Assembly (NCBI GenBank): GCA_016771945.1
Contig: QZLF01000002.1
Span: forward strand, 434,001 to 498,000
Direction of reading: 5' to 3'
DNA from: Candidatus Leucobacter sulfamidivorax
GTDB lineage: Bacteria; Actinomycetota; Actinomycetes; Actinomycetales; Microbacteriaceae
DNA length: 64,000 nt
Numbering within the stretch: position 1 is the stretch's first letter; the number at the start of each line of letters is the position of its first letter. Under the pieces are notes generated by a model, which was not told the origin of the DNA, ran no database searches, and saw nothing but the letters and a program-made list of their open reading frames with translations. The position numbers and the translations under genes are program-made. Positions 1 through 64,000 of this stretch are shown here, piece after piece.

Positions 1-2
1 TG

Positions 3-641
3 CGGCCGGCGTGGATCGCCGCGGTGCAGTCCGCGGGCGCCCTCGCGGTGACGCAGGTCTCCACGGCCGCCGAGGCCCGGCACGCCGCCGAAGCGGGCGT
101 CGACGCGGTCGTCGCGCGCGGGCGCGAGGGCGGTGGGCACGGCGATCACCGCGAGCCTCGCCGCGAGCTGCTGGCCGAGGTGCTGGCGGCGGTGGACCTG
201 CCGGTGCTCTCGGCCGGTGCGGTGAGCGCCGCGAACGGGGTCGCCGAGGCGATCGCCCAGGGCGCGGCGGCGGCGTGGGTCGGCACCGCCTTCTCCGCCT
301 GCCCGGAGGCGCTGACCTCCGACGCCGCCCGCGCCGTGCTGCTCGCCGCCGACGGCTCCGAGACGCTCGTGAGCCGCGTGCTGGACGTCGCACTCGAGCG
401 GCCCTGGCCGGCGCGCTTCCCCGAGCGGCTGCTGCGCACCCCGTTCGTCGACCGCTGGCAGGGCAGGGAGGACCAGCTCGCCGGCGATCCCGAGACCCGG
501 GCCGCCTTCCGCGCGGCGTTCGAGTCGGACGACTTCTCGATCGTGCCCATCGACGCGGGCCAGGGCGTCGGCCTGCTCACCGAGGCGCGCCCGGCTGCGG
601 AGGTCGTCGCGGCCCTCGTGAGCGGCCCCGCCACGATCTAG
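3..641 (+). CDS. nitronate monooxygenase (2-nitropropane dioxygenase family), 5' truncated by window edge
   Basis: The reading frame is open from base 3, so the true start lies left of the window; 212 C-terminal residues are visible. The frame carries the glycine-rich FMN phosphate-binding segment of this TIM-barrel family (ARGREGGGHG, near bases 108-144) and the later barrel strand with SAGAVSAANG and GAAAAWVGTAF. Family members oxidise nitronates such as propionate 3-nitronate with FMN and O2; the exact substrate here cannot be read. The gene ends nine bases before the next start codon, and an apparent promoter for that next gene overlaps its stop. Family assignment is fairly sure; physiological role is inference. 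Confidence 0.8.
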   Translation, partial: RPAWIAAVQSAGALAVTQVSTAAEARHAAEAGVDAVVARGREGGGHGDHREPRRELLAEVLAAVDLPVLSAGAVSAANGVAEAIAQGAAAAWVGTAFSACPEALTSDAARAVLLAADGSETLVSRVLDVALERPWPARFPERLLRTPFVDRWQGREDQLAGDPETRAAFRAAFESDDFSIVPIDAGQGVGLLTEARPAAEVVAALVSGPATI

Positions 642-644
642 CAT
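639..644 (+). promoter_or_regulatory. -10 element TAGCAT of a probable leaderless promoter for the MFS gene
   Basis: TAGCAT ends six bases before the ATG at 651, so transcription would start at or within a base or two of the start codon. No Shine-Dalgarno sequence precedes the ATG. The hexamer overlaps the stop codon of the upstream gene. The same spacing recurs at several other genes in this window. Confidence 0.5.
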
Positions 645-650
645 GAAGCC

Positions 651-2045
651 ATGAGTGAAACGCCACGGTCGGTCTCGGAGCGCCTGGATGCGCTGCCCTT
701 CACCCGCAAGCACGGGCGCGTGCTCACCGGATCGGGCATCGGCTGGGCGCTCGACGCGATGGACGTCGGGCTGATCTCGTTCATCATCGCGGCCCTCGTC
801 GAGCACTGGGGGATCACGAAGACCGAGAGCGGCCTCATCGCCTCGATCGGCTTCGCGGGCATGGCGATCGGGGCGAGCCTCGGCGGTCTGCTGGCGGATC
901 GGCTCGGCCGCCGTCAGGTGTTCGCGATCACGCTGCTCGTCTACGGCCTCGCGACGGGAGCGAGCGCCCTCGTGGGCGGCATCGGGCTGCTGCTCGTGCT
1001 GCGTTTCCTCGTGGGATTGGGGCTCGGCGCAGAGCTGCCGGTCGCTTCGACCTACGTCAGCGAGTTCGCCCCGGCGCGCATCCGCGGCCGCATCATCGTG
1101 ATCCTCGAAGCCTTCTGGGCCGTGGGCTGGACCGCCGCGGCGCTCATCGGCTACTTCGTGGTGCCGCTCGGCTCCGACGGCTGGCGCTGGGCCTTTGCGC
1201 TCGGCGCGGTGCCGGCGGTCTACGCGCTGATCGTGCGCTGGAGCCTGCCCGAGTCGCCGCGCTGGCTCGCGAGGCGGGGTCGTCTTGCCGAGGCCGAGCG
1301 GATCGTCGCCGATTTCGAGCGCTCTGCCGGTAAGCCGAGGCCCGGCGGCGGATCCGCCCCGTCTGCCGGCGATGGGATCGCCGCCGGCTCCGACATGCCC
1401 GCGGCCTCCGCCTCGTCGGCGCCGTCCGGACCCGCCCTTGCGGCCGGGGGCCGTCTCGCAGCGCTCTGGTCGCGGGAGTTCCGGGCGCGCACCCTCTCGA
1501 TCTGGGCGGTCTGGTTCTGCGTGAACTTCGCGTACTACGGCGCCTTCATCTGGATCCCGAGCATCCTCGTCGATGCGGGCTTCAGCCTCGTGCGCTCCTT
1601 CGGCTTCACCCTGCTCATCACGCTCGCCCAGCTGCCGGGCTACGCCGTCGCCGCCTGGGTCATCGAGAAGTGGGGGAGGAGGCTCACGCTCTCGGTGTTC
1701 CTCGTCGGCTCGGCGGCGTCCGCCATGGTGTTCGGCACGGTGCACTCCGAGGGCGCGATCATCGCCTCCGGCATGGCGCTGTCGTTCTTCAACCTGGGGG
1801 CCTGGGGCGCACTGTACGCCGTCACCCCCGAGCTCTATCCGACGTCGCTGCGCGGCACGGGCGCCGGGTGGGCCGCGGGGGTGGGCCGCATCGCCTCGAT
1901 CGTCGCGCCGCTCGTCGTGCCGGTGCTGCTCGTCGCCGGCGGATCCGCGCTGACCTTCGGCGTGTTCGCGGTGTTCTTCATCGTCGCCGCAGCTGCGGCC
2001 TGGGGCCTCGTGGAGGTGCGCGGCCGGGCCCTCGACGAGCGGTGA
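651..2045 (+). CDS. MFS transporter, sugar/organic-acid porter type (NiaP-like)
   Basis: This 464-residue protein has the 12-helix major facilitator pattern with a long central loop. Visible signatures are the TM1 motif DAMDVG (residues 35-40), the loop 2-3 motif LADRLGRRQ (81-89), the RIRGR element after TM4 (143-147) and PESPRWLARRGRLAEAE after TM6 (about 200-216). These belong to the metabolite:H+ symporter group that includes NiaP niacin permeases and aromatic-acid carriers; the substrate is not determined. The central loop (about 226-268) is a Gly/Ala/Ser/Pro-rich low-complexity insert that is longer than usual. It is a single gene followed by a hairpin-rich gap. Confidence 0.85.
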   Translation: MSETPRSVSERLDALPFTRKHGRVLTGSGIGWALDAMDVGLISFIIAALVEHWGITKTESGLIASIGFAGMAIGASLGGLLADRLGRRQVFAITLLVYGLATGASALVGGIGLLLVLRFLVGLGLGAELPVASTYVSEFAPARIRGRIIVILEAFWAVGWTAAALIGYFVVPLGSDGWRWAFALGAVPAVYALIVRWSLPESPRWLARRGRLAEAERIVADFERSAGKPRPGGGSAPSAGDGIAAGSDMPAASASSAPSGPALAAGGRLAALWSREFRARTLSIWAVWFCVNFAYYGAFIWIPSILVDAGFSLVRSFGFTLLITLAQLPGYAVAAWVIEKWGRRLTLSVFLVGSAASAMVFGTVHSEGAIIASGMALSFFNLGAWGALYAVTPELYPTSLRGTGAGWAAGVGRIASIVAPLVVPVLLVAGGSALTFGVFAVFFIVAAAAAWGLVEVRGRALDER

Positions 2046-2073
2046 CGTGCGAATGTGCGAGGCTCCCCTCCCG

Positions 2074-2130
2074 CAATGGGACGCGAATCGTCGTCCCGCC
2101 CGGTCACGGACGACGATTCGCGTCCCATTG
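2074..2130. repeat. perfect 23-bp inverted repeat, possible bidirectional terminator
   Basis: The arms at 2074-2096 and 2108-2130 are perfectly complementary and enclose an 11-base loop. The structure begins about 30 bases after the MFS stop codon. There is no T tract, so it may be a terminator without a U tail or a palindromic repeat element. The arm includes GGGACGCGAATCGTCGTCC. Confidence 0.8.
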
Positions 2131-2143
2131 AGCGCGTGCCAGG

Positions 2144-2235
2144 AGGCGTGTCGCACGCGACACGCCTGCGCGGCCGGTGAGCGGACAGCCATTTCTGGCT
2201 GTCCGCAGGCCGCGCCGAAGGCCTCCGGCCTTCGG
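2144..2235. repeat. three consecutive hairpins upstream of the rRNA promoter
   Basis: Three palindromes follow each other: arms 2144-2153/2158-2167 (10 bp, loop CACG), 2181-2191/2196-2206 (11 bp, loop TTTC) and 2215-2223/2227-2235 (9 bp, loop TCC). Together with the 23-bp repeat before them they fill most of 2074-2235. They may insulate the rRNA operon from the MFS gene or represent accumulated repeat elements. I see no gene in 2046-2610. Confidence 0.75.
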
Positions 2236-2282
2236 TAGCGTCGGGTGTGCCGCGTGCGACACGCCCGGCGTACAACACTGAG

Positions 2283-2312
2283 TTGCACCGCACTCGATCC
2301 GCGTGTTAAGTT
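2283..2312 (+). promoter_or_regulatory. candidate rRNA operon promoter
   Basis: TTGCAC (2283-2288) and TAAGTT (2307-2312) are separated by 18 bases and lie about 300 bases upstream of the 16S gene, a usual distance for an rRNA promoter. Local base composition turns A+T-richer from here to the 16S start. More than one promoter may exist in this leader. Confidence 0.4.
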
Positions 2313-2410
2313 TCTCTAGTTGCCCAAACGGGGCCAGGAGGCCGCGAAAGCGCAACGGATCTGCTTCTCGAAGCGCCCCTCATTGAGTGGTGTACGGGTG
2401 GTGTTTGGTC

Positions 2411-2431
2411 CTTGAGAACTCAATAGTGTGC
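2411..2431 (+). promoter_or_regulatory. rRNA leader motif (antitermination/processing type)
   Basis: The segment CTTGAGAACTCAATAGTGTG has a near copy in the 16S-23S spacer at 4494-4514 (GTTGAGAACTACACAGTGGA). Such TTGAGAACT repeats preceding both large rRNA genes are typical of actinobacterial rRNA operons and are associated with Nus-type antitermination and with processing. Its function here is inferred from position and repetition. Confidence 0.5.
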
Positions 2432-2610
2432 ACTTGATTGTCAAATGCCAATTTATTATCCCCGGCATCTGGCTGCGCAGTGATGTGTGGTCGGGTGTGG
2501 GAGATTCCTTTTGGACAAATTTATGGACGTCAGTAATGATGTTTGTTTTTGTCAGGTCAAACTCGCATCCTGGGTGGTCGTTTTCCCGACTGTTCGGGGT
2601 GTATCAGTTT

Positions 2611-7745
<5,135 letters not shown>

Positions 7746-7940
7746 AATCCTCACCTCCCTTTTTTGGAAGGGGTGTGATGTTGTGGGTATCAAACGAAAC
7801 GTAACGAGGCCCCTGGGCACAGTGTGTGTGGGTGGTGTTCGCGTCTGCTTTGTGGTTCTTGACGTACGAACCACAACCCCCCCGGTGTGTTCGGGCCGTG
7901 ATGGTTCGGGTGCTGGTGCGGGGTTGGGTATGTCAATAGT

Positions 7941-8059
7941 GTTACGGTGGTTATAGCGTCAGGGAAACGCCCGGATCCTTTCCGAACCCGGAAGCTAAGG
8001 CTGACAGCGCCGATGGTACTGCACTCGGGAGGGTGTGGGAGAGTAGGACACCGCCGGAC
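7941..8059 (+). rRNA. rrf: 5S ribosomal RNA
   Basis: The 5' GTTACGGTGG and 3' CCGCCGGAC ends pair to form the terminal stem. The interior GGGAAACGCCCGG, CCGAACCCGGAAGCTAAG and GGGAGAGTAGGACA segments are the conserved 5S motifs. The length of about 119 nt is normal. A spacer of about 195 bases separates it from the 23S gene and contains nothing else recognisable. Confidence 0.96.
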
Positions 8060-8071
8060 CTCTTCAGAGAG

Positions 8072-8125
8072 AAGGGTCGTTCAGAGAAGTCGATCGTAGT
8101 CGATACTTCTCTGAGCGGCCCTTTT
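8072..8125 (+). terminator. intrinsic terminator of the rRNA operon
   Basis: Arms 8072-8090 and 8105-8123 form a 19-bp stem in RNA with three G-U pairs, followed by CTTTTC. It begins 13 bases after the 5S gene and ends 21 bases before the next start codon. Confidence 0.9.
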
Positions 8126-8145
8126 CGCATTTCCGGAGGTATGAG

Positions 8146-9762
8146 ATGAGCGAGCGCGACGATCGCGAGCGGAACGACCGCGAGGGCGAGGATCGCGGCA
8201 ACCGCGGGGAGCGCAGGCCGCAGGGCGGATCCGCCCGCCGTGACGGCGACCGTCCCCATCGCGGTGCGCCCCGACAGGACGGGAAGCGCTCGTACGGCGG
8301 CAAGCCGGCGCGTGACGGCGAGCGTCTGCGACGGGACGGCGACCGACCGGGATACGGCGAGGATCGTCGGCAGCGCGACGGCGACCGTCCGCGCTCGGCC
8401 GGCGACCGGCGCGAGGGGGATCGCCCCCGCTCCGGCGACCGGCGTCCGCAGCGCGACGGCTACGCTCCGCGACGCGACGGATCGCGCCCGCAGCGGGAGG
8501 GCGATCGCCCCCGTTCCGGTGAGCAGCGCCCCCGTCGGGACGGCGGCCGCCCCCGGTACGGCGATGATCGGCCGCGGAAGGACGGGGATCGCCCGCGGTA
8601 CGGCGATGATCGCCAGCGACGCGACGGTGACCGTCCGCGCTCCAGCGGCGACCGCCCGCGCAGGGACGGTGACCGTCCGCGGTATGACGGCGACCGCCCG
8701 CGGAGAGACGGCGACCGCCCGCGGAGGGATGGAGACCGTCCGCGGTACGGCGACGACCGCGGGCGCCGCGACGGCGATCGCGCGGACCGCGGCGGAGCCC
8801 CGGCCCGCGGCGGCACGCGAGGCGGCGGCCGCAGCGACCGCGGCGGTCGGGACCGCGAGTTCACCGAGGCAGAGCGGCTGCAGCACGAGCTGCGGCCCGT
8901 GCGAGCCGAGCATGACGATCCGCCGATCCCGGACGACGTCACCCCGAAGGATCTGCACCCCTCGGCGCGCAACGAGCTGAAGACTCTGCAGGCCGAGACG
9001 CAGGAGGTGGTGGCGCGTCATCTCGCGATGGTGGTCGCTCTCATCGAGGACGATCCGGAGCGCGCGCACCAGCATGCGATCTCCGCCAGCCGGCGCGCGG
9101 GCCGCATCCCGGTCGCCCGGGAGATGCTCGCGGCCACCGCGTACCGGACCGGCGACTACGCCCTCGCCCTCCGCGAGCTGCGCACGCACCGCCGTCTCAG
9201 CGGCTCGCAGGGCAACATCGCGCTCATGGTCGAGTCCGAGCGCGCGCTCGGCCGCCCGCAGAAGGCTCTCGAGACGGGCCTCGAGGCGGATCGTACGGGT
9301 CTGAACGCCGAGCAGCGCGCGCAGCTGGCCATCGCGATGTCGGGCGCGCGCCTCGATCTGGGGCAGACCCAGCAGGCCCTCTTCGAGCTCGAGATCGCCG
9401 AGCTGGACCCGAATCGGGCGTTCTCCTACAGCCCAGAGCTGTTCGCCGCGTATGCGTCGGTGCTCGAGGAGCTCGGACGCGAGGCCGAGGCCTCGAAATG
9501 GCGCGAGCGGGCCGAGCGGGCCGCCGACGCTCTCGACGAGGTCTTCTCCGCGAACGATCAGCTCGAGGTGTACGAGATCTACGAGCACGAGCCGGCCCCG
9601 ACGCCGGAGCCGGAGCCGGAAGAGGATCCTGAGGCAGAGCAGGACCTGGAGCCGGGGGAGGGCCCGGAGACCGGGGAGGACCGGGAGCCCGTGCGGGAAT
9701 CGGAGCCGTCGCAGGCAGAGCAGCCGGAGCAGGGCGAGGGGCCTCGGGCGGAGGAGCGCTGA
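8146..9762 (+). CDS. TPR-like protein with long Arg/Asp/Gly repeat N-terminus (Rv1691-type)
   Basis: GGAGGT at 8135-8140 supports the ATG at 8146; the ATG at 8141 runs into a stop after two codons. The 538-residue product has three parts. Residues 1 to about 240 are an extremely charged region built from variants of RDGDRPR and YGDDR. Residues about 245-470 are helical with tetratricopeptide-like character (for example EMLAATAYRTGDYALALREL). The last 70 residues are an acidic Pro/Glu tail. Position directly before the HAD phosphatase matches Rv1691 of M. tuberculosis. The RG-rich segment resembles RNA-binding disordered tails, and the gene directly follows the rRNA operon. Function is unknown. 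Confidence 0.85.
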   Translation: MSERDDRERNDREGEDRGNRGERRPQGGSARRDGDRPHRGAPRQDGKRSYGGKPARDGERLRRDGDRPGYGEDRRQRDGDRPRSAGDRREGDRPRSGDRRPQRDGYAPRRDGSRPQREGDRPRSGEQRPRRDGGRPRYGDDRPRKDGDRPRYGDDRQRRDGDRPRSSGDRPRRDGDRPRYDGDRPRRDGDRPRRDGDRPRYGDDRGRRDGDRADRGGAPARGGTRGGGRSDRGGRDREFTEAERLQHELRPVRAEHDDPPIPDDVTPKDLHPSARNELKTLQAETQEVVARHLAMVVALIEDDPERAHQHAISASRRAGRIPVAREMLAATAYRTGDYALALRELRTHRRLSGSQGNIALMVESERALGRPQKALETGLEADRTGLNAEQRAQLAIAMSGARLDLGQTQQALFELEIAELDPNRAFSYSPELFAAYASVLEELGREAEASKWRERAERAADALDEVFSANDQLEVYEIYEHEPAPTPEPEPEEDPEAEQDLEPGEGPETGEDREPVRESEPSQAEQPEQGEGPRAEER

Positions 9763-10820
9763 TGGCGCTGTTCGGCAGGCGCGTCGGCCGATCCCTGGGC
9801 CCGGCCCCGCTGGAGGGGCGCAGCCTGCTGCTCGCCGATCTCGACGGCGTCGTCTACCGCGGCAGGGCCGCGATCCCCGGCGCGGTCGAGCAGCTGAACC
9901 GCGCCGCCGAGACGGTGCGCCTCGGCTATCTGACGAACAACGCCTCCCGCACCGACGAGACGGTCGCTGCGCAGCTGCGCGAGCTGGGCCTGGCCGCGCG
10001 GGCGCAGGACGTGGTGACCTCGCCGCAGGCCGCGGTCGCCCTGCTGAGCCGCACGGTGCCCGCGGGCTCGCTGGTGCTGGTGGTCGGCGGCGACGGCCTG
10101 GTCGACGAGCTCGGCAAGGCGGGGTTCCGCGTCACCCGCAGCGCCGCCGACGATCCTGCAGCGGTCGTGCAGGGCTTCGCCCCGCACGTCGGCTGGGAGC
10201 ACCTGGCCGAGGCGGCGTTCGCGCTCGCGGAGCGGCCGGGGCGCGATCCGCTGCCCTGGATCGCGACCAACACGGACTGGACCCTGCCGCTCGAGCGCGG
10301 CCTCGCGCCCGGCAACGGCACCCTCGTCTCGGCCGTCCACACCGCCGTGCAGCGGCTGCCGGAGTTCGCCGGCAAGCCCGAGACCCCCATCTACGAGGCC
10401 GCCTTCGAGCGCTTCGGCACCCGCGACGCGCTCATGCTCGGGGATCGGCTCGACACCGACATCCGGGGAGCCCGGGCCGCCGGCATCCCGTCCGCGCTCG
10501 TGCTGACGGGGGTGGATCGCCCGAAGCAGCTGGTCGCGGCCTCCGCCGACATGCGGCCGGACTTCATCGTCGCCTCCATCGCCGAACTGCACGAGCCCTA
10601 CCCCGAGACCGTCACCGAGAAGGACGGCACGGCGCGCGTGGGCGCGTCCCGGGTGCGCATGCGCGGTCCCGTCGTGGAAGTGGTGGATCCGGGCGCCGAT
10701 CGCCTCGATCTGCTGCGCGCCGGCTGCGCCGCGATCTGGACGTCCGGCCTCGCGATCTACGGGTTGCAGGTTCCGGAAGAGCTCTACGCCGACCACTGGG
10801 CGGACGATCCGACGCGATAG
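9762..10820 (+). CDS. HAD-superfamily phosphatase (Rv1692-type)
   Basis: This 352-residue HAD IIA-type hydrolase shows the nucleophile motif DLDGV with Asp26 and Asp28, motif II TNN (58-60), the lysine of AGKPE (about 203-207) and the metal motif GDRLDTDI (227-234). Its start codon shares one base with the preceding stop (TGATG), so the two genes are coupled. The M. tuberculosis homologue Rv1692 is reported as a glycerol 3-phosphate phosphatase in lipid recycling; the same activity is inferred here from family and gene order. A TAGCAT hexamer overlapping the stop may serve the next gene. Confidence 0.88.
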   Translation: MALFGRRVGRSLGPAPLEGRSLLLADLDGVVYRGRAAIPGAVEQLNRAAETVRLGYLTNNASRTDETVAAQLRELGLAARAQDVVTSPQAAVALLSRTVPAGSLVLVVGGDGLVDELGKAGFRVTRSAADDPAAVVQGFAPHVGWEHLAEAAFALAERPGRDPLPWIATNTDWTLPLERGLAPGNGTLVSAVHTAVQRLPEFAGKPETPIYEAAFERFGTRDALMLGDRLDTDIRGARAAGIPSALVLTGVDRPKQLVAASADMRPDFIVASIAELHEPYPETVTEKDGTARVGASRVRMRGPVVEVVDPGADRLDLLRAGCAAIWTSGLAIYGLQVPEELYADHWADDPTR

Positions 10821-10862
10821 CATCGAGATCGACGGGGGAGAAGTTACGGAAGGATCTGAGAC

Positions 10863-11611
10863 GTGAACACTTTCTCCCCGGGGTGGTACCCCGACCCCTA
10901 CGACTCGCAGGTCCAGCGGTACTGGGACGGCGAGCGCTGGACGGAGCACACCCATCCGCTCGCTGGAACCGCACAGGCGCCCGAGCCGCAAGGCCAGACC
11001 GCGACCCAGGCCCCGTTCCCCTCCGAGCCGCCGGCCCCGAAGAGGTCGCGCGCGTGGCTCTGGTGGGTGATCGGCGTCGCGGGGGTGCTGCTCGTCGCCG
11101 CGGCGGTCGCCTGCGTCTGGTGGGCGCTGGCGGTCGTCGGGCAGGCGTCGGCGGAGGATCGGGACCCGTGCGACAGCTCGCTGGCGCAATGCGACGGGCC
11201 CGGCCGGGACGAGCCCGAACCTGAACCCGAGACGAGGCCGACGCCGACGACGACCCGCGGGAGCAGGAGGCCACGGCGGAGCTGCAGCGGTTCTGCGAGG
11301 CCGGCGCGGTGGAGGCCTACCTCGATCTGCAGTCGGCGGCGATCGCCGCGATCGGCGGCGCGGGGACGGTCGACGACGTCCGAGTCCAGCTCGACCTGTT
11401 CGAGCAGGAGCTGGCGCAGATGCCCGAGGAGGCGTCCTCGTCGGCGGGCTACGCGGCGAACGAAGCGGAGATCCGCCAGTTCCTGAGCGACGCCCGCGCC
11501 TCGGTGGACGCCGGAGACGCGCGCGGTGTCGCGGGGCTGATCGTGGACGGCCCCGATGTGGTGGGAGCCTTCTCCGAGACCTGCTCCGGCCACGGCTTCC
11601 TCGGCTGGTGA
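10863..11611 (+). CDS. DUF2510 membrane-anchored protein, frameshifted
   Basis: The N-terminus is a classic DUF2510 module (GWYPDPYDSQVQRYWDGERW, residues 7-26), followed by a Pro-rich spacer, one transmembrane helix (about 64-91) and an extracytoplasmic acidic region. The frame is lost near 11234; the continuation (ATAELQRFCEAGAVEAY and on to GHGFLGW at 11611) lies in the next frame and is restored by one extra base, for example GACGAGG read as GACGGAGG. Repaired length is 249 residues. The start is GTG at 10863. Function is unknown; DUF2510 proteins are common in actinobacterial envelopes. Confidence 0.7.
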
Positions 11612-11635
11612 ACCGGGTCCGGCCGTCCGGGTGAC

Positions 11636-11641
11636 TACGCT
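11636..11641 (+). promoter_or_regulatory. -10 element TACGCT, leaderless layout
   Basis: TACGCT is six bases before the ATG at 11648 and there is no Shine-Dalgarno sequence. Transcription would begin at the start codon of the small gene and run into tlyA-nadK-recN. Confidence 0.5.
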
Positions 11642-11647
11642 GGGGGC

Positions 11648-11830
11648 ATGAGCGACATCGATCCCGCGCCCGCGCAGCCCGAGGAGGGCCTGCTCGAGCG
11701 CACGCAGTTCTTCGAGACCGCCGAGGCGATCGAGGCACAGCCGCTCGAACTGCGCGCCGCGGGCTTCGACCAGCTGGCCGAAGCGCTCGTGGCCGAGCTC
11801 GAGCGCAGCGATCACGAGACCGGCGCGTAG
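11648..11830 (+). CDS. small conserved acidic protein (Rv1693-type)
   Basis: This 60-residue, mostly helical acidic protein sits exactly where Rv1693 sits in M. tuberculosis, between the HAD phosphatase region and tlyA. It has no signal peptide or known motif. It ends immediately before the tlyA ATG. The conserved position and the promoter-like hexamer in front support a real gene of unknown function. Confidence 0.7.
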   Translation: MSDIDPAPAQPEEGLLERTQFFETAEAIEAQPLELRAAGFDQLAEALVAELERSDHETGA

Positions 11831-12625
11831 ATGGAGGCGCCGATGGGGGCGCCCGCCGCCTGGCAGGGGGCGCCCGAGCGCCTCGACCTCGTGCTGCCCG
11901 AGCTGGGCCTCGCGCGCTCGCGCAGTCGCGCGGCCGAGCTCATCGCCGCGGGGCGGGTGCGCGTCGACGGCGCGGTCGCGACGAAGGCCGGGGCGAGGGT
12001 GGCCCGCGGATCCGCCATCGCCGTCGAGGGCGCCGACCGCTACGTCAGCCGCGCGGCCGACAAGCTCATCGCCGGGCTCGACGCGTTCGGCGTCGAGCCC
12101 CGGGGGCGCCTCGCGCTCGATCTCGGCGCATCCACGGGAGGCTTCACTCAGGTGCTGCTCGAGCGCGGCGCCCGCGAAGTGCTCGCCGTCGACGTGGGGC
12201 ACGGCCAGTTGGCCGAGGAGATCCGGGAGGACCCCGCGGTGCGGGTCGTCGAGGGCTGCAACGCGCGCGAGCTGACCCCCGAGCTGCTCGCGGAGCTCAC
12301 CGGCACGGCCGAGGCGCCGAGTCTCGTGGTGGCCGACCTCTCGTTCATCTCGCTGACCCTCGTGCTGCCGGCGATCGTCGCGGTGGCCGCGCGGGACGCC
12401 GAGCTCGTGCTGCTGGTCAAACCCCAGTTCGAGGTGGGGCGCCAGGGCATCAGGGAGGGGATCGTGGTCGATCCCGCCCTCGCCGAGGCCGCGGTGGCCC
12501 GTGTGATCGCCCGCGCGGAGGAGCTGGGCCTCTCCTCGCGCGGACTCGTGCCCTCGCCCGTCGCCGGGGAGCACGGCAACCGCGAGTTCTTGGCATACTT
12601 TGTAGTGACGGAAGGCGGGCGATGA
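11831..12625 (+). CDS. tlyA: TlyA, 16S/23S rRNA 2'-O-methyltransferase
   Basis: The 264-residue protein has an N-terminal S4 RNA-binding domain (about 16-75, with LARSRSRAAELIAAGRV) and an FtsJ-like methyltransferase domain with the SAM motif DLGASTGGFTQ (97-107), Lys78 in RAADKL and the later VVADLSFIS and LVKPQFE motifs. TlyA methylates C1409 of 16S and C1920 of 23S rRNA and confers capreomycin sensitivity in mycobacteria. The start abuts the preceding stop, and the stop overlaps the nadK ATG by four bases. Mid-sequence VEGCNAREL and C-terminal GNREFLAYF are also typical. Confidence 0.93.
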   Translation: MEAPMGAPAAWQGAPERLDLVLPELGLARSRSRAAELIAAGRVRVDGAVATKAGARVARGSAIAVEGADRYVSRAADKLIAGLDAFGVEPRGRLALDLGASTGGFTQVLLERGAREVLAVDVGHGQLAEEIREDPAVRVVEGCNARELTPELLAELTGTAEAPSLVVADLSFISLTLVLPAIVAVAARDAELVLLVKPQFEVGRQGIREGIVVDPALAEAAVARVIARAEELGLSSRGLVPSPVAGEHGNREFLAYFVVTEGGR

Positions 12626-13589
12626 CGAGCAGCGCACGGCACATCCTGGTGGTGTCGCACACGGCGCGCCCCGAAGCCATCGAGGCGACGGTGCGCGTGG
12701 TGAACGTGCTGCGCGCCGCCGGCATCATGCCGGTCATGCCCGCGAGCGACCGTGCGGAGTTCGCTCCGCACCTGGCGGGCGACCTCACGGCCCAGCTCGC
12801 CTCGGAGGTGCCGCTCGAGCGGATCGAGATCGCGCTCGTGCTCGGGGCGACGGCACGATCCTGCGCGCCGCCGAGCTGCTGCGCGGATCCGCCTGCCCGA
12901 TCCTCGGCATCAACCTCGGGCACGTCGGCTTCCTCGCCGAGACCGAGTCGCACGATCTGGGCTACACGATCGATCGTGTGCTCGCCGGCTCGTACTCGGT
13001 CGAGGAGCGCATGACGCTCGAGGTGAGCGCCACCCAGGACGGCCGCACGATCGCCGAGAACTGGGCCGCGAACGAGGCGAGCGTCGAGAAGCTCGGCCGC
13101 ATGCTCGATGTGGGCGTGGGCGTCGACGGCCGCCCGCTGACCTCGTTCGGCTGCGACGGCGTCGTGCTCGCGACGCCGACGGGCTCCACCGCCTACTCCT
13201 TCTCGGCCGGCGGGCCCGTGGTCTGGCCGGGCGTGGAGGCGCTGCTCATGGTGCCGCTCGCCGCCCACGCGCTCTTCAACCGGCCCCTCGTGGTCGGCCC
13301 CGACTCGGTGCTCACCGTGAAGATCTACGGCCCGGAGGAGGGGCGCGGCGTGCTTTGGTGCGACGGCCGCCGCCGCATCGAGCTGCCCGCCGGATCGGTC
13401 GTCGAGGCGCGCCGCTCCGAGCTGCCGGTGAGACTCGCCCGCATCGACGAGGCGGTGTTCACCGATCGTCTCGTGGGCAAGTTCCAGCTGCCGGTGTCGG
13501 GCTGGCGTGGCCCTCGCGGCGGCACCGATGCGGATCGCCGGGGCGGCGAGGCAGAGCCCAGGAGCACCGACGCGGAGTCCAGGGCGTGA
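12622..13589 (+). CDS. nadK: NAD kinase, reading frame broken by one missing base
   Basis: Start ATG overlaps the tlyA stop. The first 74 codons (HILVVSHTARPEAIEAT onward) and the region from about 12850 (ILRAAELL, NLGHVGFLAE, then TPTGSTAYSFSAGGPV) are clear NAD kinase but in different frames. The break falls in the catalytic GGDGT motif: bases 12841-12850 read CTCGGGGCGA, and one more G in the run 12844-12847 would give LGGDGTILRAAEL. Repaired length is 322 residues, normal for the family. NadK makes NADP and is essential in most bacteria, so a sequencing error is the simplest reading. Confidence 0.92.
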
Positions 13590-15282
13590 TCGAGGAGCTG
13601 CGGATCCGCGATCTCGGCGTGATCGCCGATGCCACGCTGCCCCTCGGCCCCGGCTTCACCGCGATCACGGGCGAGACCGGCGCGGGCAAGACGATGGTCG
13701 TCACTGCCCTCGGCCTGCTGATGGGGGATCGCTCCGATTCGGGCGCGGTGCGGCGCGGCTCCGGAGCGGCCCGGGTCGGCGGGCTCGTCGTGACGCGCGA
13801 TCCGGCGGTCGCCGAGATCGTCGACGAGATCGGCGGCGAGATCGAGGACGGCGAGCTCGTGCTCACCCGCACGGTCAGCGCCGAGGGACGCAGCCGCGCG
13901 AGCGTGGGGGGCGCCGCGGCGCCCGTCGGCAGCCTCGGGAGGCTCGCCGAGCGGCTCTTCGCGGTGCACGGGCAGTCGGAGCAGCTGCGCCTGCGCAGCG
14001 CCGCGGCCCAGCGGGAGATGCTCGACCGCTTCGGAGGCGAGCCGTTGCGCGCGGCGCTGGAGGAGTATCGCGCCGTGCACGCCGAGCGCCGGGAGCTGGC
14101 CGAGCGGGTCGACGATCTGGTGCGGAGCCGCGACGAGCGCGCCGACGAGGCGGAGCGGTTGCGCACCGAGCTCGAGGAGATCGCGGCGGTGGATCCGCAG
14201 CCGCGCGAGGAGGGCGCCCTCCGGGCGCGGGTCGAGCGCCTCGGCAACCTCGAGGCGCTGCGCGCGGCGACCGCGGGCGCTCTGCAGGCGCTGACGAGCG
14301 AGAGCGACGATCCCTTCGCGGGCGACGCCTCGGGCCTCGTCGACGCGGCGCTGCGGGACCTGGAGCGGGTGTCGGGCGCGGATCCGCGCCTCGACGCGGT
14401 GGCGGAGGCGCTGCGGGAGGTGGGCTTCCGGCTGAACGACGCGGCGCGCGAGCTCGCGGGCTACGCGAGCGACCTCGACGAAGACGGGCCGGCGGAGCTC
14501 GAGCGGGCGAACGAGCGGCTCGCGGCGGTGAACGCGCTGCTGCGCGCGTACGGCCCCGACACGGAGGCGGTGCTCGCCAGGGCCGAGGCGGCCGCGGTGA
14601 GGCTCGCGGAGCTCGACGGCGACGACGAGTCGATCCCGCGGCTCTCGGAGCGCCTCGAGGCGCTCTCGGCGCGGGAGCGGGAGCTCGCCGACGCGCTCTC
14701 CGCGGCGCGGCGGGACGCCGCCGGGCGCTCTCGGCGCGGGTCACCGAGGAGCTCGCGCAGCTCGCCCTGCCGGACGCCCGCTTCGTCGCATCGGTCGAGC
14801 CCGCGCCGCTCGGGCGTCACGGGGCCGACGAGGTGCAGCTGCTGCTGCAGCCCCATCGCGGCGCCGATCCTCGGCCGCTCGCCAAGGGCGCCTCCGGCGG
14901 CGAGCTGTCGCGCGTGATGCTCGCCCTCGAGGTCGTCGTCGCCGCGAGCGACCCGGTGCCGACGTTCGTCTTCGACGAGGTCGACGCGGGGGTCGGCGGC
15001 GCGGCCGCCATCGAGATCGGGCGCCGCCTCGCGAGGCTCTCGCACACCTCCCAGGTGATCGTCGTCACCCACCTCGCCCAGGTCGCGGCCTTCGCCGGCA
15101 ACCATCTGCGCGTCGCGAAGGACGCGAGCGGGGAGTTCACGGAATCGAGCTGCGTGAGCCTCGCGGGCGAGGAGCGCCTGGGCGAGATGGCGCGACTGCT
15201 CTCGGGCCTCTCCGACTCCCGCAGCGCGCTGCAGCACGCGGCGGAACTGCTCGACCTGGGCGCCGCCGAAGCGGCCTCGTAG
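13586..15282 (+). CDS. recN: RecN DNA repair ATPase, frame broken by one missing base
   Basis: GTG at 13586 overlaps the nadK stop. The N-terminal part has the ABC-type Walker A GETGAGKT (near residue 30) and a long coiled coil (about 150-370); the C-terminal part has LAKGASGGELSRVMLALEV (signature), TFVFDEVDAGVGG (Walker B) and VTHLAQVAA. The two halves are in adjacent frames; the join is at 14723-14725, where GGG read as GGGG gives DAAGALSARVTEEL. Repaired length is 565 residues, as expected. RecN is an SMC-like protein acting at double-strand breaks. Confidence 0.92.
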
Positions 15283-15344
15283 CACCTGCGAGGGACGGTC
15301 GGGGGCATGCGGACCGGGAGCCGCCGATCGTCGGTGGCCGATGC

Positions 15345-15350
15345 TACTCT
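15345..15350 (+). promoter_or_regulatory. -10 element TACTCT, leaderless layout
   Basis: TACTCT is six bases before the ATG at 15357, and no Shine-Dalgarno sequence is present. It marks a separate transcription unit after recN. Confidence 0.5.
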
Positions 15351-15356
15351 CGGGGC

Positions 15357-18352
<2,996 letters not shown>

Positions 18353-18355
18353 GGC

Positions 18356-19428
18356 GTGCCGGGAAGTCGCGCCATGGCGAGCGGCGTCAGCCCGGAGAGC
18401 GGATCCGCCCGCTACCTCCGGCATGTCGCGATCGAGCGCGGGCTGTCGCAGAACACCCTGGACGCGTACCGGCGCGACCTCGCCGCCTACGCCGAATGGC
18501 TCGCCGAGCGCGGGATCGACGATCTCGCCGCGGTCGACCCCGAGACGCTCGCCGAGTACGTCGCGGAGCTCAATGGGGCCCCAGCCCGGGAACAGCGAAC
18601 GCCCGTTTCCGGGCGTTCGCCGGGGCCCTCGAATGCCTCCGAAGTTCGGCCCGAGGAGAAGCCGCGCCCCGCTTACTCCCCGGGGACCATCAGCCGACGG
18701 CTCTCCACGGTGCGCGGCATGCACCGCTTCCTCTACGAGGAGGGCCTGCTGCCCGGTTTCGCCGGGAGCGGCGTGCGCACGCCCAAGAAGGGGCGGCGGC
18801 TGCCGAAGGCGCTCTCGACGACTCAGGTGGAGGCGCTGCTCGCGGCCGCGGCGGCGACGACGCCGACGCGGTCGGGCTGCGGGACCGGGCGCTGCTCGAA
18901 CTGCTCTACGCCAGCGGCGCGCGGGTCAGCGAGGTCACGGCGCTCGACCTCGACGATCTGCTGAGCGAAGCCGGACAGGGCGACGCCTGGACCGACCCCG
19001 AGCGCCGGCTCGAAGCGGGCGGCTTCCTGCGGGTCACGGGCAAGGGATCGAAGCAGCGGATCGTGCCCTACGGCAGCTTCGCGGGCCATGCGCTCGCCGC
19101 CTATCTCGTCCGGGCGCGGCCCGGCATGGTCGAGAAGGGGCGCGGCACCCCCGCGCTCTTCGTCGGCCCGCGCGGCGCGCGCATGTCGCGGCAGAGCGCG
19201 TGGCTCGCGATCCGCGCGGCCGCCGAGCGCGCCGAGATCGCGGCGGAGGTCTCGCCCCACACGCTGCGCCACTCGTTCGCGACCCACCTGCTCGCCGGCG
19301 GCGCCGATGTGCGCACGGTGCAGGAGCTCCTCGGGCACTCCTCGGTGACCACCACGCAGATCTACACGCAGGTCACCCCTGACACGCTGCGCGAGCACTA
19401 CCTGATGTCGCATCCGAGAGCGCGATAG
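18356..19428 (+). CDS. xerD: tyrosine recombinase XerD, with in-frame palindrome and one frameshift
   Basis: XerD resolves chromosome dimers at dif together with XerC. The N-terminal SAM-like domain ([20 protein letters not shown]) and the catalytic domain are present: Arg of [10 protein letters not shown], Lys of [20 protein letters not shown], and [14 protein letters not shown] with the Tyr nucleophile. Two oddities occur. Codons around 18575-18660 form an extra Pro/Arg-rich loop containing a 24-base palindrome. The frame breaks near 18850, where one extra G gives [18 protein letters not shown]. Repaired length is 357 residues, about 50 longer than usual because of the loop and an acidic insert near 18960-19020. 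Start may be GTG 18356 or ATG 18374. Confidence 0.88.
18596..18619. repeat. 24-base palindrome inside xerD, same stem as at 20179
   Basis: Arms CGAACGCCCG (18596-18605) and CGGGCGTTCG (18610-18619) enclose TTTC. The identical ten-base stem with a GAAA loop occurs in the intergenic region at 20179-20202. Flanking bases GGGCCCC (18575 region) and GGGGCCC (18620s) can extend the structure. It lies within the N-terminal domain coding region of xerD and keeps the reading frame. Confidence 0.85.
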
Positions 19429-19549
19429 CGCTCTCGGATCCTCCGTTGAAACGCCGCTGGTGAGCGACGGTTCGCAGTCGCTCGGGAACGCGATGCGTTC
19501 CCGATGGCAACTGCGCACCCTCGAGCGCGGTAGCGCTCTCGGATCCTCC
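19412..19549. repeat. hairpin and direct-repeat cluster after xerD, including its probable terminator
   Basis: A 12-bp stem (19412-19423/19428-19439, loop GATA) overlaps the xerD stop codon and is a likely terminator. It is followed by stems 19462-19468/19477-19483 and 19483-19491/19495-19503. A 24-base block at 19421-19444 is repeated with one mismatch at 19526-19549, 105 bases downstream. The cluster looks like duplicated terminator or palindromic repeat material. Confidence 0.75.
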
Positions 19550-19620
19550 TCGCGTCTCGGATTCCCCGATAGGGTGGTGGAGGGAGCAGGGAACCACCGC
19601 AAACGAGAATGAGTAGAGTC

Positions 19621-20136
19621 ATGAAGCTGAAGAAATCCACATTCCTGATCGTGCCGGCCCTCGCCATGGGCCTCTTCGCGCTGACCGGCTGCTCGGCGCT
19701 CTCGTCCATCATGGGCGGCAACTCGGCCCCGGTGCGCGACGCGGAATCCGGCGACATCGTCGAGGAGAACGAGAACACCGACGTCTTCTCGATCCGCGTC
19801 GGCGACTGCCTCAACACCGATGAGACGCTCAGCGAGGAGACCACGAGCGTCCCCGTGGTGCCGTGCTCCGAGCCCCACGCCGACGAGGTCTACTACTCGT
19901 TCTTGATCGACGAGCCGAGCTTCCCGGGCAACGACGAGGTCATCCGCATGGCGGACGAGGGATGCCTGGCCGAGTTCGAGAGCTTCATCGGAACGCCGTG
20001 GGCCGATTCCGAGATCGACTACTGGCCGATGTACCCGACCGAGGGCTCCTGGAAGAACGGCGACCGCGAGGTGCTGTGCATGGTCTGGGACCCCACGGGC
20101 GACACGGTGGGCACGCTGAAGGACTCGCGCCGCTGA
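19621..20136 (+). CDS. lipoprotein with septum-formation-type domain
   Basis: The 171-residue product has a Lys-rich start, a hydrophobic stretch and a lipobox LTGC with Cys24, so it should be an exported, lipid-anchored protein. The mature part has IRVGDCLNTDE, VVPCSEPHADEVYYS and CLAEFESFIGTPW, the four-Cys pattern of the actinobacterial Septum_form family. Members are linked to cell division in Mycobacterium only loosely. An ATG at 19609 is also possible; 19621 gives the more usual signal peptide. It lies between xerD and parA. Confidence 0.78.
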   Translation: MKLKKSTFLIVPALAMGLFALTGCSALSSIMGGNSAPVRDAESGDIVEENENTDVFSIRVGDCLNTDETLSEETTSVPVVPCSEPHADEVYYSFLIDEPSFPGNDEVIRMADEGCLAEFESFIGTPWADSEIDYWPMYPTEGSWKNGDREVLCMVWDPTGDTVGTLKDSRR

Positions 20137-20178
20137 TCCGCCTTCCCCGACCGGGTCCCGAAGGGGCTCGGGTGCAGA

Positions 20179-20202
20179 CGAACGCCCGGAAACGGGCGTT
20201 CG
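20179..20202. repeat. 24-base palindrome between lipoprotein gene and parA
   Basis: Arms CGAACGCCCG (20179-20188) and CGGGCGTTCG (20193-20202) enclose GAAA. It lies 43 bases after the lipoprotein stop and could act as its terminator. The stem is identical to the one inside xerD. Confidence 0.85.
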
Positions 20203-20255
20203 TCGTTCCGGCGGTCCGGCCCGCGATCCGGACGGGCCGCCGGCGCCTCGCGCGA

Positions 20256-20261
20256 TAGGAT
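20256..20261 (+). promoter_or_regulatory. candidate -10 element TAGGAT for the parA-scpAB-rluB operon
   Basis: TAGGAT lies 30 bases before the GTG of parA, leaving a short leader that contains the Shine-Dalgarno GAAAGGGG. No clear -35 is visible. The position after the palindrome at 20179-20202 fits a new transcription unit. Confidence 0.4.
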
Positions 20262-20290
20262 TGAGCGTCAACGAGCGGAAAGGGGTCAGC

Positions 20291-21145
20291 GTGGCGAAGA
20301 GAGCGAGCGCGATCGGCCCGACCGGGCGGCCGGAGCGCTTCTACCCGGTGCCGAAGAAGCTCGACCGCCACGGTCCGGCGCGCATCATCTCGATGTGCAA
20401 CCAGAAGGGCGGGGTGGGCAAGACCACCACGGCCATCAACCTCGGCGCGGCGCTCGCCCGCTACGGACGTCGGGTGCTCGCGGTCGACTTCGACCCGCAG
20501 GGCGCGCTGTCGGCGGGGCTCGGCGTGCCGGCGCATGACGTGCCCACCGTGTACGACCTCATGCTCGGCAAGGTGAAGGATCCGCAGGCCGTGATCCAGC
20601 GCACCGACGTCGAGGGACTCGACCTCATCCCGGCGAACATCGACCTCTCGGCCGCGGAGGTGCACCTCGTGAGCGAGGTCGCCCGCGAGCAGATCCTCGC
20701 CGGCGTGCTGCGCAAGGTCTCGTCCGACTACGACGTGATCCTCATCGACTGCCAGCCCTCGTTGGGCCTCCTCACCGTGAACGCGCTGACCGCGAGCCAC
20801 GGCGTCCTGATCCCGCTGGCGTGCGAGTACTTCGCGCTGCGCGGCGTGGCCCTGCTCATCGAGACCGTCGAGAAGGTGCGCGACCGGCTGAACCCCGGGC
20901 TCGAGCTCGACGGCATCATCGCCACCATGTACGACCCGCGCACCCTGCACGCCCGCGAGGTGCTGGAGCGCGTGGTCTCGACCTTCGGCGACAGGGTCTT
21001 CGACACGGTCATCGGCCGCACGGTGAAGCTGCCCGACGCCTCGGTCGCTGCGAAGCCGATCCTCGAATACGCCCCGAGCAATCCCGCCGCCGAGGCCTAC
21101 CTGCAGCTCGCCCGCGAACTGGTCGAGCGCGGCACCGTCGCCTGA
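20291..21145 (+). CDS. parA: ParA/Soj-type chromosome-segregation ATPase
   Basis: The 284-residue product has the deviant Walker A KGGVGKTTTAINLG (about 39-52), the VDFDPQGALS motif and IDCQPSLGLLTVNA. GTG at 20291 is preferred over the upstream TTG 20261 because GAAAGGGG precedes it at the right distance. The ATPase is the second ParA-like gene of Actinobacteria (Rv1708 type), placed next to scpAB rather than the oriC-linked parAB, so its partner is uncertain. The 24-residue basic N-terminal tail is typical of this group. It starts the operon with scpA, scpB and rluB. Confidence 0.93.
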   Translation: MAKRASAIGPTGRPERFYPVPKKLDRHGPARIISMCNQKGGVGKTTTAINLGAALARYGRRVLAVDFDPQGALSAGLGVPAHDVPTVYDLMLGKVKDPQAVIQRTDVEGLDLIPANIDLSAAEVHLVSEVAREQILAGVLRKVSSDYDVILIDCQPSLGLLTVNALTASHGVLIPLACEYFALRGVALLIETVEKVRDRLNPGLELDGIIATMYDPRTLHAREVLERVVSTFGDRVFDTVIGRTVKLPDASVAAKPILEYAPSNPAAEAYLQLARELVERGTVA

Positions 21146-21151
21146 TCCGCC

Positions 21152-22057
21152 ATGCTCGCCCTCGACGCCGAACTGGAGGAGCCGGGCCCGTCCGAGGCCG
21201 GCCTCGCCCCCAACCCGGGGTCCCTCGATCCCGGATCCCTCGATCCCGGATCCTCCGATCCGGACGGCTTCCGCGTCTCGCTGGACGGCTTCGACGGGCC
21301 GTTCGATCTGCTGCTCAGCCTGATCTCGAAGCACGAGCTCGACATCACCGAGATCTCGCTGAGCCTCGTCACCGACGAGTTCATCGCCTATCTCGCCGGC
21401 ATCGAGGGCCAGGGCCTCATCGAGCTCGAGCGCGCGAGCGAGTTCCTCGTGGTGGCCGCGACCCTGCTCGACCTCAAGGTCGCGAGCCTGCTGCCGCAGG
21501 GCGAAGTCGTCGACGCGGAGGACGTGGCGCTGCTCGAGGCGCGCGACCTGCTCTTCGCGCGGCTGCTGCAGTATCGCGCCTACAAGCTCGCGAGCGCCTG
21601 GTTCGCCGAGCGGATGGTCGCCGAGGAGCGGCGGCACCCGCGCCAGGTGCCGCTCGAACAGAAGTATCGCGACCGGGGGCCAGAGCTCGTCTGGACGCTC
21701 TCGCCGCAGGACTTCGCCGCGATCGCGGCGCTGGCCTTCGCGCCCCGCGAGATCCCGGTCGTCGGGCTCGACCACCTGCACGCGCCGCTCGTGTCGATCC
21801 GGGAGCAGGCCGCCATCGTCGTGTCCCTGCTGAGGGGCGGCGGGCCGCACAGCTTCCGCGAGCTGGTCGCGGGGGTCGACGTGCAGAGCGAGCGCGGGGT
21901 GATCGTGGCGCGCTTCCTGGCGATCCTCGAGCTCTACCGGCGCGACGCCGTGCTCTTCGAGCAGGCGGAGCCGCTCGGCGAGCTCCTGGTGGAGTGGATC
22001 GGCGAGGGCTGGGACGACGAGGGACTTTCGACGCTAGGCAGTGACTATGACGGATGA
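21152..22057 (+). CDS. scpA: segregation and condensation protein A
   Basis: ScpA is the kleisin that links SMC heads. The 301-residue protein has the conserved FDGPFDLLLSLISKHELDIT segment (about 48-67) and the winged-helix C-terminus ending SERGVIVARFLAILELYRR. The first 45 residues are an acidic Pro/Gly extension that includes a tandem repeat of SLDPG. The start is six bases after parA, and the stop overlaps scpB by about 17 bases, so translation is coupled. Confidence 0.93.
   Translation: MLALDAELEEPGPSEAGLAPNPGSLDPGSLDPGSSDPDGFRVSLDGFDGPFDLLLSLISKHELDITEISLSLVTDEFIAYLAGIEGQGLIELERASEFLVVAATLLDLKVASLLPQGEVVDAEDVALLEARDLLFARLLQYRAYKLASAWFAERMVAEERRHPRQVPLEQKYRDRGPELVWTLSPQDFAAIAALAFAPREIPVVGLDHLHAPLVSIREQAAIVVSLLRGGGPHSFRELVAGVDVQSERGVIVARFLAILELYRRDAVLFEQAEPLGELLVEWIGEGWDDEGLSTLGSDYDG
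21221..21264 (+). repeat. 15-bp tandem repeat in the scpA N-terminal region
   Basis: Two perfect copies of TCCCTCGATCCCGGA (21221-21235, 21236-21250) and a decayed third copy encode SLDPG units. The length is a multiple of three, so copy-number change would keep the frame. Confidence 0.85.
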
Positions 22058-22661
22058 GACAGAGACCTTGGAGGCCGAGGCCCCCGCGAACCCCGAGCTC
22101 GCGAGCGCGCGCGCGGAGCACACGCTCGAGCAGCAGCTCGAGGCGCTGCTGCTCGTCGCCGACGAGCCGGTGAGCGCGGTCGGGCTCGCCACCGCGGTGG
22201 ACCGGCCGGTGCGCGAGGTGCGCGCGGCCGTCGCCGCCCTCGCGGCCGACTACGACGGCGACGGCGAGGCGCCCCAGCGGGGCTTCGAGCTGCGCGAGGT
22301 CGCCGGAGGCTACCGCTTCTACGTGCGGGAGAGCCTCGATCCGCTCATCGCCGACTTCGTCCAGCAGCAGAGCCCGGCCAGACTCTCCCAGGCCGCCCTC
22401 GAGACCCTCGCGGTGATCGCCTACCGGCAGCCGATCTCCCGGGGCGCCATCGCCTCGGTGCGCGCGGTGAACGTGGACAGCGTCGTGCGCACGCTGCTCG
22501 GGCGCGGGCTCATCACGGAGGTCGGCCACGACCCCGAGACCGGGGCGGTGCTCTACGGCACCGACGACGCGCTGCTCGGCCACCTCGGCATCGGCGGCCT
22601 CGACGAGCTGCCCCCGATCGCCCCGCTGCTCGCGGATGCCGACGAGGGGTTCGAGGAGTGA
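22041..22661 (+). CDS. scpB: segregation and condensation protein B
   Basis: ScpB is a dimer of winged-helix domains that binds ScpA and SMC. The protein (204 or 206 residues) shows LEQQLEALLLVADEPVS, ALETLAVIAYRQPISRG and VRTLLGRGLITEVG, all typical. GTG 22041 and ATG 22047 are both possible starts inside the scpA end. The stop overlaps the rluB GTG by four bases. Confidence 0.93.
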   Translation: MTMTDETETLEAEAPANPELASARAEHTLEQQLEALLLVADEPVSAVGLATAVDRPVREVRAAVAALAADYDGDGEAPQRGFELREVAGGYRFYVRESLDPLIADFVQQQSPARLSQAALETLAVIAYRQPISRGAIASVRAVNVDSVVRTLLGRGLITEVGHDPETGAVLYGTDDALLGHLGIGGLDELPPIAPLLADADEGFEE

Positions 22662-23599
22662 GCGGGGACGGGGCAGACGCGGCGGGTCGGACAGCGCCCT
22701 CGGACGGGACGGCCTCGGCGCGCCGCGCGGAAGACCCGGGGACGGGTCTTCCGGATCAGGGCGTCCGTCTGCAGAAGGCGCTCGCTCACGCGGGTGTCGC
22801 TTCGCGCCGTGCCTGCGAGGCGCTGATCGCGGGCGGCCGCGTGACCGTCAACGGCGAGACCGTGTTCGAGCTGGGCAGCCGCATCGACCCCGCGAGCGAC
22901 ATCGTGCGGGTCGACGGCGTCGTCGTGCAGCTCGACGCGGCCAAGCGCTACTTCGTGCTGAACAAGCCGCGCGGCGTGGTCTCGACCATGCGCGACGAGC
23001 AGGGCAGGCGCGACCTGCGCGAGTTCGTGGAACCGCTGGGGGAGCGCCTCTACAACGTCGGCCGGCTCGACACCGACACCTCGGGACTCCTGGTGTTCAC
23101 GAACGACGGCGAGCTCGCCCACCGCCTCGCCCACCCGAGCTTCGGCGTGCAGAAGACCTACATCGCCAAGGTGCGCGGCCGGGTGACGCCCGCCGTGATC
23201 CAGCGTTTGAAGGACGGGGTGGATCTTGACGACGGACCCATCCGCGCCGATGCCGCGAAGCTGCTGCCCGGCGAGTCGGGCCGCGGCCCGGGCAGCGCGT
23301 CGCTCGTCGAGGTGACGCTGCACTCCGGCCGCAACCGCATCGTGCGGCGCATGCTCGCCGAGGTCGGTCATCCGGTGCAGGAGCTCGTGCGGCGCAGCTT
23401 CGGTCCGCTGCACCTCGGCACCCTGCGGCTGGGCGAGATGCGCGAGCTCTCGGCCGCGGAGCTCGGCGCGCTGCTGAGCGTCGCCGAGGACGGGGCCGAG
23501 GCCGCCGCCGGCATCACGGCCGGCCGGCCGGGCGACGGCAAGGGCGCCCGCGGGATGCGCGGGATCGCTGCGCACGGCAGCCCGCACGGGCGGCGGTAG
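22658..23599 (+). CDS. rluB: 23S rRNA pseudouridine synthase RluB-type
   Basis: RluB modifies uridine in helix 89 of 23S rRNA. The 313-residue product has an S4 domain (RLQKALAHAGVASRRACE, about 37-54) and the catalytic motif NVGRLDTDTSGLLVFTNDG with Asp138, then GRNRIVRRMLAEVGHPV. The first 35 residues are a low-complexity lead that contains a ten-bp palindrome at DNA level, and the last 40 are a Gly-rich tail. Gene order scpA-scpB-rluB is standard. Confidence 0.93.
   Translation: MSGDGADAAGRTAPSDGTASARRAEDPGTGLPDQGVRLQKALAHAGVASRRACEALIAGGRVTVNGETVFELGSRIDPASDIVRVDGVVVQLDAAKRYFVLNKPRGVVSTMRDEQGRRDLREFVEPLGERLYNVGRLDTDTSGLLVFTNDGELAHRLAHPSFGVQKTYIAKVRGRVTPAVIQRLKDGVDLDDGPIRADAAKLLPGESGRGPGSASLVEVTLHSGRNRIVRRMLAEVGHPVQELVRRSFGPLHLGTLRLGEMRELSAAELGALLSVAEDGAEAAAGITAGRPGDGKGARGMRGIAAHGSPHGRR
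22728..22753. repeat. palindrome inside the 5' end of rluB
   Basis: CGGAAGACCC (22728-22737) and GGGTCTTCCG (22744-22753) enclose GGGGAC. It lies in the non-conserved leader of rluB just before the S4 domain and is in frame. Confidence 0.8.
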
Positions 23600-23700
23600 A
23601 CGCAGTCGCCGGGACCTCGGCGGTTCGATCCGCCCGGACCCGTTCAGAATGGCGCCCCGCCGGTAGGGCAGACTTGTAGGGGCGAAAGAAGGAGACCTCC

Positions 23701-24804
23701 GTGGCGAATGGAACGGCGAACGGGCTCGCGAGCCGCGTGCACGGCTCCGTGCACGTGATCGGCGCGGGGCTGCTCGGCGCGAGCATCGGCCTCGGGCTGC
23801 GCGCGCGGGGGGTCGACGTGACCCTCGAGGACATCTCGCCCACCACCGCGCTGCTCGCCGCCGACTACGGCGCTGGGCGCGCCCGGGCGGAGGGCGACGC
23901 GCCCCCCGCCCTCGTCGTGGTCGCGACGCCGCCGGACGTCGTCGCCGACGTCATCGAGCGCGCCCTGCGGACCTTTCCGGACGCCGTCGTCACCGACGTC
24001 GCGAGCGTGAAGCTCGCCCCCTTCCTCGAGCTCACCCGCCGGGGCGTCGACCTGACGAACTACGTCGGCTCGCACCCCATGGCCGGGCGCGAGCGCGGGG
24101 GCGCGATCATGGCGCGCGCCGACATCTTCGCCGCGCGGCCTTGGATCGTCTGCCGCGACGGGGAGACCCCGCCGGCCGCGCTCGCCCTCGTCGATGCCGT
24201 CGCGCTCGACCTCGGCGCGACGCTGCTCGAGATGACCCCGCAGGAGCACGACCGCGCCGTCGGCCTCGTCTCCCACCTGCCGCAGGCGGTCGCGAGCCTG
24301 CTCGCCGCCCGCCTCGTCCCGGCCCCGGAGCAGGCCATCGGCCTCGCGGGGCAGGGGCTGCGCGACACGACGCGCATCGCCGCGAGCGATCCGGAGCTGT
24401 GGGTGCAGATCCTCGGCGCGAACCGCGAGCCGGTGCTCGAGGGGCTCGAAGCGCTGCAGGCCGACCTCGCGGCCTTCGTCGAGGCGCTGCGCGAGCCCGA
24501 CTCGCCGGGCGCTCGCCGCCGCATCGCCGATCTGCTCGCCGCGGGCAACCGGGGTGTCGCCCGCATCCCGGGCAAGCACGGCAGCCGCGAGCGCTTCACC
24601 ACGATCACCGTGCTCATCGACGACCGACCGGGCCAGATCGCGGCGCTGCTGACCGAGATCGGCGACCTCGGCATCAACATGGAGGACCTGCGCCTCGAGC
24701 ACTCGCCCGGCGCTCAGATCGGCTTCGCGGAGATCGCGGTGCTGCCCGAGGTGGCCGAGCGCGCGGTGGCCGACCTGACCGAGCGCGGCTGGAGGATCCT
24801 GTGA
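23701..24804 (+). CDS. tyrA: prephenate dehydrogenase with ACT domain
   Basis: The enzyme converts prephenate to 4-hydroxyphenylpyruvate for tyrosine synthesis. GTG at 23701 follows AAGGAGACC. The NAD-binding motif is VIGAGLLGASIGLGL (about 19-33), and SHPMAGRERGG, VSHLPQAVASLLA and the C-terminal ACT domain (about 300-367, DRPGQIAALLTEIGDLGINM) are present. The ACT domain probably gives tyrosine feedback control. The stop overlaps cmk by four bases. Length 367 is normal. Confidence 0.94.
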   Translation: MANGTANGLASRVHGSVHVIGAGLLGASIGLGLRARGVDVTLEDISPTTALLAADYGAGRARAEGDAPPALVVVATPPDVVADVIERALRTFPDAVVTDVASVKLAPFLELTRRGVDLTNYVGSHPMAGRERGGAIMARADIFAARPWIVCRDGETPPAALALVDAVALDLGATLLEMTPQEHDRAVGLVSHLPQAVASLLAARLVPAPEQAIGLAGQGLRDTTRIAASDPELWVQILGANREPVLEGLEALQADLAAFVEALREPDSPGARRRIADLLAAGNRGVARIPGKHGSRERFTTITVLIDDRPGQIAALLTEIGDLGINMEDLRLEHSPGAQIGFAEIAVLPEVAERAVADLTERGWRIL

Positions 24805-25517
24805 GCCCGGCCTCGAGGAGCACGACGACCACCCTGACCGTCGCGATCGACGGACCGGCCGGCAGCGGCAAGTCGAGCGTGGCGCGCGAGGCCGCGAACC
24901 GGCTCGGCTTCGGCATCCTCGACACCGGCGCCGCCTACCGCGCCCTGGCCTGGGCGGCGCTCGAGACGGGGACCGATCTCGACGACGAGGCCGCGATGAT
25001 CGCGCTGCTCGACTCGTGGCGCTACTCCATCACGCTCGTCGGGGAGCAGCGCGTCGAGGTGGTGCTGAACGACGCCGGGCAGGACCGGACCGCGTTCTTC
25101 GACGTCACCGCCGAGATCCGCGACCCCGCGATCAGCGGTCAGGTGAGCCGCGTGTCGAAGCACCCCGCCGTGCGCGACCGGCTGAACGGGATGTTCCGCG
25201 AGCTCGTCGCAGCGTCCGGGCTCCCGGGCGTCGTCATCGAGGGGCGCGACATCACCACCGTGGTGGCTCCCGAGGCGCCCGTGCGGATCCTGATGACCGC
25301 TTCGCCGGAGGTGCGGGCCGCGCGCCGGGCCGGTGAGCTGCCGGGGCTGAGCCCCGAGCAGGTGCTCGCGGACATCGCGGCGCGCGATGCCAAGGATGCG
25401 CTCGTGGTGGATTTCTTCACCCCCGCGCCCGGGGTGACGCTCGTGGACACGAGCGAACTGGATTTCGAGCAGTCGGTGCAGGCTGTGGTGGATATCGTGC
25501 GAGAGGCACAGACATGA
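24801..25517 (+). CDS. cmk: cytidylate kinase
   Basis: Cmk phosphorylates CMP and dCMP. The 238-residue protein has the P-loop [13 protein letters not shown] (about 16-28), [13 protein letters not shown] and [19 protein letters not shown] 24801 overlaps the tyrA stop (GTGA), and its own stop overlaps the der start. The tyrA-cmk-der coupling is common in Actinobacteria. Confidence 0.94.
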
Positions 25518-27034
25518 GTGAAGAGAACGAATTCGACGCGTCGGCGATCTCCGACGACGAGATCATCTCGGGCGAGGGCTTCGACGATTCGGTGACCGAC
25601 GAGGAGCGGCTGCGCGCCATGCGCTCGAACCTCGAGGGCTTCGATCTCGAGGCCGAGGACCTCGTGCTGCTCGGCGACGACGGCGAGTTCCTCGGCTTCG
25701 CGGAGCCCGAGGCCGAGGCATTGCCGGTGGTCGCCATCGTCGGCCGGCCGAACGTCGGCAAGTCGGCGCTCGTCAACCGCGTGCTCGGCCGTCGCGAGGC
25801 GGTCGTGGAGGACGTGCCGGGCGTCACCCGCGACCGGGTGAGCTATCCCGCCGAGTGGACCGGCAAGCGCTTCACCGTCGTCGACACCGGCGGCTGGGAG
25901 CCGGACGCCAGGGGCATCGACGCTGCCGTCGCGGCGCAGGCCGAGATCGCCATCGAGCTCTGCGACGTCGTGCTCTTCGTCGTCGACTCGCGCGTGGGTG
26001 CGACGGCCACCGACGAGCATGTCGTGCAGCTGCTGCGTCGCACGAAGAAGCCGGTGTTCCTCGTCGCGAACAAGGTCGACGACGCGATCCAGGAGCCCGA
26101 GGCCGCGGCGCTGTGGTCCCTCGGCCTCGGCGAGCCCTGGCCCGTCTCGGCCCTGCACGGCCGCGGCGTCGCCGATCTGCTCGACACGGTGCTGAAGGTG
26201 CTGCCCGACGAGTCGGCCGTGGCGAAGCCGAAGCTCGGGGGGCCTCGTCGCGTGGCGATCCTCGGCCGCCCGAACGTGGGCAAGTCGAGCCTGCTGAACA
26301 AGGCCGCGGGGGAGGAGCGGGTCGTGGTGAACGACCTCGCGGGCACCACCCGCGACCCCGTCGACGAGCAGGTGGAGATCGCCGGCCGGGTCTGGACCTT
26401 CGTCGACACCGCGGGGATCCGCCGTCGCGTGCACATGCAGCAGGGGGCGGACTTCTACGCCTCGCTGCGCACGGCCGCCGCGCTCGAGAAGGCGGAGGTC
26501 GCGGTGGTGCTGCTCGACGTCACCGAGCCGATCAGCGAGCAGGACGTGCGCATCATCGACCTCGTGCTCGAGTCGGGCCGCGCGCTCGTGCTGGCCTTCA
26601 ACAAGTGGGACTTGCTCGACGACGACCGGCGCCGCTACCTGGAGCGGGAGATCGAGCAGGATCTCGCGCACGTCGCGTGGGCGCCGCGCGTGAACATCTC
26701 GGCACGCACCGGCCGGCACCTCGAGAAGCTCGTGCCCGCGCTCGAGACGGCACTCGACTCGTGGGACATGCGGATCCCGACCGCGAAGTTCAACGCCTTC
26801 GTCGCCGAGCTCACGCAGGAGCATCCGCACCCGCTGCGCGGCGGCAAGCAGCCCCGCATCCTCTTCGGCACACAGGTGCAGAACCGGCCGCCGACCTTCG
26901 TGCTCTTCACCACGGGCTTCCTCGACCCCGGCTACCGGCGCTTCATCCAGCGCCGGCTGCGCGAGCGCTACGGCTTCGAGGGCACGCCGATCGTGCTCAA
27001 CATGCGCATCCGTGAGAAGCGTCAGCGTCGCTGA
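25514..27034 (+). CDS. der: ribosome-associated GTPase Der (EngA)
   Basis: Der is a tandem-GTPase factor for 50S assembly. The 506-residue protein has two G domains: [14 protein letters not shown] (about 77-90) with DTGGWEPD and NKVD, then [14 protein letters not shown] with DTAGIRRR and NKWDL, and the C-terminal KH-like domain ending [12 protein letters not shown]. The first 70 residues are an acidic extension also seen in other Actinobacteria. The stop codon lies inside a 13-bp hairpin, the probable terminator. Confidence 0.95.
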
Positions 27035-27042
27035 CGCTTCTC
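27014..27042 (+). terminator. hairpin overlapping the der stop codon
   Basis: Arms 27014-27026 and 27030-27042 form a 13-bp stem with a three-base loop; the der TGA (27032-27034) is inside the right arm. No U tract follows, but two more stems come right after it. Confidence 0.7.
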
Positions 27043-27045
27043 CGA

Positions 27046-27097
27046 GGAGGCCATTTCTGGCCTCCGAGAGGATGCGCCGCGACCGTCTCGGTCGCGG
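27046..27097. repeat. two further hairpins after der
   Basis: Stem 27046-27053/27058-27065 (8 bp, loop TTTC) and stem 27077-27085/27089-27097 (9 bp, loop TCT). The first shares the CCATTTCTGG core with the hairpin at 2181-2206. Confidence 0.75.
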
Positions 27098-27158
27098 TGA
27101 GCGCTGCGACGGCCGCAGGTCGGAGTAGCTCCCCTCATGCCGTGAGAAGCGTGCCGAT

Positions 27159-28067
27159 ATGACTTCCGAAGACCGCGACCGCGAGCTCACCGGGCTCGAG
27201 CGGCGGATCGACCGCGCCGCGAACCGGCTGCTGCGGGGCCAGCCCGCGCACGGCTGGCGAGCGTTCGCGATCGAGTGCGCGGTGTTCGTGCTGAAGCAGG
27301 CCTGGGCATGCGTCTTCGGGGCGCTGCTGCTCGTCGTCATCGTGGCGGCGCGGCTGTGGTGGCCGGACGGGGCGGCGATCGCGCGTAACGACGCGCTCAC
27401 GGTCGCGGCCGTCCTGATCCAGATCGGCATGCTCGCGTTCAAGCTCGAGAGCGGCCGGGAGCTCTGGGTGGTGGTGCTCTTCCACGTCTCGGGCACCGCG
27501 ATGGAGCTCTTCAAGACGGACGTCGGCTCCTGGAGCTACGACGCCGAGGGCGTGCTGCGCATCGGCGCGGTGCCGCTGTTCAGCGGCTTCATGTACGCGG
27601 CCGTCGGCTCGTACATGGTGCGGGTGTACCGCCTGCACGAGCTGCGCTTCAGCCGGTACCCGAAGGTCTGGCTGACCACCCTGCTCGTGATCCTCATCTA
27701 CGCGAACTTCTTCACCCATCACTACATCTTCGATCTGCGCTGGATCCTGCTCGCCGCCGTGGCGGTGCTCTGGCTGCCGACGGTGATGCGCTTCCGGGTG
27801 TGGCGCCGGGTGCTGCGCCTGCCGCAGCTGCTCGTCTTCGCCGGGGTGGCGCTCTTCATCTGGATCGCGGAGAACATCGCCACCTGGGCGGGGGCCTGGG
27901 CGTACCCGTATCAGGAGGGCGGCTGGCAGTTCGTCGGCCCGGAGAAGCTCGTCTCGTGGTTCCTGCTGATGATCCTGTCGGTCGTCATGGTGACGTGGGT
28001 GTACCCGCCGAGGGCTCCCGAGCCCGCGCGCGATCCCCAGGGGCCCGTGCCCGATGCCGCCCGATAG
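27159..28067 (+). CDS. DUF817 family integral membrane protein
   Basis: The 302-residue protein has about seven to eight hydrophobic segments. FHVSGTAMELFKTDVGSWSY, VPLFSGFMYAAVGSYM, ANFFTHHY and WIAENIATWAGAWAYP match the DUF817 family. No function is established for the family; members are inner-membrane proteins. The start ATG at 27159 has only a weak Shine-Dalgarno sequence. It is preceded by the hairpins after der and is probably its own unit. Confidence 0.82.
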   Translation: MTSEDRDRELTGLERRIDRAANRLLRGQPAHGWRAFAIECAVFVLKQAWACVFGALLLVVIVAARLWWPDGAAIARNDALTVAAVLIQIGMLAFKLESGRELWVVVLFHVSGTAMELFKTDVGSWSYDAEGVLRIGAVPLFSGFMYAAVGSYMVRVYRLHELRFSRYPKVWLTTLLVILIYANFFTHHYIFDLRWILLAAVAVLWLPTVMRFRVWRRVLRLPQLLVFAGVALFIWIAENIATWAGAWAYPYQEGGWQFVGPEKLVSWFLLMILSVVMVTWVYPPRAPEPARDPQGPVPDAAR

Positions 28068-28186
28068 GCGTACCGCCCGATAAGCGAATCGCGGGCGGCG
28101 GATTGTGCGGTCGACCCGCGAGATGGCAGGATGGTCGGAGGGGGTATCCTCGGCGCCGCCGAGACCCGAACGGCAGGAGACCGAGC

Positions 28187-28648
28187 ATGCGCAAGCCAGC
28201 AACCACGATCGCCACGAGCGCGCTCGTCATCTTCGCAGCCCTCGGTCTGACGGGCTGCGTGGGCCAGATCGAGAGCGCGATCAGGCAGGGCGCCGAGAGC
28301 GCGATCGAGGATGCCACCTCCGAGAACGGCATCGATGTCGACCTGGGCGACGGCGCGAAGGTGCCCGACGGCTGGCCCGCATCGGTGCCGGTGCCCTCGG
28401 GCGAGATCCTGCTCTCGGGCACGGCGGAGGGCGGGTTCTCCCTCATCATGACCGCGGATCAGGTGGATATCGACGGGATCATCGAGGAGATGAAGTCCGC
28501 CGGCTTCTCGGAGCAGTCGAACATGGGCGTGGCCGAGGGTCGCATGGTGGTGCTGCAGAACGCCGAGTGGAATGTCGGCCTCATCTACGGCGAGGACGCG
28601 GACAGCGGCAAGATGTCGCTCATGTACACCCTCACCCCGGTGAAGTAG
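28187..28648 (+). CDS. putative lipoprotein of unknown function
   Basis: Residues 1-24 form a lipoprotein signal ending in LTGC with Cys24. The 129-residue mature part has no family I recognise; it contains [20 protein letters not shown], a pattern common in small actinobacterial lipoproteins, and a C-terminal segment resembling a two-strand, helix, strand fold ([20 protein letters not shown]). CAGGAGACC upstream supports the ATG. It is a free-standing gene between DUF817 and rraA. Confidence 0.75.
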
Positions 28649-28688
28649 CCGCTCCTCGCGGTGCGCGCCGTCCGGAGCCGGAACGCTC

Positions 28689-28694
28689 TACAGT
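28689..28694 (+). promoter_or_regulatory. -10 element TACAGT, leaderless layout
   Basis: TACAGT ends seven bases before the ATG at 28702, and no Shine-Dalgarno sequence is present. Confidence 0.45.
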
Positions 28695-28701
28695 GAATGC
28701 C

Positions 28702-29190
28702 ATGGATGAGCAGACCACGGCCGAGCCGATCGGCACGGCGGACCTCTACGACGAGCGCGGCGACGAGCTGCAGTCGGTGTCGACGCAGTTCCAGAGCATC
28801 GGCGGGCGCGCACGGTTCTCGGGCCCGGTGCGGACGGTGCGCTGCCACCGCGACAACGCCCTGCTGAAGTCGATCCTCGGCACCCCCGGCGACGGCGCGG
28901 TGCTGGTGGTCGACGGCGGAGGCGCGCTGGAGAGCGCGCTCGTGGGCGACATCATCGCGCAGCTCGGCGCGGACAACGGCTGGGCCGGCGTGATCGTCAA
29001 CGGCGCGATCCGGGATCGCGTCGCCATCGCCGGGCTGCCCATCGGGCTGAAGGCGCTCGGCTCCAACCCGGCGAAGTCGAGCAAGACGGGCGCGGGCGAG
29101 GCCGACGTGCCGGTGAGCTTCGGCGGGGTCGTGTTCCGCCCCGGGGCCATGCTGTGGAGCGACGAGGACGGGATCCTCGTCGAGCGCTGA
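28702..29190 (+). CDS. rraA: RraA-like protein
   Basis: The 162-residue protein has the RraA/MenG fold signatures [14 protein letters not shown] near the start, [31 protein letters not shown] and [21 protein letters not shown]. coli RraA inhibits RNase E, while related proteins are 4-hydroxy-4-methyl-2-oxoglutarate aldolases; the sequence cannot decide between the two roles here. The stop overlaps the next ATG by one base, so it is coupled to the YhhN gene. Confidence 0.88.
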
Positions 29191-29894
29191 TGGAGCGCGC
29201 GCAGACCCACCGGGCCCGGGCGGTGATCCCGTTCATCCCCTATATCGCGGTGTCGATCCTGCACGTCGTGCTGAACACCCTCGACCTGCCGGGCGGCGGG
29301 TTCGAGACCAAGCAGCTGCTCATGCCGGCGCTCGCGCTCGCGGCCGTGTGGGCGACCTGGCGCGTACGGCCCCGATCTCGCGCAGGCCTGGCGCTGATCC
29401 TGACCGCCCTGCTCTTCTCGTGGATCGGCGACGGCGCGGGACTGTTCTTCGCAGGTCTCCCGACCCTGCCGATGATGATCCTCTGCTTCGGCGTCGCGCA
29501 CCTCACCTACATCGCGCTGTTCTGGCGCGCTCCGGGCATCGCGGATCCGCGTCGCGTGCCGTGGTGGGCGGCCGTCTACGCGGTGTGGTGGATCGGGGCC
29601 ATCGCGGTGATCGGTCCGCATGCGGGCGACCTCCTGATCCCGCTCTGCGTCTACGGGCTCGTGCTCGGCGGCACTGCGGCGCTCTCGACCCGTCTCGGTC
29701 CGCTCGTGGCCTGGGGCGGGGCCTCGTTCCTCGTCTCGGACACGCTCATCGCCGTGCGCGAGTTCCTCGAGGCGCCCGACTGGGTGGGGGACTGGATCAT
29801 GCCCACCTACACGCTCGGGCAGGGGCTCATCGTGTTCGGCGTCGTCGCGGCCCTCCGGTGGGGTGCGAGACCCGTGACGGGCTCCCCGGCCTGA
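29190..29894 (+). CDS. YhhN family membrane protein (lysoplasmalogenase-like)
   Basis: The 234-residue protein has about seven to eight membrane segments with FSWIGDGAGLF and FGVAHLTYIALFW, the conserved acidic and His segments of the YhhN/TMEM86 family. Eukaryotic and some bacterial members hydrolyse the vinyl ether of lysoplasmalogens; activity here is inferred. The ATG overlaps the rraA stop (TGATG). A small hairpin at 29900-29915 follows. Confidence 0.8.
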   Translation: MERAQTHRARAVIPFIPYIAVSILHVVLNTLDLPGGGFETKQLLMPALALAAVWATWRVRPRSRAGLALILTALLFSWIGDGAGLFFAGLPTLPMMILCFGVAHLTYIALFWRAPGIADPRRVPWWAAVYAVWWIGAIAVIGPHAGDLLIPLCVYGLVLGGTAALSTRLGPLVAWGGASFLVSDTLIAVREFLEAPDWVGDWIMPTYTLGQGLIVFGVVAALRWGARPVTGSPA

Positions 29895-29899
29895 GCGGG

Positions 29900-29915
29900 G
29901 GTCTCGACGGAGACC
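29900..29915 (+). terminator. short hairpin after the YhhN gene
   Basis: GGTCTC (29900-29905) and GAGACC (29910-29915) enclose GACG, six bases after the stop codon. It is a weak terminator candidate. Confidence 0.4.
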
Positions 29916-30043
29916 TCGCCCGGTTTTCTGCTGGATGGAAAAATCGGCACCCATCCCACCCTGCGGGATGATCCTGGCAGAGGATCGAAGACGGCGCTGC
30001 GGATGACCGGCTGATCTTCGGCGCGACACGAGGAGGTCCCGGC

Positions 30044-30838
30044 ATGCAGAAACGAATGATCCAGCGGCGCCCCTCCTACGCCATCGAGTCGGTGGACAAC
30101 GCGCTCAGGCTGCTGCAACTGCTGCGGGACGAGAACGCGATCCGCGTGAGCGACGCCGCTGCCGATCTCGGGGTGTCCGTCTCGACCGCCCATCGCCTCC
30201 TCGCCATGCTCGTGTACCGCGGCTTCGCGGTGCAGGACGAGTCGAAGCGCTACTTCCCGGGCCCCGCGATCGGTGCCAGCCCCGTCTCGGTCTCGTGGAC
30301 GAGCACGCTGCGAACGGAGTCGCAGCCGCACATGGAGCGGTTGCGCGACGAACTCGACGAGACCGTGCACCTCGCGGTGCGGGTCGGCAGCAAGATGCAC
30401 TTCCTGCACACCCTGGAGTCGCAGGCCTCGGTGCGGGTGGGCGACCTCAGGGGCGCCGTGCTCGAGGCGCACGAGAGCGGCGGCGGCATCATGCTGCTCT
30501 CCGAGCTGCACGACCAGCAACTGGCTCGCATGTACGGAGCCGCGGGCGGGGGCGGCCGCCCCTCCCTGTCGAGGGTGCAGTTCGTCGAGCTCATGAAGAA
30601 CGTGACCGAGGCCCGACGCCTGGGCTACGCGATCAATCGCGAGCTCGCGGAGCCAGGAGTGGGCGCTATCGGATTCCCGTTGCGCCTCCCCTCGGGCCGT
30701 GCGATCGCGGCGCTGATGGTGGCATCCCCGATCTTCCGGCTCGAGGGACTCCTGGAACCCGAGTCGATCCAGGCCTGTCTCGATGCCGCGGCGCGGATCG
30801 ACGAGATGATCCTGGTCCAGGGCATCGACGTGAGCTGA
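30044..30838 (+). CDS. IclR-family transcriptional regulator
   Basis: The 264-residue protein has the N-terminal winged helix-turn-helix (AIESVDNALRLLQLL, then VSDAAADLGVSVSTAHRLLAMLVYRGF, about 13-60) and the C-terminal IclR effector domain with the LRDELDETVHLAVRVG and FPLRLPSGRAIAALMVASP motifs. GAGGAGG precedes the ATG. It is the first gene of the catabolic island and faces the same way as the enzymes, so it is the likely local regulator responding to the pathway substrate or an intermediate. Confidence 0.92.
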   Translation: MQKRMIQRRPSYAIESVDNALRLLQLLRDENAIRVSDAAADLGVSVSTAHRLLAMLVYRGFAVQDESKRYFPGPAIGASPVSVSWTSTLRTESQPHMERLRDELDETVHLAVRVGSKMHFLHTLESQASVRVGDLRGAVLEAHESGGGIMLLSELHDQQLARMYGAAGGGGRPSLSRVQFVELMKNVTEARRLGYAINRELAEPGVGAIGFPLRLPSGRAIAALMVASPIFRLEGLLEPESIQACLDAAARIDEMILVQGIDVS

Positions 30839-30885
30839 GACGCGTCCTCCGGCGGGGTCCCGGAACGGGCTGATTCTGGTCACTA

Positions 30886-30923
30886 GAAAAAATTTCGCGG
30901 CCGTACCTCGGAGTTCCTAACCT
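30886..30923 (+). promoter_or_regulatory. candidate promoter and operator of the catabolic operon
   Basis: A symmetric A+T-rich block GAAAAAATTTC (30886-30896) stands out in a region above 65% G+C and lies just upstream of TAACCT (30918-30923), a possible -10 about 50 bases before the monooxygenase start. The block is a plausible IclR-type operator overlapping the -35 area. TTTTC and GAAAAA at 29923-29943 upstream of the regulator form a looser version. Confidence 0.35.
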
Positions 30924-30974
30924 CATGGAAGATACCGCCGCCGAGGACGACGGCGCGATCGGAAAGGAGCCCGG

Positions 30975-32147
30975 GTGACTCTCAAACGACGTGGGAACGA
31001 CGACCATCTCCGGTTCGGGATCATGTGGCCCAACACGATGACGCAGAACATCACCTCGCGCGCCGTCGCGGACGCGAACCCCGATGTCCTTGATATCGCG
31101 AACCACATCCCGGCGGCCCGGGCGGCCGAGGCGGTGGGCTTCGACTACCTGTTCCTCGCCGACACCTACGCCGCCAACCCGCCTGCGAACATCGCGGCGG
31201 GTCACGGCGAGCCGAGGCTCTACGCGCCGATCTGGGCCGCGGCTCTGCTCGCGGCGACGGAGCACATCGGCGTGGTCTCGACCCTCCACATGCGCTACCT
31301 GCCGCCGGTGGTGATCGCCCGGCTCGGCGCGAACCTCGACGTGCTGAGCGGCGGCCGCTGGGGGTGGAACGCGGTGCCCGGGGCGAAGGCCGACGAGCAC
31401 TCGCTGTTCGGCCTCGAGGAGGAGACCGACACCGACCGTCGCTACCGCATGGCTCGCGAGGCGATCCGGGCGATCAAGGCCTTCTGGTCGGCGGGCATCG
31501 GCGAGCGCGTCGAGTTCGACGGCGAGTTCTTCAAGCTCTCCGGCGTCCTCGCCGGCCCCCGCCCGCTGCAGCGGCCCTTCCCGCCGATCTTCAACCCGGG
31601 GGTCTCACCCGCGGCCATGGACCTCATCGTGGCGGAGGCCGACTACGGCTTCACCGCGATCGTCGACGACCTCGACGAGGTCGCGGCGACGGCGCGGGCC
31701 CTCTCCGAGCGAGCGGCGGCCGCCGGCCGCGATCCGCGCGAGGTCGAGGTCGCCGGATCCATCGCGGTCGTGCTCGGGGACACCGAGGAGGCGGCGCAGC
31801 GCAAGTACCGCGAGCTGCTCGACTCGGTCGACATCGGCGCCGCAGAGGGGTTCGCGAGCTTCTTCCTCCGCTCGAGCTCCACCTATCAGCGGCTGTTCGA
31901 GGGGATGCCCAAGGAGGAGCAGGTGCGCCGCATCGGGGCGGGGGCCGGCAGCAGCGTGCTGGTCGGCACCCCGGAGCAGGTCGCGGAGCGGTTCTCACGG
32001 ATTCGCGAGGCGACCGGGGTCAGGCAGTTCCTGACGCTGCCGTTCCACTGGAGCCCCGAGGAGTTCACCGCGATGGGTACGGTGTTCGAGGGGCTCGCGC
32101 GGCGCGGCGACTGGGTGCACCCCTCCGAGCGGGGGTGGAGCTGGTGA
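30975..32147 (+). CDS. LLM-class FMNH2-dependent monooxygenase (SsuD/RutA/SfnG type)
   Basis: The 390-residue protein has the bacterial-luciferase TIM-barrel signatures: AAEAVGFDYLFLAD, VIARLGANLDVLSGGRWGWN (about 115-134), RYRMAREAIRAIKAFW, GPRPLQRPFPPIF and the C-terminal SSVLVGTPEQVAERF. Class C two-component monooxygenases of this type use reduced FMN to cleave C-S, C-N or amide bonds. No flavin reductase gene is in the island, so FMNH2 must come from elsewhere. AAAGGAG precedes the GTG at 30975. The stop overlaps the next gene's GTG. The substrate is unknown. Confidence 0.87.
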   Translation: MTLKRRGNDDHLRFGIMWPNTMTQNITSRAVADANPDVLDIANHIPAARAAEAVGFDYLFLADTYAANPPANIAAGHGEPRLYAPIWAAALLAATEHIGVVSTLHMRYLPPVVIARLGANLDVLSGGRWGWNAVPGAKADEHSLFGLEEETDTDRRYRMAREAIRAIKAFWSAGIGERVEFDGEFFKLSGVLAGPRPLQRPFPPIFNPGVSPAAMDLIVAEADYGFTAIVDDLDEVAATARALSERAAAAGRDPREVEVAGSIAVVLGDTEEAAQRKYRELLDSVDIGAAEGFASFFLRSSSTYQRLFEGMPKEEQVRRIGAGAGSSVLVGTPEQVAERFSRIREATGVRQFLTLPFHWSPEEFTAMGTVFEGLARRGDWVHPSERGWSW

Positions 32148-32935
32148 GCGGCGGGACGGAGACGGACGGGAAGACTCTGCTGAGCGTCGAAGAGCTCTCG
32201 CTCAACTTCGGCGGGCTGCAGGTGCTGAAGAACGTCACCTTCGGGGTGGAGGAGGGGCAGATCTGCGCGCTGATCGGCCCCAACGGAGCAGGCAAGACCT
32301 CCGTGTTCAACTGCGTGAGCCGCTTCTACCACCCGAGCGCCGGACGGATCCTGATGGCGGGCGACGACCTGCTGCAGCGGCCGGCGCACCGGGTCGCCGC
32401 GCACGGCATCGCGCGCACCTTCCAGAATCTCGCGCTGTTCGGCGCGCAGACCGTGTTCGAGAACGTGATGGTGGGCGCCTACCCCGTCACGAAGGCGACC
32501 ATCCTCGACGTGCTCCTGCGCCTCCCCCGAGAGCGCAGGGAGGAGCGGCGCACCGAGGCGCGCGCCTGGGAGATGCTCGAGGAGACGGGCCTCGTCGATC
32601 TCGCCGACACGAAGGTGCTCGACCTCCCGTTCGGCTCGCAGAAACGGGTCGAGCTCGCTCGGGCGCTCATGAGCGAGCCGCGGCTGCTGCTGCTCGACGA
32701 GCCCGCGAACGGCCTCTCGCACGGCGAGGTCGAGTCCCTCGCCGAGTTCATCCGCGAGGCCGCGGCACGCCTGGGCCTGACCGTGCTGCTCGTCGAGCAT
32801 CACATCGGCATGGTGCGCGCGATCTCCGACCACGTGGTCGTGCTCGACGCCGGCGAGGTGCTGGCCCAGGGCAGCCCCGACGAGGTCACGAACGATCCGA
32901 GGGTCATCAAGGCCTACCTGGGGAGCGCGGCATGA
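32144..32935 (+). CDS. Liv-type ABC transporter ATP-binding protein (LivG-like)
   Basis: The 263-residue ATPase has Walker A GPNGAGKTS (about 42-50), the LivG-specific GIARTFQNLALF, a signature variant PFGSQKRVELARALM, Walker B LLLLDEPANGLS and the HHIGMVRAISDHVVVLD H-loop region. LivG-type subunits have an extra helical insert, as seen here. GTG 32144 overlaps the monooxygenase stop (GTGA) and the stop overlaps the next ATG, so translation is coupled. It energises import of an amino-acid-, amide- or urea-like compound. Confidence 0.92.
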   Translation: MSGGTETDGKTLLSVEELSLNFGGLQVLKNVTFGVEEGQICALIGPNGAGKTSVFNCVSRFYHPSAGRILMAGDDLLQRPAHRVAAHGIARTFQNLALFGAQTVFENVMVGAYPVTKATILDVLLRLPRERREERRTEARAWEMLEETGLVDLADTKVLDLPFGSQKRVELARALMSEPRLLLLDEPANGLSHGEVESLAEFIREAAARLGLTVLLVEHHIGMVRAISDHVVVLDAGEVLAQGSPDEVTNDPRVIKAYLGSAA

Positions 32936-33657
32936 GCGAAACGAATCGGGACCTCCTGACCGTCCGGGGTCTGCACGCCGGCTACGGCGCGGTCAGGGTG
33001 CTGCGCGACATCGACCTCACCGTCGCGGCGAACGAGGTCATCGTGCTGCTGGGCGCGAACGGTGCGGGCAAGACCACCCTGATGCGGGCGCTGACCAATC
33101 TGATCCCCTGGACCGGCGAGGTCGTGTTCGACGGCGCCTCGACCTCCCGGAAGCGCACCGAGGCGCTGACGCGCCGGGGCATCGCCCACGTGCCGCAGGG
33201 CCGGGGCACCTTCGTCGAGCTCACCGTCGAGGAGAACCTGCGCGTCGGGGGCCTCGTGACGGGTTCGAAGGAGGCGCTCGAGGAGGGGCTGGAGCGCTGG
33301 TTCGCGGTCTACCCGCGGCTGGCCGAACGGCGCCGGCAGCTCGCCGGCAGCCTGAGCGGCGGGGAGCAGCAGATGCTCGCCATCGCGCGGGCGCTCATGA
33401 GTCGTCCGCGGCTGCTGCTGCTCGACGAGCCCTCGCTCGGGCTCTCGCCCATCATCACCGAGGAGCTGTTCGAGCACCTCGCGCGGCTGAGAGCCGACGA
33501 GGACATCTCGATGATCATCGTGGAGCAGACCGCAGAACTCGCGCTGGCGATGGCGGATCGCGCGCACATCCTGCGGTCCGGGGAACTGCTTCCGAGCCGG
33601 CTGGCCTCCGAGCTCAACGACGCCGAAGTGCTGCGCGAAGCCTACCTGGGCGCCTGA
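32932..33657 (+). CDS. Liv-type ABC transporter ATP-binding protein (LivF-like)
   Basis: The 241-residue ATPase has Walker A GANGAGKTT, the LivF-type IAHVPQGRGTFVELTVEENL, signature LSGGEQQMLAIARALM and LLLLDEPSLGLSPIITEELF with MIIVEQTAELALAMADRAHI. It pairs with the LivG-like subunit, whose stop overlaps its ATG by four bases. Confidence 0.92.
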   Translation: MSETNRDLLTVRGLHAGYGAVRVLRDIDLTVAANEVIVLLGANGAGKTTLMRALTNLIPWTGEVVFDGASTSRKRTEALTRRGIAHVPQGRGTFVELTVEENLRVGGLVTGSKEALEEGLERWFAVYPRLAERRRQLAGSLSGGEQQMLAIARALMSRPRLLLLDEPSLGLSPIITEELFEHLARLRADEDISMIIVEQTAELALAMADRAHILRSGELLPSRLASELNDAEVLREAYLGA

Positions 33658-33685
33658 GCCCCGAGCGGAGAGGAGGAGAAGGACC

Positions 33686-34570
33686 ATGGAACTACTGCTT
33701 CAACGGATCGTCGACGGCTTGGGCAGCGGCAGCATCTACGCGGCGCTGGCACTGGCGCTCGTCCTGGTGTTCCGCAGCACGGGAGTCGTGAACTTCGCCC
33801 AGGGAGAGATGGCGATGCTGTCGACCTATCTCATCTGGATACTCACGCTCTTCGGGCTGAACATCTGGCTGGCGCTGCTGCTCTCGATCGCGGTGTCGTT
33901 CTTCGCCGGCGCCCTGCTGGAGCGCGGCCTCATCCGCATCGTGCCGAGGGACGACCATCTGGTGATGGTGCTCGTCATGATCGGTCTCTACACCGTGCTC
34001 GGGGCGCTCGCGCTCTTCGTCTTCGGCACCGAGGGCAAGCCGGTCGAATCGCTCTTCCCCTCCGGGGGTCTCACGCTCGGCTCGGTCGTGATCCCGTTCA
34101 GCACGCTCGGAGCGATGGCGGTGCTCTTCGGCGCGAGCGGGCTGCTCTGGGCGGTGTTCCGCTTCACGAAGACGGGCCTCTCGCTCAGGGCGGTCTCGCT
34201 CAACCCCGAGTCCGCGGCGCTCGCGGGGCTGCCGCGCGGCCGACTGCTCGCGGTCGGCTGGGGCCTCGCCGCCTGCATGGGAGCCATCTCCGGCGCGCTC
34301 GTCATCAGCCTCGGTCTGTTCCTCGAACCCACGATGATGCTGCCGGTGCTGGTGTACGCGCTGTCGGCGGCGACTCTCGGCGGCTTCGATTCGCCCGTCG
34401 GCGCGGTCATCGCGGGGCTCGCCCTCGGCGTGGTGGAGAGCCTCGCGATCGGGTACATCACGTTCATCGGATCCGAACTGGCGCTGCTGGTTCCGTTCCT
34501 CGTCATGGTCGTCGTCATGCTCGTCAAGCCCAACGGCTTGTTCGGCTCGAAGAAGGTGGTGCGGGTATGA
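33686..34570 (+). CDS. Liv-type ABC transporter permease (LivH-like)
   Basis: The 294-residue permease starts with QRIVDGLGSGSIYAALALAL and has about eight membrane segments. It shows STGVVNFAQGEMAMLSTYL, SLRAVSLNPESAALAGLPRGR (the cytoplasmic loop that contacts the ATPase) and GLALGVVESLAIGYI near the C-terminus. GGAGAGGAGGAGAAGG upstream is a strong ribosome binding site, which may raise permease translation. The stop overlaps the LivM-like ATG. Confidence 0.92.
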   Translation: MELLLQRIVDGLGSGSIYAALALALVLVFRSTGVVNFAQGEMAMLSTYLIWILTLFGLNIWLALLLSIAVSFFAGALLERGLIRIVPRDDHLVMVLVMIGLYTVLGALALFVFGTEGKPVESLFPSGGLTLGSVVIPFSTLGAMAVLFGASGLLWAVFRFTKTGLSLRAVSLNPESAALAGLPRGRLLAVGWGLAACMGAISGALVISLGLFLEPTMMLPVLVYALSAATLGGFDSPVGAVIAGLALGVVESLAIGYITFIGSELALLVPFLVMVVVMLVKPNGLFGSKKVVRV

Positions 34571-35610
34571 GCGCGATGCGCGAACACAAGCGGAGCGGAT
34601 CGCGCGATCCGCGCCTGGTGCTGGCGTTCCGGGTGCTGATGGTCGTGCTGATCGTCGTGGCGCTCATCATCCCCTTCACGAACCCGCCCTACATCGTCGG
34701 CAACGTGACGCGCATCTTCATCGCCACGCTGCCGGTGCTCGGACTCAGCCTTCTCACCGGCTTCGGCGGGCTCACCTCGATCGGCCACAACGCGCTCTTC
34801 GGCGTGGGCGCCTACACCACCGCGATCCTCGCGACCACGCACGGCTGGCCCTGGTGGCTCTCGGTGCCGTTCTCGATTCTGACCGTCTTCATCGCAGGCC
34901 TGCTCGTCGGCTTTCCGTCATCGCGCATCAAGGGCGTGTTCCTCGCGGTCGTCACGCTGGCGCTCGGAGCGATGTTCCCCGCCATCATCCACCGGCTCGG
35001 CTTCATCACCGGCGGCAACATGGGCATGAAGGTGCAGCGGCTCCGGGCGCCCGAGTGGACGGGCCTCATGAGCGACCAGTGGGCCTATCTGGTGTGCCTC
35101 GCGGTGCTGCTCGTGTGCATGCTCGCGCTGCACCGGCTCACCCGCGGTCGCTTCGGCCGCGCGCTGATGTCGATCCGGGACCAGGAGACGGCGGCGGTCG
35201 CCCTCGGCGTGCGCGTCGCCTGGACGAAGACGCTCGCATTCGGCGTGAGCGCGATCTTCGCCGGGCTCGGCGGCTCCCTCTTCGTGCTGACCCAGGGCAT
35301 CATCTCGTCCGAGAACCTATACGTCACCCTCATGGGCTCGATCCAGTTCCTCGCGGCACTGCTGATCGGCGGGGCCGGCAGCCTGCTCGGTCCGCTCATC
35401 GGCACGGTGCTCGCCGAACGCCTGCCCCCGCTGCTCTCCGGAGTCGATCCCGTGCTCGCGAACGTGATCTACGGAGCCCTGCTCATCATCGTGATCCTGC
35501 TCTTCCGCGACGGGATCGCCGGCGCCCTGAGCCGCTTCTCGACCTGGCTGCTCGGGCGATGGGACGGAAGGAGGGGCGCCAAGGGGGAGCGCGAGCGGGA
35601 ACCGGAGTAG
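34567..35610 (+). CDS. Liv-type ABC transporter permease (LivM-like)
   Basis: The 347-residue permease has a basic N-terminus, about nine membrane segments and the LivM features LSLLTGFGGLTSIGHNALFGVGAY, MSIRDQETAAVALGVRVAWTKTLAFGVSA (loop that contacts the ATPase) and FLAALLIGGAGSLLGPLIGTV. The charged C-terminal tail of about 30 residues is cytoplasmic. It completes the membrane part of the importer. Confidence 0.92.
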   Translation: MSAMREHKRSGSRDPRLVLAFRVLMVVLIVVALIIPFTNPPYIVGNVTRIFIATLPVLGLSLLTGFGGLTSIGHNALFGVGAYTTAILATTHGWPWWLSVPFSILTVFIAGLLVGFPSSRIKGVFLAVVTLALGAMFPAIIHRLGFITGGNMGMKVQRLRAPEWTGLMSDQWAYLVCLAVLLVCMLALHRLTRGRFGRALMSIRDQETAAVALGVRVAWTKTLAFGVSAIFAGLGGSLFVLTQGIISSENLYVTLMGSIQFLAALLIGGAGSLLGPLIGTVLAERLPPLLSGVDPVLANVIYGALLIIVILLFRDGIAGALSRFSTWLLGRWDGRRGAKGEREREPE

Positions 35611-35706
35611 ACGCGCTCGCCGCCGGAGTCTGCGGCCGGCCCCTTCCGCAGCAGCCACCGATCACTCATCGACCCACCATCCACCACCATGCGAAGGAGC
35701 ATTCCG

Positions 35707-37044
35707 TTGAAGACAAGAACATTCCCGGCGCGGCGACTGATCCAGGCCGCCGCCATCACCGCGGTCGCGGCGCTGACGCTCTCGGCCTGCAGCGGTCGCG
35801 ACACCGGATCGAGCTCGGCGGGGGAGACCTCGCAGAACGCCGAATCGACCGCCGAGCAGATCGTCACCATGGACGACTGCATCGACTACGTCGCCTCGCC
35901 GGGCATCACGGAGGATGAGATCCTCCTCGGCTCCACCTTCCCCGACAGCGGACCCCTCGCGTCGATCGGCGAGACCAACCGGGGCATGATGGCGTACTTC
36001 AACTATCTCAACGACACCGAGGGAGGGCTCGACGGGCGCAAGATCACCCTGGTCCCCCGTGACGACCAGTACGACGCGACCCGCGCAGTCGCGAACGTCG
36101 ACGAGCTGCTGCAGAAGGACAACGTCTTCGCCATCGTCGGCGTGCAGAGCTCGGTGGGCGCCACGAGTGTCTGGGACACGCTCAACGAGCAGTGCATCCC
36201 GCTCATGATGTCGACGGTGTCGGGATCGCTGCTCGACGACCGCCTGCAGCGGCTGAACACGCTCGACGGCCTCGTGCCCTACGCCGCGGAGGCCTACGCG
36301 CTCGGTCAGTACGCGGTCGACGAGTGGGACTCGAAGAAGGTCGCGGTGATCGCCCAGAGCGGTATCTTCGGCGAGTCCTTCCTGCGCGGCCTCGAGACGG
36401 TGCTCCCGGAGAACAACGTCGAGATCGCGGGCATCGAGACCTACCAGGTGACCGATCCGACCGTGACGGCCCAGATCACGAACCTGCGCGCGACCGACGC
36501 CGACACCCTGATCGTGGTCGCCGCCGGCACCAAGTGCCCGCAGATCTTCGACGCGGTGGAGGCCGCGGGCTGGGATCCGCACATCGCGACCACCTTCACC
36601 TGCAGCAACACGACGCTCATGGGCCTGGCCTCGCCGACCGCGGTGGACGACGTCGTGAGCAGCACCTGGCTGCGGCAGCGCGAGGCCGGGGACGCCGAGT
36701 CGGACGTGTACTTCGAGGCCGTCGCGAAGTACTTCCCCGACCTCAACGCCGGGAGCGAGAACGTGGCGCTCGGCTGGGCGCAGGGCGAGGCGATCGTCGA
36801 GATCCTCCGCCAGGCTCCCGCACTCACGAGACTCGATGTGATCAACTCGGGGCTGAGCATGAAGGACGTCGAGATCCCGATGGCCGCAGACGGCGTGCTC
36901 CTCAACACCTCGGCGACCGACACGATGCCGATCGAGACCGTGCGGATCACCAGGTTCGACAGCGGCACCATGAAGTGGTCGGTCGTCGAGGGCGACAACT
37001 CCCTCGTCGAGCTCAGCGGCGTGCTGGAGAAGACGGACCGTTGA
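35707..37044 (+). CDS. Liv-type substrate-binding lipoprotein
   Basis: The start is taken as TTG 35707 because AAGGAG lies seven bases upstream; an ATG at 35689 lacks such a site and would add six residues. The signal peptide ends in a lipobox LSAC. The 445-residue protein has the type I periplasmic-binding fold with ITEDEILLGSTFPDSGPLAS and NGG-like YLNDTEGGLDGRKITLVPRDD. The Tyr/Ser contacts typical of leucine binding are not obvious, so the ligand is probably not a branched-chain amino acid. It feeds the permeases encoded just upstream. Confidence 0.9.
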   Translation: MKTRTFPARRLIQAAAITAVAALTLSACSGRDTGSSSAGETSQNAESTAEQIVTMDDCIDYVASPGITEDEILLGSTFPDSGPLASIGETNRGMMAYFNYLNDTEGGLDGRKITLVPRDDQYDATRAVANVDELLQKDNVFAIVGVQSSVGATSVWDTLNEQCIPLMMSTVSGSLLDDRLQRLNTLDGLVPYAAEAYALGQYAVDEWDSKKVAVIAQSGIFGESFLRGLETVLPENNVEIAGIETYQVTDPTVTAQITNLRATDADTLIVVAAGTKCPQIFDAVEAAGWDPHIATTFTCSNTTLMGLASPTAVDDVVSSTWLRQREAGDAESDVYFEAVAKYFPDLNAGSENVALGWAQGEAIVEILRQAPALTRLDVINSGLSMKDVEIPMAADGVLLNTSATDTMPIETVRITRFDSGTMKWSVVEGDNSLVELSGVLEKTDR

Positions 37045-37928
37045 GCGCATCGGAATCCATGGGGATCGCCTGGCGCGAGGTCATGGAGCAGTCGCGTCGT
37101 CGGGTCGTCTGGCCCGACGGCGCGGCCGTCGCCTCCACGATCGGCATCGCGCTCGAGGCCTTCGTCAATCAGTCCCAGTACCGCCTCTCGGGCAAGCCGG
37201 GCGAGCGGAACGAGTTCTCGCTCTCGTACGGCGAGTACGGGGTCAAGGTCGGGGTGTGGCGGCTGCTCGAGATGCTCGAGCGCCACGGGCTTCCGGGGAC
37301 CTTCTCCATCTCGGGCCTGCTCGCGGAGCGGCACCCGCAGGTGATCAGCGCCATCGTCCAGGCGGGGCACGACGTCGTCGGCCACGGCTGGGCGAACGAC
37401 CTCTTCCTCATCGGCGCGTCCGAGGAGGAGGAGCGCCGCATGATCCGCGACACGCTCGATGCGATCGAGCGCGCCTGCGGCGTCCGCCCCTCGGGGTGGG
37501 CGAGCCCCGCGAACTCGAGCAATGAGGGCACGAACGCCATCCTGCTCGAGGAGGGGGTCTTCTGGACCGGCGACGACGCGAGCGACGACCTGCCCTACGT
37601 CGAGCACGCCGGGACGCCGCAGGAGATCGTGATCCTGCCCAAGGTGAATCTGGCGGCGAACGACCTGATCCACTGGATCCTGTCGACGAACAGCCCGAGC
37701 GTATTCCGCGAGGGCTTCGAGGACACCTTCGCGACCATCACCCGCGAGGGTCGCGAAGGCCGGCCGCAGTGGAGCGACATCGTGCTGCACTGCCACATGG
37801 CCGGGCGGCCGGCGTTCGCGCCGACGCTGGACCGGATCCTGGGCTTCCTCGCCCGAGAGGAATCCGTATGGCACGCCACCAAGACCGAGCTGGCGGAGTG
37901 GGTGCGCGAGCAGGGGGTGACGCGATGA
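37041..37928 (+). CDS. polysaccharide-deacetylase-fold hydrolase, PuuE/cyclic-imidase-like
   Basis: The 295-residue protein (TTG 37041 overlapping the previous stop, or ATG 37059) has the NodB-type fold with FSLSYGEYGVKVGVWRLLEM and GLPGTFSISGLLAERHPQVI, typical of the PuuE group acting on cyclic ureides and imides rather than sugars. The usual metal ligands are missing: the first motif reads GIALEAF and the second GHGWANDLF rather than HSxxH. This fits the metal-independent PuuE allantoinases. The role proposed here is ring opening or amide hydrolysis in the island's pathway. ATGA overlap links it to the next gene. Confidence 0.78.
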   Translation: MSASESMGIAWREVMEQSRRRVVWPDGAAVASTIGIALEAFVNQSQYRLSGKPGERNEFSLSYGEYGVKVGVWRLLEMLERHGLPGTFSISGLLAERHPQVISAIVQAGHDVVGHGWANDLFLIGASEEEERRMIRDTLDAIERACGVRPSGWASPANSSNEGTNAILLEEGVFWTGDDASDDLPYVEHAGTPQEIVILPKVNLAANDLIHWILSTNSPSVFREGFEDTFATITREGREGRPQWSDIVLHCHMAGRPAFAPTLDRILGFLAREESVWHATKTELAEWVREQGVTR

Positions 37929-38836
37929 GCATTCCGCAGTACCGCATGCTGCCCGAGGGGCGGCTCGTCGAGGTGAACGGGGTGGAGACCTGGGTGACCG
38001 AGGCGGGGGAGGGCTCGCCCGTCGTGTTCGTCTATGGGGGGAGCTTCGGCGGCGCCGAGGCCGCGAGCGGAGCCTATGCCTGGGCCCCGCCCTTCCGCGC
38101 CTTCGGCGGGTCCCACCGCGTGATCGCCTACGACAAGCCCGGCCAGGGCTGGTCGACGAAGCCGCCGAGCCTCGCCGAGTACACCATGGGAGCGGTCGTC
38201 GACCACCTCATCGGGGTGATCGAGGCGCTGTCCCCGGGGCGGCCGGTGCATCTCGTCGGGCACTCGCGCGGCGGGTACATCGCCTGCCGCACCACCCTGC
38301 TGCGGCCCGACCTCGTGCGCTCGGTGACGCTCGTGAACAGCGGCACGCTGAGCCCCGGGGTCGGGACGAACGAGGTCGTGCTGGCGAACTGCCCGTACCC
38401 GCCCTCGCGCGAGAGCATCGCCTGGTCGTACGGCTCGTACTTCCACGACTTCGACGGGGTGAGCGACGAGTTCATATCCGAGAGCTGGAGCGTGCTGCAG
38501 AGCGACAACTACCAGGCGGCGCTCGCCGAGATCAGGCAGCACGGGCTGATGGCGGGACAGTTCCTCCCCCTGCTCACCCGCGACAAGCGCGAGACCCTGC
38601 AGTGGCTCGCCGACGGCAGACTGCAGCGCCCCACCCAGATCGTCTGGGGTCGGGACGACCGCACGGCGCTGCTCAGTCGCGGCCTCGCGCTCTTCGAATC
38701 GCTGCGCAGCAGCAACCCGGAGACCCGGTTCTCCGTGGTCGACAAGTGCGGCCATTTCCCCTACCTCGAGCATCCGGAGTGGTTCGCGGAGACGGTCGGC
38801 AGGTTCATCGGGGAGGTGGATCATGAGTGGGCATGA
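37925..38836 (+). CDS. alpha/beta-fold hydrolase
   Basis: The 303-residue protein has the full hydrolase set: oxyanion segment VYGGSFGG (about 36-43), nucleophile Ser114 in VGHSRGG, acid in VWGRDDRTALL and His in KCGHFPYLEHPEWF. The cap region (about 140-225) is large. The family includes esterases, amidases and C-C hydrolases of ring-cleavage pathways; the exact reaction is unknown. The ATG overlaps the previous stop, and the C-terminus overlaps the next gene by 14 bases. Confidence 0.85.
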   Translation: MSIPQYRMLPEGRLVEVNGVETWVTEAGEGSPVVFVYGGSFGGAEAASGAYAWAPPFRAFGGSHRVIAYDKPGQGWSTKPPSLAEYTMGAVVDHLIGVIEALSPGRPVHLVGHSRGGYIACRTTLLRPDLVRSVTLVNSGTLSPGVGTNEVVLANCPYPPSRESIAWSYGSYFHDFDGVSDEFISESWSVLQSDNYQAALAEIRQHGLMAGQFLPLLTRDKRETLQWLADGRLQRPTQIVWGRDDRTALLSRGLALFESLRSSNPETRFSVVDKCGHFPYLEHPEWFAETVGRFIGEVDHEWA

Positions 38837-39729
38837 TCGGGGCACGCTTGATCGGGGCGCGGGCGAGCTCGTAGTCCTGCTGCACGGAGGCGCCGCTGGG
38901 CAGAGCCCCTGGGCGGAGACCGGGCGCAGCTGGGAGGCGACCCGGGCCCGGCTCGAGTCGCTCGGCTACCGCTGCATCGCCCCGGACCGTCCCGGCCACG
39001 GCGCGAGCCCGGCCGAGACGATCGAGGATCTGGGCTTCGCGCGGGAGTGCGCGGCCGTGGCCGAGGCGATCCGGCAGCACGGCGGCGCCGCGCACGTCGT
39101 GGGCCACGCCGAGAGCGGGATCACCGCCCTGCTGCTCGCGCGCCGCAGTGCGCAGGAGGAGCTCGGCATCGGGGTGCTCTCGTGCACCGTGGTCGGCGGT
39201 TACGGCGCCGAGCCCACGGCCGACGGCGTCGAGCGCGTGGTGCTGAGCCACCCGCCCGAGCCTCGCTGGTCGGCGCCCTCGCAGCGCTGGGCCCTGCGGC
39301 GGCTGAGCTACGGCGGCGACGCCCTCGGCGATCGCTGCGACGACGCCCAGGCGACCCGGAGCGTGCGGACCGCCGGCGCTGCTCGAGCAGCCGGGCGCCT
39401 CCGCCCGCATCGCGGGTGACCTGCTGCGCGCGAAGGGCGATATCTTCGCCTACGCCCGCGACCACGGCTACGACGTGCCGATCTCGCTCACCTGGGGCAT
39501 GCACGATCCGCTGAGCGAGCCCCCGCGCGCGGTCGAGCTCATGAACCTGCTCGCGACGACGACGGCGCACCTCGAGCTCAACCTCGTGGACCGGGCGGGG
39601 CACTTCGCCCATCGCGAGCGGCCGGCGGAGTTCCACCGCCTGCTCGAGGGCTTCCTCAGCCGTCCCGGGCGCGCGACGAGCGCAGCCCCTGCGAACGGGA
39701 GCGCCGCGAACGGAGAGGAAGCGCGATGA
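38823..39729 (+). CDS. alpha/beta-fold hydrolase lacking the Ser nucleophile, frameshifted
   Basis: The N-terminal half runs in the frame of ATG 38823 (VVLLHGGAAGQSPWAE, APDRPGHGAS), and the C-terminal half (LLEQPGASARIAGDLLRAKG, WGMHDPLSEPP, DRAGHFAHRERPAEF) in another. One extra G near 39334 and another near 39372 would give LGDRLRRRPGDPERADRPALLEQ and a 302-residue protein, like its neighbour. The nucleophile elbow reads VGHAESG with Ala96 where Ser is expected, while the Asp and His remain. E. coli RutD, as I recall, also has GHALG there. It overlaps both neighbours. Confidence 0.75.
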
Positions 39730-40517
39730 CCGAGTCCTCGCCACTGCACGTCATGGTCACCGGGGCGGCCGACGGCATCGGCCTCGCCGCCGCCGAGCGC
39801 TACGCGCGAGCCGGTCACCGCGTGACGCTGCTCGACGTCGCCGCCGAGCGCCTGGGCGCCCGGGTCGAGGCGCTCGCCGCCGAGGGGCTCGCGGTGCGCG
39901 GCGAGGTCGCGGACCTCACCGACCCCGAGGCCGTGCGAGCCGCAGTCGCGCGTTCGGTCGAGGCTTTCGGTACGCCGCACATCGCGATCAGCAACGCCGG
40001 CATCGCGCCCTACATCGAGCTGCTGAGCTGCACGGTCGAGGAGTGGCAGTATGTCGTCGACGTGAACATGACGGGCTCCTTCGTGTTCATGCAGGCCGCG
40101 ATCCAGGCCATGATCGCCGCGGGGGTGAAGGGCGCGGTCTGCGCGACCTCCTCGGGCGCGGCGTTCCAGGGCCGGGTCGGCGGCGGGGCCTACAGCGCCT
40201 CGAAGGCCGGCGGGCTCATGATGGCCCGCGTCCTCGCGGTCGAGGCCGGTCCGCACGGGATCCGGGTGAACTCCGTCGCGCCGGGCCTCGTCGACCACGG
40301 CTACCGCGAGGGGCTCGGCGACTTCGTGCCCGCCGAGTACGCGGAGCGGGCACGCGGCTTCACCCCGCTCGCCCACGAGGCCTCGGCCGAGGACATCGTC
40401 GACGCGATCGAGTACCTGTGCTCGGAGCGGGCCGCCCACGTGACGGGCACCTATCTGCGCATCGACGGCGGGGCGAGCGTCGGTCAGTACGGCTCGCCCT
40501 GGAGCCGGGAGGAGTGA
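39726..40517 (+). CDS. short-chain dehydrogenase/reductase
   Basis: The 263-residue protein has the NAD(P) motif TGAADGIG (12-19), NAG (90-92), the catalytic Ser142 or Ser143, Tyr156 and Lys160 (YSASK) and the C-terminal GTYLRIDGG of classical SDRs. Asp37 at the end of the second strand (LLDVAA) suggests NAD preference. It probably oxidises or reduces an alcohol, aldehyde or keto intermediate of the island's pathway. The ATG overlaps the stop of the preceding hydrolase (ATGA). Confidence 0.9.
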   Translation: MTESSPLHVMVTGAADGIGLAAAERYARAGHRVTLLDVAAERLGARVEALAAEGLAVRGEVADLTDPEAVRAAVARSVEAFGTPHIAISNAGIAPYIELLSCTVEEWQYVVDVNMTGSFVFMQAAIQAMIAAGVKGAVCATSSGAAFQGRVGGGAYSASKAGGLMMARVLAVEAGPHGIRVNSVAPGLVDHGYREGLGDFVPAEYAERARGFTPLAHEASAEDIVDAIEYLCSERAAHVTGTYLRIDGGASVGQYGSPWSREE

Positions 40518-40518
40518 G

Positions 40519-42152
40519 ATGGCCGAGCAGGAGACCGCCGGCGAGGCGATTGCGCGGGCCCTGCGGGCCGCAGGCGCCGACCGCGCCTTCTCGTGCCGGG
40601 CGAGAGCTACCTGCCGGTGCTGGAGGGCATGCGCGCCCACGGCATCGAGGCGGTCGTCTGCCGCAACGAGGGCGGCGCGAGCTATATGGCGCTCGCCGAC
40701 GCGGTGCTGACAGGTCGCCCCGGGCTGGCGATGGTCACCCGCGGACCCGGAGCGGCGAATGCCATGGTCGGCGTCAGCGCCGCGTGGCAGGACGGCGTGC
40801 CGGTGGTCCTGCTCGTCGGGCTCGTCACCACCGACGAGCGCGACCGCTTCTCCTTCCAGGAGTTCGATCTGCGCGGCTGGTTCGGCACGACCTCCAAGCG
40901 GGTCTTCGTGCTCGACGCGCCCGAGCGCGCGCAGGCCGTCGTCGAAGAGGCGCTCAGAATCGCGACGAGCGGTCGCCCCGGACCGGTCGTGATCGGCCTC
41001 CCCGAGGACGTGCTGAGCGCTCGTGTCGACTCGCGCGATCCGGATCCCGCACCGATCGTGTCGAGCGGCCCCGATCCCGCGGCCGTGCTCGAGGCGGCCC
41101 GGGTGCTGGAGGGCGCCGAGCGGCCCCTCGTCCTCGTCGGGGGCAGTCGCTGGACGGCGCGGGCGAGCGCCGACCTCGCCCGCTTCGCCGAGCGGCACGC
41201 GGTTCCGGTGCTCGGCGGCTTCCGGGCCGGAGACCGACTGCCGAGCACGAGCCCGGCGAACGCGGGGTGGATCGGCTTCGGCGCGCATCCGGAGGCGTGG
41301 GGGCTGCTCGCCGACGCCGATGCGCTGCTGGTGATCGGGACCGCGCTCGGCGATGTCGCGACACGGGGCTGGAGCCTCGAACCGCCTCGCGCCACCGCCG
41401 TCATCGGCCCCGATCCGGAGCTGCGGGGCCACATCTCCCCGCCGCTCAGGCACGTCGTCGGCGATCCCGTGCGGGCGCTCGCGATCCTCGCCGATGCGGA
41501 TATCGCGTGCGGCGGAGGATGGGCGGGGCGCCTGCCGGCGATCCACGAGGCGTATCTGCGCTCGCTGCGGCCCGTGCGCCCCGGGCAGCGGCGACCGGAG
41601 GATCCGGTCCGGGTCGCCGAGGTGATCGGCGCGCTGAACGACCGGCTCGAGGAGGAGGTCACCGTCGCCTACGGCGCGGGTCAGCACTGCCTGTGGCCGC
41701 AGCGCTTCATCCCGAAGGGCCCCTTCCCCTCGGAGATCGGGCTGCAGAACGGATCGATGGGCTACAGCGTGCCGGCGGCCGTCGCCGCCTCCCTGCGGCA
41801 GCCCGAGCGCCTCGTGGTCTGCGTCGCGGGCGACGGCGAACTGCTCATGAACGGGCAGGAGCTCGCCACGGCCGCCCAGTACGGGGCCGCGATGCTGCTC
41901 ATCGTCGTCGACAACGGGAGCTACGGCACGATCCGGGACCATCAGGAGCGGCTCTTCCCCGGGCGGCGCTTCGCGGTGGACCTCAGGAACCCGGATTTCG
42001 CGGCCTACGCGCGCGCCTTCGGCGGCGAGGCGTTCCGAGTCGAGCGCTCGGGGGAGGTCGATGCCGCGGTGGCGGGTGCGCTCGCCGCCGCCCGGGTCGG
42101 AGGCATCGGGGTCGTGCACGTGCTCGCCGACGAGCTCGACATCGGGGAGTAG
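40519..42152 (+). CDS. thiamin-diphosphate-dependent enzyme (acetolactate synthase-like), frame broken by one missing base
   Basis: Three ThDP-enzyme domains are visible: the PYR domain with the catalytic Glu of CRNEGGASYMA, a central domain, and the PP domain with the metal/ThDP motif GDGELLMNGQELATAAQYG ending in VVDNGSYGT. The first 24 codons are in another frame; one extra G at 40593 gives RAFSVPGESYLPVLEGM and a 544-residue protein. Family reactions are decarboxylation or carboligation of 2-oxo acids. It is not a biosynthetic acetolactate synthase by context, since no small subunit or ilvC lies nearby. It ends the island. Confidence 0.85.
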
Positions 42153-42168
42153 GCCGTGCGCGGCCCGT

Positions 42169-42687
42169 TCAGCCGCAGGGGCGGATGAGTCCCGCGGACA
42201 TCAGCTGCGCCGCGGCCGCCTCCGCGCCGTCCTCCAGCAGCGGGCGCAGCAGAGGCCAGCTGTCGGCGAAGGCCGGATGCAGCGGATAGTCGGTCACGCG
42301 CTCGACGGGCACCCACTCGAGCGCGTGGCTCTCGGGATCGGTGATGCGGGCCTCGAAGGGGCGCGCGACGACGGCGACGACCGTCGTGTAGGTCCAGCCG
42401 CCGCGGTCGAGCACATGGCCGTAGCGCGGCAGCACCGCGTCCTCGGGCACGCCGGCCTCTTCGCCCGATTCGCGGATCGCCCCGGTCACGGCGTCCTCGC
42501 CCTCGTGACGGGCGCCGCCGGGGATGCCCCAGGTGCCGCCGTGATCACTCCAGCTCACGCGGTGCTGCAGCAGGATGCCCCGGGTCGGATCGTGCGCGAG
42601 CAGGCCGGCCGCGCCGAAGCGCCCCCAGTAGCGGAGACCGTCGGCCGCGGTCACCCATGCGTCCCCGGGGTTGCGCAGATCGCTCAT
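42169..42687 (-). CDS. NUDIX hydrolase
   Basis: The 172-residue protein has a Nudix box beginning GGARHEGEDAVTGAIRESGE at residue 57, with Gly58, Glu64, Arg72, Glu73, Glu76 and Glu77 in place. Family members hydrolyse nucleoside diphosphates linked to another moiety; the substrate is unknown. It is on the opposite strand to the island and to the ribosomal cluster, and starts with a leaderless-type promoter. Confidence 0.85.
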   Translation of the reverse strand: MSDLRNPGDAWVTAADGLRYWGRFGAAGLLAHDPTRGILLQHRVSWSDHGGTWGIPGGARHEGEDAVTGAIRESGEEAGVPEDAVLPRYGHVLDRGGWTYTTVVAVVARPFEARITDPESHALEWVPVERVTDYPLHPAFADSWPLLRPLLEDGAEAAAAQLMSAGLIRPCG

Positions 42688-42693
42688 GACTCC

Positions 42694-42699
42694 AGGTTA
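42694..42699 (-). promoter_or_regulatory. -10 element TAACCT, leaderless layout, for the NUDIX gene
   Basis: On the reverse strand TAACCT is followed by six bases and the ATG at 42687. No Shine-Dalgarno sequence is needed in such a layout. Confidence 0.45.
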
Positions 42700-42767
42700 C
42701 TCTCGGGTCGTCGTCCTCCCGGCCACGCGCGTCGGATTCCGCGCGTCAAGCGGACACGCCCTGCGGC

Positions 42768-42796
42768 TTGAAATCTTCGGAAGGAGAGGCTAAAGT
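42768..42796 (+). promoter_or_regulatory. promoter of the infA ribosomal operon
   Basis: TTGAAA (42768-42773) and TAAAGT (42791-42796) are separated by exactly 17 bases, close to the housekeeping sigma consensus. It lies about 95 bases before infA and is the best promoter match in the window. Confidence 0.75.
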
Positions 42797-42892
42797 TGAT
42801 CTTTGGTGCTTTGCGCCCGCTTCCTCGTTCCCGCGGGCAGAAGGCGCAGGGCATTCGCAGACCAGCGTATCTATTTGAACGAACCAGGGGTT

Positions 42893-43114
<222 letters not shown>

Positions 43115-43181
43115 GTCCGCTGAGAAGTAACGGCCCGCGGCGCCCCGCGGGTACGAGGACAGCGAACCGTAAGGAACACTC

Positions 43182-43295
43182 ATGAAGGTCAAGCCCAGCG
43201 TCAAGAAGATCTGCGACAAGTGCAAGGTCATCCGCCGCCACGGCCGCGTCATGGTGATCTGCGAGAACCCGCGCCACAAGCAGCGCCAGGGCTGA
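43182..43295 (+). CDS. rpmJ: 50S ribosomal protein L36
   Basis: A 37-codon gene starts with [20 protein letters not shown] and ends [10 protein letters not shown]. It is the zinc-binding form with the two Cys of the CDKC pair (Cys11 and Cys14), a third Cys at residue 27 and the His at 32 in place. TAAGGAAC lies upstream. It is only 114 bases long, so automatic calls often miss it. Confidence 0.97.
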
Positions 43296-43463
43296 TGCCC
43301 CGGCGTCGCGGCTGAGCCGCGACGGGATCCGCGATCCGCGAACACAACTGAATAACAGAACCAGCGCATCGAAGAGCCGGCTCGGCGAGCCGGGGACACC
43401 TCGGGGCGGAGGCCCGAACCCCCGATGCGCCCCACACCTCCACTACCCGCAAGGAGAGCCAGC

Positions 43464-43832
43464 ATGGCACGTCTCGCAGGAGTCGACATCCCACGCGACA
43501 AGCGCGTGGAGATCGCACTCACCTACATCTACGGGGTCGGTCGCACGAGCGCCCTGAAGACCCTCGCCGACACCGGCATCGACGGCAACATCCGCGTGAA
43601 GGATCTCAGCGACGATCAGCTCGTCGCCCTCCGCGACTACATCGAGGCCAACTTCAAGGTCGAGGGCGATCTGCGGCGCGAGGTCGCCGCGGACATCCGC
43701 CGCAAGGTGGAGATCGGCAGCTACCAGGGCCTGCGCCACCGCAAGGGCCTGCCTGTGCACGGTCAGCGCACCAAGACGAACGCTCGTACCCGCAAGGGCC
43801 CGAAGCGCACCGTCGCCGGTAAGAAGAAGTAA
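43464..43832 (+). CDS. rpsM: 30S ribosomal protein S13
   Basis: The 122-residue protein begins [20 protein letters not shown] and ends in the basic tail [31 protein letters not shown] is the conserved rRNA-binding segment. AAGGAG lies just upstream. The gene is complete. Confidence 0.98.
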
Positions 43833-43874
43833 CCCCGGTCGCCTACCAACACAGAGCTTTCAGGAGAACACTCA

Positions 43875-44273
43875 ATGGCTGCACCAAAGAGCGCCGCGCG
43901 CAAGCCGCGCCGCAAGGACAAGAAGAACGTCGTCGTGGGCCAGGCCCACATCAAGTCGACCTTCAACAACACGATCGTCTCGATCACCGACACCACCGGT
44001 GCGGTGATCAGCTGGGCCTCCTCCGGCGGCGTCGGCTTCAAGGGCTCGCGCAAGTCGACCCCGTTCGCCGCGCAGCTCGCGGCCGAGTCGGCCGCCCGCA
44101 AGGCGCAGGAGCACGGCATGAAGAAGGTCGACGTCTTCGTCAAGGGGCCGGGATCGGGTCGCGAGACCGCGATCCGCTCGCTGCAGGCCGCGGGCCTCGA
44201 GGTGGGGTCGATCACCGACGTCACCCCGCAGACCCACAACGGCTGCCGTCCGCCCAAGCGTCGCCGCGTCTGA
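43875..44273 (+). CDS. rpsK: 30S ribosomal protein S11
   Basis: The 132-residue protein has [20 protein letters not shown] near the start and ends with the conserved [19 protein letters not shown] lies upstream. In most bacteria rpsD follows; here it does not. Confidence 0.98.
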
Positions 44274-44282
44274 ATTTATGGT

Positions 44283-44343
44283 CGCAGCGCGCGAGCGCGC
44301 TGCGCACTGTCGCCTTCGGCGACGGGTGGATCCAACTGGATCC
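44283..44343. repeat. three hairpins between rpsK and rpoA
   Basis: Stems 44283-44292/44295-44304, 44109-type GTCGCC/GGCGAC at 44309-44314/44318-44323 (loop TTC, intervening base shared) and GGATCCA/TGGATCC at 44328-44334/44337-44343 stand side by side. They occupy the place where rpsD lies in other genomes. They could attenuate transcription into rpoA or be palindromic repeats. Confidence 0.7.
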
Positions 44344-44420
44344 CTCATATTTCAGACCTTCTCAAATTTCCATCAACCGCATGAGTCATATAGCGGACTC
44401 CAGCGAAAGGAATCATCAAC

Positions 44421-45407
44421 GTGCTCATCGCACAGCGACCCACTCTGACTGAAGAATCAATCTCCGAGTTCCGCTCGCGTTTCATCATCGAGCCGCTCGA
44501 GCCCGGCTTCGGCTACACGCTCGGCAACTCGCTCCGCCGCACCCTGCTCAGCTCGATCCCCGGCGCCGCCGTCACCAGCGTGCGCTTCGAGGGCGTCGCC
44601 CACGAGTTCACGACCATCGCGGGCGTGACCGAGGACGTCACCGAGATCATCCTCAACATCAAGGACCTCGTGGTCTCGAGCGAGCACGACGAGCCCATCA
44701 CCGCCTACCTGCGCAAGACGGGTGCGGGCGAGGTCACCGCCGCCGACATCTCCGCTCCCGCGGGCGTCGAGGTGCACAACCCCGAGCTCGTCATCGCGAC
44801 CCTGGGCGAGCAGGCGCAGTTCGAGCTCGAGCTCACCATCGAGCGCGGCCGCGGCTACGTCTCCGCGGCGCAGAACCGCAACGACGACGCAGAGGTCGGC
44901 CGCATCCCGGTCGACTCGATCTACTCGCCGGTGCTCAAGGTGACCTACCGGGTCGAGGCCACCCGCGCCGGTGAGCGCACCGACTTCGACCGCCTGGTGG
45001 TCGACGTCGAGACCAAGCCCGCCATCAGCCCCCGCGACGCGATCGCCTCGGCCGGCTCCACGCTGGTCGAGCTGTTCGGCCTGGCGCGCGAGCTCAACAC
45101 CGCGGCCGAGGGCGTCGAGATCGGCCCCGCTCCGGCGGAGGTCGTGGTCGACGGCGAGCTGTCGATCCCGATCGAGGATCTCGACCTGTCGGTGCGCAGC
45201 TACAACTGCCTGAAGCGCGAGGGCATCAACACGGTCAGCGAGCTGGTCGCGCTCAGCGAGGCGCAGCTGATGAACATCCGCAACTTCGGTCAGAAGAGCG
45301 TCTTCGAGGTGCGCGACAAGCTCACCGAGATGGGCCTCTCGCTCAAGGACGCCGTGCCCGGCTTCGACGGTGCGCAGTTCTACAGCTACGAAGACGACGT
45401 CAACTAA
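44421..45407 (+). CDS. rpoA: DNA-directed RNA polymerase alpha subunit
   Basis: GTG 44421 follows AAAGGAATC. The 328-residue protein has the N-terminal dimerisation domain ([20 protein letters not shown]) and the C-terminal domain with [20 protein letters not shown] and [11 protein letters not shown] that contacts UP elements and activators. It is complete and of normal length. Confidence 0.98.
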
Positions 45408-45452
45408 CTTCTTCGGTCGTTCCGGCCGGATCATTCATTCAACGGAGTAACA

Positions 45453-46076
45453 ATGCCCAAGCCCACCAAGGGCCCCCGCCTCGGCGGCGGACCCGCCCAC
45501 GAGCGCCTCATGCTGAACCAGATGGCGTCGCAGCTCTTCGAGCACAAGCGCATCCAGACCACCGAGACCAAGGCCAAGCGCCTGCAGCCGGTGGCCGAGC
45601 GCCTGGTGACCTTCGCGAAGCGCGGCGACCTGCACGCCCGCCGGCGGGTCATGCGCCAGATCCTCGACAAGTCGGTCGTGCACGAGCTCTTCACCGAGAT
45701 CGCCCCGCTCGTCGAGAACCGCGAGGGCGGCTACACCCGCATCATCAAGACCGGCTTCCGCAAGGGCGACAACGCCCCGCTCGCCGTGATCGAGCTGGTG
45801 CTCGAGCCCGTCAACCCGAAGCCGAAGCGCGCCAAGAAGGCCGAGGCTCCTGCCGCTGAGGCCGTCGCTGCCGAGGATGTCGCCGAGGAAGAGGTCGCCG
45901 AGGTTCCGGCCGATGACGCCGACGTGGCGGAGACCGTCGAGGAGGCCGAAGAGGCCGCCGTCGCCGAGGCCGACGCCGAGACGGCTGAGGTCGCCGAGGA
46001 GGCGCCCGAGGCTGAGACCGAGGAGGCCCCTGCGGCCGACGTGGCCGAAGAGGCCGCCGAGGAGAAGGCCGAGTAA
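45453..46076 (+). CDS. rplQ: 50S ribosomal protein L17 with long acidic C-terminal tail
   Basis: Residues 1-125 are normal L17 ([20 protein letters not shown], then [20 protein letters not shown]). The remaining 80 or so residues are an Ala/Glu/Val repeat rich in AEEVAE units, a feature of many Actinobacteria but long here. The tail is predicted disordered and its role is unknown. A strong hairpin terminator follows. Confidence 0.97.
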
Positions 46077-46096
46077 CGCCCTTCCCCCCGCACTCG

Positions 46097-46136
46097 AGGA
46101 TGCCCCGCTGCCGTCACGTTCGCAGCGGGGCATCCT
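46097..46136 (+). terminator. terminator of the ribosomal operon
   Basis: AGGATGCCCCGCTGC (46097-46111) and GCAGCGGGGCATCCT (46122-46136) form a perfect 15-bp stem with a ten-base loop, 20 bases after rplQ. It may also act on the convergent gene that ends at 46156. Confidence 0.88.
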
Positions 46137-46155
46137 TCGTCCCTGGCCGGAGGAG

Positions 46156-47970
46156 TCAGGCCTTCGACTCGGGGTACTCCTTCGAAGTGCAACCGGCGGG
46201 CGCGGGGACGCCGTTCCACCGGTCGAGCGTCCACTCCACGATCTGCGGAGTGAGCGGGGAGTCTGCAGCGACGAGGCTCACGTGGCTGAGCCCGACAAAG
46301 GTGCGGTAGTCCAGCACGGCACCGGCGTCGCAGCGGTCGTGGACCCACTGCTGCTGCAGCTTCGGCAGCACGAGCGGATCGGACAGGCCCTGGGCGACCA
46401 GCACGGGTGCGGGCCACGGGCCGGTCGGAGTCTGCTCCTTCAGCAGTCGACCGAAGTCTCCGTCGAGCAGGCTGTCGGGGAAGATCTGGTTCGGCACCTG
46501 GCTGCCGCGCAGAATCGCCGCCAACGCGTCGCTGCCGTTGAAGCAGAGCTGCGAGATGCGCTCGACCGGCCCGGCGGAGCCCGGCGTCAGGTGGCTCTCG
46601 AGCGACAGCTCGGGGAAGACCTCGTTCCAGGTCGCCGCGATGTAGGCCGAGACGGTCTTGCCGCCGGCGTTGTCCTTGTCGGCCTCGGCGAGCCCGAACA
46701 GATCGGCGGCGGGAGCGAATGCGGCGACGCCGAGCACGGTGAGCTCCGGCGCGTAGTCGATGGCGATCTGCCCCGTCCAGAGCGATCCCTGGCCGCCCTG
46801 CGAGTGCCCCCACACGACCGTGTCCGTCGTCATCGACAACTCCTGGAACTGCTGCGCGGCGAGCGAGGCGTCGAGCACATTGCGGGCCTCTGCCTCGCCG
46901 ACCAGGTAGGCGGTCGTTCCGTCGGTGCCCATGCCGGTGTAGTCGGAGGTCACGGCCACCCAGCCCTGCTCGGTGACCATCTCGGCCATCGCCGTGCCGG
47001 CCCCGTCCGAGAAGGGGAGAGCGCCGAGCGAGGGCGCGCAGCCGTCGACCACCCCGGTGGTGCCGTGCGCCACCGAGAGCAGCGGCAGGGGCGAGCCGTC
47101 GCGTTTCGCGGGGGCGAGGATCGTTCCACTCGAGATCGCGGGGCTGCCGTCGGGGTGAGTGGTGGTGTAGAGCATCCGCCAGGCCTGTGCGCCCTCGGGT
47201 ACCCCGGTGGTGAGGGTCTCTATCCGGATGAGCCGACCGTGGGCGGAGGGCACCTCGTCGGGTGCGGAGTAGAACGGACCCGGCACGGGTTGGGGCGTGC
47301 CGCCGAGCAGCTGGGCGCTGCCGTAGGCGGCACCGGCCGCGAGCACAAGTGCGAGGCCCGCGGCGATCGTGCGGGACCAGCGGGCGAATCCCGAGCGCCG
47401 GTGGGCGGGATCCCCGTTCGGCTCGCGCCGCCCGCGCTCGCCCCCGCGACCGTGCCCGTGAGGCGAGCGCCGCCGCCACATCTCGAACAGCAGACCGAAC
47501 CCGCCGAAGAGCAGCCAGGCGCCCACGCCCAGGCGGAACAGCGCCAGTGTCAGTACCGGCCAGGAGAATGCGAGCACGCCCACGGCGATGCCGGCCAGCG
47601 CGAGAAAGACCCCCGAGACTCGGCGATCCGCATCCCCGCCCAGTGCGGCGACGCCAGACACGACGCCATGGACGATGAGGGAGAGGGCGACCGTCGCCGC
47701 GAGCCATGGCGCACCGGCGTCGGGCCACACCGCCATGAGCGCCCCGATGACGAGGAGCGCCGCGCCCGAGAGGCGCGCGACCCAGGCGAGTGCGCGATCC
47801 TCGGCCCCGCGAAGCGCGAGAACCAGGCCGGCGACCGCGATGCCGGCTCCGGTGACCGCTGCGATCTGCTGCACGGAGAGCGGCACGAGCAGCAGGGCGG
47901 TGCCGAGTCCGATCGATGCGACGGCGGCGACCGCCAGCGCCAACATCGACCAGCGTCCGCTACGCATCAT
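46156..47970 (-). CDS. membrane protein with DUF308/HdeD-like N-terminus fused to a secretory lipase domain
   Basis: The 604-residue protein has two parts. Residues 1 to about 165 carry six hydrophobic segments in the HdeD/DUF308 pattern. After a basic loop (170-195) and another membrane helix (about 203-220), residues 235-604 are an alpha/beta hydrolase of the secretory lipase (LIP) family with LLSVAHGTTGVVDGCAPS, the nucleophile motif GHSQGGQGSLW and VLVAQGLSDPLVLPK. The catalytic part should face outside the cell. GCAGGAGATCACC supports the start. The fusion is unusual, and the gene sits between rplQ and truA, which are normally adjacent. Confidence 0.82.
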   Translation of the reverse strand: MMRSGRWSMLALAVAAVASIGLGTALLLVPLSVQQIAAVTGAGIAVAGLVLALRGAEDRALAWVARLSGAALLVIGALMAVWPDAGAPWLAATVALSLIVHGVVSGVAALGGDADRRVSGVFLALAGIAVGVLAFSWPVLTLALFRLGVGAWLLFGGFGLLFEMWRRRSPHGHGRGGERGRREPNGDPAHRRSGFARWSRTIAAGLALVLAAGAAYGSAQLLGGTPQPVPGPFYSAPDEVPSAHGRLIRIETLTTGVPEGAQAWRMLYTTTHPDGSPAISSGTILAPAKRDGSPLPLLSVAHGTTGVVDGCAPSLGALPFSDGAGTAMAEMVTEQGWVAVTSDYTGMGTDGTTAYLVGEAEARNVLDASLAAQQFQELSMTTDTVVWGHSQGGQGSLWTGQIAIDYAPELTVLGVAAFAPAADLFGLAEADKDNAGGKTVSAYIAATWNEVFPELSLESHLTPGSAGPVERISQLCFNGSDALAAILRGSQVPNQIFPDSLLDGDFGRLLKEQTPTGPWPAPVLVAQGLSDPLVLPKLQQQWVHDRCDAGAVLDYRTFVGLSHVSLVAADSPLTPQIVEWTLDRWNGVPAPAGCTSKEYPESKA

Positions 47971-48057
47971 GGTGATCTCCTGCTTCTTGTGTCGGCACCA
48001 TGCTCACTCTGGCACATCCCGCCATCGCAGTGGCGGAATGACGGTGGTATATCCGGC

Positions 48058-48081
48058 GCCGCCGAGATCTCGATCGGCGGC
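48058..48081 (-). terminator. hairpin after the acyltransferase gene
   Basis: GCCGCCGA (48058-48065) and TCGGCGGC (48074-48081) enclose eight bases. On the reverse strand it lies about 57 bases past the acyltransferase stop and before the lipase gene, so the two genes are probably separate units. Confidence 0.5.
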
Positions 48082-48137
48082 CCCTCGCGCGTATCCGGCG
48101 ATCGCGCGACCGTCGAGGAGCTCGCGGGTCGTCGCAC

Positions 48138-50051
48138 TCAGCGGGCGGGCCGCTCCTCGGGTGAGTTCAGCGCGTCGAGCGCCGCCTGGATGGCCTGGGC
48201 GTAGATCACCGCGGCCTGGTCGCCGGGGTGGATGCCGTCCCCGGCCAGCAGCTCGGGGGACCCGGCGATCGCGCCGCTCCAGTCCGCGACCACCACGCCG
48301 GGCCGCGCCGCCGCGAAGTCGGCGAGGGCCTGGTTGTTCTCGGGGATCCACCACCGGTCGCCGTAGGCGTTGACGAGCACCACCCGGCAGCCGGCCGAGG
48401 CGGCCTCGAGCCAGTCGAGCTCGGCCTGCGCGACCGGCCCGTTCGTGCTGAGCCCGAGCACGAGCACCGGTCGCAGGCCCTCTGTCGAGGCCTGCTGCTC
48501 GATCATCGAGACGCCGAAGCCGAAGGAACGGGACACGTCGGCGTCGATCCAGACGCCCGGCAGCTGAGCGCCGAGCGCGCCCGCGCTCGCCAGCATGACC
48601 GAGTCGCCGACGGCCCAGATCTCGTCGCCGATGATGGGCGGGGGCGGGGGCTCCGGTGTCGGCGTGGGGGTCGGGGCAGTGTTCGGCCTCGGTGTCGTCG
48701 GTGTCGATTGCGACGCCGAGCCCCCGCTCGGCGCCCCGTGCTGCGCCGCGGCCTCCTGGCCGCGCGCGATCGCCTCCGCGGCGCTGCTGCGCTGCGGGGC
48801 GACGGCGATGGCCGCCGCGGTCGCGGGAATCGTGACGAGCAGCAGGGTGACGACGGCGAAGCCCGCGATGCGATGCGCGGAGGGCAGCCGGGGCGTGCGG
48901 ACGAGCGCCCGCAGCGAGCGCAGCAACCCGTGGCGGCGCACCGGCTGTTCGACGAATCGGTAGGAGAGGATCGCGAGCGGCATCGTGATGGCGAGCGCCA
49001 GCACGCCGGTGATCCAGCGCGCGTCGGGATCCCTGCCCCAGGGCGTCGGCGCCGCCGCGAGCAGCACCAGCACGGGCCAGTGCCACAGGTAGATGCCGTA
49101 GGAGCGCTCGCCCACCCATCTGAGGGGAGCGGCGTCGAGGAGGCGCCCGACGAGGGCCCCCGGTCGGGTGACCGACCACACCGCGAGCAGCGCCGCGAGC
49201 GAGGCGAGCTGGAAGCCCCAGGCGAAGCTCTCGGGACTGCCCTCGCGCAGGCTGAACGCGAGCCAGGCGAGCACGCCCAGGCCGAGGGCGGCGCCGCCGA
49301 ACGTCACCGGCTGCAGCCAGCGGGGAGGGGCGGCCCCCGGAGTCGGCTCGCGCACGAGCAGCGCGAGCGCCACGCCCATGAAGAGGCCGAAGGTGTGGCT
49401 GTCGCTGCCGAAGTAGATGCGCGTGGGCTCGGCGCCCTGCAGGGCGAGCACCGCCATGATCACCGCGGACCCGGCGCTCAGCACGACGAAGGGCATCGCC
49501 CGCCAGCCCCGTGAGCGCGCCCCGAGCGCGAGCAGCAGCAGGAACGGCAGGACGAGGTAGAACTGCTCCTCGATGGAGAGCGACCAGGTGTTGCGGTAGA
49601 TCTCGGGGTTGTCGCGCGCGAAGTAGTCGGAGCCCAGGGCGACGAAGACCCAGTTGCTGACGAAGAAGGCGGATCCAGCGATCTGCGCGCCGATCGAGAC
49701 GAGCACGTCGCCGCCCACGAGCAGTGCGGCGCTGCTGCAGACGAGCAGTACGAGCCCGAGGGCGGGCAGCAGCCGCCTGGCGCGGCGTCGCCAGAAGGAG
49801 AAGAGCGCGATGCGGCCGGTGGCCTGCCATTCGCGCAGCAGCAGCGAGGCGATGAGGAAGCCGCTGATGACGAAGAACACGTCCACGCCGAGGAATCCGC
49901 CTCGGAGCGCCGCGGGGAAGAAATGGTAGACGAGCACCATGGCGACGGCGATCGCGCGGAGGCCGTCGAGGCCTCCGAAGCGGCGCCGGGCCGTGTCTGG
50001 GGTGGGGGAGGTGGTGGTGCTCATCGTCTGGATCCGCGTTCGCGGCATCAT
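48138..50051 (-). CDS. acyltransferase 3 (OafA/YrhL) fused to a C-terminal SGNH-type domain
   Basis: The 637-residue protein has ten or so membrane segments of the acyltransferase 3 family (FGGLDGLRAIAVAMVLVYHF, VDVFFVISGFLIASLLL, WSLSIEEQFYLVLPFL, GERSYGIYLWHWPVL) and, after a Pro/Thr-rich linker, an extracellular SGNH-like domain (IWAVGDSVMLASAGAL, then GDGIHPGD). Such proteins O-acetylate cell-surface glycans or peptidoglycan. The start may be 50051 or 50024; neither has a clear ribosome site. It sits on the reverse strand inside a normally conserved ribosomal neighbourhood. Confidence 0.88.
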   Translation of the reverse strand: MMPRTRIQTMSTTTSPTPDTARRRFGGLDGLRAIAVAMVLVYHFFPAALRGGFLGVDVFFVISGFLIASLLLREWQATGRIALFSFWRRRARRLLPALGLVLLVCSSAALLVGGDVLVSIGAQIAGSAFFVSNWVFVALGSDYFARDNPEIYRNTWSLSIEEQFYLVLPFLLLLALGARSRGWRAMPFVVLSAGSAVIMAVLALQGAEPTRIYFGSDSHTFGLFMGVALALLVREPTPGAAPPRWLQPVTFGGAALGLGVLAWLAFSLREGSPESFAWGFQLASLAALLAVWSVTRPGALVGRLLDAAPLRWVGERSYGIYLWHWPVLVLLAAAPTPWGRDPDARWITGVLALAITMPLAILSYRFVEQPVRRHGLLRSLRALVRTPRLPSAHRIAGFAVVTLLLVTIPATAAAIAVAPQRSSAAEAIARGQEAAAQHGAPSGGSASQSTPTTPRPNTAPTPTPTPEPPPPPIIGDEIWAVGDSVMLASAGALGAQLPGVWIDADVSRSFGFGVSMIEQQASTEGLRPVLVLGLSTNGPVAQAELDWLEAASAGCRVVLVNAYGDRWWIPENNQALADFAAARPGVVVADWSGAIAGSPELLAGDGIHPGDQAAVIYAQAIQAALDALNSPEERPAR

Positions 50052-50092
50052 TCAAGTCTAGGCGCTCGGCCCGGTGCGGACGCCCGATCTGG

Positions 50093-50098
50093 CAGGAT
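50093..50098 (+). promoter_or_regulatory. -10-like element CAGGAT, leaderless layout, for truA
   Basis: CAGGAT is followed by six bases and the ATG at 50105. The first base deviates from TANNNT. A new promoter is expected because truA is cut off from rplQ. Confidence 0.35.
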
Positions 50099-50104
50099 CG
50101 AGGC

Positions 50105-50983
50105 ATGACCCCGAGCGACGCCGACCCCGTCCGGCCGAGCGCGCCGCCCGGCGTGCGGCTGCGGCTCGACATCGGCTACGACGGCACCGGCTTCCACGGC
50201 TGGGCCGCGCAACCCGGGCTGCGCACCGTGCAGGAGGAGATCGAGTCGGCGCTCGCGGTACTGCTGCAAGCAGGGAGTGAGGGGGCGGATCCGCGGCTCA
50301 CCGTCGGCGGACGCACCGACGCCGGCGTGCACGCCCGCGGTCAGGTCGCCCACCTCGATGTGCCACGCGAGGCCGCGGAGCGCCTCACTGCGCGCAGGAT
50401 CAACGGGGTGCTGGGGCGGCAGGCCCCAGACGCGGTGGTGCACGAGGTGCGCGAGGCGCCGGCGGAGTTCGACGCCCGCTTCTCGGCGCTCAGCCGCCGC
50501 TACGAGTACCGCGTGCGCCCGCTCGGCTCTCGACGGGATCCGCTCACCGCGCGCTTCACGGTCGAGGTGCCGCGCGAGCTCGACCTCGCCGCCATGCAGC
50601 GGGCAAGTGACGAGCTCACCGGGCTGAACGACTTCACCTCGTTCTGCAAGGCGCGCGAGGGGGCCACGGCCGTGCGCGAGGTGCTGCGCTTCGACTGGCG
50701 CGAGACCGAGGACGGCGCGCTCGCGGCGGCGATCGAGGCCGATGCGTTCTGCCACTCGATGGTGCGGGCGCTCGTCGGCGCCGTCGTGGCGACGGGGAGC
50801 GGGCGGATCGGCCTCGCCGACCTCGTGCGGCTGCGCGATGCGCGCGAGCGCACGAGCCGCTTCACCGTCATGCCCGCGCACGGCCTCTCGCTCGAGGAGA
50901 TCGCCTACCCGCCCGACGACGAGCTCGCCGCCCGCGCCGAGCAGACGAGGGCGCGCCGCGATCCGCTCGCAGCAGCGGAATGA
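50105..50983 (+). CDS. truA: tRNA pseudouridine synthase A
   Basis: TruA modifies positions 38-40 of tRNA anticodon arms. The 292-residue protein has LDIGYDGTGFHGWAAQPGLR (21-40), the catalytic GGRTDAGVHA with Asp72 and the later FCHSMVRALVGAVVATGSGR. It is complete and of normal length. In related genomes it follows rplQ directly. Confidence 0.95.
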   Translation: MTPSDADPVRPSAPPGVRLRLDIGYDGTGFHGWAAQPGLRTVQEEIESALAVLLQAGSEGADPRLTVGGRTDAGVHARGQVAHLDVPREAAERLTARRINGVLGRQAPDAVVHEVREAPAEFDARFSALSRRYEYRVRPLGSRRDPLTARFTVEVPRELDLAAMQRASDELTGLNDFTSFCKAREGATAVREVLRFDWRETEDGALAAAIEADAFCHSMVRALVGAVVATGSGRIGLADLVRLRDARERTSRFTVMPAHGLSLEEIAYPPDDELAARAEQTRARRDPLAAAE

Positions 50984-51018
50984 GGGTCTTGCGCACCTCC
51001 CGACAAGCTCGAGGCACC

Positions 51019-51139
51019 GTGATGCGGGGCGGGTGAGCGCGATCCTGTCGCCTGCGGGACTGAGCGACATGGCACGCTTGCCTACCATGTCGCGAAGGCT
51101 CGCCGAGCGATGGGATCGCGCTCACCCGCCCCGCATCAC
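51019..51139. repeat. 121-bp nested inverted repeat between truA and rplM
   Basis: Perfect 27-bp outer arms (51019-51045 and 51113-51139) enclose a second stem of 9 bp (51064-51072/51085-51093). The region has no gene. Size, perfection of the arms and the nested palindrome resemble a miniature transposable or palindromic repeat element. It could also block readthrough into rplM. Confidence 0.85.
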
Positions 51140-51276
51140 CGCAGTACGTGCTAAGGTAGATCCTTGGTGCGCAAGTACCCGAATGTGAGCCCCCCGAGGG
51201 CGGTGCATCCGCGCGAGCGGAACCCGCACGGGGAGGGATCCACGAACCACTCCATTTCGAACGAAAGCAGCACACT

Positions 51277-51723
51277 GTGACTCGCACGTATTCGCCGAAG
51301 GCCTCCGAGCAGAAGCACGACTGGCTCGTCATCGACGCCACCGACGTGGTGCTCGGCCGCCTGGCCTCGCACGCTGCCGCGCTGCTGCGCGGCAAGCACA
51401 AGACGACCTTCGCCCCCCACATGGACATGGGCGATCACGTCATCATCGTCAACGCCGACAAGGTCGTGCTGACCGGGAACAAGGCGTCCAAGAAGCTCGC
51501 CTACCGCCACTCGGGCTACCCGGGCGGTCTCAAGTCGGTCAGCTACACCGAACTGCTCGAGAACAACCCGGAGCGCGCCGTCGAGAAGGCGATCCGCGGC
51601 ATGCTGCCGAAGAACTCGCTCGGCCGCGACCAGTTCCGCAAGCTGAAGGTCTACGCAGGCCCCGAGCACCCGCACGCTGCGCAGCAGCCGACCCCGTACG
51701 CCATCGGCCAGGTCGCTCAGTAA
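51277..51723 (+). CDS. rplM: 50S ribosomal protein L13
   Basis: GTG 51277. The 148-residue protein has [19 protein letters not shown] and [26 protein letters not shown] at 51152-51157 is a possible -10 about 120 bases upstream, just after the inverted repeat. It forms an operon with rpsI. Confidence 0.98.
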
Positions 51724-51759
51724 CCGCCGGCACGAGACTCAGCAAAGGATCTACAGAAC

Positions 51760-52236
51760 ATGACTGAAGAGAACGTGGCCGTCGAGAGCTACACCACCGA
51801 GACCCCCGCCGACCAGGCGGTCGTGTCGACCCCGCGCCCCGCGCTGACCGTTCCGGGCAGCGCCGTGGGCCGTCGCAAGCAGGCCATCGCCCGCGTGCGC
51901 CTCGTCCCCGGTTCGGGCGTCATGACCGTCAACGGTCGTGAGCTCTCCGAGTACTTCCCGAACAAGCTGCACCAGCAGCTCATCACCGATCCGTTCACCG
52001 TGCTCGAGCTGACCGGCTCGTACGACGTGACCGCCCGCATCAACGGCGGCGGCCCCTCGGGCCAGGCCGGGGCCCTCCGCCTCGCGATCGCCCGCGCGCT
52101 CAACGAGATCGACGCCGAGCACAACCGCCCGACCCTCAAGAAGGCCGGCTTCCTGAGCCGCGACGCCCGCGTCATCGAGCGCAAGAAGGCCGGTCTCAAG
52201 AAGGCCCGCAAGGCTCCGCAGTACTCGAAGCGCTAA
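51760..52236 (+). CDS. rpsI: 30S ribosomal protein S9
   Basis: The 158-residue protein has a 28-residue acidic lead, then [36 protein letters not shown] and the universal C-terminus APQYSKR, whose last residues reach the P-site tRNA. It follows rplM by 36 bases. Confidence 0.98.
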
Positions 52237-52253
52237 GCGACGCTCTGCGAGCT

Positions 52254-53603
52254 ATGACACGCCTTTTCGGCACGGACGGGGTCCGGGGCCTGGCCGGGGT
52301 CGACGTGACCGCCGAGCTGGCCCTGGGCCTCGCCCAGTCCGCGGCCTTCGTGCTCGGCCGCGATGCCCGGGGTGAGAGCCGTCGCGCCACCGCCGTGGTC
52401 GCCCGCGATCCCCGCGTCTCGGGCGAGTTCATCTCGGCCGCGGTGTCGGCGGGGCTCGCCTCCGCCGGCGTCGACGTGCTCGACGCCGGAGTGATCCCGA
52501 CCCCCGCGGCGGCCTACCTCGTGGCCGATACCGGCGCCGACTTCGGCGTCATGGTCTCGGCCTCCCACAACCCCGCAGCGGACAACGGCATCAAGTTCTT
52601 CGCCGCCGGCGGCCGCAAGCTGGCCGACGAGGTCGAGGACGCGATCGAGGCCGCCATGTCGCGGCCGCACGCGGGGACCACCGGTCGCGAGGTCGGGCGG
52701 ATCCGCCGCTTCGCGGACGCCGAGGACCGCTACCTCGTGCACCTGCTCGGCACGCTCGAGGGGCTGCGGCTCGACGGCCTGCACGTGGTGCTCGACTGCG
52801 CCCACGGCGCGGCCGCGGGCATCTCGCCCGACGTCTTCACCGACGCGGGCGCCCGCGTGACCGTGATCGGCAACGACCCCGACGGCTTCAACATCAACGA
52901 CGGCGTGGGCTCGACGCACCTCGAGCCGCTCGCGGCCGCCGTCCTCGCGCACGGCGCGGACCTCGGCATCGCCCACGACGGCGACGCCGACCGCTGCCTC
53001 GCGGTCGACGCGACGGGCGCGGTCGTCGACGGGGACCGCATCATGGCGATCCTGGCGCTCTCCATGAGCGCGCGCGGCCACCTGCAGCAGAACACGCTCG
53101 TCGCGACCGTGATGAGCAACCTGGGCCTGAAGCTCGCGATGGCGAACAACGGCATCGACGTGATCGAGACCGGGGTGGGCGACCGCTACGTGCTCGAGGC
53201 GCTGAACGCCGGGGGCTACTCGCTCGGCGGCGAGCAGTCGGGGCACGTCATCATGAGCGAGCACGCCACGACCGGCGACGGGATCCTCACCGGCCTGCAC
53301 CTCGCGGCAGAGGTCAAGCGCACGGGCAGGACCCTGGCCGAGCTCGCCGCGTGCATGACCGTGTACCCGCAGGTGCTCGTGAACGTGCGCGGCGTGGACC
53401 GCTCGAAGGCCTCGTCCGACGAGGTGCTGCAGCAGGCCGTCGCCCAGGCCGAGGTGGTGCTGGGCGGTCGCGGCCGGGTGCTGCTGCGCCCCTCGGGCAC
53501 CGAGCCCGTCGTGCGGGTGATGGTCGAGGCGGCCGACGAAGGCCAGGCCAGGCAGCTCGCCGACGACCTCGCGGCCGTCGTCAAGCACCGCCTCGCGGTC
53601 TGA
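52254..53603 (+). CDS. glmM: phosphoglucosamine mutase
   Basis: GlmM converts glucosamine-6-phosphate to glucosamine-1-phosphate for peptidoglycan. The 449-residue protein begins [10 protein letters not shown], has the phosphoserine motif MVSASHNP with Ser104, the metal loop DGDADRC and the C-terminal phosphate loop [12 protein letters not shown]. The gap to rpsI is only 17 bases, and the rplM-rpsI-glmM order is standard. Confidence 0.97.
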
Positions 53604-53626
53604 GCGGGTTCGCGCCGAGACCTGAC

Positions 53627-53632
53627 TAGGCT
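53627..53632 (+). promoter_or_regulatory. -10 element TAGGCT, leaderless layout
   Basis: TAGGCT is followed by six bases and the ATG at 53639, without a Shine-Dalgarno sequence. Confidence 0.5.
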
Positions 53633-53638
53633 GGTCGC

Positions 53639-54289
53639 ATGCCGACCCTCCTCCGCATCGACAGCAGCGTCAGCCCCGAGTCCTCCGTATCGCGCCGCCT
53701 CACCGAGGCGTTCGCCCGCGGCTGGGAGGAGGCCGGGGGCGCGGTCGTCGTCCGGGATCTCGACGCGGATCGGCTGCCGCACCTGCCCTGCCGCGGCCTC
53801 CACTTCCCGCACCGGCCCGGGGTGCCCGCCGATCTCCCGGAGGCCGCGCTGCAGGACGCGGTGATCGAGGAGGTCTTCGACGCCGACGCGCTCGTGATCG
53901 GCGCGCCGATGTACAACCACTCCATGCCCTCGACGCTCAAGGCGTGGCTCGACTACCTGCACGTGCCCGGCCGCACGGCCCCCGCGCTGCCCGGTGATCC
54001 CGCGCCGCTGGCGGGGAGGACCGCGGTCATCATCTCCACGCGCGGTGCCGCCTACGACGATCCCGCGCTCGAGCAGGAGGCCGACCACGTCGTGCCCCCG
54101 CTGCGCGTCCTGCTGGGCACGGCGATGGGCATGGAGGTCGAGGCGATCACGCTCGACCGCACCCTCGCCGACATGCTCGCCGAGGTGATGCCGGAGCTCG
54201 ACCCCGCGCTCGCCGCCCGTCTGTTCGCGGAGGCCGCGGAACGCGCCTTCGCCCGGGGGCGGGAGCTCGCCGCAGCGCTCGCGGGCTGA
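53639..54289 (+). CDS. FMN-dependent NADH-azoreductase-like flavodoxin-fold protein
   Basis: The 216-residue protein has a flavodoxin-like fold with LLRIDSSVSPESSVSRRLTE for FMN phosphate binding and IGAPMYNHSMPSTLKAWLDY, the AzoR/NQO-type signature. Family members reduce quinones and azo compounds with NAD(P)H and are thought to protect against quinone stress. The ISTRGAAYDDP segment also fits. It stands alone between glmM and the ECF cluster. Confidence 0.87.
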   Translation: MPTLLRIDSSVSPESSVSRRLTEAFARGWEEAGGAVVVRDLDADRLPHLPCRGLHFPHRPGVPADLPEAALQDAVIEEVFDADALVIGAPMYNHSMPSTLKAWLDYLHVPGRTAPALPGDPAPLAGRTAVIISTRGAAYDDPALEQEADHVVPPLRVLLGTAMGMEVEAITLDRTLADMLAEVMPELDPALAARLFAEAAERAFARGRELAAALAG

Positions 54290-54423
54290 GCGCGCCCGCG
54301 ATCCGCCCGCCCGCGTTCCGCTGCATGACGCCGTGCGCGGCGGGGCCGCCCGCCTGGGATAGCCTGGGTAGGTTGCGGAGGGGAGCGCGCGTCCGCGCGA
54401 GGACCTGGTCCGAGAGGAGATCC

Positions 54424-54978
54424 ATGAAGACGCATCGGTTCAGGACCGCCGCGGGCATCGCCCTGCTCGTCGCGGCCGCGCTCGGCCTCGCCGGCTGCTC
54501 GTCGCCGGGGGCGGGGGACGAGACCCCCGCCGCGGATGCGAACGGCGGCTCGGGCGACACCGCGATCGTGGCGGGCGACTGCGCGGGCGTGCGCGTCGTC
54601 GTCGATCCGGGCGAGCTCGAGGGTGCCGACGTCGACACCTGCGTCGAGACCGATGCCCCGATCACCGCCGTCAAGGCCTTCGAGGCCGCCGAGGTCGAGC
54701 TCGTGGGCGTCTCCACGAGCGATGCCTTCTTCGCCTGCCGCGTAGCGGGCGCGCCCGCCGCCGACGAGGCGCTCGAGTACGAGGGCGAGAGCTACACCTC
54801 CGGCGACTGCGCCGACTTCGGGCCCATCTGGGCCTGGTGGGGTCTGTTCGAGGATTCGGGCAGCGGGTGGGAGTTCGCCCAGGAGGGCGCCGACACGCTC
54901 GAGCTGGCCCCCGGTGACGCCGTGGCCTTCGCCTTCCAGCTCGGCGACACGGCCGAGCCCCGCCTGCCCGGGAAGTAA
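54424..54978 (+). CDS. lipoprotein linked to the ECF transporter (DUF4430-like C-terminus)
   Basis: ATG 54424 is supported by GAGAGGAGATCC. The signal peptide ends in LAGC. The 184-residue protein has a C-terminal part with WAWWGLFEDSGSGWEFAQEG and LELAPGDAVAFAFQLGD, resembling DUF4430 (transcobalamin-like) segments that occur beside ECF transporters in Actinobacteria. It lies 14 bases before the transporter gene, so a substrate-capture role at the cell surface is inferred. I saw no B12 riboswitch upstream. Confidence 0.72.
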   Translation: MKTHRFRTAAGIALLVAAALGLAGCSSPGAGDETPAADANGGSGDTAIVAGDCAGVRVVVDPGELEGADVDTCVETDAPITAVKAFEAAEVELVGVSTSDAFFACRVAGAPAADEALEYEGESYTSGDCADFGPIWAWWGLFEDSGSGWEFAQEGADTLELAPGDAVAFAFQLGDTAEPRLPGK

Positions 54979-54992
54979 CCGGCGACTCCCCG

Positions 54993-57407
54993 ATGCCGGG
55001 CATCGTCTGGCTGCTCGCCGTCGCGGCGGCGCTCGTGGGCGCCATGGCCCCGACGCCCTGGTGGCAGCTCGGCATCATCGCCGGCGCCGTCGCCGCCTGC
55101 GCGGCGTTCGGGCGGATCCGCTCGCCCGCGCTGCGCTTCGGCGTGATCGCGGCGCTCGTCTTCGTCGCCGTGCGCGTCGCCTACCGCATCGTCTTCACCT
55201 CGACGGTCGCTCCGCCCGTCGGCGCGGTGCTGCTCATCGACTTGCCGGTGATCCCGCTCGGCGGACCGTTCCGCGGCATCGCGCTGTTCGGCCCGCTCAC
55301 CCTCGATCAGCTGCTCGCCACCATCGCGGATGCGAGCCGCTTCGCCGCGGTGTTCGTGGTCTTCGGCGCCGCGAACGCCATCGCCGACGCCCGCACCCTG
55401 CTCGCCCGCGCGCCGCGCCCGTTCCTGCCCCTCGCGACCGTGCTCGCGCTGGCGCTCGGCGCGGTGCCGGCGCTCATCGCCTCCGTGCAGCGGGTGGATC
55501 GCGCCGCCCGGATGCGCGGCGAGGGCCGCGGACCGCGCCTGCTCGTCCCCGTCCTCGAGCAGGCCGTGGAGCGGGCGACGACCCTCGGCGCCTCCATGGA
55601 GCTGCGGGGCTTCCCCGCCGCGGGTCCGGCGTCGGCCCCGCCCTCGACTCCGCCCTCGACTCCGGCCCCGACCCTGCCCTCGGCCCAGACGCAGGCCCCG
55701 GCCCCGGCCCGCGAGCCCTGCGCGAGCGTGCTGCTGCGCGCCGAGGGGCTGAGCGTGCAGTACGGCGGCGGATCGGACGCGAGCGCCGGGCGCGAGACCG
55801 TCACGGGCGCGAACCTGGAGCTGCGGGCGGGGGAGCTCGCCCTGCTCACGGGGCCGACCGGCAGCGGCAAGTCCACGCTGCTGCGCGCGCTGGCCGGGCT
55901 CGCCCCGGCCTACACGGGCGGCCGTGTGTCGGGCACCCTCGAGGTGCTCGGCCGGGAGGTGCTGGGGAGCGGATCCGCCGGTGCCGGTCCGGGCGCCGGC
56001 CTGCGCCCCGCCCGGCTCTCGGGCCTCGTCGCCCTCGTGCCGCAGCGGGTCGAGCACTCCTTCCTCGCCGAGACCGTCCGCGCGGAGCTCGCCTTCGCCC
56101 CCGCTCGGCGAGGCGTCTCCGGGGACGAGCTCGCGGACGCGGTGGATCGCGGGCTCGAACGGTTCGGCCTCACCGGCCTCGCCGAGCGCGATCCGGCCAC
56201 GCTGTCGGCGGGGGAGGCCACAGGCGGCGCTCGCGGCGGCCTGCCTCGCGCGGCCCCGGGTGCTGCTGCTCGACGAGCCGATCGCCGATCTCGACCCGCG
56301 CTCGGTCGACGCCGTGCTGGCCGCGCTGCGATCGCTGCTCGGCGAGGGCTGCGCCGTCGTCATCGCGGAGCACCGCCCCGAGCCGCTCGCCGCCCTGGGG
56401 GAGGCGCCGATCCGCCGCTTCGAGATGCGGGCGGGCGGGCTGCAGGCGATCTCCGGTGAGGGATCTTCTGCGGCCGGGACCGCGGGGGTCGCCGGAACTC
56501 CGAGAGCCGCCAGAGCCGTGGGAGCCCTCGAGACCGTGGGAACCTTCGGAAGCACGGGAACCACCGGGGCCTCCGGAATCGCGGGAGCCGCAGAGACCCC
56601 CGCCGTGCGCCCCGAAGCGGCTTCCCGCTCGCGGTCCCGTCCGGACGGGGACGGGCGGGGCGCCCCGATCGTGCTCGCGAGCGATCTGCGCGTCGAGCGG
56701 GGCGGCAGACCGCTCCTGCACGTCGACGAGCTCGCGGTGCGCCCGGGCGAGATCGCGGTGCTCTCCGGGCCGAACGGCGTCGGCAAGACGAGCCTGCTCG
56801 AGAGCATCGCGCTGCCGCGCGGGGCGAAGGGCCGGGCGGCCGGCGTCGCGCTGGTGCCGCAGCGGGTCGACGACCTGCTGATCCGGGACGCGCTCGCCGA
56901 CGAGTGCCGCTTCGCCGATCGCCGCGCGCGCGCCGAGGCGGGCGCGACCGCGCGGCGCTTCGAGCGGCTCATCGCGGGGTCGATCCCGGAGTCGATCCTC
57001 CCCTCGCTGCCGGCCACCCACCCGCGCGATCTCTCCGCGGGCACCCGCCTGGCGCTCGGCATCGCGGTGCAGCTCGCGTACGAGCCGGAGGTGCTGCTGC
57101 TCGACGAGCCCACCCGCGGCCTCGATCGGGACGCGCGCCGCCGCCTGGCCGCGATGCTCGCCGAACTCGCGGGCGAGGGCACGGCGGTGCTGCTCGCCAC
57201 CCACGACGCGGGCTTCGCCGGGCTGCTGCGCGCCGAGGGGGCGGGGATCCGATCGCTGCGGCTCGAGGCCGAGGACTTGGGGACCGACGGTGCTACCGGG
57301 ACCGACGATGCTGCCGGGACCGGCGGTGCTGCCGAGGACCACGCCCTCGGAGACCCGGCCGCCCCCGCTCGCATCGTCGAGGCGACGCCCGATCGGGGCT
57401 CGCATGA
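54993..57407 (+). CDS. ECF transporter EcfT-EcfA-EcfA' fusion, frame broken at two places
   Basis: One gene encodes a membrane T subunit (residues 1 to about 200, with ARMRGEGRGPRLLVPVLEQA coupling helices), then two ABC ATPases. ATPase 1 has Walker A TGPTGSGKSTLL and signature LSAGE in one frame and VLLLDEPIADLD in another; two more Gs at 56214-56217 give LSAGEGPQAALAAACLARP. ATPase 2 has Walker A GPNGVGKTS and VLLLDEPTRGLD. Near 57365-57400 a further single-base shift would let it stop at the TGA overlapping the next ATG. Repaired length is about 805 residues. Long Ala/Gly/Pro linkers join the domains. Confidence 0.8.
57280..57333 (+). repeat. 18-bp tandem repeat, three copies, in the ECF ATPase tail
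   Basis: Units at 57280-57297, 57298-57315 and 57316-57333 are variants of GGGACCGACGATGCTGCC and encode GTDDAA-like hexapeptides. They lie after the second ATPase domain, shortly before the apparent frameshift. Confidence 0.85.
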
Positions 57408-58198
57408 GGCGGGTACTCGGCGCGGCCCTGGTGCCGCTCGCCAGCCTGGCCGCCCTCGCGGCGTTCTGCTGGCCCTTCCTGCAGGCGGCCGTGCCGGCCG
57501 ACGCGCAGCGCGCGGTGCCGGTGCTCGCCATCGCCGCGGCCGTCGTGCTCGCGGGCGCGGTGGCGGTCTCGCTCGCGGGCGGGGCCCAGGGGACGATGCT
57601 CGTCGCGATGCTGGGCACCCTCACGGCCGTGGGCATGGTGCTGCGCTTCTTCGGCACGGGCTTCGGGGGGATCGAGACGGCGCTCGTGCTGCTGATCCTC
57701 GGCGGGCGCGCCTTCGGGCCCCGCTTCGGTTTCCTGCTCGGGGCCACGGTGATGCTCGGGTCCGCGCTGCTCTGGGGCGGGGTGGGGCCGTGGCTGCCGT
57801 TCCAGGTCTTCGCCGCCGGCTGGGTCGGCGCGGGGGCCGGGCTGCTGCCGCGGTGGCGGCGTGATGCGGCAGCGGGCCGGGGCGGAGCCGCCGGTCGGGC
57901 CTGGGCCGAGCTCGCGATGCTGGCGGTCTACGGGGTGCTCGCCTCCTACGTCTTCGGGCTGCTGATGAACGTCTGGTTCTGGCCCTTCGCCGTGGGCGGG
58001 GACACGAGCATCTCCTACGACGCGGCCGCCGGTTTCGGCGGCAATCTCGTGCGCTTCCTGAGCTATTCCCTCGTGAGCTCGACGCTCACCTGGGACACGG
58101 TGCGGGCCGTCACGACCGTGGCGGGGCTGCTCCTGATCGGCCGCCCGGTGCTCGCCGCGCTGCGCCGCTCCCCGCTGGCGCGGCGCGGCCGGGCTTGA
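57404..58198 (+). CDS. ECF transporter S component
   Basis: The ATG at 57404 overlaps a TGA that would end the ATPase gene. The 264-residue protein has six to seven hydrophobic segments (VLLILGGRAFGPRFGFLLGA, FQVFAAGWVGAGAGLLPR, YVFGLLMNVWFWPFAVGG), the compact membrane S-subunit pattern that binds the vitamin. The specificity is not readable; context with a DUF4430-like lipoprotein suggests a cobalamin-type ligand, but this is inference. Confidence 0.8.
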   Translation: MRRVLGAALVPLASLAALAAFCWPFLQAAVPADAQRAVPVLAIAAAVVLAGAVAVSLAGGAQGTMLVAMLGTLTAVGMVLRFFGTGFGGIETALVLLILGGRAFGPRFGFLLGATVMLGSALLWGGVGPWLPFQVFAAGWVGAGAGLLPRWRRDAAAGRGGAAGRAWAELAMLAVYGVLASYVFGLLMNVWFWPFAVGGDTSISYDAAAGFGGNLVRFLSYSLVSSTLTWDTVRAVTTVAGLLLIGRPVLAALRRSPLARRGRA

Positions 58199-58283
58199 GC
58201 GCGGCCGGGTCGGGGCGCGGCCACCGCCACTCGGACTGAGTCCGCACTCCGGTCGATCGTATTGCAGAGCCGGAACACGGATC

Positions 58284-59084
58284 TCAGGCGGAAGCGCCGC
58301 TCCCCGGCACGGCCTGACGAGCGCCCGCCCGCACTTCGTCGACGCGCGCCGCGACGAGCGGCCAGAACGCGTCGGCCCAGACCTGGTAGCCGCGGTCGTT
58401 GGGATGGAAGGCGTCGGCGGCGAACTCGGTCAGGACGCCGCGGATCCCGCGATCCCTCGTCGCGCGGTGCACGGGCGCGACGGCGAGGCCGCGGGCGTTG
58501 GCGATCGTGCGCAGGATCGCGTTCGCCTCCTGCACCCGCTCCTCCCTCGGCGGCAGGAAGAAGCAGGGCACCTCGCCGAGGATCGTGTGCGGGGGCAGCG
58601 CATCGAGGATCCGGTTCAGGTTGGAGTGGAAGGCGACCGGGTTCCACTCGGCGATGTCGTTCGCGCCGATCGCGAGGGTCACGAGCTCGGGGTTCCGGCG
58701 CAGCGGCTTCTCGGCTCGCCGCAGCTGGTCGCGCACGCAGAGCGCGGAGGTCGCGCCCGAGGCGGCGACGTTCCACGCGCGCACGGGGGCGCCGGTGCGG
58801 GCCTCGACGCGGTCGAGCAGCTGGCCCACGTAACTGCGGCCGGGGGTGCTCGCGCCGATGCCCTGCGCCGTCGAGTCGCCGAGTGCGAGGTAGAGCAGCT
58901 CGCCGGGTTCGAGTCTGCGCTCCCGCCACCAGGCGGCGGTGACGGGCTGCATGTCGGAGAGCGCCATGACCGGGCGGTTCGCCCGCTCGATCGCCGCCTC
59001 CCAGCCGAGGCGGCGGGCGAGGCCTCCCTGCGCCCAGAGCGCGAGGGCGCGCAGTCCCTCGATCGGGGAGGCGGCGGGCATCAT
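58284..59084 (-). CDS. SGNH/GDSL hydrolase
   Basis: The 266-residue protein has all four blocks: LALGDSTAQGIGAS (Ser nucleophile), NVAASGATS, LAIGANDI and the DAFHPND Asp-His pair. No signal peptide is obvious, so it is probably cytoplasmic or membrane-bound through its N-terminal helix. ATG 59084 is chosen because a TACGCT hexamer stands six bases upstream. The gene is divergent from irtA. Typical substrates are esters of lipids or sugars. Confidence 0.88.
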   Translation of the reverse strand: MMPAASPIEGLRALALWAQGGLARRLGWEAAIERANRPVMALSDMQPVTAAWWRERRLEPGELLYLALGDSTAQGIGASTPGRSYVGQLLDRVEARTGAPVRAWNVAASGATSALCVRDQLRRAEKPLRRNPELVTLAIGANDIAEWNPVAFHSNLNRILDALPPHTILGEVPCFFLPPREERVQEANAILRTIANARGLAVAPVHRATRDRGIRGVLTEFAADAFHPNDRGYQVWADAFWPLVAARVDEVRAGARQAVPGSGASA

Positions 59085-59090
59085 GCGCTC

Positions 59091-59096
59091 AGCGTA
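59091..59096 (-). promoter_or_regulatory. -10 element TACGCT, leaderless layout, for the SGNH gene
   Basis: On the reverse strand TACGCT is followed by GAGCGC and the ATG at 59084. It is about 45 bases from the iron box of the divergent gene. Confidence 0.5.
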
Positions 59097-59140
59097 GCGC
59101 GGGCGACCGGGCGGAATCTCCGCGAGTGATCTGATCATAG

Positions 59141-59159
59141 TTAGGATAACCTTATTCAT
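59141..59159 (+). promoter_or_regulatory. DtxR/IdeR-like iron box upstream of irtA
   Basis: TTAGGATAACCTTATTCAT matches 12 of 19 positions of the DtxR/IdeR consensus, with the core TTAGGATAACCTTA nearly symmetric. It covers the TAGGAT hexamer at 59142-59147 that could be the irtA -10. Iron-loaded repressor would block transcription of the siderophore importer. Confidence 0.7.
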
Positions 59160-59172
59160 CGGGAGGCGTCGG

Positions 59173-61944
59173 ATGGCGAAGCGAGGATTCCAGGGTGCGG
59201 TCATGCGCGGCATGGGCGTGCGGGATCACACGGTGACGGTGACGGGCGTCGAGTTCATCACGCCGGGTTTCAAGCGCGTGCACATGGTCTCGGAGACCCT
59301 GTTCGAGGACGTCACGGTGTCCCCGACGGCCTGGCTGCGCTTCTGGTTCCCCGACCCGGACGGCAAGGACTTCGAGCATCAGCGGGCCTACACCATCGTC
59401 GAGGCCGATGAGCAGACGGGCGAGCTCTCCGTCGACTTCCTGCTGCACGAGCCCGCGGGTGCGGCCTCGGCCTGGGCCGCCGCCGCCCGACCGGGCGATG
59501 CCCTCCCCGTGGGCACGCTCGGCTCCTCGAAGTTCGACGTGCCCGAGGAACTCCCGGCGGGCTACCTGCTCATCGGAGACGCGGCCTCGATCCCGGCGAT
59601 CAGCGGCATCATCGGCGCACTGCCGAGCGATGTCGCGATCGAGCTGTACCTCGAGGAGCACGGCGAGGACGAGCGCCTGATCCCGATCCCGGATCACCCC
59701 ATGCTGCGCACGCATCGCATCCGTCGCACCGGCCCGGAGTCGCTCGCGGCGGCGATCGAGGATCGCGACTGGTCGGACTGGTACGCCTGGGCGGCGACCG
59801 AGGCGGCATCGCTGAAGCAGCTGCGCCAGCGCCTGCGCGACGACTTCGGCTTCCCGAAATCCGAGATCTACGCGCTGGCCTACTGGATCGAGGGCCGGTC
59901 CATGGGCACCCTGCGCGGCGACGGCGGCAAGAAGGACGCGGCGAAGGCGGCGGTCCGGCCCGAGCCGACGCCGGATCCGGAGCCGCTGCGGCAACCGGAG
60001 CCGCAAACGGAGCCGCAACCGGAGTCGGAGCCGCAACCGGCTCCGCTCGGAGCGGGCGCTTCCGACGCACCGAAGGCCCGGCCCCGGAAGCAGCCGCGCG
60101 GGGAGTGGCGGGCCCGGGCCGCGGGCCGCCTGCTGCGTCCGCTGAAGCCGGTGTTCATCGCGGCGGGCGTGCTGCAGGGCCTCGTGACCCTCGTCGAGCT
60201 CGCCCCGTTCTTCCTGCTGGTCGAGCTCTCCCGTCGCGTCCTCGCCGGCGCCGCGGCCTCCGAGCTCTGGGCGATCGGCCTCTGGGCCGTCGCGCTGATG
60301 GCCGCCGGCGTGGTGCTGTCGGCCGCGCTGCTGCTGTGGCTGCACCTCGTCGACGCCCGCTTCGAGCGCGATCTGCGTGCGCGCCTCCTCGGCAAGCTCG
60401 CCCGACTGCCGCTCGGCTGGTTCTCGGCCCGCGGATCCGGCCAGGTGAAGCAGCTCGTGCAGGACGACACGCTCTCCCTCCACTACCTCGTCACGCACGC
60501 GGTCTCCGACGCGGTGGCCGCGGTCGTCGCCCCGGTCGCGGTGCTCGTCTACCTCTTCGCGATCGATCCCCAGCTTGCGCTGATCCTGCTCGTGCCGGTG
60601 CTCGTCTACATCGTCACGATGGCGTGGATGGTGCTCGCCTCCAAGGACAGGATCGGCCAGGCGCAGCGCTGGGCCGAGCGCATGAACGCCGAGGCCGCGG
60701 GCTACCTCGAGGGCCAGCCCGTCATGCGCGTGTTCGGCGGCTCCGCCGCCTCGACCTTCCGCGCGCGGCTCGGCGAGTACATCGGCTTCCTGAACGACTG
60801 GCAGCGCCCCTTCATCGGCATGAAGACCTTCATGGACCTCGCGACCCGTCCGGCGACCTTCCTGCTGCTCATCTGCGTCTTCGGCACCCTGCGGGTTGTC
60901 GCGGGCGGAATGGACCCCGTCGCCCTGCTGCCGTTCCTGCTGCTCGGCACGACCTTCGGCTCCCGGCTGCTCGGCATCGGCTACGGGCTTTCCGGCCTGC
61001 GCAGCGGGCTCGTCGCCGCGCGTCGCATCCAAGTGACGCTCGAGGAGCCCGAGCTCCGGGCCGCCGGCGAGGGGCCGGGCGGCGAGGGCCCGGCCGTCGA
61101 CCCGGGGCGGATCGGCGAGCCGGATCCCGGCAAGCCGCCCGCCGGCCTCGTCGAGTTCGATGGCGTCGGCTTCTCCTACCGTCCCGGCGCCCCCGTGCTC
61201 GAGGAGGTCTCGCTGACCCTCGAGCCCGGCACCGTCACCGCGCTCGTCGGGCCCTCCGGCTCGGGCAAGTCGACGCTCGCCTCCCTGCTCGCGCGCTTCC
61301 ACGACGTCGGGGAGGGGGCGATCCGCGTCGGCGGCCGGGATCTGCGCGAGCTCTCCGCCGATGAGCTGTACACCCGAGTGGGCTTCGTCTTCCAGGAGAG
61401 TCGGCTGATCCTCGGCACGGTGCGCGAGAACATCGCGCTCGCCGTCCCGGAGGCCTCGGCCGAGGCGGTCGAGGCCGCAGCGAGGGCCGCGCAGATCCAC
61501 GAGCGCATCATGCGCATGCCCCAGGGCTACGACACGGTGCTCGGCCCGGACGCCGCGCTCTCGGGTGGAGAGCGGCAGCGCCTCACGATCGCGCGCGCGA
61601 TCCTCGCCGACACGCCCGTGCTCGTGCTCGACGAGGCGACGGCCTTCGCCGACCCCGAGTCGGAGTACCTCGTGCAGCGGGCCCTGAACCGCCTCACCGC
61701 CGGCCGCACGGTGCTGATCATCGCGCACCGGCTGCACACCGTGACCGGGGTCGACCGCATCGTCGTGCTCGACCGCGGCCGCGTCGTCGAGACCGGACGG
61801 CACGACGAGCTGCTCGCCCGCGACGGACGCTACCGGCGGCTGTGGGAGGCGGGGGGCGCGCCCGGCGGCGCCCCAGGTGCCGAGCCCGCCGCCGCAGCGC
61901 ACGACGCCACGCTTCCCATCGGCGGATCGGAGGCCCGGCGATGA
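59173..61944 (+). CDS. irtA: IrtA-type ABC exporter-fold siderophore importer with fused siderophore-reductase domain
   Basis: The 923-residue protein has an N-terminal FAD-binding siderophore-interaction domain (1 to about 255, with [33 protein letters not shown] and [18 protein letters not shown]), a Pro/Glu/Gln-rich linker (about 260-315), a six-helix ABC membrane domain and an ATPase with [25 protein letters not shown] and [10 protein letters not shown]. In mycobacteria IrtAB imports ferric carboxymycobactin and the FAD domain reduces iron. GGGAGG precedes the ATG. No siderophore synthesis genes are in the window, so xenosiderophore use is possible. Confidence 0.9.
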
Positions 61945-63674
61945 TCCGCACCCTGCTCTCCCTGCTGCCCGCGGGCAGCCGCCCCAAGGTGATCGCGCAC
62001 ACCGCGCTCGCCGTGCTCGGCGTGGTGCTCCGCGCCTGCGGCGCCGTGCTGCTCGTGCCCCTCGTCGCCGCACTGTTCGGCGAGGAGCCGGCCTCCGCGT
62101 GGCCGTGGGTGCTCTGGCTCGCGGTCGTCACCGCCGCCGGCTGGGCCGTCGACTGGGCGGTCGCCCGCATCGGCTACGAGCTCGGCTTCGGGCTGCTGGA
62201 CACCGGTCAGCGCGCCGTCGCCGATCACATCGAGCGCACCCGCCTCGGCTGGTTCACCGCCGAGCGCACGGCGACCGCGCGCCAGGCCGTCGCCGCCACG
62301 GGCCCCGAGCTCGTGGGGCTGATCGTCTACCTCGTCACGCCGCTCCTCAGCGCGGTGCTCATGCCGCTCGCGCTCGCGATCGCGCTCCTCCCGATCTCCT
62401 GGCAGCTCGGGCTCGCCGCCCTCGCCGGCGTGCCGGTGCTGCTCGGCGCGTACTGGATCGCCGGCCGGCTGGGGCGCAGTGCCGATCGGGCCGCGGCCTC
62501 TGCGAACGAGGCGCTGACCGAGCGGATCCTCGAGTTCGCGCGCACCCAGCAGGCGCTGCGCGCGGCCCGCCGGGTGGAGCCCGCGCGCAGCCACGCGGGC
62601 GCGGCGCTCGCCTCGCAGCACGGCGCCATGGTCCGGCTGCTGCTCATGCAGATCCCGGGGCAGCTGATCTTCGGGCTCGCGACCCAGATCGCGCTCGTGC
62701 TGCTCGCCGCCACCGCCGTCTGGCTCGCCGTGACCGGCAGCCTCACGGCGCCCGAGGCCGTCGCACTCATCGTCGTCATCGTGCGCTACCTCGAGCCCTT
62801 CACCGTGCTCGCCGAGCTCTCGGCCGGCGTGGAGGCCACCGCCGGGACCTTGCGCCGCCTGCGCGAGGTGCTCATGGCGCCGCCCGTGCCCTCGGGTGCC
62901 GGAGGGGTGGACCGGGACGGCGCGCCGCGGATCGAGCTGAGCGGCGTCTCGTTCCGCTACGACGAGGGCTCGGCTCCGGTGCTCGAGGGCCTCGACCTGG
63001 TGTTCGAGCCGGGCGAGACCACCGCGATCGTCGGGCCCTCGGGCTCGGGCAAGAGCACGATCCTCGCGCTGATCGCCGGGCTGCACGCGCCGACGAGCGG
63101 ATCGGTGCGAATCGGGGAGACCTCACTCGACGCCCTCGACGCCGAGGCCCGGCGGGAGCTCACGAGCGTCGTCTTCCAGCATCCCTACCTCTTCGAGGGG
63201 AGCGTGCGCGAGAACGTGCTGGTCGGGAGCCCCGGAGCGGGGGACGAGGAGCTGCGGCAGGCCTCCGGCCTCGCGCGGGTCGATCCCATCGTCGAGCGGC
63301 TGCCCGACGGCTGGGCGACGCGCGTCGGCGAGGCCGGCGGATCCCTCTCGGGCGGCGAGCGTCAGCGGGTGTCGATCGCCCGCGCCCTGCTCAAGCCCGC
63401 CCCGGTGCTGCTCATCGACGAGGCGACGAGCGCGCTCGACACCGAGAACGAGACGGCCGTCGTGGCGGCGCTCGCGGACGATCCCGTGCCCCGCACCCGC
63501 GTGATCGTCGCGCATCGGCTCGCCAGCATCCGCGCGGCGGATCGGGTGGTGTTCGTCGAGGACGGCCGCGTCGTCGAGCAGGGCGGAGTCGACGAGCTGC
63601 TGGCCGCGGGCGGCCGCTTCGCCGAGTTCTGGCGTCAGCAGGACGCCGCGACCGGCTGGCGCATCGGCGCGTGA
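61941..63674 (+). CDS. irtB: IrtB-type ABC transporter half-unit
   Basis: The 577-residue protein has six membrane segments and an ATPase with GPSGSGKST, the Q-loop [33 protein letters not shown] and [14 protein letters not shown]. It is the partner of IrtA, whose stop overlaps its ATG. It lacks the FAD domain, as IrtB does in mycobacteria. Confidence 0.9.
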
Positions 63675-63687
63675 GGCCGCCCGGCCG

Positions 63688-64000
63688 CTACACCGAGAAG
63701 TACTTCGCCTCGGGATGGTGGAAGACGAAGGCGTCGGTCGACTGCTCGGGGTGCAGCTGCAGCTCCTCCGACAGCTCGACGCCGATGCGCCCCGGTCTCA
63801 GCAGCTCCACGACCTTCGTGCGATCCGCCATGTCGGGGCAGGCCGGGTAGCCGAGCGAGAAGCGGGCGCCGCGGTACTTCAGCTTGAAGAAGTCCTCGAC
63901 GCTCTCGGGCTCCTCGGCGCCGAATCCCAGCTCGCCGCGGATGCGCTGATGCCAGTACTCGGCGAGCGACTCCGTCAGCTGCACCGCGAGGCCGTGCAGC
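63688..64000 (-). CDS. metH: methionine synthase, C-terminal end, cut by window edge
   Basis: The visible 104 or so residues are the end of the cobalamin-dependent MetH activation domain: LAEYWHQRIRGELGF, FFKLKYRGARFSLGYPACPD and ELQLHPEQSTDAFVFHHPEA with the terminal KYFSV. This domain binds SAM for reductive reactivation. The gene continues to the right of the window. It is convergent with irtB, with 13 bases between the stops and no clear terminator. Confidence 0.95.
   Translation of the reverse strand, partial: LHGLAVQLTESLAEYWHQRIRGELGFGAEEPESVEDFFKLKYRGARFSLGYPACPDMADRTKVVELLRPGRIGVELSEELQLHPEQSTDAFVFHHPEAKYFSV

Follow-up and report, generated by a model that had tools for sequence, protein, structure and literature searches.

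Twelve linked genes on the forward strand, most of them tightly coupled, occupy positions 30044 to 42152 of the window, by which we mean the whole 64,000-nucleotide stretch of Candidatus Leucobacter sulfamidivorax DNA that was analyzed. We tentatively propose that they form a dedicated catabolic operon and that, by analogy, its most likely substrate would be a cyclic amide- or imide-type N-heterocycle or its conjugate. The substrate class rests on analogy because the window proteins all fell short of the cut-offs of the NCBIfam families listed (best 25 families for four proteins). Conserved gene order and content support the view, already taken in the preliminary description, that this is a single catabolic unit equipped with its own importer. 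That description spoke of eleven genes; every gene it named is present, but its own list sums to twelve, and it missed that two of them, encoding the second alpha/beta hydrolase (ABH2) and the ThDP-dependent enzyme, are frameshifted in the host assembly (GP).

The operon opens with an IclR-family regulator (30044-30838; Pfam IclR_C, 3.2e-22, and HTH_IclR, 2.1e-12), homologues of which adjoin the operon in related loci from a Leucobacter MAG (L020), a Nocardioidaceae MAG (L021), and Micromonospora (L022). A gap of 136 nt separates it from the gene for LLM-A, a luciferase-like (LLM) FMN-dependent monooxygenase (30975-32147; Bac_luciferase, 1e-53); further gaps lie between LivF and LivH (28 nt) and between LivM and the substrate-binding protein (78 nt). 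The GTGA, ATGA, and TTGA overlaps noted previously are borne out by the coordinates: GTGA joins LLM-A to LivG (32144-32147), ATGA joins LivG to LivF (32932-32935), LivH to LivM (34567-34570), the PuuE-like hydrolase to ABH1 (37925-37928), and ABH2 to the SDR (39726-39729), and TTGA joins the binding protein to the PuuE-like hydrolase (37041-37044) if the TTG start of the latter is used, the alternative start being ATG 37059. ABH1 and ABH2 overlap by 14 nt. The pattern TTTC-N8..12-GAAA did not hold up as a shared operator, as among the 14 sequences scanned it lay upstream of IclR only in the window and L020, with two further matches elsewhere, which makes too few occurrences to count.

Ten genes, from LLM-A to the SDR, recur in the same order in L021 and L022, both from distant actinobacteria, with identities of 42-64% (ABH2 scored by its N-terminal part only). 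The PuuE-like protein served as bait for retrieving these loci and L020, and its presence in them is therefore no independent support. For the nine genes from IclR to ABH1, compared with L020, dN/dS was 0.025-0.18; judged from this sequence comparison, the nine are under purifying selection, and an order conserved across families together with such low dN/dS would not be expected by chance. Genes in the fetched loci were called by a codon-usage script, not a standard caller, with poor results on L025, L093, L096, and L098. The gene set proved rare in the samples searched from the family and the phylum, and LLM-A had no match at E 1e-95 in 340 other genomes of the family of the Nocardioidaceae MAG. 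Spread by plasmids was considered and set aside: LLM-A was without a plasmid match at E 1e-60, the PuuE-like protein matched 572 plasmid records, all below 60% identity (33% for the best among 20 listed matches), and the L022 binding protein had three plasmid matches of 27-32% at E 1e-40.

The importer has the five-part make-up of the Liv branched-chain transporter, with two ATPases, LivG-type (32144-32935; ABC_tran and BCA_ABC_TP_C) and LivF-type (32932-33657; ABC_tran, 1.1e-30), two permeases, LivH-type (33686-34570; BPD_transp_2, 2.8e-29) and LivM-type (34567-35610; BPD_transp_2, 7.2e-35), and a binding protein (35689-37044; Peripla_BP_6, 2.9e-48). It differs in that all five proteins score below the corresponding Liv models (262.8 against 362, 212 against 441, 73.4 against 379, 135.2 against 366, and 39.7 against 477, respectively). 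Among solved structures, the binding protein comes closest to 3sg0 and 4dqd, both unnamed "extracellular ligand-binding receptors," which we take to bind aromatic oxo acids. The suggestion that this protein is probably not leucine specific agrees with its distance from the leucine-type model, but Leu/Ile/Val-binding homologues follow close behind in the profile search (4n0q at 3e-17, against 2e-19 for the best).

LLM-A forms a clade with its L020, L021, and L022 copies (support 89/88). Its best LLM family by score is NtaA/DmoA (TIGR03860; 172.1 bits, below the cut-off of 279.7), followed among NCBIfam matches by SfnG (127.5 against 382.95), and DszA and a dimethylsulfone monooxygenase are among the solved structures related to it. 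Against the RutA model (TIGR03612) it scores 72.6 bits, far from the cut-off of 498.3, with 30% identity to RutA over 193 aa. The O2-pocket residues Thr105 and Asn134 of RutA (PMC10005588), which correspond to Thr106 and Asn135 of DszA (PMC11134501), are kept in 4/4 LLM-A and 4/4 LLM-B rows, LLM-B being a sister enzyme discussed below; however, of the 12 LLM rows compared (RutA among them), every one has the Asn and 10 have the Thr, and the pocket is therefore a trait of the LLM group and does not indicate the substrate. Trp139 and Glu292 of RutA are not kept in LLM-A. The reported lack of a flavin reductase is right for the twelve window genes but does not extend to relatives, since a flavin reductase lies directly behind the SDR in the Micromonospora operon and another accompanies operon B in both L021 and L022. 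Elsewhere in GP, there are ten Flavin_Reduct matches outside the window operon, including two that resemble the halves of a single gene.

The PuuE-like hydrolase, of the polysaccharide-deacetylase family (37041-37928), probably hydrolyzes a cyclic amide. Its ORF (36990-37928) matches Polysacc_deac_1 at 7.5e-13, and solved PuuE allantoinase structures match the protein at 2e-32; yet the allantoinase model TIGR03212 gives the same ORF 124.8 bits against a cut-off of 424.6, and the proteins of the window, L020, L021, and L022 form a distinct clade (support 99/98, 11 rows compared). Ring opening of small cyclic imides is known among PuuE relatives: PuuE is the closest characterized relative of HP0310, which HxnM, 64.2% identical to a Pseudomonas putida imidase homologue, resembles in structure (PMC9304392, PMC3084791). 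The window enzyme shares the family of these cyclic imide hydrolases (CIH/HxnM, the P. putida imidase), and its kinship to them runs through PuuE and HP0310 only. ABH1 (37925-38836; Abhydrolase_1 on the longer ORF 37769-38836) has monoalkyl phthalate hydrolases as its closest solved relatives, as does ABH2 (L021 copy), and for both meta-cleavage-product hydrolases come next; the HsaD and BphD models of the latter group score ABH1 at 75.1 and 58.3 bits (cut-offs 400 and 462.15). ABH1 is also 26% identical to RutD (E 1e-6). Alpha/beta hydrolases serve as deformylases in pyridine pathways, for example KpiB and NicD (PMC7356986). The SDR oxidoreductase follows at 39726-40517 (adh_short_C2, 2.1e-48).

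A second operon (operon B) stands alongside in L021 and L022, with LLM-B starting about 8 kb and 17 kb from LLM-A, respectively. In addition to LLM-B and the flavin reductase, it encodes an oligopeptide-type importer, M19 and M20 peptidases, Amidohydro_2, ApbA, and an SDR. GP has both monooxygenases, with operon B on another contig; genome G018 has LLM-B without LLM-A, and the 2.6-Mb genome G689 has LLM-A without detected LLM-B. The PuuE-ABH1-ABH2 trio recurs in L023 and in a second GP cluster (L019), which also holds a RutB-like hydrolase and an LLM 31% identical to RutA, both scoring far below the Rut cut-offs.

In the pathway that we propose, the IclR protein would respond to the compound and the Liv-type importer would take up this small ring compound. 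LLM-A, supplied with FMNH2 by a reductase encoded elsewhere in GP, would oxygenate it through chemistry of the flavin-N5-peroxide type; hydrolysis of a cyclic amide or imide would fall to the PuuE-like enzyme; ABH1 and ABH2 may either strip off an acyl, formyl, or ester group or break a C-C bond; and the SDR and the ThDP enzyme would, respectively, oxidize a hydroxyl and decarboxylate the resulting 2-oxo acid. Operon B would handle a related or upstream form of the compound. A bolder and more speculative idea is that this is a new aerobic actinobacterial pathway for N-heterocycles or cyclic imides, with a reusable module of N5-peroxide LLM, PuuE-type ring hydrolase, and tandem alpha/beta hydrolases found on separate Leucobacter operons that are joined in other families. 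Should the proposed operon function be right, the twelve genes, importer and regulator included, would make up a unit open to testing for a class of compounds with poorly mapped breakdown, and the trio would be a marker for sister pathways.

A substrate without an N-ring appears rather unlikely, although the affinities of ABH1 and ABH2 and the gentisate-type genes beside the Nocardioidaceae cluster (L067) mean that an aromatic substrate would suit as well. An aromatic (oxo) acid, as the presumed ligands of 3sg0 and 4dqd suggest, would be imported, the LLM would act as a Baeyer-Villiger or hydroxylating oxygenase, the alpha/beta hydrolases would break ester or C-C bonds, removal of an N-acyl group would be the task of the PuuE-like protein, and the ThDP enzyme would decarboxylate an aryl 2-oxo acid; a class II aldolase with a weak likeness to 3,4-dihydroxyphthalate decarboxylase (95.7 against a cut-off of 200) points the same way. 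This aromatic or alicyclic acid pathway nevertheless leaves the PuuE-like enzyme without a clear part, and the trio accompanies RutA- and RutB-like genes in L019, even if these are distant from Rut. The shared O2 pocket and the likeness of ABH1 to RutD could indicate a variant pyrimidine or ureide pathway, in which a uracil-like ring would be opened by oxygenolytic amide cleavage and ureide hydrolysis would come next. This we find improbable given the low RutA score and the absence of Trp139 and Glu292, and RutB, RutC, and RutE, used as queries, found no relative among the called genes of the window at E 0.01. Scavenging of organosulfur compounds by C-S cleavage, as in the SfnG, DszA, or DmoA relatives of LLM-A, is very improbable: neither SfnG nor NtaA/DmoA reaches its cut-off, and the twelve genes include no sulfonate-type transporter. 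Such scavenging gives no role to a ThDP enzyme, an SDR, or two hydrolases.

The two frameshifts bear on whether the N-heterocycle pathway proposed here would still operate in this host. ABH2 (38823-39729) is split into an N-terminal ORF (38823-39419) and a C-terminal part in the +1 frame ending at 39729, and both pieces match the intact L021 and L022 proteins on either side of the break. The ThDP enzyme (40519-42152), PRK08199/acetolactate-synthase-like with TPP_enzyme N, M, and C domains, has its main ORF at 40593-42152, with the first ~25 codons, from ATG 40519, out of frame; this 5' piece matches the L022 N-terminus weakly (E 0.054, 42% identity over 19 aa). The window ORF, which lacks an in-frame N-terminus, scores 498.8 on the PRK08199 model (NF006052, cut-off 539), whereas the L022 homologue, 46% identical, scores 600.1; gene calling in the L021 operon yielded no ThDP gene. 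Were both frameshifts real, this could be a decaying acquired cluster and the pathway dead in GP, and the rarity of the gene set would fit. We regard decay as the least probable of the alternatives in view of the low dN/dS of the nine genes covered, the intact ABH2 in L021 and L022, and the intact ThDP enzyme in L022. Because GP is a hybrid ONT/Illumina MAG, residual indels are also possible despite Pilon polishing (PMC6868719).

No characterized equivalent set was found in the open-licence PMC literature searched, in agreement with the initial impression that the operon has no obvious known counterpart, and no fitting paper was found in the tropane literature of the same collection. The operon was rightly distinguished from the Rut and allantoin systems, as the model scores given above indicate. 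Like E. coli rutA-G, it is a catabolic operon combining an alpha/beta hydrolase and an LLM with the Thr/Asn pocket; unlike it, it has its own Liv-type importer, a PuuE-like enzyme, an SDR, and a ThDP enzyme. The kpi 4-hydroxypyridine cluster of Arthrobacter IN13 also serves an N-heterocycle in an actinobacterium, and it combines a flavin monooxygenase with a deformylase of the alpha/beta hydrolase type and a ring-fission enzyme of the amidohydrolase family, but a PuuE-like enzyme, a Liv importer, and a ThDP enzyme go unmentioned in the portions of its description available (PMC7356986). The skatole, tetramethylpyrazine, and 4-hydroxypyridine clusters were set aside as equivalents, since other gene sets are described for them in the accessible text. 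The host comes from a consortium that degrades sulfonamides (PMC6868719), so the substrate could matter for pollutant breakdown, a circumstantial link; for a sulfonamide heterocycle as the substrate, which this origin had raised, no evidence was found.

The operon lies between a YhhN gene (29190-29894, forward strand; Pfam YhhN) and a Nudix hydrolase gene (42169-42687, reverse strand), the latter matched in each of the 41 genomes searched within the genus, among them GP. In congeners the two adjoin each other. Four of the nine congeneric regions fetched have an empty site (L088, L089, L091, L098), two hold other contents (L096, L097), and three are rearranged or unclear (L090, L092, L093). The term island, used earlier, is apt for an insertion at a variable site but not in the sense of a mobile element, as the twelve genes include no mobility gene, GC content is 70.5% against 71.5% and 72.6% in the flanks, and positions 29801-30060 and 42121-42400 share no direct repeat of 10 nt (there is one 10-nt inverted match). 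The Nudix protein has 172 aa in GP and 296-302 aa in five congeners. Truncation by the island was considered and rejected, as short forms occur in regions with no operon match by blastn: L097 has a form of 171 aa, and the matches in G1014 and G1027 extend as far as residue 168-170, within open frames that measure 174 and 190.

The genes and overlapping junctions that the preliminary description had placed at positions 30044-42152 were recovered by our analysis on the forward strand, and the number of genes is twelve (IclR, LLM-A, LivG, LivF, LivH, LivM, SBP, PuuE-like, ABH1, ABH2, SDR, and ThDP). This set, operon A, is a real, conserved, and uncharacterised catabolic unit. The assembly that carries it, of 'Candidatus Leucobacter sulfamidivorax' GP (11 contigs, 3,837,865 bases; contig C2, 956,104 bases, with the window at 434001-498000), is described in PMC6868719 as metagenome-derived, hybrid ONT/Illumina, and Pilon-polished. 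Two of the twelve genes, ABH2 and ThDP, are frameshifted in this assembly. The N part of ABH2 is an ORF at 38823-39419 and its C part continues in the next frame to 39729; both align, at 42-44% and 59-61%, with the intact proteins of the loci from a Nocardioidaceae MAG (L021) and Micromonospora sp. MA102 (L022). For ThDP, the start codon at 40519 is not in frame with the main ORF, and the short N-terminal piece matched L022 weakly (E 0.054).

We sought relatives by scanning contigs with two short peptide patterns of the PuuE-like protein, a search blind to carriers lacking both peptides. Genes were called on seven (L020-L026) of the 31 loci found, and operon A was present in three of these seven. 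The PuuE-like protein itself served as bait, so finding it in these three is not independent evidence. Ten genes, LLM-LivG-LivF-LivH-LivM-SBP-PuuE-ABH1-ABH2-SDR, are colinear in L021 and L022, with identities of 42-64% per gene. IclR adjoins both operons on the opposite strand (43% and 50%, respectively). In L022, ThDP lies upstream of the operon, followed by an aldehyde dehydrogenase; gene calling gave no ThDP gene in the L021 operon, where SDR is followed by a class II aldolase. The locus from an uncultured Leucobacter (L020; PuuE 97%) carries IclR to ABH2, where its contig stops, and dN/dS was 0.025-0.18 for nine window genes against it. The locus from an actinobacterial MAG (L023) carries just the PuuE-like gene and two alpha/beta hydrolase genes, a trio that is present twice (5305-12658, with ~2 kb between the sets). 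Upstream of the LLM gene, within 30839-30974, TTCTGGTCACTAGAA is kept in L020 while nearby bases partly differ; judged by eye, it is a possible IclR-type site.

Operon A was rare in samples that covered part of each group, scored the best first-look candidates, and used thresholds that exclude distant relatives. LLM-A (E 1e-60) matched 3 of 299 genomes of the Leucobacter family, Microbacteriaceae: GP itself, one carrying only operon B (G018), and one with a 34% LLM (G156). The PuuE-like protein (E 1e-50) was found in GP alone among 396 genomes of the phylum. Likewise, the PuuE of L022 (E 1e-60; 300 genomes) and the LLM-A of L021 (E 1e-95; 341 genomes) each matched only their own genome within their families. 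With LLM-A as bait, two family samples gave no LLM-A operon without PuuE, but no new LLM-A operon either.

The operon lies between a YhhN gene (29190-29894, plus strand) and a Nudix hydrolase gene (42169-42687, minus strand), and the genus search matched the latter in every one of its 41 genomes, GP among them. Nine regions were fetched from the other 40 genomes. YhhN adjoins Nudix with no gene called in between in four (L088, L089, L091, L098); three other genes separate them in L097 and about 4.3 kb in L096. The left neighbours differ in L090 and L092, and the gene call of L093 was poor. Across Leucobacter the YhhN-Nudix junction (29895-42168 in the window) is variable: it is either empty or occupied by different genes. 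The L020 contig starts inside the left flank seen in the window (89% over 1,200 nt), so the operon has the same left boundary in both Leucobacter; L020 ends before the right boundary. No long repeats or GC shift were found at the operon ends, nor mobility genes among the twelve. Elsewhere in the 64-kb window, 16S-23S-5S rRNA genes occupy 2611-8059; ARAGORN reported no tRNA in the window as a whole.

A separate operon, operon B, encodes LLM-B, 48-56% identical to LLM-A and its sister clade in the tree (support 99/99; LLM-A clade 89/88). LLM-B starts about 8 kb from LLM-A in L021 and about 17 kb in L022, where operon B comprises an oligopeptide-type importer, LLM-B, ApbA, Amidohydro_2, M19 and M20 peptidases, a flavin reductase, and SDR (family models were run on the G018 copy and other copies assigned by similarity). 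The same set occurs in GP at about 394-407 kb of contig C1, with importer permeases named by eye and no flavin reductase between M20 and SDR. G018 has operon B without operon A. The 2.6-Mb genome behind L020 (G689) has LLM-A and a 39% LLM; LLM-B was not detected there at E 1e-40. In three genomes (L012:14302-14547, L022:14577-14831, L067:11098-11467), palindrome-like TTCGTGTACGAA/GTTCGTACACGA words, seen by eye, recur upstream of operon B and are a possible shared operator.

Operon A would work like the known LLM-initiated N-heterocycle pathways, here with every step inferred from the genes. The five Liv-type parts would import the compound and LLM-A would oxygenate it; the two O2-pocket residues of RutA/DszA are kept, yet are common among the LLM rows compared. 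The PuuE-like enzyme may then hydrolyse the ring, as do HxnM and imidase, and the two ABHs may perform deacylation, deformylation, or C-C cleavage, with KpiB and NicD as precedents; their nearest solved relatives are monoalkyl phthalate hydrolases. SDR would oxidise an alcohol and the ThDP enzyme decarboxylate a 2-oxo acid. The best hint that PuuE-ABH1-ABH2 act in series on an amide ring is the recurrence of the trio in L023 and in another GP cluster, L019 (1899-16684; contig C1, ~761-776 kb). Alongside the trio, L019 carries another PuuE-like gene, a hydrolase resembling RutB, an LLM resembling RutA, and a ribose-type importer (by eye). The hydrolase is 28.6% identical to RutB (E 9e-14), scoring 46.8 with the RutB model against a cut-off of 377.95 and level with biuret hydrolase (46.7); the LLM shares 31% identity with RutA over 350 aa and scores 156.6 with the RutA model against a cut-off of 498.3. 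The claim that operon A is not a Rut or allantoin system agrees with the cut-offs tested, by which it is no member of the Rut, allantoinase, NtaA/DmoA, or branched-chain amino acid systems. Of the earlier proposal, the catabolic unit stands, while the substrate class (N-heterocycle, imide, ureide, or amide) is plausible only.

Neighbouring genes weakly suggest, by adjacency, the fate of the pathway products. Genes of the cupin, FAA-hydrolase, maleylpyruvate-isomerase-N, and FAD-binding families lie near the Nocardioidaceae cluster and, judged by family, resemble a gentisate pathway; HyuA-HyuB-FeADH-aldolase genes come next. A similar set lies at 15-25 kb of GP contig C3 (aldolase 64% and ALDH 39% to the relatives; HyuAB by eye). 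Next to the Micromonospora operon lie genes for a GABA aminotransferase, over its cut-off, and a glutarate-type CoA-transferase and acyl-CoA dehydrogenase, both under theirs.

Other GP clusters were also seen. A third LLM cluster (C1, ~355-368 kb, L010 and L011; also G689:C212, L070), common to GP and the genome behind L020, holds IclR, a ribose-type importer (by eye), a ThDP enzyme, LLM-C (37%), ALDH, and class II aldolase. On contig C3 at ~212-220 kb (L071:7146-14969), SDR, a StyA-like monooxygenase (by eye), a flavin reductase, and a nearby 803-aa FAD/OYE fusion could serve indole or anthranilate breakdown; the fusion resembles 2-aminobenzoyl-CoA monooxygenase/reductase. At ~26-35 kb of the same contig (L014:10836-19737), ALDH, ferredoxin reductase, ferredoxin, SDR, PEP-synthase-like, and P450 genes look, by eye, like a phosphorylating p-cresol pathway.
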